Positions 1-46,580 of a stretch of 46,580 nucleotides of DNA are shown here, piece by piece (within the stretch, counting starts at the first letter, position 1; each line of letters opens with the position of its first letter). The notes beneath the pieces are model-generated. The model had not been told where the DNA came from and did no database searches. It saw only the letters and a program-made list of their open reading frames with translations. Made by a program: the position numbers and the translations under genes. The DNA is taken from positions 1 to 46,580 of the IMG/VR virus record IMGVR_UViG_3300034063_000567. The stretch is one strand, 5' to 3'. This DNA is from a virus.

Positions 1-240
1 ACAAACACAATGTTCTCCGCCATGCTTCCCGTGCTCTCTCCGCCCGCGGGATCTATCAACAACTTATCGTCTGACATGATGACTATAGACGTAGGTTTCG
101 GCGGCTCAGCCACGCACCCAGCGGGAGTGCCGATAGCGCAGCTGGCGTTGTGGCACCAAACGGGGGCGGGTAACTTGCCCGTTAGAGAGATTATAGTGCC
201 GCCGGATGAATCGCTGCTGGCACAGATGAAGTTGGACATG
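1..240. repeat. Terminal overlap, copy at left end
   Basis: Bases 1-240 recur at 46341-46580 with one difference: C at 113 versus A at 46453. The repeat starts and stops inside a coding region, so it reads as a circular-assembly overlap or a permuted headful genome rather than a defined terminal repeat. The difference changes Thr to Lys in the encoded protein. Confidence 0.95.
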
Positions 241-261
241 AAGAAAGAGTTCGATAAATGA
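1..261 (+). CDS. Head-tail joining / virion morphogenesis protein, C-terminal part
   Basis: This is the 3' part of a gene that begins at 46140 and crosses the circular join. Joined, the product is about 153 residues. Its N-terminal half has a basic helix followed by a WPPLKYRKG stretch and ILRDTNTMF, the arrangement seen in the HK97 gp10 / Mu gpG family of virion morphogenesis (tail completion) proteins. The ATG at base 10 is only an internal methionine of that frame. The gene follows the major capsid gene and overlaps the next gene by ATGA, the usual place for a head-tail joining factor. Family assignment rests on motif pattern and position. Confidence 0.7.
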   Translation, partial: TNTMFSAMLPVLSPPAGSINNLSSDMMTIDVGFGGSATHPAGVPIAQLALWHQTGAGNLPVREIIVPPDESLLAQMKLDMKKEFDK

Positions 262-743
262 CGCCGCTAGACGTAGTGACTAACGCTTTGATACAACAAA
301 TTCTTACGTACGACTCTCTAAAGACTCGTAACGTTATAGACTTCGCTGACGTTAAAAGCAACCCTGCTAAAGGCTCTGTTCAGACAGCAGATTTGCCTGA
401 GATTGCGCTGTTCATCGCTTCGTTTAGTTCAAATGTTGCGTCAAACTCGTCAAGCATAAACGTCTCGCCAGTGTGGCGGTATATGATTAGTACGGGCACA
501 TACAACAGTAAAGTGTCTAACGAACTAATGATGGCAGTGCTTTCAACCGTAGCGTCGTGGAGAGAGACTATTCAACCTCTGCTGTGGAACGAAATACAGT
601 TTGTTAGAAACGCTAGGCTTATTTCTGCGCAACAGGGAATGTCTAATGCTGATCAGAACAGAAACATCACAGGCTGGGCATCGATCGTAGACGTTGAGAT
701 CGATTTGTACTTCACTAAAGACACTCCCTTAATTACGGTGTAA
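258..743 (+). CDS. Putative tail terminator / neck protein
   Basis: The protein has 161 residues and is coupled to the upstream gene by an ATGA overlap. No diagnostic motif is visible. The C-terminus reads GWASIVDVEIDLYF, a beta-strand pattern similar to the end of many tail terminator and neck proteins. It lies between the head-tail joining gene and the tail tube gene, where siphoviruses encode the ring protein that stops tail tube growth and docks the tail to the head. Function is inferred mainly from gene order. Confidence 0.5.
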   Translation: MTPLDVVTNALIQQILTYDSLKTRNVIDFADVKSNPAKGSVQTADLPEIALFIASFSSNVASNSSSINVSPVWRYMISTGTYNSKVSNELMMAVLSTVASWRETIQPLLWNEIQFVRNARLISAQQGMSNADQNRNITGWASIVDVEIDLYFTKDTPLITV

Positions 744-744
744 C

Positions 745-1605
745 ATGGAACAAAGCGGTAGTTTAGGCACAATTGCGGGAATTGCGGCGATTCGACAGTG
801 GTCGCTTAACGATGGCTACTCTCTAATCACAAAAGTTCATTCGGGCACTGGATTCGGGACAGACAGAAGTCGAGGCGTGTATGATGCTACTGGGTCCGCT
901 TCGGGATTCGGCCTTCTACCCACAGCACTAATACCGGGCTCAGTTTCATCGTTGTCGCTGTATAAGGGCCCTAACGCAGCGGGAAACGCAGCGTTGGGCG
1001 AAATCTTGTCGGGCAACTTTTACGTTGAATCGGCAACTATGAACTTCAATTTTGAGACTAATGAGAGCGTTAATTGGACAGCTAACATTGCTGCAGCAGG
1101 AGTTATTTCTCAAAGTGCTGGGCCACGACCCGCTGGAGTCGCTGAAATCCCTTACTCTCCATGCGCCGGAAACATCTCAATAGAGAATAAGGGCGGAGGC
1201 GGTGAGGTAGTGATTCCTCATATTAAATCTGCTGCGTTGACGATTACTAGGCCCGCAACAACGTCTGTAAACAGCGGCACAATAGCTGGCGCCGGAAAAT
1301 GCACGACTATTCGTCGTAAATCAGGCGCTGCTGATTGGACTCTAGCTCTTGTGTCAGATGACGGAAACGAAAACTCAAACATTGTGCCCGGCGATTACAA
1401 CATCATCAAAATAAACTTGGCAATACTGCCTACCCCTGTGTTCATACTTTTAAAGTGGGGCATTTGGGGTGCTAGAACGGGCCTGACTGTCAATCCTGAA
1501 ACGGGCGCGTTTATAAGCCAGACCTACAACGCCTCTATGAAACAAATGCATGGGTCTGAAGTAGGCGCGTTTGAACTTCCCGGCTCAATTAACCTTATAG
1601 TGTAA
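745..1605 (+). CDS. Major tail tube protein
   Basis: The protein has 286 residues, rich in Gly, Ser, Ala and Thr, with alternating beta strands as in tail tube proteins. It opens with a strand-loop region containing VHSGTGFGTDRSRG and has a strand-rich C-terminus. It starts two bases after the putative terminator gene and is followed at once by the frameshifted chaperone pair and the tape measure gene. This order (terminator, tube, chaperones, tape measure) is strongly conserved in siphophages and is the main basis for the call. It would stack as hexameric rings to form the tail lumen. Confidence 0.68.
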   Translation: MEQSGSLGTIAGIAAIRQWSLNDGYSLITKVHSGTGFGTDRSRGVYDATGSASGFGLLPTALIPGSVSSLSLYKGPNAAGNAALGEILSGNFYVESATMNFNFETNESVNWTANIAAAGVISQSAGPRPAGVAEIPYSPCAGNISIENKGGGGEVVIPHIKSAALTITRPATTSVNSGTIAGAGKCTTIRRKSGAADWTLALVSDDGNENSNIVPGDYNIIKINLAILPTPVFILLKWGIWGARTGLTVNPETGAFISQTYNASMKQMHGSEVGAFELPGSINLIV

Positions 1606-1609
1606 GTAT

Positions 1610-2059
1610 ATGCACAGCTCCACGTATCGTTATCCAGTGCAAGGGTCAACTAGGCAGTATTTTTGTTCGCCGCTTACTGATGCAGCGCACAACGCTATGA
1701 ATGCGTGGGTACGAAGTGTGTACTATCAGCGACAATCAGAAATGCTAGAGTCCTGTTCCGACCCGAGCTCAAAAGACGCAATCGTAAGAGTGTGTATGAA
1801 CGCCGTAGCGTCAATGACGTGGACCGAGGGCGTTGGGTTAAGTATTGCAGCTACAGTTGAAGGCGCCCTTAGGCTTCTTTACGAAGGATGCAGAGTGTTG
1901 GAGCCCTCTTTAGAGTACGTTTCGTTTAAGAACGACATAGTAAAGCGCTACACAGACGAGGCTGAGCTGGCTAGAATCTCTCGAGAAACGTTTCAAGAGT
2001 GCAACCCAGCCGCGACACAAAGCCCAAAAGCGGAGAATGTAACTCAGGATCAGACGTAG
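1610..2059 (+). CDS. Tail assembly chaperone, short (G-like) product
   Basis: The protein has 149 residues, is largely helical with several cysteines and ends shortly after a slippery heptamer. It lies directly between the tail tube and tape measure genes, where phages encode chaperones that coat the tape measure during tail assembly. The next open frame (to 2259) lies in the -1 frame and overlaps its 3' end, as in lambda G/GT. The sequence is not recognisably similar to a specific chaperone family, so the call rests on position and frameshift architecture. Confidence 0.65.
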   Translation: MHSSTYRYPVQGSTRQYFCSPLTDAAHNAMNAWVRSVYYQRQSEMLESCSDPSSKDAIVRVCMNAVASMTWTEGVGLSIAATVEGALRLLYEGCRVLEPSLEYVSFKNDIVKRYTDEAELARISRETFQECNPAATQSPKAENVTQDQT

Positions 2060-2259
2060 CATTGTCTAAAGACAGAGTGTATGCGCTGCTAATGAAACAC
2101 TACAGATTGACGTATTCTGAGTGCACAAACACAACTTCATTTGAGCAAAAGAAAATGCTCGAAGCGTTGTTGAACGTCGCTGATAACTCAGACCCTTCAG
2201 GGGCTCTACACTTTGAGACTGAGGAAGAATACTTGAAATGGAAGGCCTCTAGAAAATGA
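1610..2259 (+). CDS. Tail assembly chaperone, -1 frameshift fusion (GT-like)
   Basis: Shifting back one base at the heptamer at 2023-2029 joins the first 140 residues of the upstream frame to 76 residues of the next frame, giving about 216 residues. The extension carries an acidic, helical tail ending in EEEYLKWKASRK. The extension frame has no good start of its own: the ATG at 1999 has no Shine-Dalgarno site and lies deep inside the first gene. The stop overlaps the tape measure start (ATGA at 2256-2259). In known phages the fused form is the minor product and recruits tube protein to the tape measure. Confidence 0.7.
2023..2029 (+). other. Programmed -1 ribosomal frameshift site C CCA AAA
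   Basis: The heptamer CCCAAAA fits X XXY YYZ exactly in the zero frame of the upstream gene (codons CCA AAA), 28 bases before its stop. It sits between the tail tube and tape measure genes, where -1 slippage is a conserved feature. Only a weak 4-bp hairpin (2063-2074) is visible downstream, so any stimulator is unclear. Confidence 0.78.
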
Positions 2260-3947
2260 ATGACGTTTCAGTCAAACTAGGCGCTGACTCATCAGGTCTT
2301 GATCAAGAGCTTGATAAAACAAAGGCGTCTATCTCAGCGTGGTCAGGCACAATAAAGGCGTCAATCGCCGCAATCGGCGCGGGATTTGCGCTAAAGAAAG
2401 TGTTCGACTTGGGCGCGTCATTTGTGGGCGGAGCAGCTGAAGAGGCCGAAGCTTACGACAAGTTGTCTGTGTCTCTAAAGAACAACGGCGACACTGCTGG
2501 ATTTACTATAGAGCAGTTTTCTAAGCTTGCGTCCGAAGCTCAAAAGTACAACGGAGTTGCAGATGACGTATACATTGCAAACGCCGCAATTATCACGGGA
2601 TTTGACAACATACGCGGCATGAACATTGATCGCACAATTAAAGCTGCAGCTGACGTTGCAAGAATAATGGGCGATGACGTCTCATCGGCGTCTAAGAAGT
2701 TGGGCAGAGCTCTTCAAGACCCTGTAAAAGGAATGGAACTTCTAAAAGAGTCGGGAGTAAACTTCACAACAGAGCAAAAGGAGCTTATCGAGTCGTTGTC
2801 TGAAGCAGGTGACGTGGCAGGCGCTCAAGAAGTGATATTCAAGCAGCTTAACGACACGTTTGGCGGCGCCTCAGAAGCTGCACAAAAGACGTTCTCAGGT
2901 CGAATAGAACAAATCAAAATGTCTATTGGAGACATGGGAGAATCGATCGGAGGGGTTCTAATCCCAGCGCTAGAGTCGCTTCTCCCTGTTGTTGAGACGG
3001 GCGTGAGTATGCTCACAAGAATGTTCGCAGTTCTATCTGGCTCTTCAGAAGCGACACAAGAAGCGGGAGATTCATGGTCAAACTACTTTGTTGAGTCTCT
3101 TAAGACGGCTGTGATGGTTGGCACAGACACTTACTCATTCTTTGAGTGGTTCTTCAGCAATTTCGGGTCGATCGTAGAAAGAACTACAACCAACGCAGCG
3201 TTGAGCTTTACTACGTTTGCTCTTGACATCGAATACTTGTTCACAGAGAAGGTCCCAGCGTACATTTCGTGGTTCTTTGATAACTGGCAGTCTATGCTGT
3301 TCGACTTTGCAAACTTTCAGTTCACAGTGTTCAACAACATGTCCAAGAACATCGGCGCATTCTTCACAGGAGTGTGGGGAATGCTAAAGGGCGAAGGATT
3401 TACTTTCGAGTGGACTGGGTTGACTGACGGCTTTGAAGCGACTATGAAGGCGTTGCCTGAAATAGCTGAACGTGAACTCAGCGGCACAGAGAAAGCGCTA
3501 GCTTCTCAAATCTCTGCAATTGACGAGCAGCTGGGCAGCTCAATGAACGACATTTTCAAGAAAAACAGAGAGTTTATGAACTCTACGATTATTGACCCAG
3601 CAGCTGAAGATCTAAAAATTGAACCTGAAATCAGCACTGAGCCGTTTAAGTCGTTTGAAAAAGCAGCTAAAGACGCGGGTAAAGCTGCTAAGGGCGCTAC
3701 GACAGTCGGACTTGAAGACTTATCTAAGTCTATCACAGAAGCTACAAAAGAGCGAATCAAACTAAAAGACTCGATGTCAGAGACAAAAGATTTGTCAACT
3801 GTTTCTGTATCTTCTAAAAAGAAAGCTGATACGCCAGAGACTTTAGGGAAGAGCACAAGGCATTCGATTGACGACTTATACTCGCTACTAGCTGATCACC
3901 ACACTGCGCTACTAAGAAGCATTGACGCATCTGGAGGGCTTGCATGA
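2256..3947 (+). CDS. Tail tape measure protein
   Basis: The protein has 563 residues and overlaps the previous gene by ATGA. It is mostly helical. Residues about 1-60 carry an Ala/Ile/Gly-rich segment, followed by a typical tape-measure block with ARIMGDDVSSASKKLGRAL and ALQDPVKGMELLKESGVNF, then GRIEQIKMSIGDMGESIGG. The middle (about 285-400) is hydrophobic and aromatic, suitable for membrane insertion during DNA ejection, and the C-terminus is a charged helical segment. At about 0.15 nm per residue it predicts a tail near 85 nm. It spans the tail lumen and sets tail length. Confidence 0.92.
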   Translation: MNDVSVKLGADSSGLDQELDKTKASISAWSGTIKASIAAIGAGFALKKVFDLGASFVGGAAEEAEAYDKLSVSLKNNGDTAGFTIEQFSKLASEAQKYNGVADDVYIANAAIITGFDNIRGMNIDRTIKAAADVARIMGDDVSSASKKLGRALQDPVKGMELLKESGVNFTTEQKELIESLSEAGDVAGAQEVIFKQLNDTFGGASEAAQKTFSGRIEQIKMSIGDMGESIGGVLIPALESLLPVVETGVSMLTRMFAVLSGSSEATQEAGDSWSNYFVESLKTAVMVGTDTYSFFEWFFSNFGSIVERTTTNAALSFTTFALDIEYLFTEKVPAYISWFFDNWQSMLFDFANFQFTVFNNMSKNIGAFFTGVWGMLKGEGFTFEWTGLTDGFEATMKALPEIAERELSGTEKALASQISAIDEQLGSSMNDIFKKNREFMNSTIIDPAAEDLKIEPEISTEPFKSFEKAAKDAGKAAKGATTVGLEDLSKSITEATKERIKLKDSMSETKDLSTVSVSSKKKADTPETLGKSTRHSIDDLYSLLADHHTALLRSIDASGGLA

Positions 3948-4720
3948 CAGCGTGGTCCATAATACCGTGCAACGAAGTGATTAGTACTAGATCAGAAACT
4001 TATGAGATCGATAAGACTTCGTGCTCAGTGCAATTGAGAGTTCTTGCGGCAAATAAGAACGCTCTAATTGAAGATCTTCTTGTAAACAGGAGGACGTGGC
4101 CGGGATCGCCCATAGCAGTGCCGCCTATAGCACGTAGAGTCACAGCAAAGCCTATAATTCCCGTAGACACAAGTCATTCTAACTCAGCATACGTGCATGA
4201 AGAGTTCTTAGTCGACGTGTCATATGAAACAAGTGAGGGCCCAGATAACGAAGACTTGTTGAGTGAGTCCCTAGAGCCCGAAGCTGAGTTCTTAAAGCTG
4301 CCCAATACGGGCTTTAGGTGGAAAACAGCTCAACCCTCAGACATAGTCCCGTTGAACGAGGGAGAAGCTCCGGGTCTTCTCCAACCCAGGCTTAGGCTAG
4401 TTAGGCAGATGTTCTTAAGAAACACAGTGCCTAGCCAAATGCTTCTAGCGGGTCACGTGCACAATGGCTCTCACTTTAGCCAGACGTTTGGGCTAACGTT
4501 TGCAGCAGAAACTCTTATGTTGATACCGCAGCCGATAGGCATCACAAGAGGGACTTTGAACACGGGCAAGTATAACTACGGGGCGACTTTCGTGTATAAG
4601 CCCACAGGGTGGAACAAGTTCTTGCGCCTAGACACAATGACGCATGAGGAAATTTTGCAACCCAACGGCCTTGTGTACAAGCCGTACACTCCCGCAGACT
4701 TATCAGTGCTTTTATCATGA
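3944..4720 (+). CDS. Putative distal tail / minor tail protein
   Basis: The protein has 258 residues, follows the tape measure gene with an ATGA overlap, and is itself coupled by ATGA to the next gene. No catalytic motif is visible and I do not recognise a specific family. A short Pro-rich stretch (about residues 48-60) is followed by mixed beta content. The slot just after the tape measure usually encodes distal tail or tail-tip adaptor proteins, which is the only basis for the call. Confidence 0.5.
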   Translation: MTAWSIIPCNEVISTRSETYEIDKTSCSVQLRVLAANKNALIEDLLVNRRTWPGSPIAVPPIARRVTAKPIIPVDTSHSNSAYVHEEFLVDVSYETSEGPDNEDLLSESLEPEAEFLKLPNTGFRWKTAQPSDIVPLNEGEAPGLLQPRLRLVRQMFLRNTVPSQMLLAGHVHNGSHFSQTFGLTFAAETLMLIPQPIGITRGTLNTGKYNYGATFVYKPTGWNKFLRLDTMTHEEILQPNGLVYKPYTPADLSVLLS

Positions 4721-5601
4721 CAGACAATTACGCAAAACCCACAATTAAATCTCCCGCAGCAGGGTCAAGGCTCAAAGCTTCGTGGGCACAAGACGTGTCA
4801 GAGAGGCTAAGCGAAAAATCAGTCTCTGCTCAAAACCCGCCAGGATCTGTTCTAGGGCTAATTAGTGATGGAAGCTATGGGCCGTACAGCGTGTTTCACG
4901 TCTCTGCAAACCAAGAGACGCCCGACTCTATAGAGCGCGGCGCAGTTCCAGTGATAAGAGTCACAGCAAAGACGGGTCAGCATTTGCCAGTGTACGTCAC
5001 AAATGGGCCCACAAAAGTTGCGCCCGATGTGCCGTTCCCTATAGAGTTCATCGGAATGTCGCCTGTGATGTGCAGAGTGCAAGCAACAACGTCTGGCGAC
5101 ACTCTAAACCCAGGGACTAGATTCGCATTGTGGGTTCCAGAAACAGCTACTCAGCAGGGCATTGCGGTTCTGCGGCCTGCATTTCACTATGATGCAACTT
5201 TGATCTCATTATCAAGAACGTTCAACCACAACGGCGTGACAGTGGCGTGGGTTGCGTGCAGAGGCGGCGTGGCAGGTCCGTCTCTTGAGTTCTTTCAGCT
5301 AGCTGAAGACGTCGGGACTAAACTTGAAGTTGATGCATTTAGGCTGTACAATGAAGCAGAAGCTGCAGAGCCCATAAAGATCATAAACTGGGGCGGCATA
5401 ATTGATAACGCTCCTGAGCTGTACGTGTGCTTGTGCGCTAGAGTAATGCGTAGAACTATGAACCCTACTTACGACGTCAACGAGATGGTGCCCGATCCTT
5501 TGAACCCTCTAGAAATGATCCCGAACCCTGACTACGACCCAGTGCAGCACAAGTACGTCGATGACTGGGTTGTGGCGTGGGGGCCTAAATATGGAACCTA
5601 A
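4717..5601 (+). CDS. Putative minor tail protein, unknown family
   Basis: The protein has 294 residues and overlaps both neighbours. It begins with a short helical segment (AQDVSERLSE) and continues as a probable beta-rich domain. Near residues 250-280 there is a Pro/Asn-rich stretch containing two NP repeats, followed by the C-terminal segment VAWGPKYGT. There is no enzyme motif. It lies in an unbroken run of tail genes downstream of the tape measure and is probably a tail-tip component. Confidence 0.45.
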   Translation: MTDNYAKPTIKSPAAGSRLKASWAQDVSERLSEKSVSAQNPPGSVLGLISDGSYGPYSVFHVSANQETPDSIERGAVPVIRVTAKTGQHLPVYVTNGPTKVAPDVPFPIEFIGMSPVMCRVQATTSGDTLNPGTRFALWVPETATQQGIAVLRPAFHYDATLISLSRTFNHNGVTVAWVACRGGVAGPSLEFFQLAEDVGTKLEVDAFRLYNEAEAAEPIKIINWGGIIDNAPELYVCLCARVMRRTMNPTYDVNEMVPDPLNPLEMIPNPDYDPVQHKYVDDWVVAWGPKYGT

Positions 5602-7153
5602 ATTAGGACCGTTTGCGTTTGTTCGAGTCACTGACCCGTACAACACATCGCTGCCGAGAGGCGTATTATGCGATTACGACGGAGCTGTTATTTACCCTGC
5701 AAAGGCAGTGAAACTCAGCTGCTTGTTCGACAGACGCTCATTCTTAGTAGGCGAGCTTCTTCTTTGCGTAGTGTCGGGCACAGAACGAAACTTGATGCTA
5801 GGCATACCAAGATTTACTAATGAAGATCCATGGGTCAGCATTCAGCTTGGCGTTATACAAAGAAACCAAAACAAGTTCAAGCCCTCTCTACCTTGCAGCT
5901 CTATTTACAACAACAGCGCTTACTTCTCTAGGCGCAGCGAGACGCACCCTGTTGGTGTAGCAAGAACAGTAGTCGTGAACTTAGGGCTAATGCCTGTCTC
6001 AGACGTCGTAGTTGAAAAGCCCGACTGGGTGACGTATAACGTGACTTCAGGGTCTGCTGCGCCGCCAGTCAACGGCGCTGTGTCTTTGAGCTTCACAATA
6101 CCCGACTACAGCACGACAGCCTACGTCTTTATCAAAGGAAAAATAAGCTCCAATAACTGCGAGTTTAGAATCTTAGTTGAGATAGTGCCGCAGCAGTGCA
6201 ACGTTGGCAGCGCTGAGTTTATACGCCCTGAGTGGATAGCCGACTTCAGGTGGTCTGGGCAAGAGTTCGACGAAGTGATTGAGTTCACAGGCATAACGCC
6301 CAGCTCAGTAGAAGTAGACGATCTGCCCGTAGACATCACGTATGAGGTTGTGGGCAACACTATACAACTGCACAGCGATGCTCTGCCGAACTTCGCTACA
6401 GTGACGTTTAGAGTGTCGGGCAGGACTACTCTGAACAATTGCTTTGTCTCATTGACGTTATCTATGGGCATTCGTTCATGCGGAGTTGTGACAGCTCCGT
6501 GGTTGTACTCAACGCTGCCCACTGAAACAGAATGGGAAATTGATGAGTACTCTGAGTACTTGTTCAAGACAAATCAGATTGATGATCTTGAGCTGTTAGA
6601 TAAGCCTGCGTGGATGCTCTTAGAGATTGTGTCTGGTGACCCGAACTGGGACTTGTTCTACAAACTTAGCGGCACTCCAGACACTTGTGAAGGGTTTGTA
6701 GACACGCCTGCGGGCAAGCAGCTGCAAATGACGTTTTCGGGCATAATAACAGACACGCCGTGCCAACGAACAGCTGTCACAATTGCTAAGCTGACGGGCA
6801 TTTGTCCAGAGGGCTGCCCGCCGCCCGATAACTTCACTGCGCTAGGAGCGTCAATAACAGCTCTAGACCCGGGATCCCCCAGAGTGTTTAGAAAGAGCGG
6901 CTCTTTAGCTAACCTAGCTAGATTTTCTTGCACAGACTGCGATGAGATTGGGGGCACATTCGAAAACCTGCCCGAGGGCATATACCAAGGCTCTCCCGGC
7001 GTCTGGTTCGCGTCTGACCTGTGGTTTACAGGCAGCCCTCTATCAGGCGTAGCTAATGGCGTTTACATAATTTTGTGCAATACGACAGTCACGTCAGGGC
7101 CGCACACTGGGTGCCCGATACAGCTTGCGTACGAAATAGAAGTGGTTGACTAA
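5591..7153 (+). CDS. Putative tail protein with three Ig-like repeats
   Basis: I chose the ATG at 5591 over an upstream ATG at 5561 because a G-rich ribosome site (GGGGG) lies 6-10 bases before it and the product then overlaps the previous gene by only 11 bases. The product has 520 residues. At least two, probably three, beta-sandwich-like repeats can be seen: segments with KPDWVTYNV, ITYEVVGNTI and KPAWMLLEIV are each followed by a Cys-containing strand such as SSNNCEFRI, TTLNNCFVS and TDTPCQRTA. Such Cys-bearing Ig-like repeats are common in tail tip and surface-binding phage proteins. The exact function is unknown. Confidence 0.5.
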   Translation: MEPKLGPFAFVRVTDPYNTSLPRGVLCDYDGAVIYPAKAVKLSCLFDRRSFLVGELLLCVVSGTERNLMLGIPRFTNEDPWVSIQLGVIQRNQNKFKPSLPCSSIYNNSAYFSRRSETHPVGVARTVVVNLGLMPVSDVVVEKPDWVTYNVTSGSAAPPVNGAVSLSFTIPDYSTTAYVFIKGKISSNNCEFRILVEIVPQQCNVGSAEFIRPEWIADFRWSGQEFDEVIEFTGITPSSVEVDDLPVDITYEVVGNTIQLHSDALPNFATVTFRVSGRTTLNNCFVSLTLSMGIRSCGVVTAPWLYSTLPTETEWEIDEYSEYLFKTNQIDDLELLDKPAWMLLEIVSGDPNWDLFYKLSGTPDTCEGFVDTPAGKQLQMTFSGIITDTPCQRTAVTIAKLTGICPEGCPPPDNFTALGASITALDPGSPRVFRKSGSLANLARFSCTDCDEIGGTFENLPEGIYQGSPGVWFASDLWFTGSPLSGVANGVYIILCNTTVTSGPHTGCPIQLAYEIEVVD

Positions 7154-8106
7154 TGTGGACAAATAAGCCAGGCTCAACAGAAAACGACAACATTGCGGGA
7201 TCTCTAGAGCTGCAACCGGGCTCAACAGTCGTCTATCTCATCGTAAGAGTTGTCGGGCAGTGCGACGCAGTTGAGTTGTGGCACGGCAGCTCATTAGTAA
7301 CAGTCACTACGCCCAATCCTCTTTACTTGTTCTCAACGTTTCAGATCCCAAACATACCGGGTGGGACTTATGTGCTCAAGGGCAGATACGACGGGGAGTG
7401 GTTTGAGCTGGCGTCCCTTGTAGTTACTAGGGAGCCTTCGTGGCCACCCGTAGTGCCCTTTGGCCCGTCTCTGTCTTACGATACGTTTAGAGAAGCTTTT
7501 GCTAATGTAACGTCGTTCAACGTCTGGTCGTTAATAACGGGCGGCTGGTACTTCCCAATGCACGATCTACATAGAAGCTACACAGGGCCCATCACATCAA
7601 GCGATGTCCCTCCCGGTCGCCCTGACATGATCAGGCGCAAGTTCTCTGATGCCACAGAGGAAGTTTACGCAGACGTGCACGAAGTCAAAGAAGGCAACAA
7701 CACAATTCTGCGCAAGAAGTACAAATCATCGTCTCTTGAACTTGCCGTAGTTGGGACTAAAAACTCAATAGGCAAATTCACTAAACTGAACATTATTGGG
7801 ACGTTGAACAGCGCAATTATGTCTACAGTAGTGTTCGACGGCAGAACAGAGCTAGAAGTAATGCCGGGCAGCGCGTGGACAAAGCAGTTTTATGACGTAG
7901 CTGTTGAGTACTACGAACGAGATGTAGCTACGCCGGGTTTTGGCGGACACTCTGAAAACTTAAAGAACGTGCATTTTACTGACCTCTGCGTAACGTACTC
8001 ACTAGAGGGCAAGAACAACTCAGTCAAAAAATGGGCTGGGCCTCTTGTAACGTTTTCATCGTGCCTGCACTCTCTAGTGTACTATGCCTCTCCAGTGTAT
8101 AGGTAA
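7153..8106 (+). CDS. Putative tail tip / receptor-region protein
   Basis: The protein has 317 residues. It starts on the last base of the previous stop (TAATG) and ends the tail operon apart from one small gene. The first ~95 residues are beta-rich and resemble an Ig-like domain; the rest is mixed alpha/beta and unrecognised. No protease or glycosidase motif is seen. It is likely a structural tail-tip protein by context. Confidence 0.42.
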   Translation: MWTNKPGSTENDNIAGSLELQPGSTVVYLIVRVVGQCDAVELWHGSSLVTVTTPNPLYLFSTFQIPNIPGGTYVLKGRYDGEWFELASLVVTREPSWPPVVPFGPSLSYDTFREAFANVTSFNVWSLITGGWYFPMHDLHRSYTGPITSSDVPPGRPDMIRRKFSDATEEVYADVHEVKEGNNTILRKKYKSSSLELAVVGTKNSIGKFTKLNIIGTLNSAIMSTVVFDGRTELEVMPGSAWTKQFYDVAVEYYERDVATPGFGGHSENLKNVHFTDLCVTYSLEGKNNSVKKWAGPLVTFSSCLHSLVYYASPVYR

Positions 8107-8111
8107 TCTCT

Positions 8112-8558
8112 ATGCCTACTAGCGTTAACTGCAGCAGTTGTGGCCGCCTTTATGTAGCGCCTGATGGATTTGACTACACTACTCAGTGTTTCGGCTGCGG
8201 CACTACAATTGTGTTCGGCACAGGCTCAGATCTTCAGCCCATTGTGGGCCCTACTGTTGAGGAAAAAGCAGCAGATATTGAAGCTGCTATTAACGAACAG
8301 GGCGCTACTGCGTGGGAAGCTCTGCACTCAATGATAAACCCTCATGAAGAAGACATAGAGCTGTGGCTCACTACTGTGCCCGCGTATGGGTGCGGCTGTA
8401 GCGAGTTTGCTCGAGAATACGTAAAAGCTAACCCGCCGCCCTACGGCAACAAAGACGCTTTCAGGCACTGGACGTGGGAATTTCATGACTACGTAGATCA
8501 GCACACTGGCGACGAACGAATGTCGTACATCGATGCTGTAGCTCGATGGGGTTGGTAG
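8112..8558 (+). CDS. Zinc-ribbon protein with Erv1/Alr-like C-terminal segment
   Basis: The protein has 148 residues. An N-terminal zinc ribbon is plain: Cys7-x2-Cys10 and Cys26-x2-Cys29. The C-terminal third has a Cys-x-Cys (94 and 96), then FAREYVKANPPP, then WTWEFHDYVDQHTG. This matches the helical pattern of Erv1/Alr sulfhydryl oxidases (redox Cys pair, NPP turn, W.x.E.HN.VN helix), but the pair is CxC rather than CxxC and His-Asp replaces His-Asn. Similar Erv-like fragments are known in phage tail regions. Whether it has redox activity is unclear; it may be a structural or redox factor acting at the end of the tail operon. Confidence 0.5.
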   Translation: MPTSVNCSSCGRLYVAPDGFDYTTQCFGCGTTIVFGTGSDLQPIVGPTVEEKAADIEAAINEQGATAWEALHSMINPHEEDIELWLTTVPAYGCGCSEFAREYVKANPPPYGNKDAFRHWTWEFHDYVDQHTGDERMSYIDAVARWGW

Positions 8559-8560
8559 TG

Positions 8561-8649
8561 AACGTCTGTACACTACTGTTTCGTCAAGAGGGCTTGAGCA
8601 AAAAGAACGTTTGTACACTATTTACAGGGCCTTATATCTATGGTAAACT
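8561..8649 (+). promoter_or_regulatory. Leader with GTACACT direct repeats and promoter-like block
   Basis: The gap 8559-8708 holds two near-identical 17-bp repeats, AACGTYTGTACACTAYT, at 8561-8577 and 8606-8622. The second continues into a block ending in TATGGTAAACT (8639-8649). The same combination, GTACACTAT then TTTAC then TATGGTAAACT over about 36 bases, occurs at 18686-18721 before the next small-gene cluster. TTTACA and TAAACT at 8620-8649 are 17 bases apart, a possible sigma70-type pair, but that spacing is not conserved in the second copy. Confidence 0.5.
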
Positions 8650-8708
8650 GGCAACATCAACACGGCAACTAAGCCGTTACTCACATCACTCACATTACGG
8701 AGCGAAAA

Positions 8709-9053
8709 ATGAAAGATCGTCTTTCACAGCGATCGATCGAAACTCTTCGATCAGCTGCGTTTTTGAACTGGCTGCAAGGAACGAACGACGTTCTAATCAG
8801 CGGCTTAACTTCACACATCCCGACTCTTGTTGAGGTGTTCATTGACGAAGCGGACAACGGTAAGTCTTTGGCGCTGCACGCTCTAACGTCTCTTCTCGCC
8901 AAATACGATGTTGAGGCAGTTTCTGACTTTTCTCACTACGTCGAACGAGAATACGGAATGTATCGATGCACTCTTACTCGAGGCGTGTTTCGCGTTATCG
9001 ATCGAGATGGAGACCTTGTTGAAAAGCTCAGCCCATTTTGGAGCAACAGATGA
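8709..9053 (+). CDS. Conserved small protein, paralogue of the gene at 19485
   Basis: The protein has 114 residues and starts behind a GGAG site (8699-8702). It aligns along its length with the product of 19485-19814: ALTSLLAKYDVEAVSDF matches ALTKLLAKWYPDAIKDA, HYVEREYGMY matches GYVEHEYGTN, and both end near L..KLSPFW or I.TFSPFW. The two genes also share CTCACATTACG just before their start codons. No known domain is recognised. It precedes the replication genes and is probably an early host-takeover or regulatory protein; this role is inference from position. Confidence 0.6.
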   Translation: MKDRLSQRSIETLRSAAFLNWLQGTNDVLISGLTSHIPTLVEVFIDEADNGKSLALHALTSLLAKYDVEAVSDFSHYVEREYGMYRCTLTRGVFRVIDRDGDLVEKLSPFWSNR

Positions 9054-9544
9054 AAAATCAACGATTAGTCGAGGTGATAAAGGCTATCTCAGCTACTGGG
9101 CCTTTTCACGTGTGTGAGATCGACACTCTAACAAACGTGAAACTGAAGTTCAAGGATAACCCGCTTGCTGGGATGGTTAAGAAACGAACAGTGGGAGCAG
9201 TTGTGGGAATTGTTGTTGGAGACGTAACGGGAAACGTGGAGTTTTTGAAGTTTTGCACTGAAAACCACGCCAGCAACCAAGTATACTCAGAACTGGCTTG
9301 GGGCAACAGAGTTAAAGATTGCCCTTCGTTGGTTCATCACGGCGATAAGATTTACTTGCATGCGATAAGAAGCGTTAAAGGCGAAGAGACTTACTTGGTC
9401 AACGGAGTCGTAACACGCCCTCAAGAAATTGTTGGTTTGACAAGGAACAACGATGAAGTGCACGTATCAAAATCGGCTTCTAACAGAGTCTACTCATCAG
9501 AGTCGATTCTGGAGATAAGAGTTGCAAATACCATTTACAGCTGA
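9050..9544 (+). CDS. Hypothetical protein coupled to the upstream small gene
   Basis: The start at 9050 makes an ATGA overlap with the previous stop, preferred to an in-frame ATG at 9038. The product has 164 residues with a beta-rich pattern, including a Val/Gly-rich stretch (VGAVVGIVVGDVTGNVEF, about residues 50-67). No motif is diagnostic and I do not recognise it. Translation coupling suggests it works with, or is co-dosed with, the 8709 product. Confidence 0.55.
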   Translation: MKNQRLVEVIKAISATGPFHVCEIDTLTNVKLKFKDNPLAGMVKKRTVGAVVGIVVGDVTGNVEFLKFCTENHASNQVYSELAWGNRVKDCPSLVHHGDKIYLHAIRSVKGEETYLVNGVVTRPQEIVGLTRNNDEVHVSKSASNRVYSSESILEIRVANTIYS

Positions 9545-9562
9545 TCTCGACTTGACACTAGG

Positions 9563-9653
9563 ATCACGACGTTGGTCTCTAGCAGGGTTTGATATATTTT
9601 GCATAGGTATATACGGTACTTACAAACTCCCTGCTAGAGATCACACTCGTGAC
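9563..9653. repeat. Inverted-repeat element copy 1
   Basis: Perfect 12-bp arms TCTCTAGCAGGG (9576-9587) and CCCTGCTAGAGA (9629-9640) flank a 41-base AT-rich core with ATAGGTATATAC in the middle. The outer flanks also pair imperfectly (TCACGA... with ...TCGTGA). The element shares arm sequence, spacer length and core with those at 18416 and 22735. It stands between genes just upstream of a promoter and the helicase gene. Confidence 0.85.
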
Positions 9654-9677
9654 TTTATTTACTTTGACGAGTGAACG

Positions 9678-9705
9678 TTGACTGCCCTTTGGCAGTATAT
9701 ACAAT
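9678..9705 (+). promoter_or_regulatory. Sigma70-like promoter before the replication genes
   Basis: TTGACT (9678-9683) and TACAAT (9700-9705) are separated by 16 bases, close to the bacterial housekeeping consensus. They lie 22 bases before the helicase start codon and directly after the inverted-repeat element. Confidence 0.6.
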
Positions 9706-9726
9706 AGCACATTACAGGAACATTAC

Positions 9727-11559
9727 ATGTCTGACTACGACGACTCAGTTACAATCGGCACTGAGAGCGAGCACAAATGGTTCGTTGTGGGATCTAGGTC
9801 CTTCAACTGGTTTCGATCGATACCCGAACGCCGGCAAGACGCATCGAACTATTCTACATGGGTTTGCGCCGCGACTGACACAACACAATCAGTCATTCTT
9901 AAGAACATCGGCAACGCTAAGATTCTGTTCTCAGATGAAGACGCTGAGCTTTCGTGGAAATACCTGAGGCTTAGAGACACATCTTACGACATTGTCAGAG
10001 ACAGCGCGGCGGTCTATAAGTCGTCAAAGCGAATCCCTGACAGATGTAATTCTGAGTTAATTGACTCAAGAGCTGCTGACTACCAAAAGCTTGCGGGATC
10101 GAACAGCGCAGTTGTTGAAGGCTACGCTTTCTTCATGGAGCAGGGAACCGGCAAGACTCTCTCAGCCATCGTCAGTATGTCAAAGCTGCCTAAGGGCTCG
10201 ATGGTGTTGATAGTATGCCCAAAGCAAGTTAGACTCAACTGGCAGCGCGAAATCAAAGAGTTCTGCAAAGTTGAGACTCACGTTGAAGTTGTAAGAGGCA
10301 GTCAAATCGATAGAATCTCGGCGTTGATCGACGCCAAGAGAGCTAGCAGAACTGCACACTTAAGTGTTGCTGTGATGGGGTACGACAGTATTCCCGGCAC
10401 GTGGGAAGCGCTAAAGCTTATGAAATGGTCTTTGTGCGTAGCAGATGAGTCGCACTTCTTCAAGTCGCACTCCACAAAGCGATGGTCGTTCATGGAAAAG
10501 CTTAGAGAGACTTGCGACAAACGAATAGCCTGCACCGGAACTCCAATAGCAAACTCCATCAACGACTTGTGGACTCAGCTTGAATGGTTGTGCAAAGGAG
10601 CGAGCGGTTTCAATTCTTTTGCAGCATTTAAGCAACACTTTGGCGTTTACGATCGTAGAGGCGATGGATCGTTCGAGCGATTCTTGGGCTTGCAAAACGT
10701 ACCGATAATCAAGGACAGACTTAGCAAGTATTCGTTCTCCATAACGAAGAAAGAAGCTATGCCAAGCCTGCCCGATAAACTGTACGACGTTGTTGAAGTT
10801 GAAATGACTGAAGATCAAATGCTTGCTTATGAGAAAATGAAGACTGCTCTTCAATTCGAAATAGAAGGAGTAATGAACTCTGATCTCAATCCTTCTGTGC
10901 AAGTCAACAACATTCTTACAATGCTTATGAAGCTCGCTCAGATTACGTCAGGGTTCATAAAGACTCCCGATGTAAAAGACGCAATGGGCGACGTAATAGC
11001 TAAGGGCACTATAATCACTTTTTCTCCAAACCCAAAGGTTGAAGCACTTTCTGAAATTCTCCTAGCAAAAGGCAAGTACGACAAGACTCTAGTGTGGGCT
11101 CACTTTAAGCACGACATACAGAAAATTAAATTGATGTGCGACACAATCGGCATCAAGGCTGTGACGTTCGACGGCGGGACAAGTGACGATAACAGAGCTG
11201 AGGCTGAGCGAGCTTTTAACAACGACGATGACTGCAAGGTGTTCATCGGGAATCCCGGCGCTGGAGGCACTGGGCTAAACTTACTAGGGTTCCCTCCACA
11301 AGATCCTAGCGCATCGCAGTGCAACGCCAATCACACTATTTACTTCAGTCAAGATTGGAGCTCTTTGAAACGATCACAATCTGAAGATAGAAATCACAGA
11401 AGGGGAGTAAGAACATGCATTCAAGTGACTGACCTGTGCATAGCGAACACTATCGATGAGCAAATTCGAGAACGAGTTGCGTCAAAGAGGTTAAACGCCT
11501 TAGAGATCACTGATGTTCGAGATTTGCTTAAGAACATTTTCAACACAAAGCTGAAGTAA
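9727..11559 (+). CDS. SNF2-like superfamily 2 DNA helicase
   Basis: The protein has 610 residues. Helicase motifs are clear: motif I MEQGTGKT (residues 137-144, Lys143), motif II DESH (240-243), motif III CTGTPIANS (~270), and in the second lobe VTFDGG, NPGAGGTGLNLLGF and QDWSSLKRSQSEDRNHRRG (motifs V and VI). The last pattern, with Q..DR.HR.G, is typical of the SNF2/RapA-like branch. Such phage proteins remodel or branch-migrate DNA during replication and recombination. It is the first gene of the replication operon, behind a good promoter and the element at 9563. Confidence 0.93.
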   Translation: MSDYDDSVTIGTESEHKWFVVGSRSFNWFRSIPERRQDASNYSTWVCAATDTTQSVILKNIGNAKILFSDEDAELSWKYLRLRDTSYDIVRDSAAVYKSSKRIPDRCNSELIDSRAADYQKLAGSNSAVVEGYAFFMEQGTGKTLSAIVSMSKLPKGSMVLIVCPKQVRLNWQREIKEFCKVETHVEVVRGSQIDRISALIDAKRASRTAHLSVAVMGYDSIPGTWEALKLMKWSLCVADESHFFKSHSTKRWSFMEKLRETCDKRIACTGTPIANSINDLWTQLEWLCKGASGFNSFAAFKQHFGVYDRRGDGSFERFLGLQNVPIIKDRLSKYSFSITKKEAMPSLPDKLYDVVEVEMTEDQMLAYEKMKTALQFEIEGVMNSDLNPSVQVNNILTMLMKLAQITSGFIKTPDVKDAMGDVIAKGTIITFSPNPKVEALSEILLAKGKYDKTLVWAHFKHDIQKIKLMCDTIGIKAVTFDGGTSDDNRAEAERAFNNDDDCKVFIGNPGAGGTGLNLLGFPPQDPSASQCNANHTIYFSQDWSSLKRSQSEDRNHRRGVRTCIQVTDLCIANTIDEQIRERVASKRLNALEITDVRDLLKNIFNTKLK

Positions 11560-11560
11560 C

Positions 11561-11875
11561 ATGACAAACAGAGTGTTTATAGTTGAGGAAACCAACAAAG
11601 ACATCAGCGATGCTACTAGGCACGGAGACGTAACTATCATGTTTCCGTCAAGCGAGTTCAGGCCTAGTGTGTGGCACTACTCAATGCCCAGAGTAATTAG
11701 GCTCAAACTAGTTGACATGAGTTTCGACCCTGATTCTGACTGCATCATTGCCTTGGGCCCTAGCCCTCTGTTAATTTCAGCAATCGCCGCAGCCTTAAGC
11801 GTTTACAAACGAGTTTCAGTTCTATACTGGAATGCCTCTAGCAGCACTTACGTAAAACGAGAAGAAACAATATGA
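11561..11875 (+). CDS. Conserved phage hypothetical protein next to helicase
   Basis: The protein has 104 residues and starts one base after the helicase stop. The pattern RVFIVEE...DIS.A..HGDVTIMFP, followed by a hydrophobic stretch CIIALGPSPLLISAIAAAL and ending VSVLYWNASSSTYV, resembles a small protein often found beside helicases or polymerases in phage replication modules. I know no function for that family. It overlaps the next gene by ATGA. Confidence 0.6.
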   Translation: MTNRVFIVEETNKDISDATRHGDVTIMFPSSEFRPSVWHYSMPRVIRLKLVDMSFDPDSDCIIALGPSPLLISAIAAALSVYKRVSVLYWNASSSTYVKREETI

Positions 11876-12408
11876 CACCTGAGCAACAAAACATTTACTC
11901 TACAACTCTTAGCGCGCTTTCAGGCGTTCTTATAGCTTTGAAAGACGCAGCTGGGCAGACACATGAGAGCTCAACAATTGAGAACGACGCAGACCACGAG
12001 TATTGCCTGTCAGAGGCTTTGAGCTTGGTTGAAAACTTAAAGAAACTTATGAATAAAGAACGGTCAAGACTTGTTAAAAATGTCTGCACTAAGTGGCAAG
12101 AACGTGGAATTCCCGAACCTGTGCGCACAGAGTACTTGACTTCAACACCATACATCACTGTTATGCCCAAGCTGCCCAGCCCGACATCGGCTGACACTAG
12201 ACTTGCGTATCAGGAAATGCTGAAGAGCTTCGGTATGAACTTCGACGCTGTGTCGTTCGATCTGTTCAGGCCTTATTGGCCAGGCTTTTCTACGTACGTT
12301 GCGGAACTTCAGTCACAGGGAAAACCAATCCCTCCCGGCTGCAAGCCCGCTAGTTTCATCAAGTTTGACCTCAAGCACGCTAAGAAGCGGAAAGGAGTCA
12401 CAGAGTAG
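11872..12408 (+). CDS. Hypothetical protein in replication operon
   Basis: The protein has 178 residues and is coupled by ATGA to the preceding gene. The N-terminal half is helical (residues ~1-85), the middle is Pro-rich, and the C-terminus is basic (KHAKKRKG). No motif is recognised. The basic tail and location suggest a DNA-associated accessory protein, but this is only a guess. Confidence 0.5.
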   Translation: MTPEQQNIYSTTLSALSGVLIALKDAAGQTHESSTIENDADHEYCLSEALSLVENLKKLMNKERSRLVKNVCTKWQERGIPEPVRTEYLTSTPYITVMPKLPSPTSADTRLAYQEMLKSFGMNFDAVSFDLFRPYWPGFSTYVAELQSQGKPIPPGCKPASFIKFDLKHAKKRKGVTE

Positions 12409-12453
12409 TTAGCCCCGTTTGTTACTAGTCTTCAACTTTACAAGGTATTTACA

Positions 12454-13284
12454 ATGTCAAAGAAAAGTTCTACTGATCTGTCTGTCCCGGGCGCACCAAA
12501 TGTGGCGCTTTCTGTTGTCCCTGATCACATGCTAGCCGACGGAGCAATGGGTACAGAGACTCTACGAAAGTACGTGTTGCCCCCGAGGATTCTTGTCGTG
12601 CAACCCACAAGCAAGCCGCCTCTTGATAAGCACGACGCTGGGACTGCAATACTTCTTCCGGGCGAAGTGATTCTATCATCGTGGTCTAAAGCTGATTCAA
12701 TGAGCAAGACTCCGATTATTTTTACTCCCATTTACCAGTTCAACGAATTCACGCTTGACAACCCTCTGGAAATTCACCAGAGTCACGGTCGAGTTCGAGA
12801 GCGCACTTTTGACTCAAATTCCGACTTGGCTCGGCGTGCAATGTCAAGGGACGCTTCTATTCGTGAAATTCCTTGCCCTGAAATGCCTGACAAACGATGC
12901 CGTTACGTTATGCGCATGAACTTTCTGTGGATGATTACATCATCGGAAAGTAACACTGGGTTCACTCCGTGCTTTGTGAGCTTCAAAAGGACTGAAGCAA
13001 ACTCGGCAAGAGCGCTCAACACTCTCATTATGGCGCGACAGGCTCCGATTTTCGGCTGCTCGTTCGCAGCTGTTGTGGGAAAGCGATCTAACGATCGAGG
13101 AATCTGGTATGGATTCGATATCACCAACCCGCCGCTTGAGTTCAGCCCGTGGGTTAGTGACCCTGAGCTGTACCAAAAGTTCAAGGCTGCTCATGAAGCT
13201 GCCAAAGAGGCTCATGACGCAGAGTTGTTTGAAATCAGCGACGCTGATGAAGGCGTAGTTGAATCTGTTAACGCCGATTTTTAG
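12454..13284 (+). CDS. Putative ssDNA-binding / replication accessory protein
   Basis: The protein has 276 residues. The segment PPRILVVQPTSKPPL followed by AGTAILLPGEVIL is the pattern of a phage family (P-R-x-x-V-Q-P...pGd/e) repeatedly found between helicase and primase or polymerase genes. The middle is beta-rich and the C-terminus is strongly acidic (ELFEISDADEGVVESVNADF), like the acidic tails of ssDNA-binding proteins. It has an AAGG ribosome site and its own downstream terminator, consistent with high expression. The ssDNA-binding role is inferred from context, tail and fold pattern. Confidence 0.5.
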   Translation: MSKKSSTDLSVPGAPNVALSVVPDHMLADGAMGTETLRKYVLPPRILVVQPTSKPPLDKHDAGTAILLPGEVILSSWSKADSMSKTPIIFTPIYQFNEFTLDNPLEIHQSHGRVRERTFDSNSDLARRAMSRDASIREIPCPEMPDKRCRYVMRMNFLWMITSSESNTGFTPCFVSFKRTEANSARALNTLIMARQAPIFGCSFAAVVGKRSNDRGIWYGFDITNPPLEFSPWVSDPELYQKFKAAHEAAKEAHDAELFEISDADEGVVESVNADF

Positions 13285-13306
13285 TTGACAAAGTGTCACG
13301 TTAACG

Positions 13307-13337
13307 CCCGCCGTAACCACGTCGTTACGGCGGGTTT
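13307..13337 (+). terminator. Rho-independent terminator
   Basis: A perfect 11-bp GC-rich stem, CCCGCCGTAAC (13307-13317) with GTTACGGCGGG (13324-13334), has a 6-base loop and is followed by TTTCTCT. It sits in the short gap after the putative ssDNA-binding gene, allowing that gene to be expressed above the primase gene. Confidence 0.88.
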
Positions 13338-13351
13338 CTCTAAACATTCGT

Positions 13352-16189
13352 ATGGACACTATGCGCAGCTTTATCAACATACCGGCAGAGCTTCAACGGC
13401 ACAACATCGAGTACTTGCCTTTGAACGAGTCTGAAATAAGCACATGTTGCCCGTTTCATGAAGATACTTCTCCTAGCTGCCACATTCACTTAGAAAAGCA
13501 GACGTTCATTTGCAGAGCGTCTCACTGCGCTGAGTCAGGAGATATAGTATCGTACTTAGCTAGGCACTTGAAAGTGTCTCGTAACGAAGTAGTTCAGGAC
13601 TTAACTACTCGTTACCCGATGTCTAATGAACCCACTGTGTCGGGAGAAGTAGTAGAAAAGTACCACCGTCGCATCTGGGTAGCACACGTACTTCTTCACG
13701 AGCTCAAGAAGCGCGGAATAACTGACAACGACATTAGAACACACAGATTAGGCGAACACAAAGGCCGAATAACAATACCGATTAAAAACGAATCAGGAAT
13801 GTTCGTTAACATTCGGTCGTATCTGCCTGGAGCGCCTGGCGCTGACAAAATGAAGAATTTGAAGGGAAGAGCTAAACAGTTGAGGCTGTTCCCTGTCTCT
13901 CAAATGAGCTACCCAAACATCATTATTTGCGGCGGTGAAATGAAAGCTATCGTCACAGCAAGAGTGATGAATAAGCACAACTTCGGCGCAGTCTGTGTTA
14001 CTGGCGGTGAAGGCGCCTGGGAGCCGTATTTGACTCCGTTGTTCTTGGGCAAAAGCGTGTGGGTCATGCTAGACATTGATGCAGCGGGAGTTGTTGCATC
14101 AAATAACGTGTGCAAATACTTAGCACGAACTGTGTCAGAGCTTTACAACGTTAGACTCCCTCTGGATATAGACACGTACCCTAAAGGCGATATTAACGAT
14201 TACGTTGCAGATTTTGAGGACAAAGGAAACGGAAACTTACTTGAAGTCATAAAAGACACTCAGTTGTGGCAACTTGAGAAGAGCGAACGATATTCAGACG
14301 ACGAAACGCCAGTTGAAGTTACTTTAACTCAAACGGGTCAGGCGTCATACACAGCAGTTAAGGTAGAATTCACGGCGACTGTGTCAACTTTAGACACGTC
14401 TCCGTACGTAGTGCCCAAGGAAGTAGTTGTTGAGTGCAGTAGAGACCAAGATTGCTGTTCGATATGCCCTGTGTTTTTCAACGCTCCTGAGCACGTTTAC
14501 ACAGTGCATCCCGAATCGGCCGCCATTTTAGACATGGTTGGGCAGCGTAAATTTAGCCAAGTTTCAGCACTAAAGGAAGAATTCCAAGTGCCTGAAATGT
14601 GCAAAGTGTGCAAGTTTACTCCGTCTACTTACTGGAATGTAGAAGACAGTCGACTGTGCCCTCAACTGGCAATCACAAACAACTCAGCCGAGAGACCCTT
14701 AATGCCCGCGTTATGCGTAGGTGACTCTCTAGAGTTGAATGAAACGTATAGAATGACTGGGCGAATGCACCCTCATCCGCTAACTCAACAAAGCACACTA
14801 GTTGTTTCAAAATACTCGGCAGTTCACGACGCACTTAGCAACTATGCTATACAGGATTCACATCGACTTGAGGTGTTTAAGCCCAGTGAGTGGACGTTAT
14901 CAGCAGTCAAAGACAAACTAAATGATGTGTACAATGACCTTGCGGCTAACGTCACTAGAATATATCAACGAACTTCGCTTCATGCAATGATCGACTTGGC
15001 GTACCACTCATCGCTGCTGATACGGCTTGATGATAAATCAACTAAGGGATGGGTTGAAGTTCTTGTAGTAGGCGATTCTGCACAGGGAAAATCTGAAACA
15101 GCACTTAGTATGCAGTCACATTACGGCCTTGGAGAGAAAGTTGAGTGTAAGAACGCGTCTGTTGCGGGTCTTTTGGGCGGCCTTCAACAAATGGGCTCTA
15201 GATGGTTTGTGTCGTGGGGATTGTGGCCGACTCACGACAGGCGACTTTTGATTCTAGAAGAAGTTAAGGGCGCCTCAACAGATGTACTTGGAAAGCTTAC
15301 AGATATGCGAAGCTCAGGGTTTGCAGAAATACCCAAAATTGAGAGACGCAGGACTTACGCACGCACTCGCACAGTGTGGTTGAGCAACCCTCGGTCCAAC
15401 ATGTCGTTAGACAGGTACAGCTACGGAGTAAACGCAATTGTAGAGTTAATAGGCTCTCTAGAAGACGTTAGACGATTTGACTCTGTCATGCTGGTAGAAA
15501 AATCTGAAGTTGATAGCAGCCTTATTCACAACTATCACTTGACTGGAATGTCGTATGAGCACAAATACACGTCGCAGTTGTGCAGAGACTTGATACTGTG
15601 GTGTTGGACCCGGCCTCATGCTGAGTTCACAGATAGAGCTCGAGTAATGACAATGGAAGCGGCACAACAACTAACTCAAGAGTTCACTGACACTATTCCT
15701 ATAGTTGACAAAGGCAGCATGAGGTACAAAGTCGCTAGACTTGCAGCGGCTGTTGCTGGGCGCACCTTTAGCGGCACTGACTCATTAGAGCACGTGTTAG
15801 TTAGACAGTGCCACGTTGAGTGGGTTGCTGAGTTCTTGAGAGAAATCTACAGCACTACAGCAATGGGCTACAAAGCGTTCACTGAAGCCGAGTCAGCGAA
15901 CAACGTGCTAAGTGACCCTCAGGAGATCATCAAGCGACTTGGAGAGGTTCCGTATCCCGCGGACTTTATACACAGCTTGACTCATGCAAGTTTTATAGAC
16001 TCAAGAGACATCATGGACTGGTGCCAGTGGCCGCCTGAAGAATGCAATAGGCTTATTTCGTTTTTGGTAAGAAAAAGGGCGTTCAAGAGAGTCAACAGAG
16101 CTTACGTAAAAACTCCGGCATTCATTTTGCTTTTGAAGACTCACGGTTCAATAGTTCGAGATAGACCAGATTACGTAGAGGAATTTTAA
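13352..16189 (+). CDS. DNA primase fused to MCM-like AAA+ helicase
   Basis: The protein has 945 residues. The N-terminus has a CHC2-type zinc finger (CCPFHEDTSPSC from Cys32, then CRASHC). A TOPRIM domain follows with ICGGEMKA (Glu196) and MLDIDAAG (Asp241, Asp243), the primase active site. From about 365 there is a zinc-bearing OB-like region (Cys368/369/372, Cys417/420, then YRMTGRMHPHP) as in the MCM N-domain. The AAA+ core has Walker A GDSAQGKS (574-581), Walker B LLILEE (632-637), sensor 1 VWLSNPR and RRFD (707-710), the MCM arginine-finger pattern. It would both prime and unwind at the phage fork. Most phages use DnaB-type helicases, so the MCM partner is unusual. Confidence 0.88.
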   Translation: MDTMRSFINIPAELQRHNIEYLPLNESEISTCCPFHEDTSPSCHIHLEKQTFICRASHCAESGDIVSYLARHLKVSRNEVVQDLTTRYPMSNEPTVSGEVVEKYHRRIWVAHVLLHELKKRGITDNDIRTHRLGEHKGRITIPIKNESGMFVNIRSYLPGAPGADKMKNLKGRAKQLRLFPVSQMSYPNIIICGGEMKAIVTARVMNKHNFGAVCVTGGEGAWEPYLTPLFLGKSVWVMLDIDAAGVVASNNVCKYLARTVSELYNVRLPLDIDTYPKGDINDYVADFEDKGNGNLLEVIKDTQLWQLEKSERYSDDETPVEVTLTQTGQASYTAVKVEFTATVSTLDTSPYVVPKEVVVECSRDQDCCSICPVFFNAPEHVYTVHPESAAILDMVGQRKFSQVSALKEEFQVPEMCKVCKFTPSTYWNVEDSRLCPQLAITNNSAERPLMPALCVGDSLELNETYRMTGRMHPHPLTQQSTLVVSKYSAVHDALSNYAIQDSHRLEVFKPSEWTLSAVKDKLNDVYNDLAANVTRIYQRTSLHAMIDLAYHSSLLIRLDDKSTKGWVEVLVVGDSAQGKSETALSMQSHYGLGEKVECKNASVAGLLGGLQQMGSRWFVSWGLWPTHDRRLLILEEVKGASTDVLGKLTDMRSSGFAEIPKIERRRTYARTRTVWLSNPRSNMSLDRYSYGVNAIVELIGSLEDVRRFDSVMLVEKSEVDSSLIHNYHLTGMSYEHKYTSQLCRDLILWCWTRPHAEFTDRARVMTMEAAQQLTQEFTDTIPIVDKGSMRYKVARLAAAVAGRTFSGTDSLEHVLVRQCHVEWVAEFLREIYSTTAMGYKAFTEAESANNVLSDPQEIIKRLGEVPYPADFIHSLTHASFIDSRDIMDWCQWPPEECNRLISFLVRKRAFKRVNRAYVKTPAFILLLKTHGSIVRDRPDYVEEF

Positions 16190-18255
16190 TGGCGCTTAGA
16201 TTTTCTAGAAACGGCGGAATAATGATTGAGTCTCTTGAAGAGCTCAATAAAATCGCCATGCCTGGCAAGACACTGTTTCTTGACTTAGAAACGACAAGCT
16301 TTGATGACGACAAAATGTCTGTCAACCCGTGGCACGACTGTTGGGTGTTGGGAGTGTGCGTAAAGACTGAAGAGACTCCTGCGTATTACATACCCGTAAA
16401 TCACAGGCACTACGAGCACAACATAGACGCCACTGAAGTGCAGCAATGGTTAGTCAACGTTGCGTTTGAGGGCAAAGCTCGTTGGGTTAATCACAACATA
16501 AAGTACGACGCGCATGTGCTGTATAACGCTCTAGGGATTGACGCCTCAGTGCCGCTGTACGACACTCTTGACTTGGCTAAGCTTGTTGATTCAGATAGAA
16601 TGCGTTACAGCTTAGACGCACTTAGCTACGATTGGCTGAAACATGATATTAACGTCTTTGAAGACGCCTTTAGCCCGTATTTGAAGAACGGTCGAGGTCA
16701 CACTATTTGCAAAGACTATGGAGCAGTCCCTCCCGACATCATGGCGGAATACGGCTGCCAAGACGTCATCACCAACGAGAAGTTGTGGAATTACATAGGT
16801 CGACACATGCCGCCCGAGTCTATGCAGCTTGTAGAGATCAGTTCACAGCTGACTGAGGTGTGCCTAAGAATGGAACGGCACGGCATGCCTATCAACATGC
16901 AGATGTGTAAAGAACGAATGTTCGACACATTGTCAGAGTTGATTAAAATTGAGACCGAGCTAGAGGCAGAGGTCGGCTACGCGTTTCTTCCACACAACTC
17001 AAAAGACTGCTTTGATGTTTTATGCTGCCATTACGGGCTTCCGGTTTTGGCCTACACTGAGGGAAAGAAGTCTGACGACTCAGAGCCGTTAGAAGGAGAC
17101 GCACCTAAAGGTAACCCCAGCTTTGCTGCTGATGTGCTTAGAAAGTATTTGGCACACCCTGAAGCGCCCAGAAACGTTATTGAGAAAATGCTTAGATATC
17201 GTCGACTTAAGACGTTTATAAGCTACTTTCTTGAACCTTGGGACGAACTTGAAGTAAACAATTTCTTGCATGGAAGTTACAATGCAACTGTTCGAACAGG
17301 TCGAATGTCTTGCAGTAAGCCCAACATGCAGCAGTTGATGGATGAAGCTAAAGACCTTGTTGTAACTCATGATGAAGACTACACTATAGGATCAATCGAC
17401 TACTCTCAAATTGAGTTTAGAATGATTGTGCATTACATTCGTGACGAGTCTTGCATAAAGTCGTACAATGACAACCCTCTAACTGACTTCCATGACTGGG
17501 TTAGAGATATGTGCCAGATTGATCGTAAGTCTGCTAAAACGTCCAACTTCCTTATGGGTTATGGTGGCGGTAAAAGCACTCTTATCAAACAGCTTATATC
17601 GATCGACACTCTGGTGTCTGACATCATAGATGAATTGAAGTCTGACCCTGACTATTTAGCTGCAGATAGCAACATCAAGTCTTCTATGTTCACTGAACGA
17701 GCCACAAGTAGAGCTACGGGAGTGTATAACAAATACCACGACACTCTTCCCGGGATTAGAATCACAAGTAGAGCAGCAATGAACAAGGTTCTAAGCCAGG
17801 GTTATGTAACTAATTGGTTCGGAAGGCGTCGTAAACTACCTCCGGCCTTCGCCTATAAGGCGTTTAACAACTTGTGCCAAGGTTCATCTGCTGACTTCAT
17901 GAAAGAGAGACTATGTTCGTTACACTATTGGCTTAGAGATAACGTACCAGAGGTCGTACTTATTGGAGTCATACATGATGAAGTTCTATTTTATGGCCCA
18001 ACTAGCTGTATGACTGATTACGTACTGAACTCTATATCGTACATACTTGAGGATTCAAGTCGACCCTTTAGGATTCCTATTAGGACGTCACTTGGTTTGT
18101 CAACTAAATCGTGGTATGAAGCTGTCCATGATGATTCAATACGGGATTTTGATAGGTTGACCTTTAGGCCGGATAACTACCAACAAACTTACGATAGAGG
18201 GTTGAGTGACCCATGGAGTGATGCTGATGACCTACCACAACCTACTTCAACGTAA
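16189..18255 (+). CDS. DNA polymerase I family (family A) with 3'-5' exonuclease
   Basis: The protein has 688 residues and starts on the last base of the primase stop; an in-frame ATG at 16222 is an alternative. The exonuclease domain shows FLDLET (Asp32, Glu34), NHNIKYDAH and a later YGCQDVITN. The polymerase domain shows motif A IDYSQIEFR (Asp404), motif B RKSAKTSNFLMGYGGG and motif C IHDEV (His596-Asp597-Glu598). There is no 5'-nuclease domain; that activity is encoded separately at 24818. It is the likely replicative polymerase, acting with the primase-helicase just upstream. Confidence 0.95.
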   Translation: MALRFSRNGGIMIESLEELNKIAMPGKTLFLDLETTSFDDDKMSVNPWHDCWVLGVCVKTEETPAYYIPVNHRHYEHNIDATEVQQWLVNVAFEGKARWVNHNIKYDAHVLYNALGIDASVPLYDTLDLAKLVDSDRMRYSLDALSYDWLKHDINVFEDAFSPYLKNGRGHTICKDYGAVPPDIMAEYGCQDVITNEKLWNYIGRHMPPESMQLVEISSQLTEVCLRMERHGMPINMQMCKERMFDTLSELIKIETELEAEVGYAFLPHNSKDCFDVLCCHYGLPVLAYTEGKKSDDSEPLEGDAPKGNPSFAADVLRKYLAHPEAPRNVIEKMLRYRRLKTFISYFLEPWDELEVNNFLHGSYNATVRTGRMSCSKPNMQQLMDEAKDLVVTHDEDYTIGSIDYSQIEFRMIVHYIRDESCIKSYNDNPLTDFHDWVRDMCQIDRKSAKTSNFLMGYGGGKSTLIKQLISIDTLVSDIIDELKSDPDYLAADSNIKSSMFTERATSRATGVYNKYHDTLPGIRITSRAAMNKVLSQGYVTNWFGRRRKLPPAFAYKAFNNLCQGSSADFMKERLCSLHYWLRDNVPEVVLIGVIHDEVLFYGPTSCMTDYVLNSISYILEDSSRPFRIPIRTSLGLSTKSWYEAVHDDSIRDFDRLTFRPDNYQQTYDRGLSDPWSDADDLPQPTST

Positions 18256-18288
18256 AGGACCTTCAGGTTGAGGTCGATAGGTTTGATG

Positions 18289-18311
18289 GGTACAATACTC
18301 TGTATTGTACC
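18289..18311. repeat. Perfect 10-bp inverted repeat with 3-base loop
   Basis: GGTACAATAC (18289-18298) and GTATTGTACC (18302-18311) flank TCT. There is no T-tract after it, so it is not a typical terminator for the polymerase gene, although weak termination cannot be excluded. Confidence 0.85.
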
Positions 18312-18352
18312 ATGGACTTACATTAAGTAAATAGTATACAACTGTACACTCT

Positions 18353-18370
18353 TTAACCAACCTTGGTTAA
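18353..18370. repeat. Perfect 8-bp inverted repeat TTAACCAA-CC-TTGGTTAA
   Basis: The two arms are separated by only two bases, a spacing more like a protein-binding dyad than a hairpin. It lies between a TGTACACT motif (18343-18350) and the larger inverted-repeat element. Confidence 0.8.
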
Positions 18371-18415
18371 CCCTTGGGCCCTATTGATGAATCGTATCGG
18401 TACCACGTTACAGGG

Positions 18416-18476
18416 CTAGCAGGGTAGGGCACCCAGTTTAATAGGTACATAATACCCACTTTAACACCCTGCTAGG
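18416..18476. repeat. Inverted-repeat element copy 2
   Basis: CTAGCAGGG (18416-18424) and CCCTGCTAG (18467-18475) flank a 42-base core with TTTAATAGGTACATAATA. Arms, spacer and central AATAGGTA match the elements at 9563 and 22735. The outer flanks are less alike than in the other two copies. Confidence 0.8.
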
Positions 18477-18492
18477 AACCATCTAGATGATA

Positions 18493-18656
18493 CCCGTGGG
18501 CCCTCAAGAGATCTCACCCGTGGGCCCTCAAGAGATCTCATGTATACCTATACGTATGTACACCCCGTGGGCCCTCAAGAGATCTCACCCTAGGGCCCTC
18601 AAGAGATCCCATGTACACTAGTATACATACGTACACTATAGATCTCTTGAGGGCCC
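18493..18656. repeat. Iteron array: four 24-bp direct repeats and one inverted copy
   Basis: Units lie at 18493-18516, 18517-18540, 18564-18587 and 18588-18611, as two tandem pairs. Each contains GGGCCCTCAAGAGATCTCA; the fourth differs at three positions. A 16-base inverted copy, GATCTCTTGAGGGCCC, is at 18641-18656. Each unit includes the palindromes GGGCCC and AGATCT. Between the pairs and before the inverted copy lie related GTATAC/GTACAC-rich spacers. Confidence 0.9.
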
Positions 18657-18685
18657 TCATAAAAATAATTCTCAAAAAGACCTAC

Positions 18686-18721
18686 GTACACTATATTTAC
18701 TTCCTAAGGTTATGGTAAACT
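18686..18721 (+). promoter_or_regulatory. Promoter-like block shared with 8613-8649
   Basis: GTACACTATATTTAC (18686-18700) then TATGGTAAACT (18711-18721) repeats the combination found before the small-gene pair at 8.7 kb, over almost the same total length. It precedes the next small-gene cluster, so it probably directs or regulates transcription there. Confidence 0.5.
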
Positions 18722-18736
18722 ATCCTTATCTAAACG

Positions 18737-18832
18737 ATGGCTTTCAACATGGAACTCATCGTTGGACTCATCCTTATCGGACGGCCACGGTTTTGGATGA
18801 CAATTTTGGCCGGTTGTTCTTTGACAATCTGA
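18737..18832 (+). CDS. Possible 31-residue hydrophobic peptide
   Basis: An ATG at 18737 opens a short frame for a peptide beginning MAFNMELIVGLILIGRPRFW and ending with a further hydrophobic stretch. It could span a membrane. No good ribosome site precedes it, so it may be chance coding in a leader. It lies between the promoter-like block and the lysine-rich protein gene. Confidence 0.25.
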   Translation: MAFNMELIVGLILIGRPRFWMTILAGCSLTI

Positions 18833-18844
18833 GGTATTTACACT

Positions 18845-19369
18845 ATGGCAAAACAGCCAGTCGGACCAAGTGTCCCAGCTACCAAAACCGCAACAAACGT
18901 TGCTCCAGTTTTGGCCACCCCTACGGCACCAGTCGAAGGAAAGAAGAAGAGGACCAAGAAGGAGAAGAAGGAAAAGATCGAAAAGATCGAGTACCGATTC
19001 GACCCAAAACTCTTCCCAGCTGAAAAGTTTCCAGACGGAAACGGACCCTTGATCGAAGGATCGGTCCCACCCGCTGACTACAATCCGAAGCAACACAAAG
19101 GGTTGCGTCGGACGGATTTTCAGAAAGCGTCGGACTTCTATTCCTATCGAGCAGATATTTGCGAACAGCAAGCAAAGGACTTCCGAGTTAAGGCAGCCCA
19201 AGAGGGAACCGAAAACAAGAAGACCAAGCGATTCATCGCATTGCAAAACCAAATGGCAAATCTGCTTTCGGAATTGCAATCTGACTCCGGATTCGATCTG
19301 ACGAAAGTTGCGAACAACGACCTACTCAAGGCATTGCTTGAGAAGACCGAAAAGCCCGCGACTAAGTAA
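18845..19369 (+). CDS. Lysine-rich charged protein of unknown function
   Basis: The protein has 174 residues. A low-complexity Pro/Ala/Thr-rich start (1-32) leads to a dense basic stretch (GKKKRTKKEKKEKIEKIE, about 32-49), then a mixed region and a helical C-terminus. A GAGG site stands before the ATG. Codon choice (CCA, GGA, ACC) differs from the tail genes. The basic N-terminal region suggests nucleic acid or nucleoid binding. It is the first solid gene after the putative origin, so a DNA-binding or early host-takeover role is plausible but unproven. Confidence 0.6.
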   Translation: MAKQPVGPSVPATKTATNVAPVLATPTAPVEGKKKRTKKEKKEKIEKIEYRFDPKLFPAEKFPDGNGPLIEGSVPPADYNPKQHKGLRRTDFQKASDFYSYRADICEQQAKDFRVKAAQEGTENKKTKRFIALQNQMANLLSELQSDSGFDLTKVANNDLLKALLEKTEKPATK

Positions 19370-19392
19370 ACACACTCTTTGACAATCAGAAA

Positions 19393-19426
19393 CTCTAAGC
19401 CTAGGGGGAGCACCTCTAGGCTAGAG
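19393..19426 (+). other. Intercistronic hairpin without U-tract
   Basis: AGCCTAG (19398-19404) pairs with CTAGGCT (19416-19422); CTCT and AGAG extend the stem past one bulged A. No T-run follows. It may stabilise or process mRNA between two small, probably strongly expressed genes, or terminate weakly. Confidence 0.5.
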
Positions 19427-19484
19427 TAGTCAAAAGATCCAACTGTGGATTTTCAACATTACTCACATTACGAAAGGAACAGAC

Positions 19485-19814
19485 ATGGAAAATCGATTAG
19501 CCGATTCGGCACTCGAAGAACTAATGTCAGTTCGATTCAAAAAGTGGTACAAGACGCAGAAGGACGTCGACCTACTGAAGTTGGTCGTCGGACTTCACGC
19601 CAAGACCCACAACACGAGAGTTTTGACTCTCCTCGCTTTGACCAAACTGCTGGCTAAGTGGTACCCAGACGCGATTAAAGACGCTACGGGATACGTCGAA
19701 CACGAGTACGGTACGAACTACACGGTGACAAATGGCGTCTTTGAGATCCTGGACGACAAGGGCCAATTGATCGATACGTTCAGTCCATTCTGGGCAGGCC
19801 CTTACAACGAGTAA
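19485..19814 (+). CDS. Conserved small protein, paralogue of the gene at 8709
   Basis: The protein has 109 residues and an AAAGGA ribosome site. It aligns with the 8709 product through LLALTKLLAKW, YVEHEYG and the terminal TFSPFW; the leaders share CTCACATTACG. The N-terminal quarter is much more divergent than the rest. No known domain is recognised. Two copies in separate transcription units, each behind the same promoter-like block, suggest duplication followed by specialisation. Confidence 0.62.
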   Translation: MENRLADSALEELMSVRFKKWYKTQKDVDLLKLVVGLHAKTHNTRVLTLLALTKLLAKWYPDAIKDATGYVEHEYGTNYTVTNGVFEILDDKGQLIDTFSPFWAGPYNE

Positions 19815-19830
19815 GATCAGCTTTCACACT

Positions 19831-19855
19831 GGGGCCCTAACACGGCCCCTCATTT
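19831..19855 (+). terminator. Probable weak terminator
   Basis: GGGGCC (19831-19836) and GGCCCC (19844-19849) form a 6-bp stem with a 7-base loop, followed by TCATTT. It lies in the short gap after the paralogue gene. Confidence 0.5.
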
Positions 19856-19869
19856 ACGAAAGAACACCA

Positions 19870-20277
19870 ATGGACGACGCACGTAAGAAAGCGCTAAAGG
19901 CGCTAAAGAGAGAGATCCAGATCAAGAAGTCTGGGTTGAAGGCTCTCTACTATTCGTTCAACAGGCCACATACGTACGACTTGTTGATTGAAGAGAACGA
20001 AGCAAAGATCAGAGCGCTTGAAGTTGAAAACGCTCGACTACGATCAACAATGAGCAGGCTGCCCGATGCGATAGAACGGGCTGAAAGGGACATTAAGGTC
20101 CTGGAACGCAAGCTGTCTCTCCTCGAGACAGATGCAGAAACTCAAGTGACCGACATCACGTCAAAGCTTGTGGCCCTTCTTGGCAAGCTTCCGAACGGCA
20201 GTCAATCACTCACACCACAACTACAGCAAGCACTCGATAAGCTTATGAAAGGCAAGAACAATGCTAGTAACAGTTGA
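19870..20277 (+). CDS. Coiled-coil protein of unknown function
   Basis: The protein has 135 residues, nearly all helical, with heptad-like spacing from about 40 to 95 (EENEAKIRALEVENARLRS, then ERDIKVLERKLSLLE). The start has a GAAAG ribosome site. It overlaps the next gene by 17 bases. Coiled-coil small proteins are common in phage early regions and often bind host proteins; no specific function can be read here. Confidence 0.55.
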   Translation: MDDARKKALKALKREIQIKKSGLKALYYSFNRPHTYDLLIEENEAKIRALEVENARLRSTMSRLPDAIERAERDIKVLERKLSLLETDAETQVTDITSKLVALLGKLPNGSQSLTPQLQQALDKLMKGKNNASNS

Positions 20278-20476
20278 CAACTGGGCTGTTTCCCAAACAA
20301 TCGACTTCCGAGCTAAACAAGTGACTCTTAAAGTTTTTGACGTTATTACTAGAGTCCCTCATCCCGAACTCAACGGGTTGCAGATACCGTACTTAACTTT
20401 CAAGGGGCTTCAGATCGCTAAGAAAGTTCTGGATGAGGTTTGCGTAGAAGCGAACGTTCTTATAGAACGTGCTTAG
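20261..20476 (+). CDS. Small hypothetical protein
   Basis: The protein has 71 residues, with an AAAGG site eight bases before the ATG inside the end of the previous gene. It is predicted mixed beta then alpha. No motif is recognised. The overlap suggests translational coupling with the coiled-coil protein. Confidence 0.5.
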   Translation: MLVTVDNWAVSQTIDFRAKQVTLKVFDVITRVPHPELNGLQIPYLTFKGLQIAKKVLDEVCVEANVLIERA

Positions 20477-20492
20477 ATAAGACTTCACACTC

Positions 20493-20518
20493 AAGCAGCC
20501 GGTTTCGATCGGCTGCTT
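20493..20518 (+). terminator. Hairpin, possible terminator
   Basis: A perfect 9-bp stem, AAGCAGCCG (20493-20501) with CGGCTGCTT (20510-20518), has an 8-base loop. The tail is ATGTGTG, not a T-run, so termination efficiency is doubtful. It separates the small-gene cluster from thyX. Confidence 0.55.
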
Positions 20519-20554
20519 ATGTGTGCAGTTTGTAAGTTCAACAAAGGAGGCTGT

Positions 20555-21403
20555 ATGTCATTTCCGATGAAAATTCGATTCGGGGAAGAACCCACTACCG
20601 AGTGGTTCTCCTCAAAAGACAACATCAAAGTGTTGATGTTGTCGTGGCCCAAAAGAGGGTTCAGGAGTAAGTGCTATGCTATGATCAAGTCAACGTGGGC
20701 TGATGAGCCTATTGATGTCACTGACGATGACGACGATCGACCTGAGATCAGGGAGACATTCATGAACTTACTTACCGGTAAAGTGCTACCTAACTCAATG
20801 GAGCACTTACTGTTTACGTTTCGTATTGAGGGTCTGACGCTTATTGAAGTGACGCACATGTTGCGGCACAGAACGATGTCGTCAGTTCACGCTCAGTGCA
20901 CTGCAGATAGATTCTTGCATCATGATTCTGCGTTCATTCCGCAGTCTATATTGAACTCTAAATTTGCCGATAGGTATAAAGAGTTGACCGAGTCGTGCAA
21001 AGAGCTGTACGCAGAAATGGTTGATAGCAAAGACATATCTTTGCTTGACGCCCGCTACATTCTTACTCGAAACCATCGCTACTTTTACTACTTCACTATG
21101 AATCTAAAAGACGCGATGATGTTCATCAACCAGCGAAAATGCACTCAAATTCAGCCTGAACTTGACAATGTAATCGCTCACTTAGTGCATCGATGCATTA
21201 GTCATATTGTGCCTGAGTTCGCTCAAGTTGTGTCTCTTGATTGTGGGCCCAGCTGCTTCTATGTTAAGGCTCCTGATGAAGACAACAGCAGGCTGTACAA
21301 ACCCGACGAAGTTCATGCTCGCTACGTGAGAACGGACTTCACAACTCTGTACGACAAGACTCGAAAAGAAATGGGAGCTGGGTTCAACCCTCAAGACAAA
21401 TGA
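20555..21403 (+). CDS. thyX: Flavin-dependent thymidylate synthase
   Basis: I chose the ATG at 20555 because a perfect AAAGGAGG lies four bases upstream; an in-frame ATG at 20519 sits beside the hairpin and lacks one. The product has 282 residues. The ThyX signature appears as RHRTMSSVHAQCTADR, a version of RHRxxSxxxxSxR. The later ARYILTRNHRYFYYF and NLKDAMMFINQRK match the conserved C-terminal helices. It makes dTMP from dUMP using FAD and methylenetetrahydrofolate, feeding phage DNA synthesis. It is coupled by ATGA to the ligase gene. Confidence 0.88.
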   Translation: MSFPMKIRFGEEPTTEWFSSKDNIKVLMLSWPKRGFRSKCYAMIKSTWADEPIDVTDDDDDRPEIRETFMNLLTGKVLPNSMEHLLFTFRIEGLTLIEVTHMLRHRTMSSVHAQCTADRFLHHDSAFIPQSILNSKFADRYKELTESCKELYAEMVDSKDISLLDARYILTRNHRYFYYFTMNLKDAMMFINQRKCTQIQPELDNVIAHLVHRCISHIVPEFAQVVSLDCGPSCFYVKAPDEDNSRLYKPDEVHARYVRTDFTTLYDKTRKEMGAGFNPQDK

Positions 21404-22227
21404 AAACATTTGATACTCACAGGCACTCAAGCGCGCACTACAGGTTTGCGCAACTGAAGATCGACGGATTCTTCATTCAGGTTAATAGAAACTTGCTGGG
21501 CGCTTTGCAGTGCGTTACTAAGGGCTACAACAACGTTGACTTATCGTTCTTGAAGGGCTTCTACCAGTTCGAGAACCTCGGAAAGTACGAAACGCTGCAG
21601 TGCGAGTTGTGGAAACCCGGTCAACCCGCTAGCTACGTTAGTACGGGAATCGCAACTAAAGACGCAGACATGCGCCTTGATGTGCATGGCGTAAAGTCAG
21701 TTGTCGGCACTAGAGAGCATGAAACATACTTCAATAAGTGTCTGGAAGCTCAATCAGAGTTTTGCGCAGAGCTCGATCTGCCGTTTGTGGGCTTCTTTGA
21801 TAGAGAGAATTGCTCGTCTAGCATGGGAAAGTGGCACTCGGTAGACACGTTCGACGAGGAGTGGATTAAAGCTCAAGGCGTTGAAGGCGTAGTGCTTAAA
21901 GGCGGCGGAAACGAGCCGCTGAAAGTCAAGCCGTTCACGACTTGTGACCTTGTAGTTGTCGACGTAAAGCCCGGTAACGAAGGCAAGTACTTTGGAATGA
22001 TAGGTTCGTTAACTTGTGCAACAGCTGACGGCATTGTCGTCGCCAATGTCTCAGGTATGACGGACGAAGAAAGAGCTGCCTTATCAGTGGCTCATGACAA
22101 CGGTAGACTGTTGGGCACAATAGTTGAAGTTAAATACCAAAAAGTTGGCGCGAAGGGTAAGCTGCGACACCCTTCATTTGTGCGAATCCGCACTGATAAG
22201 TTCGTGGCAGACACTGTTCTAGCATAG
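21400..22227 (+). CDS. ATP-dependent DNA ligase
   Basis: The protein has 275 residues, near the size of minimal viral ligases. Nucleotidyltransferase motifs are present: motif I KIDG (Lys20 would carry AMP), CELW as motif III, VEGVVLK as motif IV and LKVKPF as motif V. An OB-like C-terminal domain follows, ending with KLRHPSFVRIRTDK. The N-terminus is short, with only ~19 residues before the lysine. It seals nicks between Okazaki fragments and works alongside the separate 5'-nuclease and polymerase. Confidence 0.87.
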   Translation: MKTFDTHRHSSAHYRFAQLKIDGFFIQVNRNLLGALQCVTKGYNNVDLSFLKGFYQFENLGKYETLQCELWKPGQPASYVSTGIATKDADMRLDVHGVKSVVGTREHETYFNKCLEAQSEFCAELDLPFVGFFDRENCSSSMGKWHSVDTFDEEWIKAQGVEGVVLKGGGNEPLKVKPFTTCDLVVVDVKPGNEGKYFGMIGSLTCATADGIVVANVSGMTDEERAALSVAHDNGRLLGTIVEVKYQKVGAKGKLRHPSFVRIRTDKFVADTVLA

Positions 22228-22234
22228 GTGAAAC

Positions 22235-22699
22235 ATGAAAGTGTATTTGGCAAGTCCGTGGTTTAACGCAGAGCAAGAAGAACGCCGTCTGAGAGTGTTG
22301 AACATGCTCGTAAGCGAAGGGCTTGACGTCTTTAGCCCGAAAGACGACATGTTGTTCAAGCCCGGCGAAACTACGCCTCTTCAAGTTGTTGACGCCAATT
22401 GCGATGCGATTGAAGAGTGCGATGCGATTGTTGTGATCACTGACGGTAAAGACGTTGGCACAATGTTTGAAGCAGGGTACGCCTACTCATTGCACGCAGT
22501 CGGAGCAAATCCTCAGTTCATTCTCTATCTCTGGGAGGGCGGCGCAGCTTTAGACCCGGGTAAGTTCAACTTGATGCTGGGGGCGACTGGGCAAGTCTTC
22601 ACTGACGTTGAAACGCTTCGCGGAGTGATCCGAGGGCTCAAGGAAACGGGAGAATACGAAGCCGATGTCGGCGTAATTCCCGATGACCAGTTGGAGTAA
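22235..22699 (+). CDS. Nucleoside 2-deoxyribosyltransferase-like protein
   Basis: The protein has 154 residues with an AGGTGA ribosome site. The pattern is that of the family: KVYLASPWF at the N-terminus, DVFSPKDD, then ECDAIVVITDGKDVGTMFEAGYAYS. Glu79 in the FEAGYA segment is in the position of the catalytic nucleophile. Such enzymes exchange or hydrolyse bases on deoxynucleosides; in phages they may salvage host nucleosides or adjust unusual nucleotide pools. It lies directly after ThyX and ligase and before an HD nucleotidase, all pointing to dNTP management. Confidence 0.78.
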   Translation: MKVYLASPWFNAEQEERRLRVLNMLVSEGLDVFSPKDDMLFKPGETTPLQVVDANCDAIEECDAIVVITDGKDVGTMFEAGYAYSLHAVGANPQFILYLWEGGAALDPGKFNLMLGATGQVFTDVETLRGVIRGLKETGEYEADVGVIPDDQLE

Positions 22700-22734
22700 G
22701 ATTTTAGGTTAAACAGTTCAAAACATGATCCACG

Positions 22735-22827
22735 AATCACGACGTTGAATCGTAGCGGGGTGTGATACATTCTTAATAGGTAATATAGGCCTTATGTCAT
22801 ACCCCGCTAGAGACCAACGTCGTGATT
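22735..22827. repeat. Inverted-repeat element copy 3 (longest arms)
   Basis: AATCACGACGTTG (22735-22747) and CAACGTCGTGATT (22815-22827) pair perfectly, and the inner arms TAGCGGGG (22753-22760) and CCCCGCTA (22802-22809) also pair, around a 41-base core with TTAATAGGTAATATAGG. The right arm read in reverse gives TCACGACGTTGGTCTCTAGC, identical to the left arm of the copy at 9563. The element fills the gap before the HD nucleotidase gene. Confidence 0.88.
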
Positions 22828-22861
22828 CCCTACTTCCCACTACTTTCACAAGGAACTCGTA

Positions 22862-23464
22862 ATGCGTCGAAAGCCCTCAACACGACCTCTAATACACGAC
22901 ACTTCAGAGTACAACGATATCGTTAACGAACCTCGATCTGTCGTATTCGACTTGCTAGACACTCTGGGATCGCCCTCTTACAGCTTGTCGTATTCGACTC
23001 GATATTCTCTACACAAGCGGGCACACGATGAGTCAGTTGCTGAACACTCATACTACGTGTCGCTATTCGTGCTTGCGTTGAATCAAGTGTATGACTTTGA
23101 TTTGACTTCTGCGTTAACAATGGCAATTCTTCATGATTTGCCGGAGATACATGTCTCAGATGTGAACCACAAAGTTAAGAGAGCGTGCCCTGCTATAGCT
23201 AAGGCCGTTTCTAAAGCTGAGTCTGCTTTTATGGCTAGGTCAGTCCCTGAACGACTTGCTGCACAATACTCTCACTTATCTAGCGGCACACTTGAAGCCG
23301 CCGCAGTGCATGTTGCCGACACTATGAGTGTCGTTCAATACTTGAGAAACGAAGTTGCATTCGGCAACTCTTACATGGTGCCAATTCTCAAAGACGCAGA
23401 ATTGCGACTTGCAGAAGTGTGCACAGACTTTGGCACTTTAATACGGGCTTCAGAAAATGAGTGA
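22862..23464 (+). CDS. HD-domain 5'-nucleotidase (YfbR-like)
   Basis: The protein has 200 residues and an AAGGA ribosome site. HD-superfamily ligands are visible: His62 in AEHSYYV, His91-Asp92 in AILHDLPE, and a later Asp in VHVADTMSV. Glu95 and Asp100 follow the HD pair with spacing like that in YfbR-type deoxynucleoside 5'-monophosphatases. It would dephosphorylate dNMPs, for example in deoxyuridine or host nucleotide turnover. It begins a new unit behind the element at 22735. Confidence 0.8.
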   Translation: MRRKPSTRPLIHDTSEYNDIVNEPRSVVFDLLDTLGSPSYSLSYSTRYSLHKRAHDESVAEHSYYVSLFVLALNQVYDFDLTSALTMAILHDLPEIHVSDVNHKVKRACPAIAKAVSKAESAFMARSVPERLAAQYSHLSSGTLEAAAVHVADTMSVVQYLRNEVAFGNSYMVPILKDAELRLAEVCTDFGTLIRASENE

Positions 23465-23852
23465 TTCAGCCCACTCAATTATTCACACGCCTGGACCGTG
23501 GCTCAAATACAATTCATTGTTATGGTGCTTTATGCCTGTTGAGTTACAGCCAGCAATTGAAGGAGGCCAACCGTCTCCATGTTTGTGTTGCGGACCGCTA
23601 CGGTCGCAGTTGTGCGCCGATTCGTGGATTGCAGTTGGTTTCGGTTTTGCAGGATTATTGCGTGATGGCGAAGTCATCTATGAAGAGAACGGCGAAGAGT
23701 GCATGACCGTCTCAAAAGCAGAGGAAATGGCAGCCGCCGATCCAGATCACGATTGGCGGATTGTTTTGAATGGTCCATTGCGAGGATCGACATATCAGCG
23801 ACATGGAGAAATGCAGTGGATGTTGATCGAGAAGAACCAAGGATTTGCGTAA
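23457..23852 (+). CDS. Conserved phage hypothetical protein
   Basis: The protein has 131 residues and overlaps the previous gene by 8 bases. It has HTPGPWLKY near the start, a Cys-rich patch (CLCCG, ~42-46), and a C-terminal pattern WRIVLNGPLRGSTYQRHG then W.LIEKNQGFA. The last pattern resembles short phage proteins of unknown function. Codon use (CAA, GGA and CGA preferred, fewer TCT and AGA) looks different from the structural genes, hinting at a more recent arrival. Confidence 0.5.
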   Translation: MSDSAHSIIHTPGPWLKYNSLLWCFMPVELQPAIEGGQPSPCLCCGPLRSQLCADSWIAVGFGFAGLLRDGEVIYEENGEECMTVSKAEEMAAADPDHDWRIVLNGPLRGSTYQRHGEMQWMLIEKNQGFA

Positions 23853-23869
23853 CAACGAAAGGAATAAAA

Positions 23870-24142
23870 ATGAGCGAAGCGAACGATGGGATTCATTGTT
23901 CAGAGGCGGAAGGATTCGGCGTTATGCCGATGGCAACCGTGAAATTGCTTGATGCTGCTAAACGCGTAATATCGCTTCACGATAGGCAGTTATTGACATG
24001 CGTTCCGCACGACTCAACAGCTATCGAATCACTACGCGTTGCAGTGGAAGAATTTCGCGAAATGCTGCAGCACGAAGGCACGAAGCCGAGTACTGCAGAC
24101 ATTGTTGACGAACACGTTAATGAAAGGCTTAAAAATGAGTAG
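23870..24142 (+). CDS. Small hypothetical protein
   Basis: I used the ATG at 23870, which follows GAAAGGAA, rather than an earlier in-frame ATG inside the previous gene. The product has 90 residues, mostly helical, with no recognised motif. It overlaps the next gene by eight bases. Confidence 0.5.
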   Translation: MSEANDGIHCSEAEGFGVMPMATVKLLDAAKRVISLHDRQLLTCVPHDSTAIESLRVAVEEFREMLQHEGTKPSTADIVDEHVNERLKNE

Positions 24143-24440
24143 TGAACAAGAAACACGAGCAGAACGAGGCCGAGTCTACGGAGACTACTACGCGGGCATC
24201 AAGTTAGAGTCTCTTATTATGGGACTGCTAAATGACCATCACAAAGAAGAGAACAATGGACTATCGATGGAAATCGAGGAATTCACAATGATCTCAAAGA
24301 TCGTTCTCAAGCTTGTTAGGATCGCAGTGACGCCAGATCACGTTGACTCGTGGCACGATCTAGGTTGTTACGCGCACTTGAACGAAGACTTTATCAAAAA
24401 GGACACAGAAAATGACACGTACGAACCCAATGACGGTTGA
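24135..24440 (+). CDS. DUF6378-like phage protein
   Basis: The start at 24135 is next to the previous stop; an earlier in-frame ATG at 24039 lies inside the upstream gene. The product has 101 residues. RAERGRVYGDYYAGI at the start, then MISKIVLKLVRIA and SWHDLGCYAHLNEDF, match a family of phage proteins with R.xVYGD near the N-terminus and a conserved helical hairpin with His/Asp residues. These occur with MazG-like nucleotide hydrolases and the acidic helix pairs resemble them. Biochemical function is unknown. Confidence 0.6.
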   Translation: MSSEQETRAERGRVYGDYYAGIKLESLIMGLLNDHHKEENNGLSMEIEEFTMISKIVLKLVRIAVTPDHVDSWHDLGCYAHLNEDFIKKDTENDTYEPNDG

Positions 24441-24828
24441 GGAACTGCTATTAGAACAGAGCAAGCTGCAAGCAGCTCTAAATGCTCGAGGAAAGGCAGT
24501 CAACCCGGCTGAGCTGACTACTGTAGGTTGCGCAGTGGACTACATAGTTTCTATGCGCGACAACCTTCTTATGGAGGTTGAAGAGATCCTGGCAGTGTTT
24601 CCATCGACTGCCAGGAAACCGTGGAAGACTGACCATGCAGTGGCTCGCTCTAGGGCGCTTGCTTCACTGACTGACGAAGAACTTCAAAAGCTTCGTGAAG
24701 AGTCAATCGACGCGCTTCTGTTTCTGTTGAACATTGTTCTTGCATGCAGTGTTGATGACACTAATGTATGCGAGCTTCTGTCTAAAGTTTACTCTAAGAA
24801 CAAGGAACGAATCCAAAGTGGCTACTAA
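24412..24828 (+). CDS. All-alpha NTP pyrophosphatase (dimeric dUTPase/MazG-like)
   Basis: The protein has 138 residues and is all helical. MEVEEILAVFPSTARKPWK and then KLREESIDALLFLLNIVLA carry the EE..D metal-binding pattern of dimeric dUTPases and MazG proteins, and the C-terminus ELLSKVYSKNKERIQSGY matches the conserved KN..R..GY end of that group. It would hydrolyse dUTP or dCTP to monophosphates, supplying dUMP for the ThyX encoded at 20.6 kb. It overlaps the upstream gene by 29 bases. Confidence 0.72.
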   Translation: MTRTNPMTVEELLLEQSKLQAALNARGKAVNPAELTTVGCAVDYIVSMRDNLLMEVEEILAVFPSTARKPWKTDHAVARSRALASLTDEELQKLREESIDALLFLLNIVLACSVDDTNVCELLSKVYSKNKERIQSGY

Positions 24829-25711
24829 AATCTCAGTTCTTGTGTGCGTCAGTGACGTAGCATATCGCCAGTTCCACACTCACCTGGGCGAGCTGAACGA
24901 CGGCGTGTTGTACGGGTTCTTACGGTCTATTGTGAATGTTGAGAAAGAGCTCAGGTCTCATCACGATGAAGAGCTTGAGTTCAAGTTCTTGTTTGATTCC
25001 CGGTGCGAGTTCAGAAAGCAGATCAGCTCTGAGTACAAAGCGCCCAGGGCGTTGCCAGAGAACAGAGAGCGTTATGCAGATCTGTATCGACAGATTGGGT
25101 TGATCAGAGCTGCGCTTGATCACTGCTGCTTGAATCACATCAAAGTTGATGGAGTTGAGGCAGATGATTTGGCTGCGCATTTCATTACTGAAAAGACTTA
25201 CATAGTCTCTAACGACAAAGACATGCATCAGTTGCTTAAAGGCCACGCGTTTCTTGGTGAGTTCGTTATACAGTTGAAGTTTCTACAGCAAGGTTTGTAC
25301 TTATACACAGTCAACGACTTGCTTTGCGACTTCAATTGCACGCCTCATGAGTATTTCCTGGCTCGTTTGCTGACTGGCGACAAAGCCGACAACATTCAAG
25401 GCATTGACGGAGTCGGTATTAAGACTGCTGTTGACTACGTACAGAGAATTATAACGCGCGGCAGGAAGTTCGATAAGATCAGAGCGTTTATCGACAGCGG
25501 TGTAGACAAAGTCAACAAGAGACTAATGAAGCTTCCCAGCGACGATGCTCGGGAGCTGATCGACGCCTCTGTTCTCATGCCTTATTCCTACAGCTCTGTG
25601 CTATCAGTGCCTGATCCGCTGTGGAACGAAATGTGCTTGAGATTTTCATTGCCTTCTTTAAAGAGAAAGACAGTTGAGCCTAAGAGCACGTCAGAAAGGT
25701 TTGATATATGA
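24818..25711 (+). CDS. 5'-3' exonuclease (FEN family)
   Basis: The frame stays open upstream, but the likely start is GTG at 24818, with AAGGA before it and a short overlap with the previous stop; the product then has 297 residues. FEN motifs are present: GVEADDLAAH, YIVSNDKDMHQLL and the helix-hairpin-helix region LTGDKADNIQGIDGVGIKTA. It resembles T7 gp6-type nucleases and supplies the 5'-nuclease activity missing from the polymerase. It would remove RNA primers or degrade host DNA. It overlaps the next gene by ATGA. Confidence 0.87.
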   Translation: MATKISVLVCVSDVAYRQFHTHLGELNDGVLYGFLRSIVNVEKELRSHHDEELEFKFLFDSRCEFRKQISSEYKAPRALPENRERYADLYRQIGLIRAALDHCCLNHIKVDGVEADDLAAHFITEKTYIVSNDKDMHQLLKGHAFLGEFVIQLKFLQQGLYLYTVNDLLCDFNCTPHEYFLARLLTGDKADNIQGIDGVGIKTAVDYVQRIITRGRKFDKIRAFIDSGVDKVNKRLMKLPSDDARELIDASVLMPYSYSSVLSVPDPLWNEMCLRFSLPSLKRKTVEPKSTSERFDI

Positions 25712-25974
25712 TAGCAATTCGTACTCGAGACCTTGTTGAGCACAAATCGCCTGTGCCCTCGGACGCAGTGATTGTTGACTACCCTCTGAACCTTGAGCAG
25801 ATAGCTAGAGATACTCCTCAACGAAGGATGTTCAGAGCTTTAGCTTATTTGCAGCATGTCATTCTGTATAGCAAATCTACAGACACGTTTTACATTACTA
25901 GCCCATCTGAGATAAAGACACGTCCTCATGAGCTTGAACAAGTACAAGAACTGCTACATCGTTTCTCGAGATAA
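25708..25974 (+). CDS. Small hypothetical protein
   Basis: The protein has 88 residues and is ATGA-coupled to the exonuclease. A helical segment (RMFRALAYLQHVILY) lies in the middle. No family is recognised. Confidence 0.5.
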   Translation: MIAIRTRDLVEHKSPVPSDAVIVDYPLNLEQIARDTPQRRMFRALAYLQHVILYSKSTDTFYITSPSEIKTRPHELEQVQELLHRFSR

Positions 25975-25979
25975 TTAGC

Positions 25980-26210
25980 ATGAAGTATTTTGTAGTAATT
26001 CTGTCGACTCACAAGCTCGTTTCGTTTACGTACTACTTGCGAGCTACTAGTCACGATCAGGCAGTGATAGACGGTCTTGAGATTTTGAACAGCAACTACG
26101 CAGATATGATTGAAGTCACTTTTTACGTTTATGAGTGCAACAGGATTGAGTACATAAAAGGCGTTGATGAGTTTAAACGATTCGTTGAAGTTATGGAGAG
26201 ATTATGTTAG
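25980..26210 (+). CDS. Small hypothetical protein
   Basis: The protein has 76 residues, with a beta strand, helix and strand pattern (KYFVVILSTHKLVSFTYYL then SHDQAVIDGLEIL). No clear ribosome site is visible. It overlaps the nuclease gene by seven bases, so translation of the two is likely linked. Confidence 0.5.
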   Translation: MKYFVVILSTHKLVSFTYYLRATSHDQAVIDGLEILNSNYADMIEVTFYVYECNRIEYIKGVDEFKRFVEVMERLC

Positions 26211-26617
26211 AGTCTAAGTTTACACGTATTGTGTGCAAGCAGCTAGAAGACGTAGGATGCATTATTACTGTTGTTACGGGCAACAAGTTCACGATGAACA
26301 ACGCTGACAGAATTATCACGTCTTTGTGGGGAATCTGGCATCTAGAGTTCAAAGCTGAGAACACGCCGCTAAGGGCGCCACAACAACACTCTCTAGAGCT
26401 TCTAAACTCTAGGCGTTCGTGGTGCGCATGGGTGATTCGTCATGATTCTGATCTAGGTCGTTCTGGAGGGCACGTTCTTACGCCAGATCAAAAGAGCACT
26501 TTGGGAGAATTTAGGAACGGCAAAGAGCTTTTGTGCCGCCTTGTTACGTGCGAAAGAACTGTATGCCAGGAAAGAAATGACTGCTTTACGAGATTCCCGC
26601 ATTTCGTTGATAACTGA
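26204..26617 (+). CDS. VRR-NUC-like nuclease
   Basis: The protein has 137 residues with GGAGAG before the ATG. The N-terminal helix LESKFTRIVCKQLED is followed by ADRII (Asp35) and IWHLEFKAE (Glu48-x-Lys50), the D...ExK core of the PD-(D/E)xK superfamily, then QQHSLELLNSR, the Q-helix typical of VRR-NUC proteins. These phage proteins cut branched or flap DNA. It closes the DNA metabolism block. Confidence 0.75.
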   Translation: MLESKFTRIVCKQLEDVGCIITVVTGNKFTMNNADRIITSLWGIWHLEFKAENTPLRAPQQHSLELLNSRRSWCAWVIRHDSDLGRSGGHVLTPDQKSTLGEFRNGKELLCRLVTCERTVCQERNDCFTRFPHFVDN

Positions 26618-26957
26618 CGTTAAAACTGTGTCTGGATGGTTTTTATAAAATATTGGAAGTCCCATGTCGCAGAGAAAAAATCAGAGGCCTGTAAGAGATT
26701 ACCAAAAAGTTACCCATATTACCCAGTTTAACTGTGTATTATTAAGGGCAGAATCCCGAGTACCACCCTCTATAGTATATAAATCTATAACCCTAGATTC
26801 CGCTTAGTCTAGTTAAGCTCTCAGGCAACTTGGAGTTCGTTTTGTTGTGTTAATCCAGCATCTTGCAATTTTTTAATTTTATGGTTGGATATTAAAACAC
26901 AATTTTGTCGTCAGTTATCAACGAGTTACGAGAATCTCAGTCAGTAAAGGAATAATT
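26618..26957. other. 340-base gene-free gap before the sigma factor unit
   Basis: No credible gene is present. The region is AT-rich and contains an inverted-repeat candidate (26748-26803) and a poly-purine ribosome site just before 26958. ACCCAGTTTAA at 26720-26730 also occurs in the core of the element at 18416. It probably carries the promoter and control region for the zinc-finger and sigma genes. Confidence 0.5.
26748..26803. repeat. Possible fourth inverted-repeat element, divergent
   Basis: GCAGAATC (26748-26755) and GATTCCGC (26796-26803) pair at seven of eight positions around a 40-base core with TATAGTATATAAAT in its centre. Arm and core sequences differ from the other three elements but length and layout agree, and it again precedes a transcription unit. 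Confidence 0.4.
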
Positions 26958-27254
26958 TTGAGAGAAGACAGGCTTAGACGAATTGAAGCACTCTTACCAA
27001 AAGACAGAAAGTGTTGGCATTGCGGAGAGGTTAAGTTAAGATCTCGGCAGTGGGTTTTGTTAGACACGTTCATCGGTTGTCGTTCGTGCTGGATGCTAAA
27101 CGGAAAACCTAGAGGCATAAAGCCTCTAATACGCGACGTGGCGCCAAGAGAATTCTCGAAGTGCTGCGACAGTTGTGGGCAAATTATCACTGACAAATCA
27201 AACTGGCACTTCAGACTTAGGATATGCAAAAGGTGCGTCTATGGGAGATCTTAG
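26958..27254 (+). CDS. Double zinc-finger protein upstream of sigma factor
   Basis: A TTG start at 26958 follows AAAGGAA. The product has 98 residues with two CxxC pairs: CWHC...CRSC in the first half and CDSC...CKRC in the second, enough for two zinc ribbons. It is basic. It overlaps the sigma gene by 14 bases. A DNA-binding regulator of late transcription, or a small endonuclease-like zinc protein, are both possible. Confidence 0.6.
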   Translation: MREDRLRRIEALLPKDRKCWHCGEVKLRSRQWVLLDTFIGCRSCWMLNGKPRGIKPLIRDVAPREFSKCCDSCGQIITDKSNWHFRLRICKRCVYGRS

Positions 27255-27762
27255 TGACGACGAAGCGATGTCGCTCATGTGGAAATTTATCGAAACTCAC
27301 TACATCGACATCATCTCGTGGTGCAAGAGAGCAGCTAGAGGCAATCCTCATTTGGCCGAAGAGCTCTTTAGCGATGAAGTCTTGCGAATGATGCCCAACT
27401 TAATCAAGAGGTGGGATCAGACTCGGCCGTTCTACACGTATGCTCGGTCGTACTTCTTTTTGCACTTGAGAAAGAAAGCGATCTCACGACAAAAGAAAGC
27501 GCACAAACAACTTGACGAAAACTTCGCAGGAATGAAATGCTCAGAAGTAGATGTAAACAGCCTTGAGGCGACCGAGTATACTGACTGGTTGTTGGACTGC
27601 TTGTCGCCCGTCGATAAGTTCATTGTCAAGAACGTAGTTATGAAGGGTCTGACGCTTAGAGAAGTCTCAGAGTTGGTGCCCTACACTTACACAGCTGTGC
27701 ATATGAGACTTAAGAGATCATTAGAACTACTGCGTGAACAGGCAGGCACACGTGGCGAATAA
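27241..27762 (+). CDS. Phage RNA polymerase sigma factor (sigma70-like, small)
   Basis: The ATG at 27241 has AAAAGG upstream; the in-frame ATG at 27175 lies deep in the previous gene. The product has 173 residues. A region 2-like block (HLAEELFSDEVLRMMPNLI, then FYTYARSYFFLHLRKKA) and a C-terminal region 4-like helix-turn-helix (LSPVDKFIVKNVVMKGLTL, then REVSELVPYTYTAVHMRLK) are in the order of ECF-type sigma factors. It lies just before the packaging genes, so it likely redirects host polymerase to late promoters. Confidence 0.8.
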   Translation: MGDLSDDEAMSLMWKFIETHYIDIISWCKRAARGNPHLAEELFSDEVLRMMPNLIKRWDQTRPFYTYARSYFFLHLRKKAISRQKKAHKQLDENFAGMKCSEVDVNSLEATEYTDWLLDCLSPVDKFIVKNVVMKGLTLREVSELVPYTYTAVHMRLKRSLELLREQAGTRGE

Positions 27763-28489
27763 GTGGAACGACAAACCTACGACTCCCGGCAGCGAACGGC
27801 GATGCACTGGGACGAATAAGCACGGTGAGCAGTGTTGCAAGTGGGCGCTTGTGGGCACAGACCCGCCGCTGTGCAGCAATCACTTGGGCTACAGACAACT
27901 CAAAAGTTTTACGACTACTGGCTTTAGGCAAAATGTCAACCAATTCATAGGGCATATGCACCCAATGTACAGAAACGTTCTATCTCCCGCGCTCAGAGAG
28001 CTTGTTGAGCAGCAGTTAGTTCTAGACCCTGACGAGCAAGTATCGATACTTCATGAACTCGCACTAATGCGGCAATACGTCTCAGGGTTTGTGAGTATTT
28101 ACAGTGCAGCTGTCGAAAAGGCGACTGAAGACCCTTCTGACACGGCCGCAGCGAGTAGAGTTCTAACATCAGGCGCGGCCATGGCTCAAGCTCTAGGCCT
28201 TGTTGCAGAACTAGCCGATAAGGCAGCAAAAATCAAGGTCAAGCAAAAAGATCGATATTCGTTGCATGACATACGATTTGTTGTCGATAACATAATCGTC
28301 ATAATCAACGACGTGTGTGAAGGCGACCCAGAAATCGCCAAGAAGGTCGGACTTGCTGTGCAAGAACGACTTAAAATACCAAACGGATACGGTGAAGCGG
28401 CGACTTCTGGGGGCACTGAGCTGCACCCTGCAGATACTATAGCTGCTCAGTTCGACGCAGCTGTGCCTTATGTTGAAGAGAACGAATGA
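27752..28489 (+). CDS. Putative terminase small subunit
   Basis: The likely start is GTG at 27752, overlapping the sigma stop; GTG at 27734 is an alternative. The product has about 245 residues. The N-terminus has a Cys/His zinc motif (RRCTGTNKHGEQCCKW, then LCSNHLG) of the kind found in several phage small terminase proteins. The rest is helical, suited to oligomerisation. The gene lies before the large terminase and portal genes, although three other genes intervene. It would recognise packaging DNA and load the motor. Confidence 0.6.
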   Translation: MANKWNDKPTTPGSERRCTGTNKHGEQCCKWALVGTDPPLCSNHLGYRQLKSFTTTGFRQNVNQFIGHMHPMYRNVLSPALRELVEQQLVLDPDEQVSILHELALMRQYVSGFVSIYSAAVEKATEDPSDTAAASRVLTSGAAMAQALGLVAELADKAAKIKVKQKDRYSLHDIRFVVDNIIVIINDVCEGDPEIAKKVGLAVQERLKIPNGYGEAATSGGTELHPADTIAAQFDAAVPYVEENE

Positions 28490-28544
28490 TATGCCTTAAG
28501 GGTATATATCTATACGTTTCCTACACTTCCCTACAGGATAAATC

Positions 28545-29165
28545 ATGATAGTTTCTAAAGATCGTCGTAACATAGTTGCAACGCCCACAAAGACTGGGAC
28601 ATACTCAATCGAGGCCGGTCTCAAAAACAAAGGCTGGCTAATCGGCAGGCCTAGGCACAGGTCATCGATTCCGAGCTGGGTCGTCACAAACGAACCCATT
28701 AAGCTTCACTTGACGATGAGAAATCCCTTTGCTCGAATTTTGAGCATGTATACTTACGGCTTTACGTCTAATCACTCTCGACTAAAACTCTGGGGTCGAA
28801 ACGGCTGGCCTGACTTCGTCAAGAACTGGTGCGAAGCACGAGTCGAAGACCCTGAAAAGTTCCACGATTGGGTCTCAACGTATTTCGACTATTTTGCAAG
28901 GCTTCAGGCGATAGACGACCGAGAAATCGCTTCGATCTCTATTCACAGAATCGAAGACGGCATTCCCGAAATCATGAATCGTTTCGGTTATCCGAATCAC
29001 AAAGACATTTTCGTAAATCAATCTTTTAACAAATTTGAAAGACCCAAGGATCCGTGGGCAGATCCGCTTGTCGAGTTAGTGTTGCCTCACATCACTGACG
29101 ATTTGCAGATGGGCTCTTACGACCCAGACCCGTACATGTACTTGCTCAAAGAGCGTGCTACTTAA
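28545..29165 (+). CDS. Sulfotransferase-like protein
   Basis: The protein has 206 residues and an AGGA ribosome site. PAPS-binding motifs are visible: ATPTKTGTYSIE (5'-phosphosulfate loop, Lys16) and MRNPFARILSMY (3'-phosphate site, Arg59 and Ser67), with the spacing of small bacterial sulfotransferases. These transfer sulfate from PAPS to glycans or lipids. It is a cargo-type gene inserted in the packaging operon, followed by a strong terminator. Its substrate cannot be read; a cell-surface or virion glycan is possible. Confidence 0.7.
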   Translation: MIVSKDRRNIVATPTKTGTYSIEAGLKNKGWLIGRPRHRSSIPSWVVTNEPIKLHLTMRNPFARILSMYTYGFTSNHSRLKLWGRNGWPDFVKNWCEARVEDPEKFHDWVSTYFDYFARLQAIDDREIASISIHRIEDGIPEIMNRFGYPNHKDIFVNQSFNKFERPKDPWADPLVELVLPHITDDLQMGSYDPDPYMYLLKERAT

Positions 29166-29195
29166 GCTGTTAGAGGGCTTCAGCTTGAGTGCAAC

Positions 29196-29231
29196 CCGCT
29201 GAGTCGATTAACTTCGACTCAGCGGTGTTTT
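29196..29231 (+). terminator. Strong Rho-independent terminator
   Basis: A perfect 12-bp stem, CCGCTGAGTCGA (29196-29207) with TCGACTCAGCGG (29214-29225), has a 6-base loop and a TGTTTTCT tail. It ends the sulfotransferase unit. Confidence 0.88.
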
Positions 29232-29244
29232 CTATAGGAAGACT

Positions 29245-29544
29245 ATGAAACACACAATCTTCATTTTGATAGCAACTCTCATGGGCTGCAACTCGTCGCA
29301 CTTCGTGTCGATTCAAACATGCCAGATGTGCGGCGCTCAGTTTGAAGTTCAGTCGAACGAAAAGCAGCCCTCAACAATTGAGTGGTGTTTCTACGACGGA
29401 GCGTATTGTGACATAGGTCTTGACACAATGTTCAACTCAGACCAAGAAGCGTTTATAAAGCACTGCGAAAATTGCGTCGGTTGTCGATGTGCCGCTTACA
29501 CACCTGAATCATGGAAAGCCTTAAAGAATGACGCCAATCGATAA
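29245..29544 (+). CDS. Cys-rich lipoprotein
   Basis: The protein has 99 residues with AGGAAG before the ATG. The start MKHTIFILIATLMGC is a lipoprotein signal with lipobox LMGC; Cys15 would be acylated and the mature part exported. The mature region has further CxxC pairs (CQMCG, CENCVGCRC), suggesting metal binding or disulfides. Phage-encoded lipoproteins often block superinfection at the cell envelope; here that role is inference. Confidence 0.65.
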   Translation: MKHTIFILIATLMGCNSSHFVSIQTCQMCGAQFEVQSNEKQPSTIEWCFYDGAYCDIGLDTMFNSDQEAFIKHCENCVGCRCAAYTPESWKALKNDANR

Positions 29545-29773
29545 GTTCAACGCCTTAGTCAATAAATTCGGCAGTAGAATACAACTTTCTGGCGTCATCA
29601 ACGAAAACTGCCTAGTGATCAAAATGATGGGCCTTGGGAACTACAGAATCACAGATTCTGCGATCACACCCGTGCAAGCGACTAGTGCTGATGCTCGTAG
29701 AAGAGCAGAGTGGCTAGACAGCGTTTCGATGGGTAAAGTCAGAAACGATGCAGGTGAGATAGTTGACTGCTAA
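29528..29773 (+). CDS. Small hypothetical protein
   Basis: The protein has 81 residues. It overlaps the lipoprotein gene by 17 bases and the terminase gene by 11. No family is recognised. The position suggests co-translation with the packaging genes. Confidence 0.5.
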   Translation: MTPIDKFNALVNKFGSRIQLSGVINENCLVIKMMGLGNYRITDSAITPVQATSADARRRAEWLDSVSMGKVRNDAGEIVDC

Positions 29774-31055
29774 ACTACGACCGCACTATCTTCAATCAAA
29801 GCTTTATCGAACAAGAGCTCGATACCCGGTCGCTGCATGTGGCCGCGGCTCTGGAAAGACTGAAATCGCACGTCGAAAGATCGTCAGGCACACAGGAATG
29901 TCGCACAAACGAGTGTTTGAGGCAGGCGACGTTCCTCGATACTTCTATGGTCTTCCGACATACAAGCAGGCGAAGCGCGTTGCTTGGGAAGCTCTAAAGC
30001 GCTTAGTTCCGCGAGAGTGGTACGAAACTTCAGGCAGGACATTTTACGAGTCTGACTTGAAGATCAGGACTCGATACGGAGTAGAGCTGCACGTTGTGGG
30101 CCTTGATACTCCTCAACGAATTGAAGGAAATCAATGGTGCGGCGGCATTCTTGATGAGTGTTCTGATCAGCAGCCCAAAGTGTTCGACATGACTGTGCAA
30201 CCTGCACTAACTGCATACAACGGGTGGTGCTGGAGAATCGGAGTCCCTAAGCGATATGGAATAGGCGCTGAAGACTTCAAAAGAGCTTTTGATTATGGTC
30301 TAACTTCAAGCGACCCAGACTACGAGACGTATCACTGGCCCAGCTCAACAGTGCTAGATCCTGAAGAGTTAGAAAAGATCAAGGCTGTTCTAGACCCTCG
30401 TGATTTTAGTGAGCAATACGACGCAAATTGGGAGCAAACATCAGGCGCCATATTCTACACGTTTTCTGAGCATAAGCACGTCAAAGAAGTGCAGTATGAC
30501 CCGACTCAGAGAATATGTGTGGGTTCTGACTTCAACGTCAATCCGATGTGCTGGGTGCTATGCCACGACACAGGCACGGGCTTAAATGTGTTTGACGAAT
30601 TAAAGCTAAACAATACAAACACTCAAGAGACTTTAGACATTCTTTTCGCTAGATACGGAGCTCATCCCGGCGGCTGGGATTTTTACGGAGATGCCTCCTC
30701 AAAGTCCCGAAAGACTTCAGCGTCGTCGACTGACTACATTCAGATCTATAATGATAAACGATTCATATCGAAGAAGGTATACTATTTTGACTCAAACCCT
30801 CTGACAGTAGATCGTTTTGCTGCGTGCAACGCGCTTTTGTCTACGGCCAGCGGGCTTGTAAGAACTGCTATCCATCCGCGATGTACCAGGCTACTTGCTG
30901 ATCTGAAGCACAGAGCGTATAAGGAAGGCAGCCGAGATGCTGCTGACAGCGGTGAAATGGGACACATGTCGGATGCCTGGGGCTACATCGTTTGCAGAAA
31001 ATACCCGCTGCTTTTGCAGCTTGACACTCGCGGATCAGTAGTATGCCTGAGTTAA
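29763..31055 (+). CDS. Terminase large subunit
   Basis: A TTG start at 29763 overlaps the previous gene. The product has 430 residues. The ATPase domain shows Walker A ACGRGSGKT (Lys32) and Walker B GGILDEC; the nuclease domain starts with VGSDFNVNP, with later acidic residues near HMSDAWGYIV. Size and domain order are those of phage packaging motors. It cuts concatemers and drives DNA into the prohead through the portal encoded next, with which it overlaps by 13 bases. Confidence 0.93.
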   Translation: MTAKLRPHYLQSKLYRTRARYPVAACGRGSGKTEIARRKIVRHTGMSHKRVFEAGDVPRYFYGLPTYKQAKRVAWEALKRLVPREWYETSGRTFYESDLKIRTRYGVELHVVGLDTPQRIEGNQWCGGILDECSDQQPKVFDMTVQPALTAYNGWCWRIGVPKRYGIGAEDFKRAFDYGLTSSDPDYETYHWPSSTVLDPEELEKIKAVLDPRDFSEQYDANWEQTSGAIFYTFSEHKHVKEVQYDPTQRICVGSDFNVNPMCWVLCHDTGTGLNVFDELKLNNTNTQETLDILFARYGAHPGGWDFYGDASSKSRKTSASSTDYIQIYNDKRFISKKVYYFDSNPLTVDRFAACNALLSTASGLVRTAIHPRCTRLLADLKHRAYKEGSRDAADSGEMGHMSDAWGYIVCRKYPLLLQLDTRGSVVCLS

Positions 31056-32242
31056 CTGGCCCTCAAATTCTTACAGACACAACGCATTCGGGCAAATCGT
31101 CGACACTAACGTTCAAGAAACTTCGACAGATGCGCAAAGATCCTGTCGCATCTCTAATTAGGATTCTCTTCTTCTCAGGGATTTACTCGTCAGAGTGGAC
31201 GTTTGCGGTGTCTAAAGACGGAGTCCCTCAAGACTGGGTCGAACTCATCAGAAGCCAGTTAGAATCTAAGCGACGTCAGTTCTTATCTGTCTCTGCTCTG
31301 GGATGCTTTGACTTTGGGTGGCAGGCGTTCGAGAAAGTGTTCGAGAACGACCCTATAACTTTGCAGACTAGGTTGAAGAAACTAAAACCTCTTCTTCAAG
31401 ACAACACAGAGATCTTAGACGATCCCGACACAGGCGCGTTTTACGGCCTAAGACAAGGTGACGTAGAGCTGGGAGTGCCAGACTGCTTGTTGTGCAACTT
31501 TGATGTTGAAGGCACAATGCATGAGGGCAGCTCAACTCTTGCCAACATGGAAATGCAGTACGACGTTTCGTCAGATTTGCATGACACAGCGCGACGATAT
31601 GACAAGAAAATGGCGGGCGCCCACTGGGTCGTTAGATTCCCTATCGGAGTCACAGAGACGTTTAGGGGCGCTTCTAACATACCCAACGAAGTCGTTGCAA
31701 GTGAGATTCTAAAGTCTCTTCAAGCGTCGGGAATGATAGCTCTTCCTATTAGTCGAGACCCAATGTCTCAGCTGCCGTCCGATCAGCGAGGCGGCTGGGA
31801 TATTGAGCTAATATCTGCTAACGGCGCATCAGTTGATTTTTCTGCTAGGTACGAGTACTTAGATAAGTGCAAGGCCAGATCCCTAGGGTTTCCAGAAAGA
31901 GCTATACTTGAAGGGCTTCATGGCACAAAGGCTGAAGCCGAGTCACACGGCGACTTTGCTCTGTCTATGATTGAGTACAGGCACTCGTGCCTTCTTGAAA
32001 TTCTAAACTGGCACTGCGTAGATCAAATTTTGAGGCTGAACTACGGCGAGTCTGCGCAGGGAGCCGTGAAAGTTGTAGCTACTCCGTTGGATGACCAGAC
32101 AAAGAGCAAGATGTGGTCTCTGTATGACAAAATCTTGTCTCAGCCCGACGGAATGATGCAAGAACTTGATGCAATCGATATTGATGAAGTTGCTGAAATC
32201 CTTGGTGTACCCAGAAAGGTAATAGAAAATGTTGAAGAGTAA
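31043..32242 (+). CDS. Portal protein (Mu gp29 / DUF935-like)
   Basis: The protein has 399 residues. FSGIYSSEWTF near the start, FGWQAFEKVFE around 90-110, WVVRFPIGVTET and then IEYRHSCLLEILNWHCVDQIL follow the pattern of the Mu gp29-like portal family. It lies directly after the large terminase. It forms the dodecameric ring at one head vertex through which DNA passes. A MuF-type partner is encoded at 37920. Confidence 0.85.
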   Translation: MPELTGPQILTDTTHSGKSSTLTFKKLRQMRKDPVASLIRILFFSGIYSSEWTFAVSKDGVPQDWVELIRSQLESKRRQFLSVSALGCFDFGWQAFEKVFENDPITLQTRLKKLKPLLQDNTEILDDPDTGAFYGLRQGDVELGVPDCLLCNFDVEGTMHEGSSTLANMEMQYDVSSDLHDTARRYDKKMAGAHWVVRFPIGVTETFRGASNIPNEVVASEILKSLQASGMIALPISRDPMSQLPSDQRGGWDIELISANGASVDFSARYEYLDKCKARSLGFPERAILEGLHGTKAEAESHGDFALSMIEYRHSCLLEILNWHCVDQILRLNYGESAQGAVKVVATPLDDQTKSKMWSLYDKILSQPDGMMQELDAIDIDEVAEILGVPRKVIENVEE

Positions 32243-32636
32243 TTTTCCGTATGTGTGCAACATTCACGGTTTGATCGCTTTGATCGATCTAACAAGCACT
32301 ACGTTCACAAGCGCAAAAAGCGCAGTTGAGTTTCGAACAGAAGCTCTGTTTCACGCCGGCTCTATGATGAAGCACTTTGAAAAGTTGCTGAAACCTGCAG
32401 TCGAGCAAAATCTCAACGCTGAGTCTGACTGGGAAGTAGATTCTGCACGAGTTCGTGAAATTGCTGTTGAAGCTCCGGCAGTTGATGCAAATCCTGAGGC
32501 AGTTGGAGTAGATGACGCTCAGTGTTTGATCAGAGTGGCGCTAGCTTTAGTTGCATACACTCCAGTTGTCGAACTGCCCGTTGCTGAAGAGCCCGTTGCT
32601 GAAGAGCCCGTTGCTGAAGAGTCTGTTGAAAAATAA
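32229..32636 (+). CDS. Hypothetical protein with VAEEP repeats
   Basis: The protein has 135 residues and overlaps the portal gene by 14 bases. The C-terminus has three tandem 15-base units (GTTGCTGAAGAGCCC, from 32580) giving VAEEP-VAEEP-VAEES. The protein is acidic and has a helical middle. It could be a small head-associated or scaffolding factor, but no family is recognised. A strong terminator follows. Confidence 0.5.
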   Translation: MLKSNFPYVCNIHGLIALIDLTSTTFTSAKSAVEFRTEALFHAGSMMKHFEKLLKPAVEQNLNAESDWEVDSARVREIAVEAPAVDANPEAVGVDDAQCLIRVALALVAYTPVVELPVAEEPVAEEPVAEESVEK

Positions 32637-32665
32637 CGCCCAGTGCGGGAAGTCACTGCGGCGTT

Positions 32666-32702
32666 CTCAGCAGCTGGTCTCCGATCCCAGCTGCTGAGTT
32701 TA
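32666..32702 (+). terminator. Rho-independent terminator
   Basis: A perfect 12-bp stem, CTCAGCAGCTGG (32666-32677) with CCAGCTGCTGAG (32687-32698), is followed by TTTAC. It ends the terminase-portal unit. Confidence 0.8.
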
Positions 32703-32724
32703 CTACAGTAGAATCGAAAGTTAT

Positions 32725-32838
32725 ATGTTTGGTCTAGGTCGTATAGCTGTTTTGCTCAGTGAGTTGCTACTTGAGTCTCGTGCTATTCTCAAAGTGCTCA
32801 GACTGCGTACGCCTGGGCTTGTGTTTTGGTCGTTGTAG
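32725..32838 (+). CDS. Possible 37-residue small protein
   Basis: An ATG at 32725, with GAAAG a few bases earlier, opens a frame ending at a TAG before the next gene. The peptide (start MFGLGRIAVLLSELLLESRA) is hydrophobic and basic and could be an amphipathic helix. It fills an otherwise empty gap. Chance coding cannot be excluded. Confidence 0.35.
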   Translation: MFGLGRIAVLLSELLLESRAILKVLRLRTPGLVFWSL

Positions 32839-32864
32839 ACAAGGTAAACAAGGGAAACGGTTTT

Positions 32865-33152
32865 ATGTCAAAGTTTAAGCTAGTGCTGCCGCCTCCAGGA
32901 GCAGCTGATGTTGTCTCTCGTGACTTAACAGTGAGTATCTCAGGCGGAGAGCCTCGAGTGTTTGAGCTTACGGGCGACGTGCTAGAGTCTCAAGTGCTGG
33001 AAGCCAATGAGGGCGATGCCATTACGGGTCAGCTCGTGGATGTCGACGATGCGGGCAACAACTCCGAGGCTCGTTTGTTTGATTTAATTCTAGTGGACAC
33101 CATCGCGCCTCCGCTACCGGGTGAAGTTGGCATAGCGATGACTGAAGAGTAA
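32865..33152 (+). CDS. Small Ig-like beta protein
   Basis: I used the ATG at 32865, which follows AAGGGAAACGG, rather than an upstream in-frame GTG/ATG region. The product has 95 residues and is beta-rich. LTVSISGGEPRVFEL and ending VDTIAPPLPGEVGI recall Ig-like or Fn3-like surface modules; VDTIAPP is typical of such linkers. It may be a decoration or fibre accessory. It has its own terminator. Confidence 0.5.
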   Translation: MSKFKLVLPPPGAADVVSRDLTVSISGGEPRVFELTGDVLESQVLEANEGDAITGQLVDVDDAGNNSEARLFDLILVDTIAPPLPGEVGIAMTEE

Positions 33153-33177
33153 TCTCGGTCGTTCTGCTAGACACACG

Positions 33178-33206
33178 GGGCGTGGTTATGCTGCCACGCC
33201 CTTTTA
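33178..33206 (+). terminator. Rho-independent terminator
   Basis: GGGCGTGG (33178-33185) pairs with CCACGCCC (33194-33201); TTTTA follows. It separates the Ig-like gene from the membrane and fibre genes. Confidence 0.85.
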
Positions 33207-33231
33207 CTTACGCTTAGATTAGCTACAGCAC

Positions 33232-33519
33232 ATGAATCCACTAGATATTAAACCGCCAGGCAACTCAATTGAGTCGTGGGTACTTTGGCTCTTTGCGTTA
33301 GTGATAGTAATGCTATCTGGAGCTCTTGTGAAGATGTACTTCAAAGTGCTAGCAGATGCAGCAGACATTGTAGTAGAGATAAAGTCGGCGAAGACGGAAG
33401 CAAGCAAGCAGCATGCTGACTGCCAATCTCGATACGAAAAACTAATGTCTGAGCTGATCGACTTAAAATACAAGCTGGGAATGGCCGAAGGGGCTAATAA
33501 GCATGACAGTGACAACTAA
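33232..33519 (+). CDS. Membrane protein with coiled coil
   Basis: The protein has 95 residues. A single transmembrane segment (VLWLFALVIVMLSGALV, about 17-33) is followed by a long helical coiled-coil tail. This layout resembles inner-membrane spanins or holin accessory proteins. It overlaps the next gene by 17 bases. It is far from the main lysis region at 41-43 kb, so a lysis role is uncertain. Confidence 0.5.
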   Translation: MNPLDIKPPGNSIESWVLWLFALVIVMLSGALVKMYFKVLADAADIVVEIKSAKTEASKQHADCQSRYEKLMSELIDLKYKLGMAEGANKHDSDN

Positions 33520-33706
33520 CAATCGCGACATAACTGAACGCCACTGCTCCACTATGCGCACTCTTGATCGTCAAGAGTCTCGTTGCCACGATATAGAAAG
33601 ACGAGTTAAGAATCAGGCAACAGCTGCAATAACAGGGGGCGTCGTACTCGGGTCGTTGTTTACGATGTACACTATTGTAGTAATACTGCACTGGGCACTT
33701 AGATGA
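33503..33706 (+). CDS. Small membrane protein, C-terminal anchor
   Basis: The protein has 67 residues. A charged, Cys-containing helix is followed by a C-terminal transmembrane segment (ITGGVVLGSLFTMYTIVVIL). Together with the previous gene it forms a pair with opposite anchor positions, suggesting the two act as a membrane complex. It is coupled to the next gene by ATGA. Confidence 0.5.
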   Translation: MTVTTNNRDITERHCSTMRTLDRQESRCHDIERRVKNQATAAITGGVVLGSLFTMYTIVVILHWALR

Positions 33707-33954
33707 TTGAGAACTTCTCTGTCGAGCAAAACACTACTTCAAAAATAGCAAGAGCTGTCGATCAGCACAGTTTAGATATGCCCCACGGGACTACACCTGC
33801 TGAGCAGGTGATTCTGTCGGACTTCGAGAAGCACCTAGACCCTCTTGATCGCAATCCGCATGGCTTAACTCCGAGCGATTTAGACGTATACACAAAAGCG
33901 GAAGTGGACGCAAAACTAGAGATCGTTCAGGTATTTGACGGAGGGGAAATTTAA
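33703..33954 (+). CDS. Fibre-associated small protein
   Basis: The protein has 83 residues. HGLTPSDLDVYTKAEVDAKL near the C-terminus is a motif common in tail fibre and fibre adaptor proteins. The following fibre gene starts on the last base of its stop, with a strong GGAGGGGAA site. It probably joins a fibre to the particle or is an assembly factor. Confidence 0.55.
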   Translation: MIENFSVEQNTTSKIARAVDQHSLDMPHGTTPAEQVILSDFEKHLDPLDRNPHGLTPSDLDVYTKAEVDAKLEIVQVFDGGEI

Positions 33955-35036
33955 TGTACTTAGGTGACTACATAACAGGCGCTATAATTGCAGGGTTCTT
34001 TAACACAAGGGCCGCAGACGGCACACCGCTAGCTTTAGCGGGTTCACCAGCTTTAGCTGTGTATGCTGCGGGAAACACTTCTGAATCGACAGCGGGTGTT
34101 GTCCTAGCTACTAACTTCGATTCTAGGACGGGTCTACACCATTTTAATGTTGACACAAACGCAGACTCAAACTTTTACTCTGGCGGCTCAGAGTACGTTG
34201 TAGTGCTAACCTCGGGTACGATTGGCGGCATTTCAGCAGTTGGCAGAATAGTCGCTGAGTTCTCTATCACAAATAGAAGCGATTCTCTTATTAGCCAGCT
34301 AATCTACATTTTGGGCGACCCTGAATTCGGGCTTTTGGTGCAAATACTTGGTCGCCTGCCAGAAGCTCTTGTGGATGGTCGGATTGATGCAAGTGTTGGG
34401 GCTATTGCCGACAACGCTATTACCAACGCAGCCATAGCTGCATCAGCCGTCACGGAAATACAATCTGGCCTTGCTACGAGCAGTTCTTTGTCTAATGCAA
34501 CTGCACTGATAGAAGATATTGCTGGCGTAGTAGACGCTATCTTGCAAGACACGGAAAGTACGGGAGTCGTAGTAGCAAGTGCAAGTAAATCGGGCTATAG
34601 CTTGACACCTACAACGGGACTTGGCAATCAAACAGCAAACCTTACTGGATCTGTAAGTAGCGTGACCAATGCCGTGACCGTCGGGACTATCAATGCTAAC
34701 GCTGTAAGTGCTTCAGCCCTAGCCACTGATGCTGTAGAGGAAATACAAGCGGGACTTTCGACAGCAAGCCAAGTGTCTGCACTAAATAATCTCAGCACTG
34801 CTCAAGTGCTAGCTCAATGCACCGCCGCACTAGAAACTGCAATTAGCGAATTGTCGGCCGTTCCTTCAGCAACGCCCACGACCAAGCAAGCTCTGATGTT
34901 CCTTTACATGGCACTCAGGAACCAATCGACAACGACAGCTAGTTCCCAGACAATTCGCAACGATGCGGGCACGACGATAGCTACTGCAACATTAGCTGAT
35001 GATGGCACTACCATGACCAAGGGTGAGTTCGCATAA
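33954..35036 (+). CDS. Putative fibre/appendage protein, low-complexity
   Basis: The protein has 360 residues, rich in Ala, Ser, Thr and Ile. A beta-rich N-terminal domain (to ~105) precedes a long repetitive region with AITNAAIAASAVTEIQSG and a similar ATDAVEEIQAGLST, typical of trimeric fibre shafts, then FLYMALRNQSTTT and a C-terminal segment TKGEFA. The last pattern is frequent in phage structural proteins. Composition differs from the tail genes (more ACG, ATT, CGC), suggesting module exchange. Confidence 0.6.
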   Translation: MYLGDYITGAIIAGFFNTRAADGTPLALAGSPALAVYAAGNTSESTAGVVLATNFDSRTGLHHFNVDTNADSNFYSGGSEYVVVLTSGTIGGISAVGRIVAEFSITNRSDSLISQLIYILGDPEFGLLVQILGRLPEALVDGRIDASVGAIADNAITNAAIAASAVTEIQSGLATSSSLSNATALIEDIAGVVDAILQDTESTGVVVASASKSGYSLTPTTGLGNQTANLTGSVSSVTNAVTVGTINANAVSASALATDAVEEIQAGLSTASQVSALNNLSTAQVLAQCTAALETAISELSAVPSATPTTKQALMFLYMALRNQSTTTASSQTIRNDAGTTIATATLADDGTTMTKGEFA

Positions 35037-36382
35037 TGGCAATCGATACTGCAAATAAACGCCGCAACGTATCACGAATGATTCTTTCTTGCGTTATTGG
35101 GCTCGCTCCGTCTGCTGGGTTTGGCCTTGATGATCGTGTAAATGCCGCTAGGGGCTACATCGGTACAATTGCTGTAGTTACACCAGTAGAAGATATTTCG
35201 CAGCCATACGCTTTGCTGGATGGAAATGAAATCTCTATTGAAGTAAGCACGACCGTTTTGAATGGCGGAGCTATTACTGACTATGACCAGACTCTGCTAC
35301 TTGAGCCCGCGCCTGTAGCTTATCTAGCCGCACCAAGCCCTAGTGATCCGGTGTTTCGGCCATTGCGGTCGTTCGCAAAGAAGGACATGACTTGGCAAGA
35401 AGACGAGCCAGCGGAGCTTACGCCATTTCTAAAGCGTAATAAAATACTTAATTTCCAAACCCGACCCGGCACTCTGCTCCATGAGATGTGGCATCAGATA
35501 CTGAGGCGCTTACCTGTATCTAATCGAAATCTGTTCACGACAAAAATCCATGAAGATAAGATTTACGTTCGCAACATCAACACGTTTGCTCGTCATGTAG
35601 ATATCTCCTGCATATCAGTCTGGCCCGATAGACCTGTCACCATGATTACACCACTGCACGGCATAGCGGCAGCTCACTTTACGCCAGCTAATGGATCAAT
35701 CCAGCGATGGGTTAGCATGGGCAACGAATGGGTGGAGCGAACGGTAGCTAGTTCTCAACTTATTTTCGGTGACTGTCAGCTAGTCACTCTCAATTCGCCT
35801 CTACCTGACAGTATTAAGCCCGCTAAGCTCGTGCCATTTGACTTCTCTGATTACATTGATCCGCTTTACGTCGATTACTACCAGTATGAGTCAGTAGCAC
35901 TCGACCCTAACGAATGGCCTTACAGTCAGAATTATTATCCGTACCTGCAATCATTTTTCCCGACCATTCGCGTAAACCGCTTTGACAATGAGATACTAAC
36001 ACCCATGCCAGCGGGATCTGCCTATTACAGCCCAGAAGGTAGATGGGTCAATAGCAGGCAACATGGCAATTGGTTTAGGCACGACAACGACACTATCGGC
36101 TGGGGTTTCCCCTATTGGTTACCTGATTCATTGGAAGCCTACGTCTACGACTCCGACAACGTCAGGACCGGCGACTCGGGGCACCCGATGTATTTCATAC
36201 TTGACAATGAAGCAGTGGTTGTTACGACTGCTTTTGGCGGAACATCCAGCACCCAGATATGGCAGGGTCCACCTTTAGACGCTGCAGCTAATTTGATCTT
36301 TAACGCTACGAGTAATACCTGTCAGTTTGCTGACCTATCAAGGTTTCCAAAACTCAATAATTTGCCTCTCATAGGATCTTAA
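35036..36382 (+). CDS. Structural protein with trypsin-like serine protease domain
   Basis: The protein has 448 residues and starts on the last base of the fibre stop. The middle shows a chymotrypsin-fold layout: GIAAAHFTPA with His214, FGDCQLVTLN with Asp246, and TGDSGHPMY with Ser381, matching TAAH, D..L and GDSGGP. Strands after the serine (EAVVVTTAFGG) also fit. It lies between two fibre genes and has no signal peptide, so it is probably a virion-borne protease that clears a proteinaceous surface layer or processes the fibres. The triad is visible; activity and target are inference. Confidence 0.65.
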   Translation: MAIDTANKRRNVSRMILSCVIGLAPSAGFGLDDRVNAARGYIGTIAVVTPVEDISQPYALLDGNEISIEVSTTVLNGGAITDYDQTLLLEPAPVAYLAAPSPSDPVFRPLRSFAKKDMTWQEDEPAELTPFLKRNKILNFQTRPGTLLHEMWHQILRRLPVSNRNLFTTKIHEDKIYVRNINTFARHVDISCISVWPDRPVTMITPLHGIAAAHFTPANGSIQRWVSMGNEWVERTVASSQLIFGDCQLVTLNSPLPDSIKPAKLVPFDFSDYIDPLYVDYYQYESVALDPNEWPYSQNYYPYLQSFFPTIRVNRFDNEILTPMPAGSAYYSPEGRWVNSRQHGNWFRHDNDTIGWGFPYWLPDSLEAYVYDSDNVRTGDSGHPMYFILDNEAVVVTTAFGGTSSTQIWQGPPLDAAANLIFNATSNTCQFADLSRFPKLNNLPLIGS

Positions 36383-36385
36383 CTA

Positions 36386-37144
36386 ATGACTGATGTAGTA
36401 ATCAAAAGCAAAATCCGAATACGTAGAGGGTTGCAAGCTGACTTGGAAGCCTTGCCGGTTGGTCAGAAGCCTATGCTGGGTGAGCTTCTGTATACCTTTG
36501 ACACTAATCGACTGTATGTAGGGGTCGATGAAGACACCGACCCAGTAGCAATTCAAACCGAAGCAGTATTCACTGATCTAACACCTGACGGGACGGAACG
36601 TCGATATCGCGGTGGTCGGCTGACTCAGGATAATGGCAGCGCTTTGAATGAGGCTGGACCAAACTCCTTAGATATTCAAGCTTCGCGTACTGCTGCTACC
36701 CATGTCGCCTATGGCTCAGGTGCTGTCTGTATTGGAGCCCAGTGCGGCGCAGGAACAACCGGAGTTTTAGCAAATGGTTCCATGGCGATGGGTCGCGGAT
36801 GCACGGTAAATGGCAATAACGCTTTGGCTCTAGGTCGCACGGTGGTTGCGTCAGGCGGCTCTAATACCGCAATAGGCAATACGCTCACAAACAACGTGGC
36901 TAATACGATTTTGGTTGGACATACAGGCGCTACGATGAGAGGCTCAACAGACAACAATGGTTGGATCGAATCAATCATGGTGAGCGCGTCAGCTAGAACC
37001 GCTACGGTGTCTGCCATTGCTGATGCTCCTGCCGGCTCGCTGCCAGCAGGCTACTTTGGATTTCGACTTAACGGAAACGATCTGTGGGTAGACGCCAACA
37101 TAGGCGGCACGGTTCGATCGCGCAACTTGGGAACACTCTCATAA
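36386..37144 (+). CDS. Tail fibre with YadA-like head repeats
   Basis: The protein has 252 residues. The N-terminus (IRRGLQADLEALPVGQ then LGELLYTFDTNRLYVGV) matches the attachment domain of many phage fibres. The middle carries short repeats of the GSMAMGRGCTVNGNNALALG and SNTAIGNT type, as in trimeric autotransporter head domains, and a C-terminal beta segment ends the protein. It is likely a host-binding fibre. Confidence 0.65.
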   Translation: MTDVVIKSKIRIRRGLQADLEALPVGQKPMLGELLYTFDTNRLYVGVDEDTDPVAIQTEAVFTDLTPDGTERRYRGGRLTQDNGSALNEAGPNSLDIQASRTAATHVAYGSGAVCIGAQCGAGTTGVLANGSMAMGRGCTVNGNNALALGRTVVASGGSNTAIGNTLTNNVANTILVGHTGATMRGSTDNNGWIESIMVSASARTATVSAIADAPAGSLPAGYFGFRLNGNDLWVDANIGGTVRSRNLGTLS

Positions 37145-37252
37145 TGGCCATTGTCAATATCTCGACATGAATGTCGACGGCACTATTCGAACCTATAGTT
37201 GTGGACTGGGACGTAATCGTAACGCATTAATCACGTAGCGGTATACATCAAT
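37145..37252 (+). other. Short gap with small hairpin
   Basis: No gene is seen. TCGACA (37162-37167) and TGTCGA (37172-37177) form a 6-bp hairpin with a TGAA loop. No promoter or terminator stands out. Confidence 0.4.
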
Positions 37253-37918
37253 ATGGCAATTTACGTAATCAAACGAGCTTATGATCCCGGAGTTCCTCGA
37301 AAAGCTATCGCAAAAGAGGCGTCGCTTAGCGATGTGCCTTCGGGAGTTCCTGCCGTTGCGGTTCCCGGTCAAGTGGGCATGTTCACGTTTACGTTTGACT
37401 CAAATGTCTCTGATACGTGGTATGTGTTTGTCTCAACGCCCGCGCCCTCAAGCTGGCACGTGTATGATGAGAAAATAGTGCTTGCCGATGAAGCAGAAGT
37501 AGTGGTGCCAGACCCCCCGCCAACATCAACTACGCGGTTAGATCTTGATTCTGTGTTCGGCCACGACAACGTTACTAAATGGGCAGACTTAGACAATAAC
37601 GGCGACTTAGAGGTTATTGGCTCAAGAGTCGCCTGGTCTTTAGACCTTGCCACGTCAAATGTTCGCGGTACTCTTGAAAGCTCTACGTATAAGTGGTCAG
37701 ACATTGAGCAAAATCCGACAATCAAGCACTTAATCGCCATTGAAGCTGGAATTCTTCTGTACAGCCCTAGAGCAGTGAGCGATGAAGACGCCAAAGAAAA
37801 TCCAATGAGAGAGCATCAACGACGATACGACAAAATCATCAAGGCAATTCATTCAGGCACTCATAGACTTCCCAACACTTCAGCACAATGTGCGACCTTC
37901 CCAGTCGTAGTTGAGTAG
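37253..37918 (+). CDS. Putative head-tail connector (Mu gp36 / DUF1320-like C-terminus)
   Basis: The protein has 221 residues. The N-terminal ~90 residues are beta-rich and end in a Pro linker (VVPDPPPTSTT). The C-terminal half has LDSVFGHDNVTKWADLDNNGD, AWSLDLATSNVRGTL and NPTIKHLIAIEAGILLYS, which follow the helical pattern of Mu gp36-like connectors. It lies one base before the MuF gene. The extra N-terminal beta domain is unusual for that family. Confidence 0.5.
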   Translation: MAIYVIKRAYDPGVPRKAIAKEASLSDVPSGVPAVAVPGQVGMFTFTFDSNVSDTWYVFVSTPAPSSWHVYDEKIVLADEAEVVVPDPPPTSTTRLDLDSVFGHDNVTKWADLDNNGDLEVIGSRVAWSLDLATSNVRGTLESSTYKWSDIEQNPTIKHLIAIEAGILLYSPRAVSDEDAKENPMREHQRRYDKIIKAIHSGTHRLPNTSAQCATFPVVVE

Positions 37919-37919
37919 A

Positions 37920-40649
37920 ATGCCCAACTCAAAAGCGCGAGCTTTATCGCAAGCGAATACACAGCTAAAGATAGAGCGATACACTCTGTCTAATATTCGC
38001 AAAAGTCTTGCCAAAATAAAGAGAGACGCTGTTCGTTACGGCGCTGCTTTTGAAGTCCCAGTTAACGAAGTTAAAGCTCTAGTCGAATCTCTTGTTGAGG
38101 GAAAAGTTCTATCGCACATAGCTGCGACTGAAGAAGTTAGAAAACTCACGGGCGCTAAGTCTAACGCTCTGTCTCTAGAAAACAAGCCTATTTCTGCTGC
38201 AACTCTTAAAAAGTGGTCAAACAAAGACGTTGACGACCTACGTAAGCACTATGAGCCCAGCGTCATAGAAGTTGTTGAAGAGTTAACAGTCAATTTGCCG
38301 TCTAACGTTAGAAAAGCTGTAAGCGACGCGGCTGGGTCAGGAGTGACAGCTAGGTCTGCAATTTCTCATTACTTCGATAAAGCGGGCGTTTCTGAAGTCA
38401 ATTTCAGCAAGTTCTCTACTCTGGTTAGAACTCACACTCAGCTGGCGTATTCAGCTGCGTCGCTGGCAGCGTATGAAGACCCAGACGTTGCAGACATATT
38501 GTGGGGCTACGAATACGTCACTGTCGGAGATGATCGAGTTAGAGAAAGCCATAGAGCTCTTGACGGAGTCAAGCTCCCTAAAGACGACCCGTTCTGGAAG
38601 ACTCATATGCCGCCTAACGGGTGGAACTGCCGCTGCCAAGTTCTACCCGTGTTTGAAGACGAATCTCACAGAAAAAAGAATCCCAAGAAAAATGCGCCTC
38701 CCATAGACGAAGGCTTTGCGTTTAGACCCGACACAATTTTCGTCAAACCCAAAGAAGCGCCTGAAGACGTCAGATTTGAATCGCCTGAACAGTACGGCGC
38801 TCTAACGCCCGAAGAGCGCCGAGCAAAGCGAGCAGCTAAGCGAGTTGCAAAACAGGAGGGCGCTGCAGAGCTCAAAAAACCTAGAGTTACTCTAACGCCC
38901 GAAGAGCGCCGAGCAAAGCGAGCAGCTAAGCGAGCTGCCAAGAAACTTCAGACTCCCGTCGTTAAGCAGACTAAAGCCGCTCTAACGCCCGAAGAGCTCC
39001 GAGCAAAGCGAGCAGCTAAACGAGCTGCCAAGAAAGCAGCTCTAACACCTGAGGAAAAGGCTGCAATATCTAAGCGTAGAAAAGAAGCTCGACTTACTAA
39101 GCAGCTTCTTGCTCAAGCCAGAGTGCCTAGAGTTAAGCTAACTCCAGAAGCTAAAGCTCAAAGACGCTTAGAAAGACGCTTAGAAAAACTGGCTGCTAAA
39201 CAAGAAGAAGCGCGTAGAACTAGACAGCAGCCGCAGCCGCAGCCGCAGCCGCAGCCGCAGCCGCAGCCGCAGCCGCAGCCGCAGCCGCAGCCGCAGCCGC
39301 AGCTAGATCGAGCAGCAGCTAAAGCCAAGTTTGTTGAGTCTCAACGAGCACAGCAAAAAGTTGATCCCAATACTGAGATTCACACTCTTCCCGCGTTCAA
39401 TAAGACTGCTGACCCAAATAGGAAGGTAGGCCCAATAGAGAAGTCGTTGCCTAAACGAGCTAAGACGTGGCGCCAGCACATTCATTCTGCAGCGTATAAA
39501 CAACACCCGCTGGGCACAGATGAGTTTCCGACGTACGATATTAAGCACTCTACAACTAAGGACGTTCTGGACTTAGAAAAGCCTGCAGACGTTAAAAAGG
39601 GCAAAATAGCGCCCGGAAAATCAGTGCCCGATGTAAAGCCGCACGAAACTAAGCCCATTCTTACGCGGGTTGGCGACGACTTGTTCTTAACTACGCCTAA
39701 AAATTCGTTATTTCAAGCGACTGTTAAGCTGCCGCCGACAGCAACTCACTACAGCGACGTAGACAACCACGTCATGTTCGGTAAGGCGGGTGCAGTTGAA
39801 GTTGAAACAATGTTCAAGAAGCAGGTTATACAAGACTCATCAGTAAGGCACAAATTTGCTGCTGAAATAGAAGACTTAGCTAAAGACATATCAAACATAC
39901 AGGGTCGACTTCTTGACGGCACTCTGACTACTAGAGAGATTGAGAAGAAATCTATAGCTTTAAATGAAAAAATCAACGCAGAGTTAACAAAACGTTCTAG
40001 AGCTCGTGAGAAACTTCCTGAGTCAGAGTTAAAAGACGTAAAGCTACAAGTTCTAGAGATCAACACAAAGGCAACAGGTCCCGAATCAGCGTTCCCTGCT
40101 AGTAACCCGTCCCCAGGCATAGAAATAGCGTCTGACTGGTATGCTGAGCACACAAACAGAGACAGATTCAAGCCGCTAACCAAAGTTCGGTTGTTTGAAG
40201 GCCCGCCTGCAGAGGGCAGCTGGGCTGACCCTAGTCACGTAAGAATAGGGCGTAGAACTCATTCTAGAGTTACAGTGCACGAGATTGGGCACCTACATGA
40301 AATGTTCATGGGTGAGGGCCATAAACAGGTCGAGCTGTTTTCTAGGTCAAGGCAGGGTAATGACCCTACTATTGAAGTAAGTAAGAAGCACACAAATCAA
40401 TACGGGTTTCCTGACGACTTTGCTAAGTCGTTCAGAGCAGTTCAAATAGGCGAAGACGAAGAATACGTGCAGTTGAGAGCACGTTACGCGGGTAAGTATT
40501 ATGGTAACTATTCTCATGGCCGTAGAGTTACAGAGCTTGTGACAATGGGTCTAGAGCTTATGCACGACTCGCCGTCTAAATTCGCCGCGGCTGACCCAGA
40601 GTGGTTTGATTTGATTATGTCAGTAATGACGGGAGAAATTGACGACTAA
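37920..40649 (+). CDS. MuF-type head protein with repeat linker and C-terminal HExxH domain
   Basis: The ATG at 37920 is preferred over TTG at 37911. The product has 909 residues. Residues ~150-245 form the MuF core, ending TVGDDRVRESHRALDG and PPNGWNCRCQVLPV. A basic linker has four LTPEERRAKRAAKR-type repeats (~295-385), then a (Gln-Pro) run of about 12. The C-terminal part has VTVHEIGHLHEMF (His787, Glu788, His791), a zinc metallopeptidase signature, and a later TELVTMGLELM with a candidate third ligand. MuF proteins enter the head with the portal; those with C-terminal enzyme domains are thought to deliver effectors. The linker is probably flexible. Confidence 0.78.
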   Translation: MPNSKARALSQANTQLKIERYTLSNIRKSLAKIKRDAVRYGAAFEVPVNEVKALVESLVEGKVLSHIAATEEVRKLTGAKSNALSLENKPISAATLKKWSNKDVDDLRKHYEPSVIEVVEELTVNLPSNVRKAVSDAAGSGVTARSAISHYFDKAGVSEVNFSKFSTLVRTHTQLAYSAASLAAYEDPDVADILWGYEYVTVGDDRVRESHRALDGVKLPKDDPFWKTHMPPNGWNCRCQVLPVFEDESHRKKNPKKNAPPIDEGFAFRPDTIFVKPKEAPEDVRFESPEQYGALTPEERRAKRAAKRVAKQEGAAELKKPRVTLTPEERRAKRAAKRAAKKLQTPVVKQTKAALTPEELRAKRAAKRAAKKAALTPEEKAAISKRRKEARLTKQLLAQARVPRVKLTPEAKAQRRLERRLEKLAAKQEEARRTRQQPQPQPQPQPQPQPQPQPQPQPQPQLDRAAAKAKFVESQRAQQKVDPNTEIHTLPAFNKTADPNRKVGPIEKSLPKRAKTWRQHIHSAAYKQHPLGTDEFPTYDIKHSTTKDVLDLEKPADVKKGKIAPGKSVPDVKPHETKPILTRVGDDLFLTTPKNSLFQATVKLPPTATHYSDVDNHVMFGKAGAVEVETMFKKQVIQDSSVRHKFAAEIEDLAKDISNIQGRLLDGTLTTREIEKKSIALNEKINAELTKRSRAREKLPESELKDVKLQVLEINTKATGPESAFPASNPSPGIEIASDWYAEHTNRDRFKPLTKVRLFEGPPAEGSWADPSHVRIGRRTHSRVTVHEIGHLHEMFMGEGHKQVELFSRSRQGNDPTIEVSKKHTNQYGFPDDFAKSFRAVQIGEDEEYVQLRARYAGKYYGNYSHGRRVTELVTMGLELMHDSPSKFAAADPEWFDLIMSVMTGEIDD
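38802..39060 (+). repeat. Tandem ~44-bp coding repeats in the MuF linker
   Basis: CTAACGCCCGAAGAG followed by CGAGCAAAGCGAGCAGCTAA recurs at 38802, 38892 and 38982, each about 90 bases apart, with a fourth diverged copy near 39040. The DNA identity is very high, implying recent duplication. Confidence 0.85.
39228..39299 (+). repeat. (CAGCCG)12 hexanucleotide microsatellite
   Basis: Twelve perfect CAGCCG units encode a Gln-Pro run inside the MuF gene. Perfect hexamers change copy number without changing frame, so linker length is probably variable between phage particles or strains. Confidence 0.92.
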
Positions 40650-40921
40650 TGAAACTTCAACTGTTTTCGTACGTCAGAGCTCGGACGAACTCTGGAATGA
40701 TTGTAGTTCAGCTGACTGAAAGCGGCGTAAACGTCATAGGAAATTCTAACAGAAAGCCCACTCCCGAAGACGTACAGGAAGCAATAGACAAAGTGCAGCC
40801 TATGTTAACGCCCGTTGAAGCTGTGTCGTTTTTCTTGGACAAGATATTCAAAGACGTGGAAATTTTATCTGTTTACGATGCGTATTCAGAAACGCATAAC
40901 GATCCCAGCAAATATAGATAA
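40649..40921 (+). CDS. Small hypothetical protein
   Basis: The protein has 90 residues and starts on the last base of the MuF stop. Strand-rich N-terminus, then helix (PEDVQEAIDKVQPML). No family is recognised. A one-base overlap with a possible effector gene makes an immunity or chaperone partner for the HExxH domain worth considering, but there is no direct evidence. Confidence 0.5.
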   Translation: MKLQLFSYVRARTNSGMIVVQLTESGVNVIGNSNRKPTPEDVQEAIDKVQPMLTPVEAVSFFLDKIFKDVEILSVYDAYSETHNDPSKYR

Positions 40922-40962
40922 CGTCGCGCTAGTTGAGCGGTATAATAGACTAGGAGAAAATC

Positions 40963-41160
40963 ATGGATTTTGTAGAAAAACTCGGAACTTTGTCAAAGTC
41001 TGCAAGGCTTCTTATCGGATCTGGGTTTGTCGGCCTAGTGTTGTTGAAGTCTACTTTGAGCCTGTCAGACGGTGACATTTACTCGATATGCGCAGTTGTT
41101 GCAATGGTTATTTGGGGCGACACTCAACGTCCGTTAGGCACAAAGAAACAAGCAAAATGA
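40963..41160 (+). CDS. Small two-helix membrane protein, holin-like
   Basis: The protein has 65 residues with an AGGAGA site. Two hydrophobic segments (LLIGSGFVGLVLL and IYSICAVVAMVIWG) and a basic C-terminus match a class II holin. It stands first in a cluster of membrane proteins ahead of a peptidase gene and is coupled by ATGA to the next gene. Confidence 0.55.
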   Translation: MDFVEKLGTLSKSARLLIGSGFVGLVLLKSTLSLSDGDIYSICAVVAMVIWGDTQRPLGTKKQAK

Positions 41161-41438
41161 CAGACAGGCCTTCAAAGCGCGCTCTTCGTGAAATGAGAAG
41201 AGTTTCAGCTAGCATTTACAAGTCTAAGCCAAACTGCACAGAGTCTGAGTTTAGAGACATGTTTGTAAGCAAACTGTCTCCGTCTATAGCAATGAAGTCA
41301 GTAATCGTGACTATCTTGATAAAGATAGCTTGGGAGCTGTTCCTAATTTGGCTGAAGAAACGGCTTTCAGACCCGCCTCTAACACCGCAGAAAGACGAGC
41401 CCGATTATGAATACTTCACGAAAAACGACAACTCCTAG
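41157..41438 (+). CDS. Small membrane protein in lysis cluster
   Basis: Starting at the ATGA overlap (41157), the product has 93 residues. A basic N-terminus (KRALREMRRVSASIYKSK) precedes one transmembrane segment (KSVIVTILIKIAWELFLIWL) and an acidic tail. It could be a holin partner or antiholin. It overlaps the next gene by 32 bases. Confidence 0.5.
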   Translation: MTDRPSKRALREMRRVSASIYKSKPNCTESEFRDMFVSKLSPSIAMKSVIVTILIKIAWELFLIWLKKRLSDPPLTPQKDEPDYEYFTKNDNS

Positions 41439-41928
41439 AAAGCCAAGAGCTAAAAAGGCAGTTGAGCCCAAAGTTGTTGAGAGCGTCTCCAACAGCAAGG
41501 CGCATATCGTCGTGTCTTTTATAATTTATGCTGCTCTTATTTCAGTAGTCGCAGCCGTACTGTACACTAAAGTCCGGACGCCTTCTGACGACTCAAAGCC
41601 GCAGCCTAAGCCTGACGTTGTTGATTACGATCCAAACGTCAGTTTTGAAGCGTATTCGAACTTTTCAAAGTCTTTGATGAAAAACTACAAGGAAGCGTTT
41701 ACATCAGTCGCTGTTGAAGTCAAGTCAGGTGCAATCAAAACTGATAAAGAGCTGTATGAAGCTCTAAAGCCTCGACTAGTAAAAGGGCGCACAGACGCAC
41801 AACAGTCGCTTGATGAGTCGCTACACAAAGACTTGCCTAGAAACTCTGACGGCACGTTTGACAACGCTGAGTCAAAGAACTCAGACAAGGCTCACAAATA
41901 CTTACTCAAACTAGCTTCGGAGCTGTAA
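41407..41928 (+). CDS. Single-pass membrane protein of unknown function
   Basis: The protein has 173 residues. A basic start (~1-32) precedes a transmembrane segment (IVVSFIIYAALISVVAAVLY) and a soluble, helical, charged domain on the far side. The anchor-plus-domain layout is like a signal-anchored lysis or spanin component. It immediately precedes the papain-like peptidase gene. Confidence 0.5.
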   Translation: MNTSRKTTTPRKPRAKKAVEPKVVESVSNSKAHIVVSFIIYAALISVVAAVLYTKVRTPSDDSKPQPKPDVVDYDPNVSFEAYSNFSKSLMKNYKEAFTSVAVEVKSGAIKTDKELYEALKPRLVKGRTDAQQSLDESLHKDLPRNSDGTFDNAESKNSDKAHKYLLKLASEL

Positions 41929-41929
41929 T

Positions 41930-42787
41930 ATGGATATCGGTTCAAACGGCGGCTACAACATAGAGCTAGAAGATCGACAGTGGCTTAGAGCAACTCAGTC
42001 AGAGCCCGTAGTCCTAATGAGGGGCGATCAACCGCTCAACGTGGATCCTCGACAGAGCCCTCTGTCGTCTAACGGGTTCCTTCAAGTAGAGAATCAAAAG
42101 TCCATCGGAGCGTGTTGTGGAGTCTCGGGTAGCGACACTGGTGAATTTGCGTTCGCGCATGCTACGGGAGAAGTTATTCAGTTCGACTGGATGCACGCAT
42201 ACATAGGCACTCAGATCGAGGACGGGATTAACGGCGATAGGGGTGCAACACTTTCAGGGTTCACTAAATACGCAAGAAAGGGCCTAGTTCCCACAAAATC
42301 AAACACGTACCCAGACTCATATCCGGGTCGTCGATACATCACTGATGAAATGGAATCAGTTAGAAGCAAGTATGTTCTTGCTTCGCACAGCGAGTGCAAT
42401 GTTTCTGATGAAGTACGAGCATATATAGCTAGCAACTTAGGGATTGTGCACATCGGAATGCCGTGGGGATCAGCAATGCAGCCTGACTCGTTGGGCTGTA
42501 TCGACTCGTGGTATACAACAGTTAGAGACGGAGGTCACGCATGGGTCATATGCGGTTACTGCGAAGACTCTATAGTTAGAAAGACGTCAGGAGCAGGGTG
42601 GTGGCACTTGTGCAAGAACTCGTGGACAATTAAGTGGGGTCTTAAGGGCTACTTCTACGTTAAACCCAAAGACATGGATAAAATACTAGCTCACAAATTC
42701 ACTTCGTGCTACGGTCGATCAGACATGAAAACGCCTATTGTAAGGCCTAGTAAATTCGACTTTTCTAAAAACTCAGTATTCGGGTAG
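41930..42787 (+). CDS. Papain-like (C1 family) cysteine peptidase
   Basis: The protein has 285 residues. Family motifs are clear: ENQKSIGACCG with Cys62 as nucleophile and Gln56 as oxyanion-hole candidate, GGHAWVICGY with His203, and CKNSWTIKWGLKGYFYV with Asn230 (NSW..WG..GY). No signal peptide is seen, so export would depend on the membrane proteins encoded just upstream. It may serve as the endolysin by cutting peptide bonds, or attack a host protein layer or act inside the virion. No other endolysin is recognised in the genome. Confidence 0.8.
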   Translation: MDIGSNGGYNIELEDRQWLRATQSEPVVLMRGDQPLNVDPRQSPLSSNGFLQVENQKSIGACCGVSGSDTGEFAFAHATGEVIQFDWMHAYIGTQIEDGINGDRGATLSGFTKYARKGLVPTKSNTYPDSYPGRRYITDEMESVRSKYVLASHSECNVSDEVRAYIASNLGIVHIGMPWGSAMQPDSLGCIDSWYTTVRDGGHAWVICGYCEDSIVRKTSGAGWWHLCKNSWTIKWGLKGYFYVKPKDMDKILAHKFTSCYGRSDMKTPIVRPSKFDFSKNSVFG

Positions 42788-42788
42788 A

Positions 42789-43145
42789 ATGAAGTACCTA
42801 ACAGCAACACTGCACTTAACAGCAATCACAGCGCTATGCGCCGCAAGCTATGTGTGTCTAGAGACTTCATCTGCTATTCGAAGAGTTTCAAGTAAAAGCG
42901 ATCAGTTGTTGGAATCGTGCTCATCAGCAACATCTCAATTTAGAGATACTTTATTGAGCGCGCAAACTTTAGTAAGGAAAGTTGAAAATGAAATCGGCAA
43001 GTTTAAGTTCAGGGCTCAGAGCGATTATGACACCGCCGCTTCTGGTACTGTCAGTGTTGGCGACAGTGGCGTTGTTATCGACGTTCTCACAGAGCGAAGC
43101 AAGTCTTCGTTCCCAGCCTTACCAACAAGCAGAGATTGCAAGTGA
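42789..43145 (+). CDS. Membrane-anchored protein, possible spanin partner
   Basis: The protein has 118 residues. An N-terminal hydrophobic segment (TATLHLTAITALCAASYVCL) is followed by a helical, coiled-coil-like region to ~75. Its 3' end overlaps the next gene in another frame by 158 bases. This nested arrangement, right after a lysis-type gene, is like i-spanin/o-spanin pairs, though no lipobox is seen in the partner. Confidence 0.5.
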   Translation: MKYLTATLHLTAITALCAASYVCLETSSAIRRVSSKSDQLLESCSSATSQFRDTLLSAQTLVRKVENEIGKFKFRAQSDYDTAASGTVSVGDSGVVIDVLTERSKSSFPALPTSRDCK

Positions 43146-43491
43146 AACGGGAACTCTTCGAGTGTGTGACCCAGTCACAAAGATATGTTACGACATACAG
43201 TCTTCCCCGTTTGAAGAAACAGCAGTTGTTTCTCAGTCTCCAGGGCCTGTGTCGCCTTACAGCCAGAACGTCGTTTCAACTCAGTATTCGTCAAACTCTA
43301 GCGCGGGCTCATATCAGCACTCGCCGCAGTATTCGTATAGCTACTCTACGTCGAGTGAAGGATACGGCAGCTCAGGAGACGGCTACAGCTCAGCTCATCA
43401 CTCTAATTCTCGCCTTAGGTCAGACGGTCGACTACTGGCGGGATTCAAGCCAGTTAGAAACACTCTAAGAGCTTTGTTTTGCAGGCGATAA
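42988..43491 (+). CDS. Ser/Tyr-rich exported protein overlapping the previous gene
   Basis: The ATG at 42988 has AAGGAAAG before it. The product has 167 residues. A hydrophobic segment (PPLLVLSVLATVALLSTF) near the N-terminus acts as signal or anchor; a CDPVTKICYDI Cys pair follows; then a long Ser/Tyr/Gly-rich low-complexity region to ~145 and a basic C-terminus. Either an outer spanin-like protein or an envelope-associated virion factor is possible. A strong terminator follows. Confidence 0.55.
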   Translation: MKSASLSSGLRAIMTPPLLVLSVLATVALLSTFSQSEASLRSQPYQQAEIASETGTLRVCDPVTKICYDIQSSPFEETAVVSQSPGPVSPYSQNVVSTQYSSNSSAGSYQHSPQYSYSYSTSSEGYGSSGDGYSSAHHSNSRLRSDGRLLAGFKPVRNTLRALFCRR

Positions 43492-43516
43492 GCTGCGTGA
43501 CAAACGACTGACAAAT

Positions 43517-43545
43517 AAAGGGCTGCTAGACAGCCCTTTATTTTT
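43517..43545 (+). terminator. Strong Rho-independent terminator
   Basis: AAAGGGCTG (43517-43525) and CAGCCCTTT (43531-43539) form a 9-bp stem with a 5-base loop, followed by ATTTTTG. It separates the lysis cluster from the capsid operon. Confidence 0.92.
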
Positions 43546-43590
43546 GTTCTCATCTTTGAACACATGCTCTACGTAACAGTATGTGTATAT

Positions 43591-44616
43591 ATGCTAAATA
43601 AAGCACTAGTACTGTCAGCTCGTTCTTTACCCGTCAAGAAAGTCGGGCAGTCTCTGTATGAAAAAGAAATCATACGAGTGGGCAGCTTTTCTCACGATGA
43701 TCCCGACACGGGAGAAACTATGTATGAGTTTGACGTTGATTCGTCAGACCTAGACAACTGGGAAGCTCAAGGCACAAAAATGCTTGAGAACGGTCTAGAC
43801 ATACCAATGCCAGTGGGTCACACTGAAGAGCCCACAGAGCGCGCCGCTACGGCCAAAAAGTTCGTAAGAAAGAAGAACTCTGATAACATTGACGCGTTGT
43901 TCGTGCAGTTAGAGTTCAAGACACCGAAGTACGCCGAAGAATTAAAAGACTCTCAGGTGTCTATCTACAGCCCGCCTAATTACTTCCACAACGGCGTGCA
44001 CTATCCGCGGCCTATAAAACACATTGCTTTTACTGATTATCCGGTAGTGCCGGGTCTCGATCCTCTTGCAATCGTTGCATCGGCGAGCAAAGTTAAGACG
44101 CCCAAGAAAGGTTTTGAAATGAAAGTCGTTGATTTTAACGAAGCGTACGGACTTGAGGTTGCTGAAGACGCAGCTATTGACGTAGTGCTCGATACTGTGT
44201 CGGCTCACATTGATGAGCTGAACACAAAGATCGAAGAGCTCGAAGCTAAAGTCAAAGAGCTCGAAGGCGAAACAGAAGACACTGAAGAAACAGACGAAGA
44301 AGAACCAACGATTTCAGCGTCAACAAAGAACACATTGTTGAAGCTGAGTCGAAAGAACCGCGATCTGGAACTCAGACAGTTGTTTTCTGACGGAAAGATC
44401 TCTGCAGCTCAACTCAAGAGCCTTCAGTCTAAGTGGGCTGGAGACACTCTTAGCTTGAGTGTATCACAAGATGCCGCATTCGAGTCTCTTGTTAGCTCTT
44501 TGAGCTCTAATCCGCGTATCGTCTCTTCAGGGGAACGAACGGGGCGTCAAGTTAAGTCTGGAGCCAACAGCCGATTAGTTAGCTCTGCGCAAAAACGAGC
44601 CGAGTCTCGAAAGTAG
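43591..44616 (+). CDS. Prohead protease / scaffold (Mu gpI-like)
   Basis: Start options are ATG at 43591 (preferred; MLNKALVLSARSL) or 43564, neither with a clear ribosome site. The product has 341 residues. IPMPVGHTEEPTERAATA, VQLEFKTPKYAEELKDS and KHIAFTDYPVVPGLDP match Mu gpI-like head maturation proteases. After ~175 comes a scaffold-like half with an acidic coiled coil (IDELNTKIEELEAKVKELEG) and a Ser-rich basic end. The product would guide capsid assembly and then process itself and its scaffold. An internal start at 44119 may make scaffold alone. Confidence 0.82.
   Translation: MLNKALVLSARSLPVKKVGQSLYEKEIIRVGSFSHDDPDTGETMYEFDVDSSDLDNWEAQGTKMLENGLDIPMPVGHTEEPTERAATAKKFVRKKNSDNIDALFVQLEFKTPKYAEELKDSQVSIYSPPNYFHNGVHYPRPIKHIAFTDYPVVPGLDPLAIVASASKVKTPKKGFEMKVVDFNEAYGLEVAEDAAIDVVLDTVSAHIDELNTKIEELEAKVKELEGETEDTEETDEEEPTISASTKNTLLKLSRKNRDLELRQLFSDGKISAAQLKSLQSKWAGDTLSLSVSQDAAFESLVSSLSSNPRIVSSGERTGRQVKSGANSRLVSSAQKRAESRK
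44119..44616 (+). CDS. Nested in-frame scaffold protein
   Basis: An in-frame ATG at 44119 is preceded by AAAGG (44107-44111) at a 7-base spacing, a better ribosome site than that of the full-length gene. It begins the 165-residue scaffold half exactly at the protease-scaffold boundary. Lambda makes its Nu3 scaffold from gene C in the same way. It would give extra scaffold without protease. Confidence 0.65.
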   Translation: MKVVDFNEAYGLEVAEDAAIDVVLDTVSAHIDELNTKIEELEAKVKELEGETEDTEETDEEEPTISASTKNTLLKLSRKNRDLELRQLFSDGKISAAQLKSLQSKWAGDTLSLSVSQDAAFESLVSSLSSNPRIVSSGERTGRQVKSGANSRLVSSAQKRAESRK

Positions 44617-44665
44617 TTCGACTAAACAGTACTCACACTTTGTTACAGTTTACAAGGCATAGCCG

Positions 44666-45103
44666 ATGACAACACACACTCAAAATCCTCGTCTGCATGA
44701 CGTGGTGGACTGGTTGGTACACGAAGGGTTCAACATCCGCGCAGCAAGCGTGACAAACGCTGTCGCTGCACGAGTTGTAGGCGACTCTTTGATGGGCCAA
44801 GTAGCCTATTCTTCCGACGGCGGAGCGACCTGGAAAATTTTGGCAACGGGCGATAACTTGGCCGCAGCCAACGTTCGTCTTGCAGTTCTGATTCCAACCA
44901 GAGCAGTTACAGCAGCTATCGGTTCGTCAGACGTTATGGCTAACGTTCGACTTATTCATCGCGGTCCAGGCCGCATTCACAAGAAGGGTTTAGTCCTGAA
45001 CGCAGGCGTTGTCGCTGCTACAGTCTACACCATTCTTGAAAACCAAAATCTTCAAGTCGTTGACGAAACAGGCGCACTGTTCAGCAACACATTCGGTTCG
45101 TAA
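44666..45103 (+). CDS. Head decoration protein (lambda gpD-like)
   Basis: The protein has 145 residues with an AAGG ribosome site. It is beta-rich, and the ending with LIHRGPGRIHKKGLVLNAGV follows the pattern seen near the C-terminus of gpD-like decoration proteins. It stands between the protease/scaffold gene and the major capsid gene, the standard position. It would bind as trimers on the expanded capsid. Confidence 0.75.
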   Translation: MTTHTQNPRLHDVVDWLVHEGFNIRAASVTNAVAARVVGDSLMGQVAYSSDGGATWKILATGDNLAAANVRLAVLIPTRAVTAAIGSSDVMANVRLIHRGPGRIHKKGLVLNAGVVAATVYTILENQNLQVVDETGALFSNTFGS

Positions 45104-45156
45104 CGTAACGCAATTTCACGAAAGCCCATTTCAAGCAACTCGTAAGGTACTACACA

Positions 45157-46140
45157 ATGATAAATCTTTTTGAAAGTGATGAATTCAGCATGCAAAACAT
45201 GACTGAAAGCATCAACACGTTGCCCGTGACGCCGAACCGAGTTGGCGAATTGGGCTTGTTCGTCGAACAAGGGATCACAACAACTACTGTTGGGATCGAG
45301 ATGGTTAACGGCGAACTGCGTCTAATCAAGGCTGCTCCACGAGGCACTATGCCCGAGTCTAAGTCTCATGCAAGGCGCTCATTGAGGGCGTTGGGAGTGC
45401 CCCACTTACCGAAGACTGATACTGTCTTGGCTGATGAAGTTCAAGGCGTTCGTGACTTTGGCACTGATGACCAACTTGAGGCTCTGACTCAAATTATCAA
45501 TCAGCGACTTGAAGTTCTGAAGGCCGAACATGAATTGACTTGGGAATGGCACCGCGTTGGTGCTCTCCAGGGTCAAATCAAGGACGGCGACGCCACCACA
45601 GTGTTGGTTGATTTGTTCGACTTCTTCGGAGTAGTTCGAATCACCGTGAACTGGGCTAAGTCTGATGCGCAAGGTTTGAAGAAAGCTTGCATGTCGATTA
45701 TTCGACAAATCGGTGTTGAACTGAAGGGCGGCGCATCTCGCGGCGTCCATGTCTTCTGTGGATCTCAGTTTTGGGAAGACCTTGTTACGTCTACCGAAAC
45801 TCGAGCTGCGTTCGAACTTCAAGAGTCTAACGCTTACGCACGTGACCAAACGTTCCAGCAGTTCGTTTACGCGGGAGTGACGTTCGAGCCTCTGCACGGA
45901 ATGGTTGGATCAACACCGTTTGTGCCCGTTAACGAAGCGTCAGCTTTTCCGTTGGCTCCGATTTACAAGCGCTTCAACGCGCCGGCGCCAATGTCCTCAG
46001 CAGTTAACACTCTGGGCAAGCCTCTGTACGCTCTTCAAGAACCCTTGAAGTTCGAACAGGGCACTGAGATTTACACAAACAGCAACCCGCTGCACGTGTG
46101 CACGTTCCCACGGACTCTGATCAGAGTGACTATGTCCTAA
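45157..46140 (+). CDS. Major capsid protein (lambda gpE-like)
   Basis: The protein has 327 residues and an AAGG site. It has the features of the phage gpE capsid family: an N-terminal segment with PVTPNRVGELGLF and TTTVGIE, a central EWHRVGALQGQIKDGD, a SQFWEDLV helix and the C-terminal NTLGKPLYALQEPLKFEQG followed by NSNPLHVCTFPRTL. It forms the icosahedral shell with the gpD-like protein. The next gene begins on its last base. Confidence 0.93.
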   Translation: MINLFESDEFSMQNMTESINTLPVTPNRVGELGLFVEQGITTTTVGIEMVNGELRLIKAAPRGTMPESKSHARRSLRALGVPHLPKTDTVLADEVQGVRDFGTDDQLEALTQIINQRLEVLKAEHELTWEWHRVGALQGQIKDGDATTVLVDLFDFFGVVRITVNWAKSDAQGLKKACMSIIRQIGVELKGGASRGVHVFCGSQFWEDLVTSTETRAAFELQESNAYARDQTFQQFVYAGVTFEPLHGMVGSTPFVPVNEASAFPLAPIYKRFNAPAPMSSAVNTLGKPLYALQEPLKFEQGTEIYTNSNPLHVCTFPRTLIRVTMS

Positions 46141-46580
46141 TGGACTTAACATCAGAAGTTAAAGTGAATCTCTCGCTGATGACCAAGTATCAGCGAGAGA
46201 TTCCGTCTAAACGCGGTGTAGTTCTAAAAAAGTGGGCCATTAGGTACAGGGCGTTCATTCAACGCAGGTGGAACCAGTACTCAAGAGGCGCCGGAGATTG
46301 GCCTCCACTAAAATACCGTAAGGGCTCAATACTACGGGACACAAACACAATGTTCTCCGCCATGCTTCCCGTGCTCTCTCCGCCCGCGGGATCTATCAAC
46401 AACTTATCGTCTGACATGATGACTATAGACGTAGGTTTCGGCGGCTCAGCCAAGCACCCAGCGGGAGTGCCGATAGCGCAGCTGGCGTTGTGGCACCAAA
46501 CGGGGGCGGGTAACTTGCCCGTTAGAGAGATTATAGTGCCGCCGGATGAATCGCTGCTGGCACAGATGAAGTTGGACATG
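46140..46580 (+). CDS. Head-tail joining / virion morphogenesis protein, N-terminal part
   Basis: The ATG shares a base with the capsid stop. The frame stays open to the end of the window and continues at base 1 of the circular genome (46341 equals 1), ending at 261. The joined product begins MDLTSEVKVNLSLMTKYQ, then a basic helix (RGVVLKKWAIRYRAF) and WPPLKYRKGSILRDTNTMF. The pattern is that of HK97 gp10 / Mu gpG-like joining proteins. Confidence 0.7.
   Translation, partial: MDLTSEVKVNLSLMTKYQREIPSKRGVVLKKWAIRYRAFIQRRWNQYSRGAGDWPPLKYRKGSILRDTNTMFSAMLPVLSPPAGSINNLSSDMMTIDVGFGGSAKHPAGVPIAQLALWHQTGAGNLPVREIIVPPDESLLAQMKLDM
46341..46580. repeat. Terminal overlap, copy at right end
   Basis: This is the second copy of bases 1-240, with A at 46453 in place of C at 113. 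It closes the genome to about 46,340 bp. Confidence 0.95.

Follow-up and report, generated by a model that had tools for sequence, protein, structure and literature searches.

The window analysed here, the complete 46,580-base record of an uncultivated phage (terminal redundancy 240 bases), holds a real, non-chance element present in three copies (A, B and C) and built to an unusual, fixed geometry. Judging from their sequences, the three are diverged copies of one element of ~95 bp, descended from one long-armed ancestor. Each has two inverted half-sites of ~25 bp, 41-42 bp apart, which flank a central ATAGGTA. We tentatively propose that the element is a paired-half-site regulatory DNA site for early and middle operons, putatively bound by a protein. 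The elements and the repeats that adjoin them are as follows.

Element A: 9563 to 9653, + strand; half-sites 9563-9587 and 9629-9653 (written inward to the centre, left ATCACGACGTTGGTCTCTAGCAGGG, right GTCACGAGTGTGATCTCTAGCAGGG); AT-rich spacer 9588-9628; core ATAGGTA at 9603-9609.
Small inverted repeat CACTCGT-16-ACGAGTG: 9644 to 9673, + strand; overlaps the right outer arm of A and competes for pairing with that arm.
Element B: 18400 to 18491, + strand; half-sites 18400-18424 (left, GTACCACGTTACAGGGCTAGCAGGG, strongly degenerate outside TAGCAGGG) and 18467-18491 (right, ATCATCTAGATGGTTCCTAGCAGGG), both written inward to the centre; spacer 18425-18466; core ATAGGTA at 18441-18447.
Tandem and inverted GGGCCCTCAAGAGATCTC repeats: 18485 to 18657, + strand; immediately 3' of B.
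Element C: 22734 to 22828, + strand; half-sites 22736-22760 and 22802-22826 (written inward to the centre, left ATCACGACGTTGAATCGTAGCGGGG, right ATCACGACGTTGGTCTCTAGCGGGG); spacer 22761-22801; core ATAGGTA at 22776-22782.

The half-site consensus over the three elements is ATCACGACGTTGGTCTCTAGCRGGG, and its TAGCRGGG portion is intact in 6/6 half-sites. The arms TAGCRGGG and CCCYGCTA are separated by 41 (A), 42 (B) and 41 (C) bases, with ATAGGTA always 19 nt from the right arm and 15, 16 and 15 nt from the left. This register is kept while the spacers themselves have drifted; between elements they are identical at just 17-21 of 41 positions (41-51%), at nearly constant length. TAGCRGGG occurs nine times in the window against 1.24 expected, a count reached by no shuffle, and the paired-arm pattern is found at A, B and C only, with zero matches to a reversed-pattern control. 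A covariance model built from the three elements found no fourth copy in the window. A preliminary description of this DNA had reported three inverted repeats with these arms, spacers and core, and all of them are present where it placed them.

It had also reported long outer arms common to two of the elements but on opposite sides, which our comparison bears out: the stretch ATCACGACGTTGGTCTCTAGC is identical in the left arm of A and the right arm of C, and the two arms are 91% alike over 34 nt in inverted orientation. Over the half-site itself, A-left and C-right agree at 24/25 positions, compared with 20/25 for the two half-sites of A and likewise for the two of C. Since the half-sites are thus kept better between elements than within them, it is presumably their sequence, rather than their pairing, that is maintained. 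B-right is identical to A-left at 18/25 positions, and a diverged outer arm is retained on this side of B, pointing to a single long-armed ancestor for all three. At the variable core position of the arms, A and B have A/T and C has G/C, with both arms changing together.

All three copies are intergenic, share the same core orientation and divide the non-structural region of a genome in which nearly all genes lie on the + strand. Element A separates the final structural-side gene from the SNF2-helicase gene, which heads a block with the primase and DNA polymerase genes at its end. Element B separates the DNA polymerase gene from a block of g174, ThyX, ligase and nucleoside deoxyribosyltransferase (NDT), and C lies 5' of a block with a YfbR-like nucleotidase, a 5'-3' exonuclease and a sigma factor. 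The boundaries are therefore late|SNF2 block, polymerase|g174 block and NDT|YfbR block, and the structural region has zero copies.

The preliminary description placed the elements just upstream of new gene blocks. The gene order supports this, but the likely promoter of the SNF2 helicase, as predicted from sequence, is downstream of A rather than within or before it. Two promoter-like sequences near the elements are relevant here.

Sigma-70-like promoter TTGACT-16-TACAAT: 9678 to 9705, + strand; SNF2 operon, downstream of A; 10/12 matches, score 10.5.
Promoter-like sequence TTGAGG-17-TACAAT: 18268 to 18296, + strand; upstream of B; 9/12 matches, weak.

The score of the first was matched or beaten in 0.75% of random 183-nt segments of the window, and the promoter sits 21 nt 5' of the SNF2 start codon. 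Promoters occur at the same place in four relatives (12/12 in G026 and G017, 10/12 in G013 and G009; scores 10.5-12.5), and we count this agreement in favour of a DNA site. Near B, the -10 of the upstream candidate falls within a GGTACAATA/TATTGTACC palindrome, and a second candidate lies downstream of the element, at 18669. No recognisable sigma-70-like promoter adjoins C. Between the half-sites, the best scores for such a promoter were 8 (A), 8.5 (B) and 8 (C), against 10.5 downstream of A, and these low values in all three elements speak against operators flanking a sigma-70 promoter. Of the operator-flanked promoter suggested in the preliminary description, then, the operator-like DNA site is the best-supported part, while a promoter inside it is not supported, no element exceeding 8.5.

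How such a site might work can be sketched from its layout. A phage (or host) protein would bind both half-sites together, and once bound would bend or bridge the AT-rich centre with its ATAGGTA. Three non-structural blocks (SNF2-primase-polymerase, g174-ThyX-ligase-NDT and YfbR-exonuclease-sigma factor) would in this way be switched together. Because the site precedes a sigma-70-like promoter in A, probably follows one in B and has no recognisable one beside it in C, operators flanking a standard promoter seem less likely than a site where a repressor or road-block acts, or one where an activator serves a non-sigma-70 promoter lying in the centre. We infer protein binding, regulation, the direction of the effect and a partner protein from sequence. 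The conservation of half-sites between elements, together with a spacing that stays fixed despite spacer drift, speaks for protein-bound DNA rather than for an RNA hairpin, and the fixed spacer and register would fit a nucleoprotein complex.

Several observations count against this reading. The half-site centres are 49-50 bp apart, or ~4.7 helical turns, which is not an integral number. The joint arm change at the variable core position would also be expected from pairing, and the near-identity of A-left and C-right could come from recent gene conversion. The element is missing from every relative compared, and no DNA-binding partner for the sites was identified. The only transcription factor found was the sigma factor (27196-27762; PHROG 1740, E 2e-6), for which a single-sequence AlphaFold model was poor (mean pLDDT 53) and was discarded. 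We nevertheless rank a DNA regulatory site first, an RNA hairpin acting in processing or stability second and a mobile palindrome third.

The distribution of the element beyond the window is narrow. The preliminary description looked to related phages for further copies, but a covariance model of the three elements found none in 1.26 Mb of such genomes; even the nearest of these are distant (53% identity in the primase, 43% in the DNA polymerase). A capsid-based scan found no relative, and the 9-23 kb region of the window has no DNA-level match among 50,697 phage records. Scanning IMG/VR for the exact arms returned 93 stretches, about or below the estimated chance level for so short a pattern, and only the window's own copies combined the arms with ATAGGTA. 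One of the stretches, an Enterococcus prophage (L033), has two copies of the same arms with a 41-nt spacer. They belong to an unrelated phage, in which they form part of an RNA-like unit that is repeated and has a terminator-like hairpin after it; we judged the match a coincidence. Broad scans of IMG/VR with the core plus the arms, or with the outer arm, gave no copy and nothing useful, and searches of phage and plasmid records gave no credible match to the element. An exact scan for the 21-mer arm likewise gave no copy in 84,980 species genomes.

The alternative that survives best, though we consider it rather unlikely, is that the elements act as RNA. Read-through transcripts would form a long hairpin at operon boundaries, to be cut (e.g. 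by RNase III) or to protect mRNA ends, doing the job of the hammerheads of related phages. On the coding strand A reaches -40.6 and C -51.9 kcal/mol, both strong folds with z about -8, while the other strand is weaker, and the middle stem of C is held by G-U pairs where the opposite strand would give A-C mismatches. The coding-strand fold of B, however, is at the level of shuffled sequences (z -0.4), its other strand folds better, and the drift of the outer arms is uncompensated. A preference for G-U pairs on the sense strand was considered as proof that the elements function as RNA, but we rejected it, since B and many hairpins of the relatives show the opposite strand preference; the relatives' elements are mixed in this respect. 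Nothing in the window reached the Rfam gathering score, and the sub-threshold hairpin matches around A and C, mostly to microRNA families, were not at a useful level. The preliminary description also raised structured 5' leader RNAs. If the promoter downstream of A is used, A lies outside the leader of the SNF2 transcript and this suggestion does not apply to it; for B, the shuffled-level fold speaks against it.

The relatives also bear on the RNA reading. Their intergenic regions contain 17 long-spacer inverted repeats with a score of at least 12, compared with 0.9 in shuffles, and 10 of these have spacers of 36-57 nt (0.35 in shuffles). Two repeats of a slightly lower-scoring set proved to be the stems of textbook type II hammerhead ribozymes. 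A descriptor scan of the relatives (GAAA-stem III-UH-stem I-CUGANGA with an open stem II) then gave 36 matches, 35 of them type II and a few double-counted at overlapping loci. A covariance model from 20 of the hammerheads recovered most of the 36 along with further copies, with E down to 2e-10, the 20 training sequences matching by construction. The relatives' hammerheads are numerous and lie between early genes; four genomes, G003, G004, G007 and G026, have one directly 5' of their homologue of g174, the first gene after B in the window, and G003, G030 and G032 have plain long hairpins immediately 5' of ribosome sites. The window itself has no hammerhead by the descriptor scan, and the best hit of model R2 (11.4 bits, E 0.09) falls outside all three elements.

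The case for an element at a hammerhead-equivalent place is good for B, before g174, and not convincing for A, since the relatives that share its gene order carry a promoter there and not a ribozyme. Type II hammerheads, including multiple hammerheads around prophage genes, have already been described (PMC3088659), and those of the relatives are therefore context rather than a new class. They resemble our elements in their comparable gene boundaries, including the one before the g174 homologue, but A, B and C have neither the core of CUGANGA and GAAA nor a three-stem layout. Whatever the weakness of the leader case for A and B, the relatives do use RNA elements, namely hammerheads, at such boundaries. 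Control at gene boundaries thus seems to differ among related phages, with type II hammerhead arrays in many and a paired-half-site palindrome here.

We regard it as improbable that the element is a mobile or dispersed palindrome of the REPIN or MITE kind, carried to places between genes by transposase action or by copies recombining with each other, and needing no regulatory role. REPINs likewise have two inverted conserved ends and a less conserved spacer, measure ~90 bp, form hairpins and are extragenic; in a GI REPIN the two 16-mers start 71 bp apart (PMC3116915). They are host elements present in hundreds of copies and linked to RAYT transposases (PMC3116915), whereas the present element has three copies and its phage no recognised transposase. 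The three diverged and exclusively intergenic copies, forming an inverted doublet of REPIN size, would suit such an origin, as would the 24/25 agreement of A-left with C-right, which is what a copy or conversion event might leave. Against it, scanning the ORFs with PHROGs and Pfam revealed no transposase, RAYTs included, although these are usually host-borne; the genome, phage and plasmid searches above found zero copies; and 3/3 copies sit exactly at module boundaries with core orientation and register kept. A small mobile palindrome, as the preliminary description put it, is possible, but we found no positive evidence for it beyond the copies themselves.

Still less probable are sites of replication or module exchange, with B beside origin-like tandem GGGCCCTCAAGAGATCTC repeats and the three elements serving as recombination boundaries. 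The tandem and inverted repeats do adjoin B, and each element does separate two gene modules, but such repeats occur at B only and GC skew does not turn clearly at any of the three elements. We give little credence to a further possibility, that the elements are cis-acting RNAs of a class not yet described, either processed or self-cleaving, and have taken the place of type II hammerheads at early-operon boundaries in this lineage. Intrinsic terminators can be dismissed: A, B and C are absent from the terminator-scan list, their loop would be 41-42 nt, and a U-rich stretch follows the outer arm in A alone.

Returning to the DNA regulatory site, the nearest known kind in logic is the extended start-associated sequence (ESAS) of cluster K mycobacteriophages, an imperfect inverted repeat in many copies whose 17-bp arms are separated by 4-13 bp and which is usually accompanied by a 13-bp SAS (GGGATAGGAGCCC) located at the start codon (PMC3203893). 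Both are phage-specific, multicopy, imperfect inverted repeats placed before genes in the non-structural half only, with one half-site nearer the consensus. Our elements differ in their arms of ~25 bp, in a fixed spacer of 41-42 bp that contains a central core, and in their three copies; reading the sequence between A, B and C and the next start codons revealed no SAS. The short spacers of ESAS and their accompanying SAS thus argue against membership of that family. In cluster A mycobacteriophages, each stoperator is a single short site without symmetry; there are many copies, and a known repressor binds them. They too are dispersed phage operator sites, able to act wherever they lie with respect to a promoter, but the elements described here are long sites in inverted pairs, with no repressor known for them. 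The PeSL cassettes of T4-like phages (cited in PMC4503421) combine an early promoter with a stem-loop and are similarly repeated between gene modules as regulatory cassettes, but our three elements contain no recognisable promoter.

We would provisionally file A, B and C with the lineage-specific, dispersed, inverted control sites of phages. If a phage regulator does bind them, they would offer an entry point to the timing of replication genes in a large group of uncultivated phages, and a 25-bp bait for finding that regulator.

Type II hammerhead ribozymes are numerous in the early-gene intergenic DNA of related uncultivated phages, with a maximum of five per locus (L110/L185, L097/L100, L111/L187, L112, L115/L192, L123/L228, L135, L157, L174, L176, L178, L180, L172, L173, L215 and others). 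Rfam gathering searches listed none of the relatives' hammerheads, either in seven loci (including L185) or, in another search, in six loci.

The hammerhead before g174, the gene that follows palindromic element B in the window, contains a sigma-70-like promoter in two relatives' loci:

L180, 18161-18229: promoter in the pre-g174 hammerhead, TTGACA-17-TAGAAT, identified by promoter scoring
L174, 2139-2206: promoter in the pre-g174 hammerhead, TTTACA-17-TATAAC, read by eye

In both loci, the -10 lies within stem III, and hence RNAs initiated at the embedded promoter would carry the ribozyme without its first half. Another related phage, G017, carries a hammerhead-like unit upstream of g174 (L201, ~1960-2070) with a changed core, in which CGUUGAAUAAGAC replaces CUGAUGAGAC; this is perhaps a dead or variant ribozyme.

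Repeats were also observed elsewhere. The window's longest non-coding gap carries tandem and inverted GGGCCCTCAAGAGATCTC repeats (18485-18657), which are either origin-like or a repressor array. Further along, a 42-nt inverted repeat (26590-26631 / 26897-26938; 83% complementarity, 265-nt gap) encloses a region with no clear gene. The related phage G010 has a near-perfect 112-nt palindrome (L187, 2633-2744), its 37-nt arms built from CTAGGACGGC repeats. At the window ends is an exact 240-bp direct terminal repeat (1-240 = 46341-46580), reflecting either true terminal redundancy or a circular-map assembly overlap.

The window's sigma-factor gene (27196-27762; PHROG 1740, E 2e-6) is followed directly by the terminase and structural genes, and its product is a candidate regulator of late genes. 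Short terminator-like hairpins occur in five intergenic gaps of the window:

13284-13352, between the gp34-like and primase genes
29165-29245
32636-32826
33152-33232
43468-43564

Given the position of the first, expression of the primase and polymerase would require read-through.

The arm sequence shared by the window and an Enterococcus prophage (L033) is judged a coincidence. This prophage locus (2774-2825, 3037-3088, 4887-5495) holds repeated RNA-like units, CCTAGCGGGG...CCCCGCTAGG, plus a terminator-like hairpin; the units are possibly type I toxin-antitoxin RNAs.
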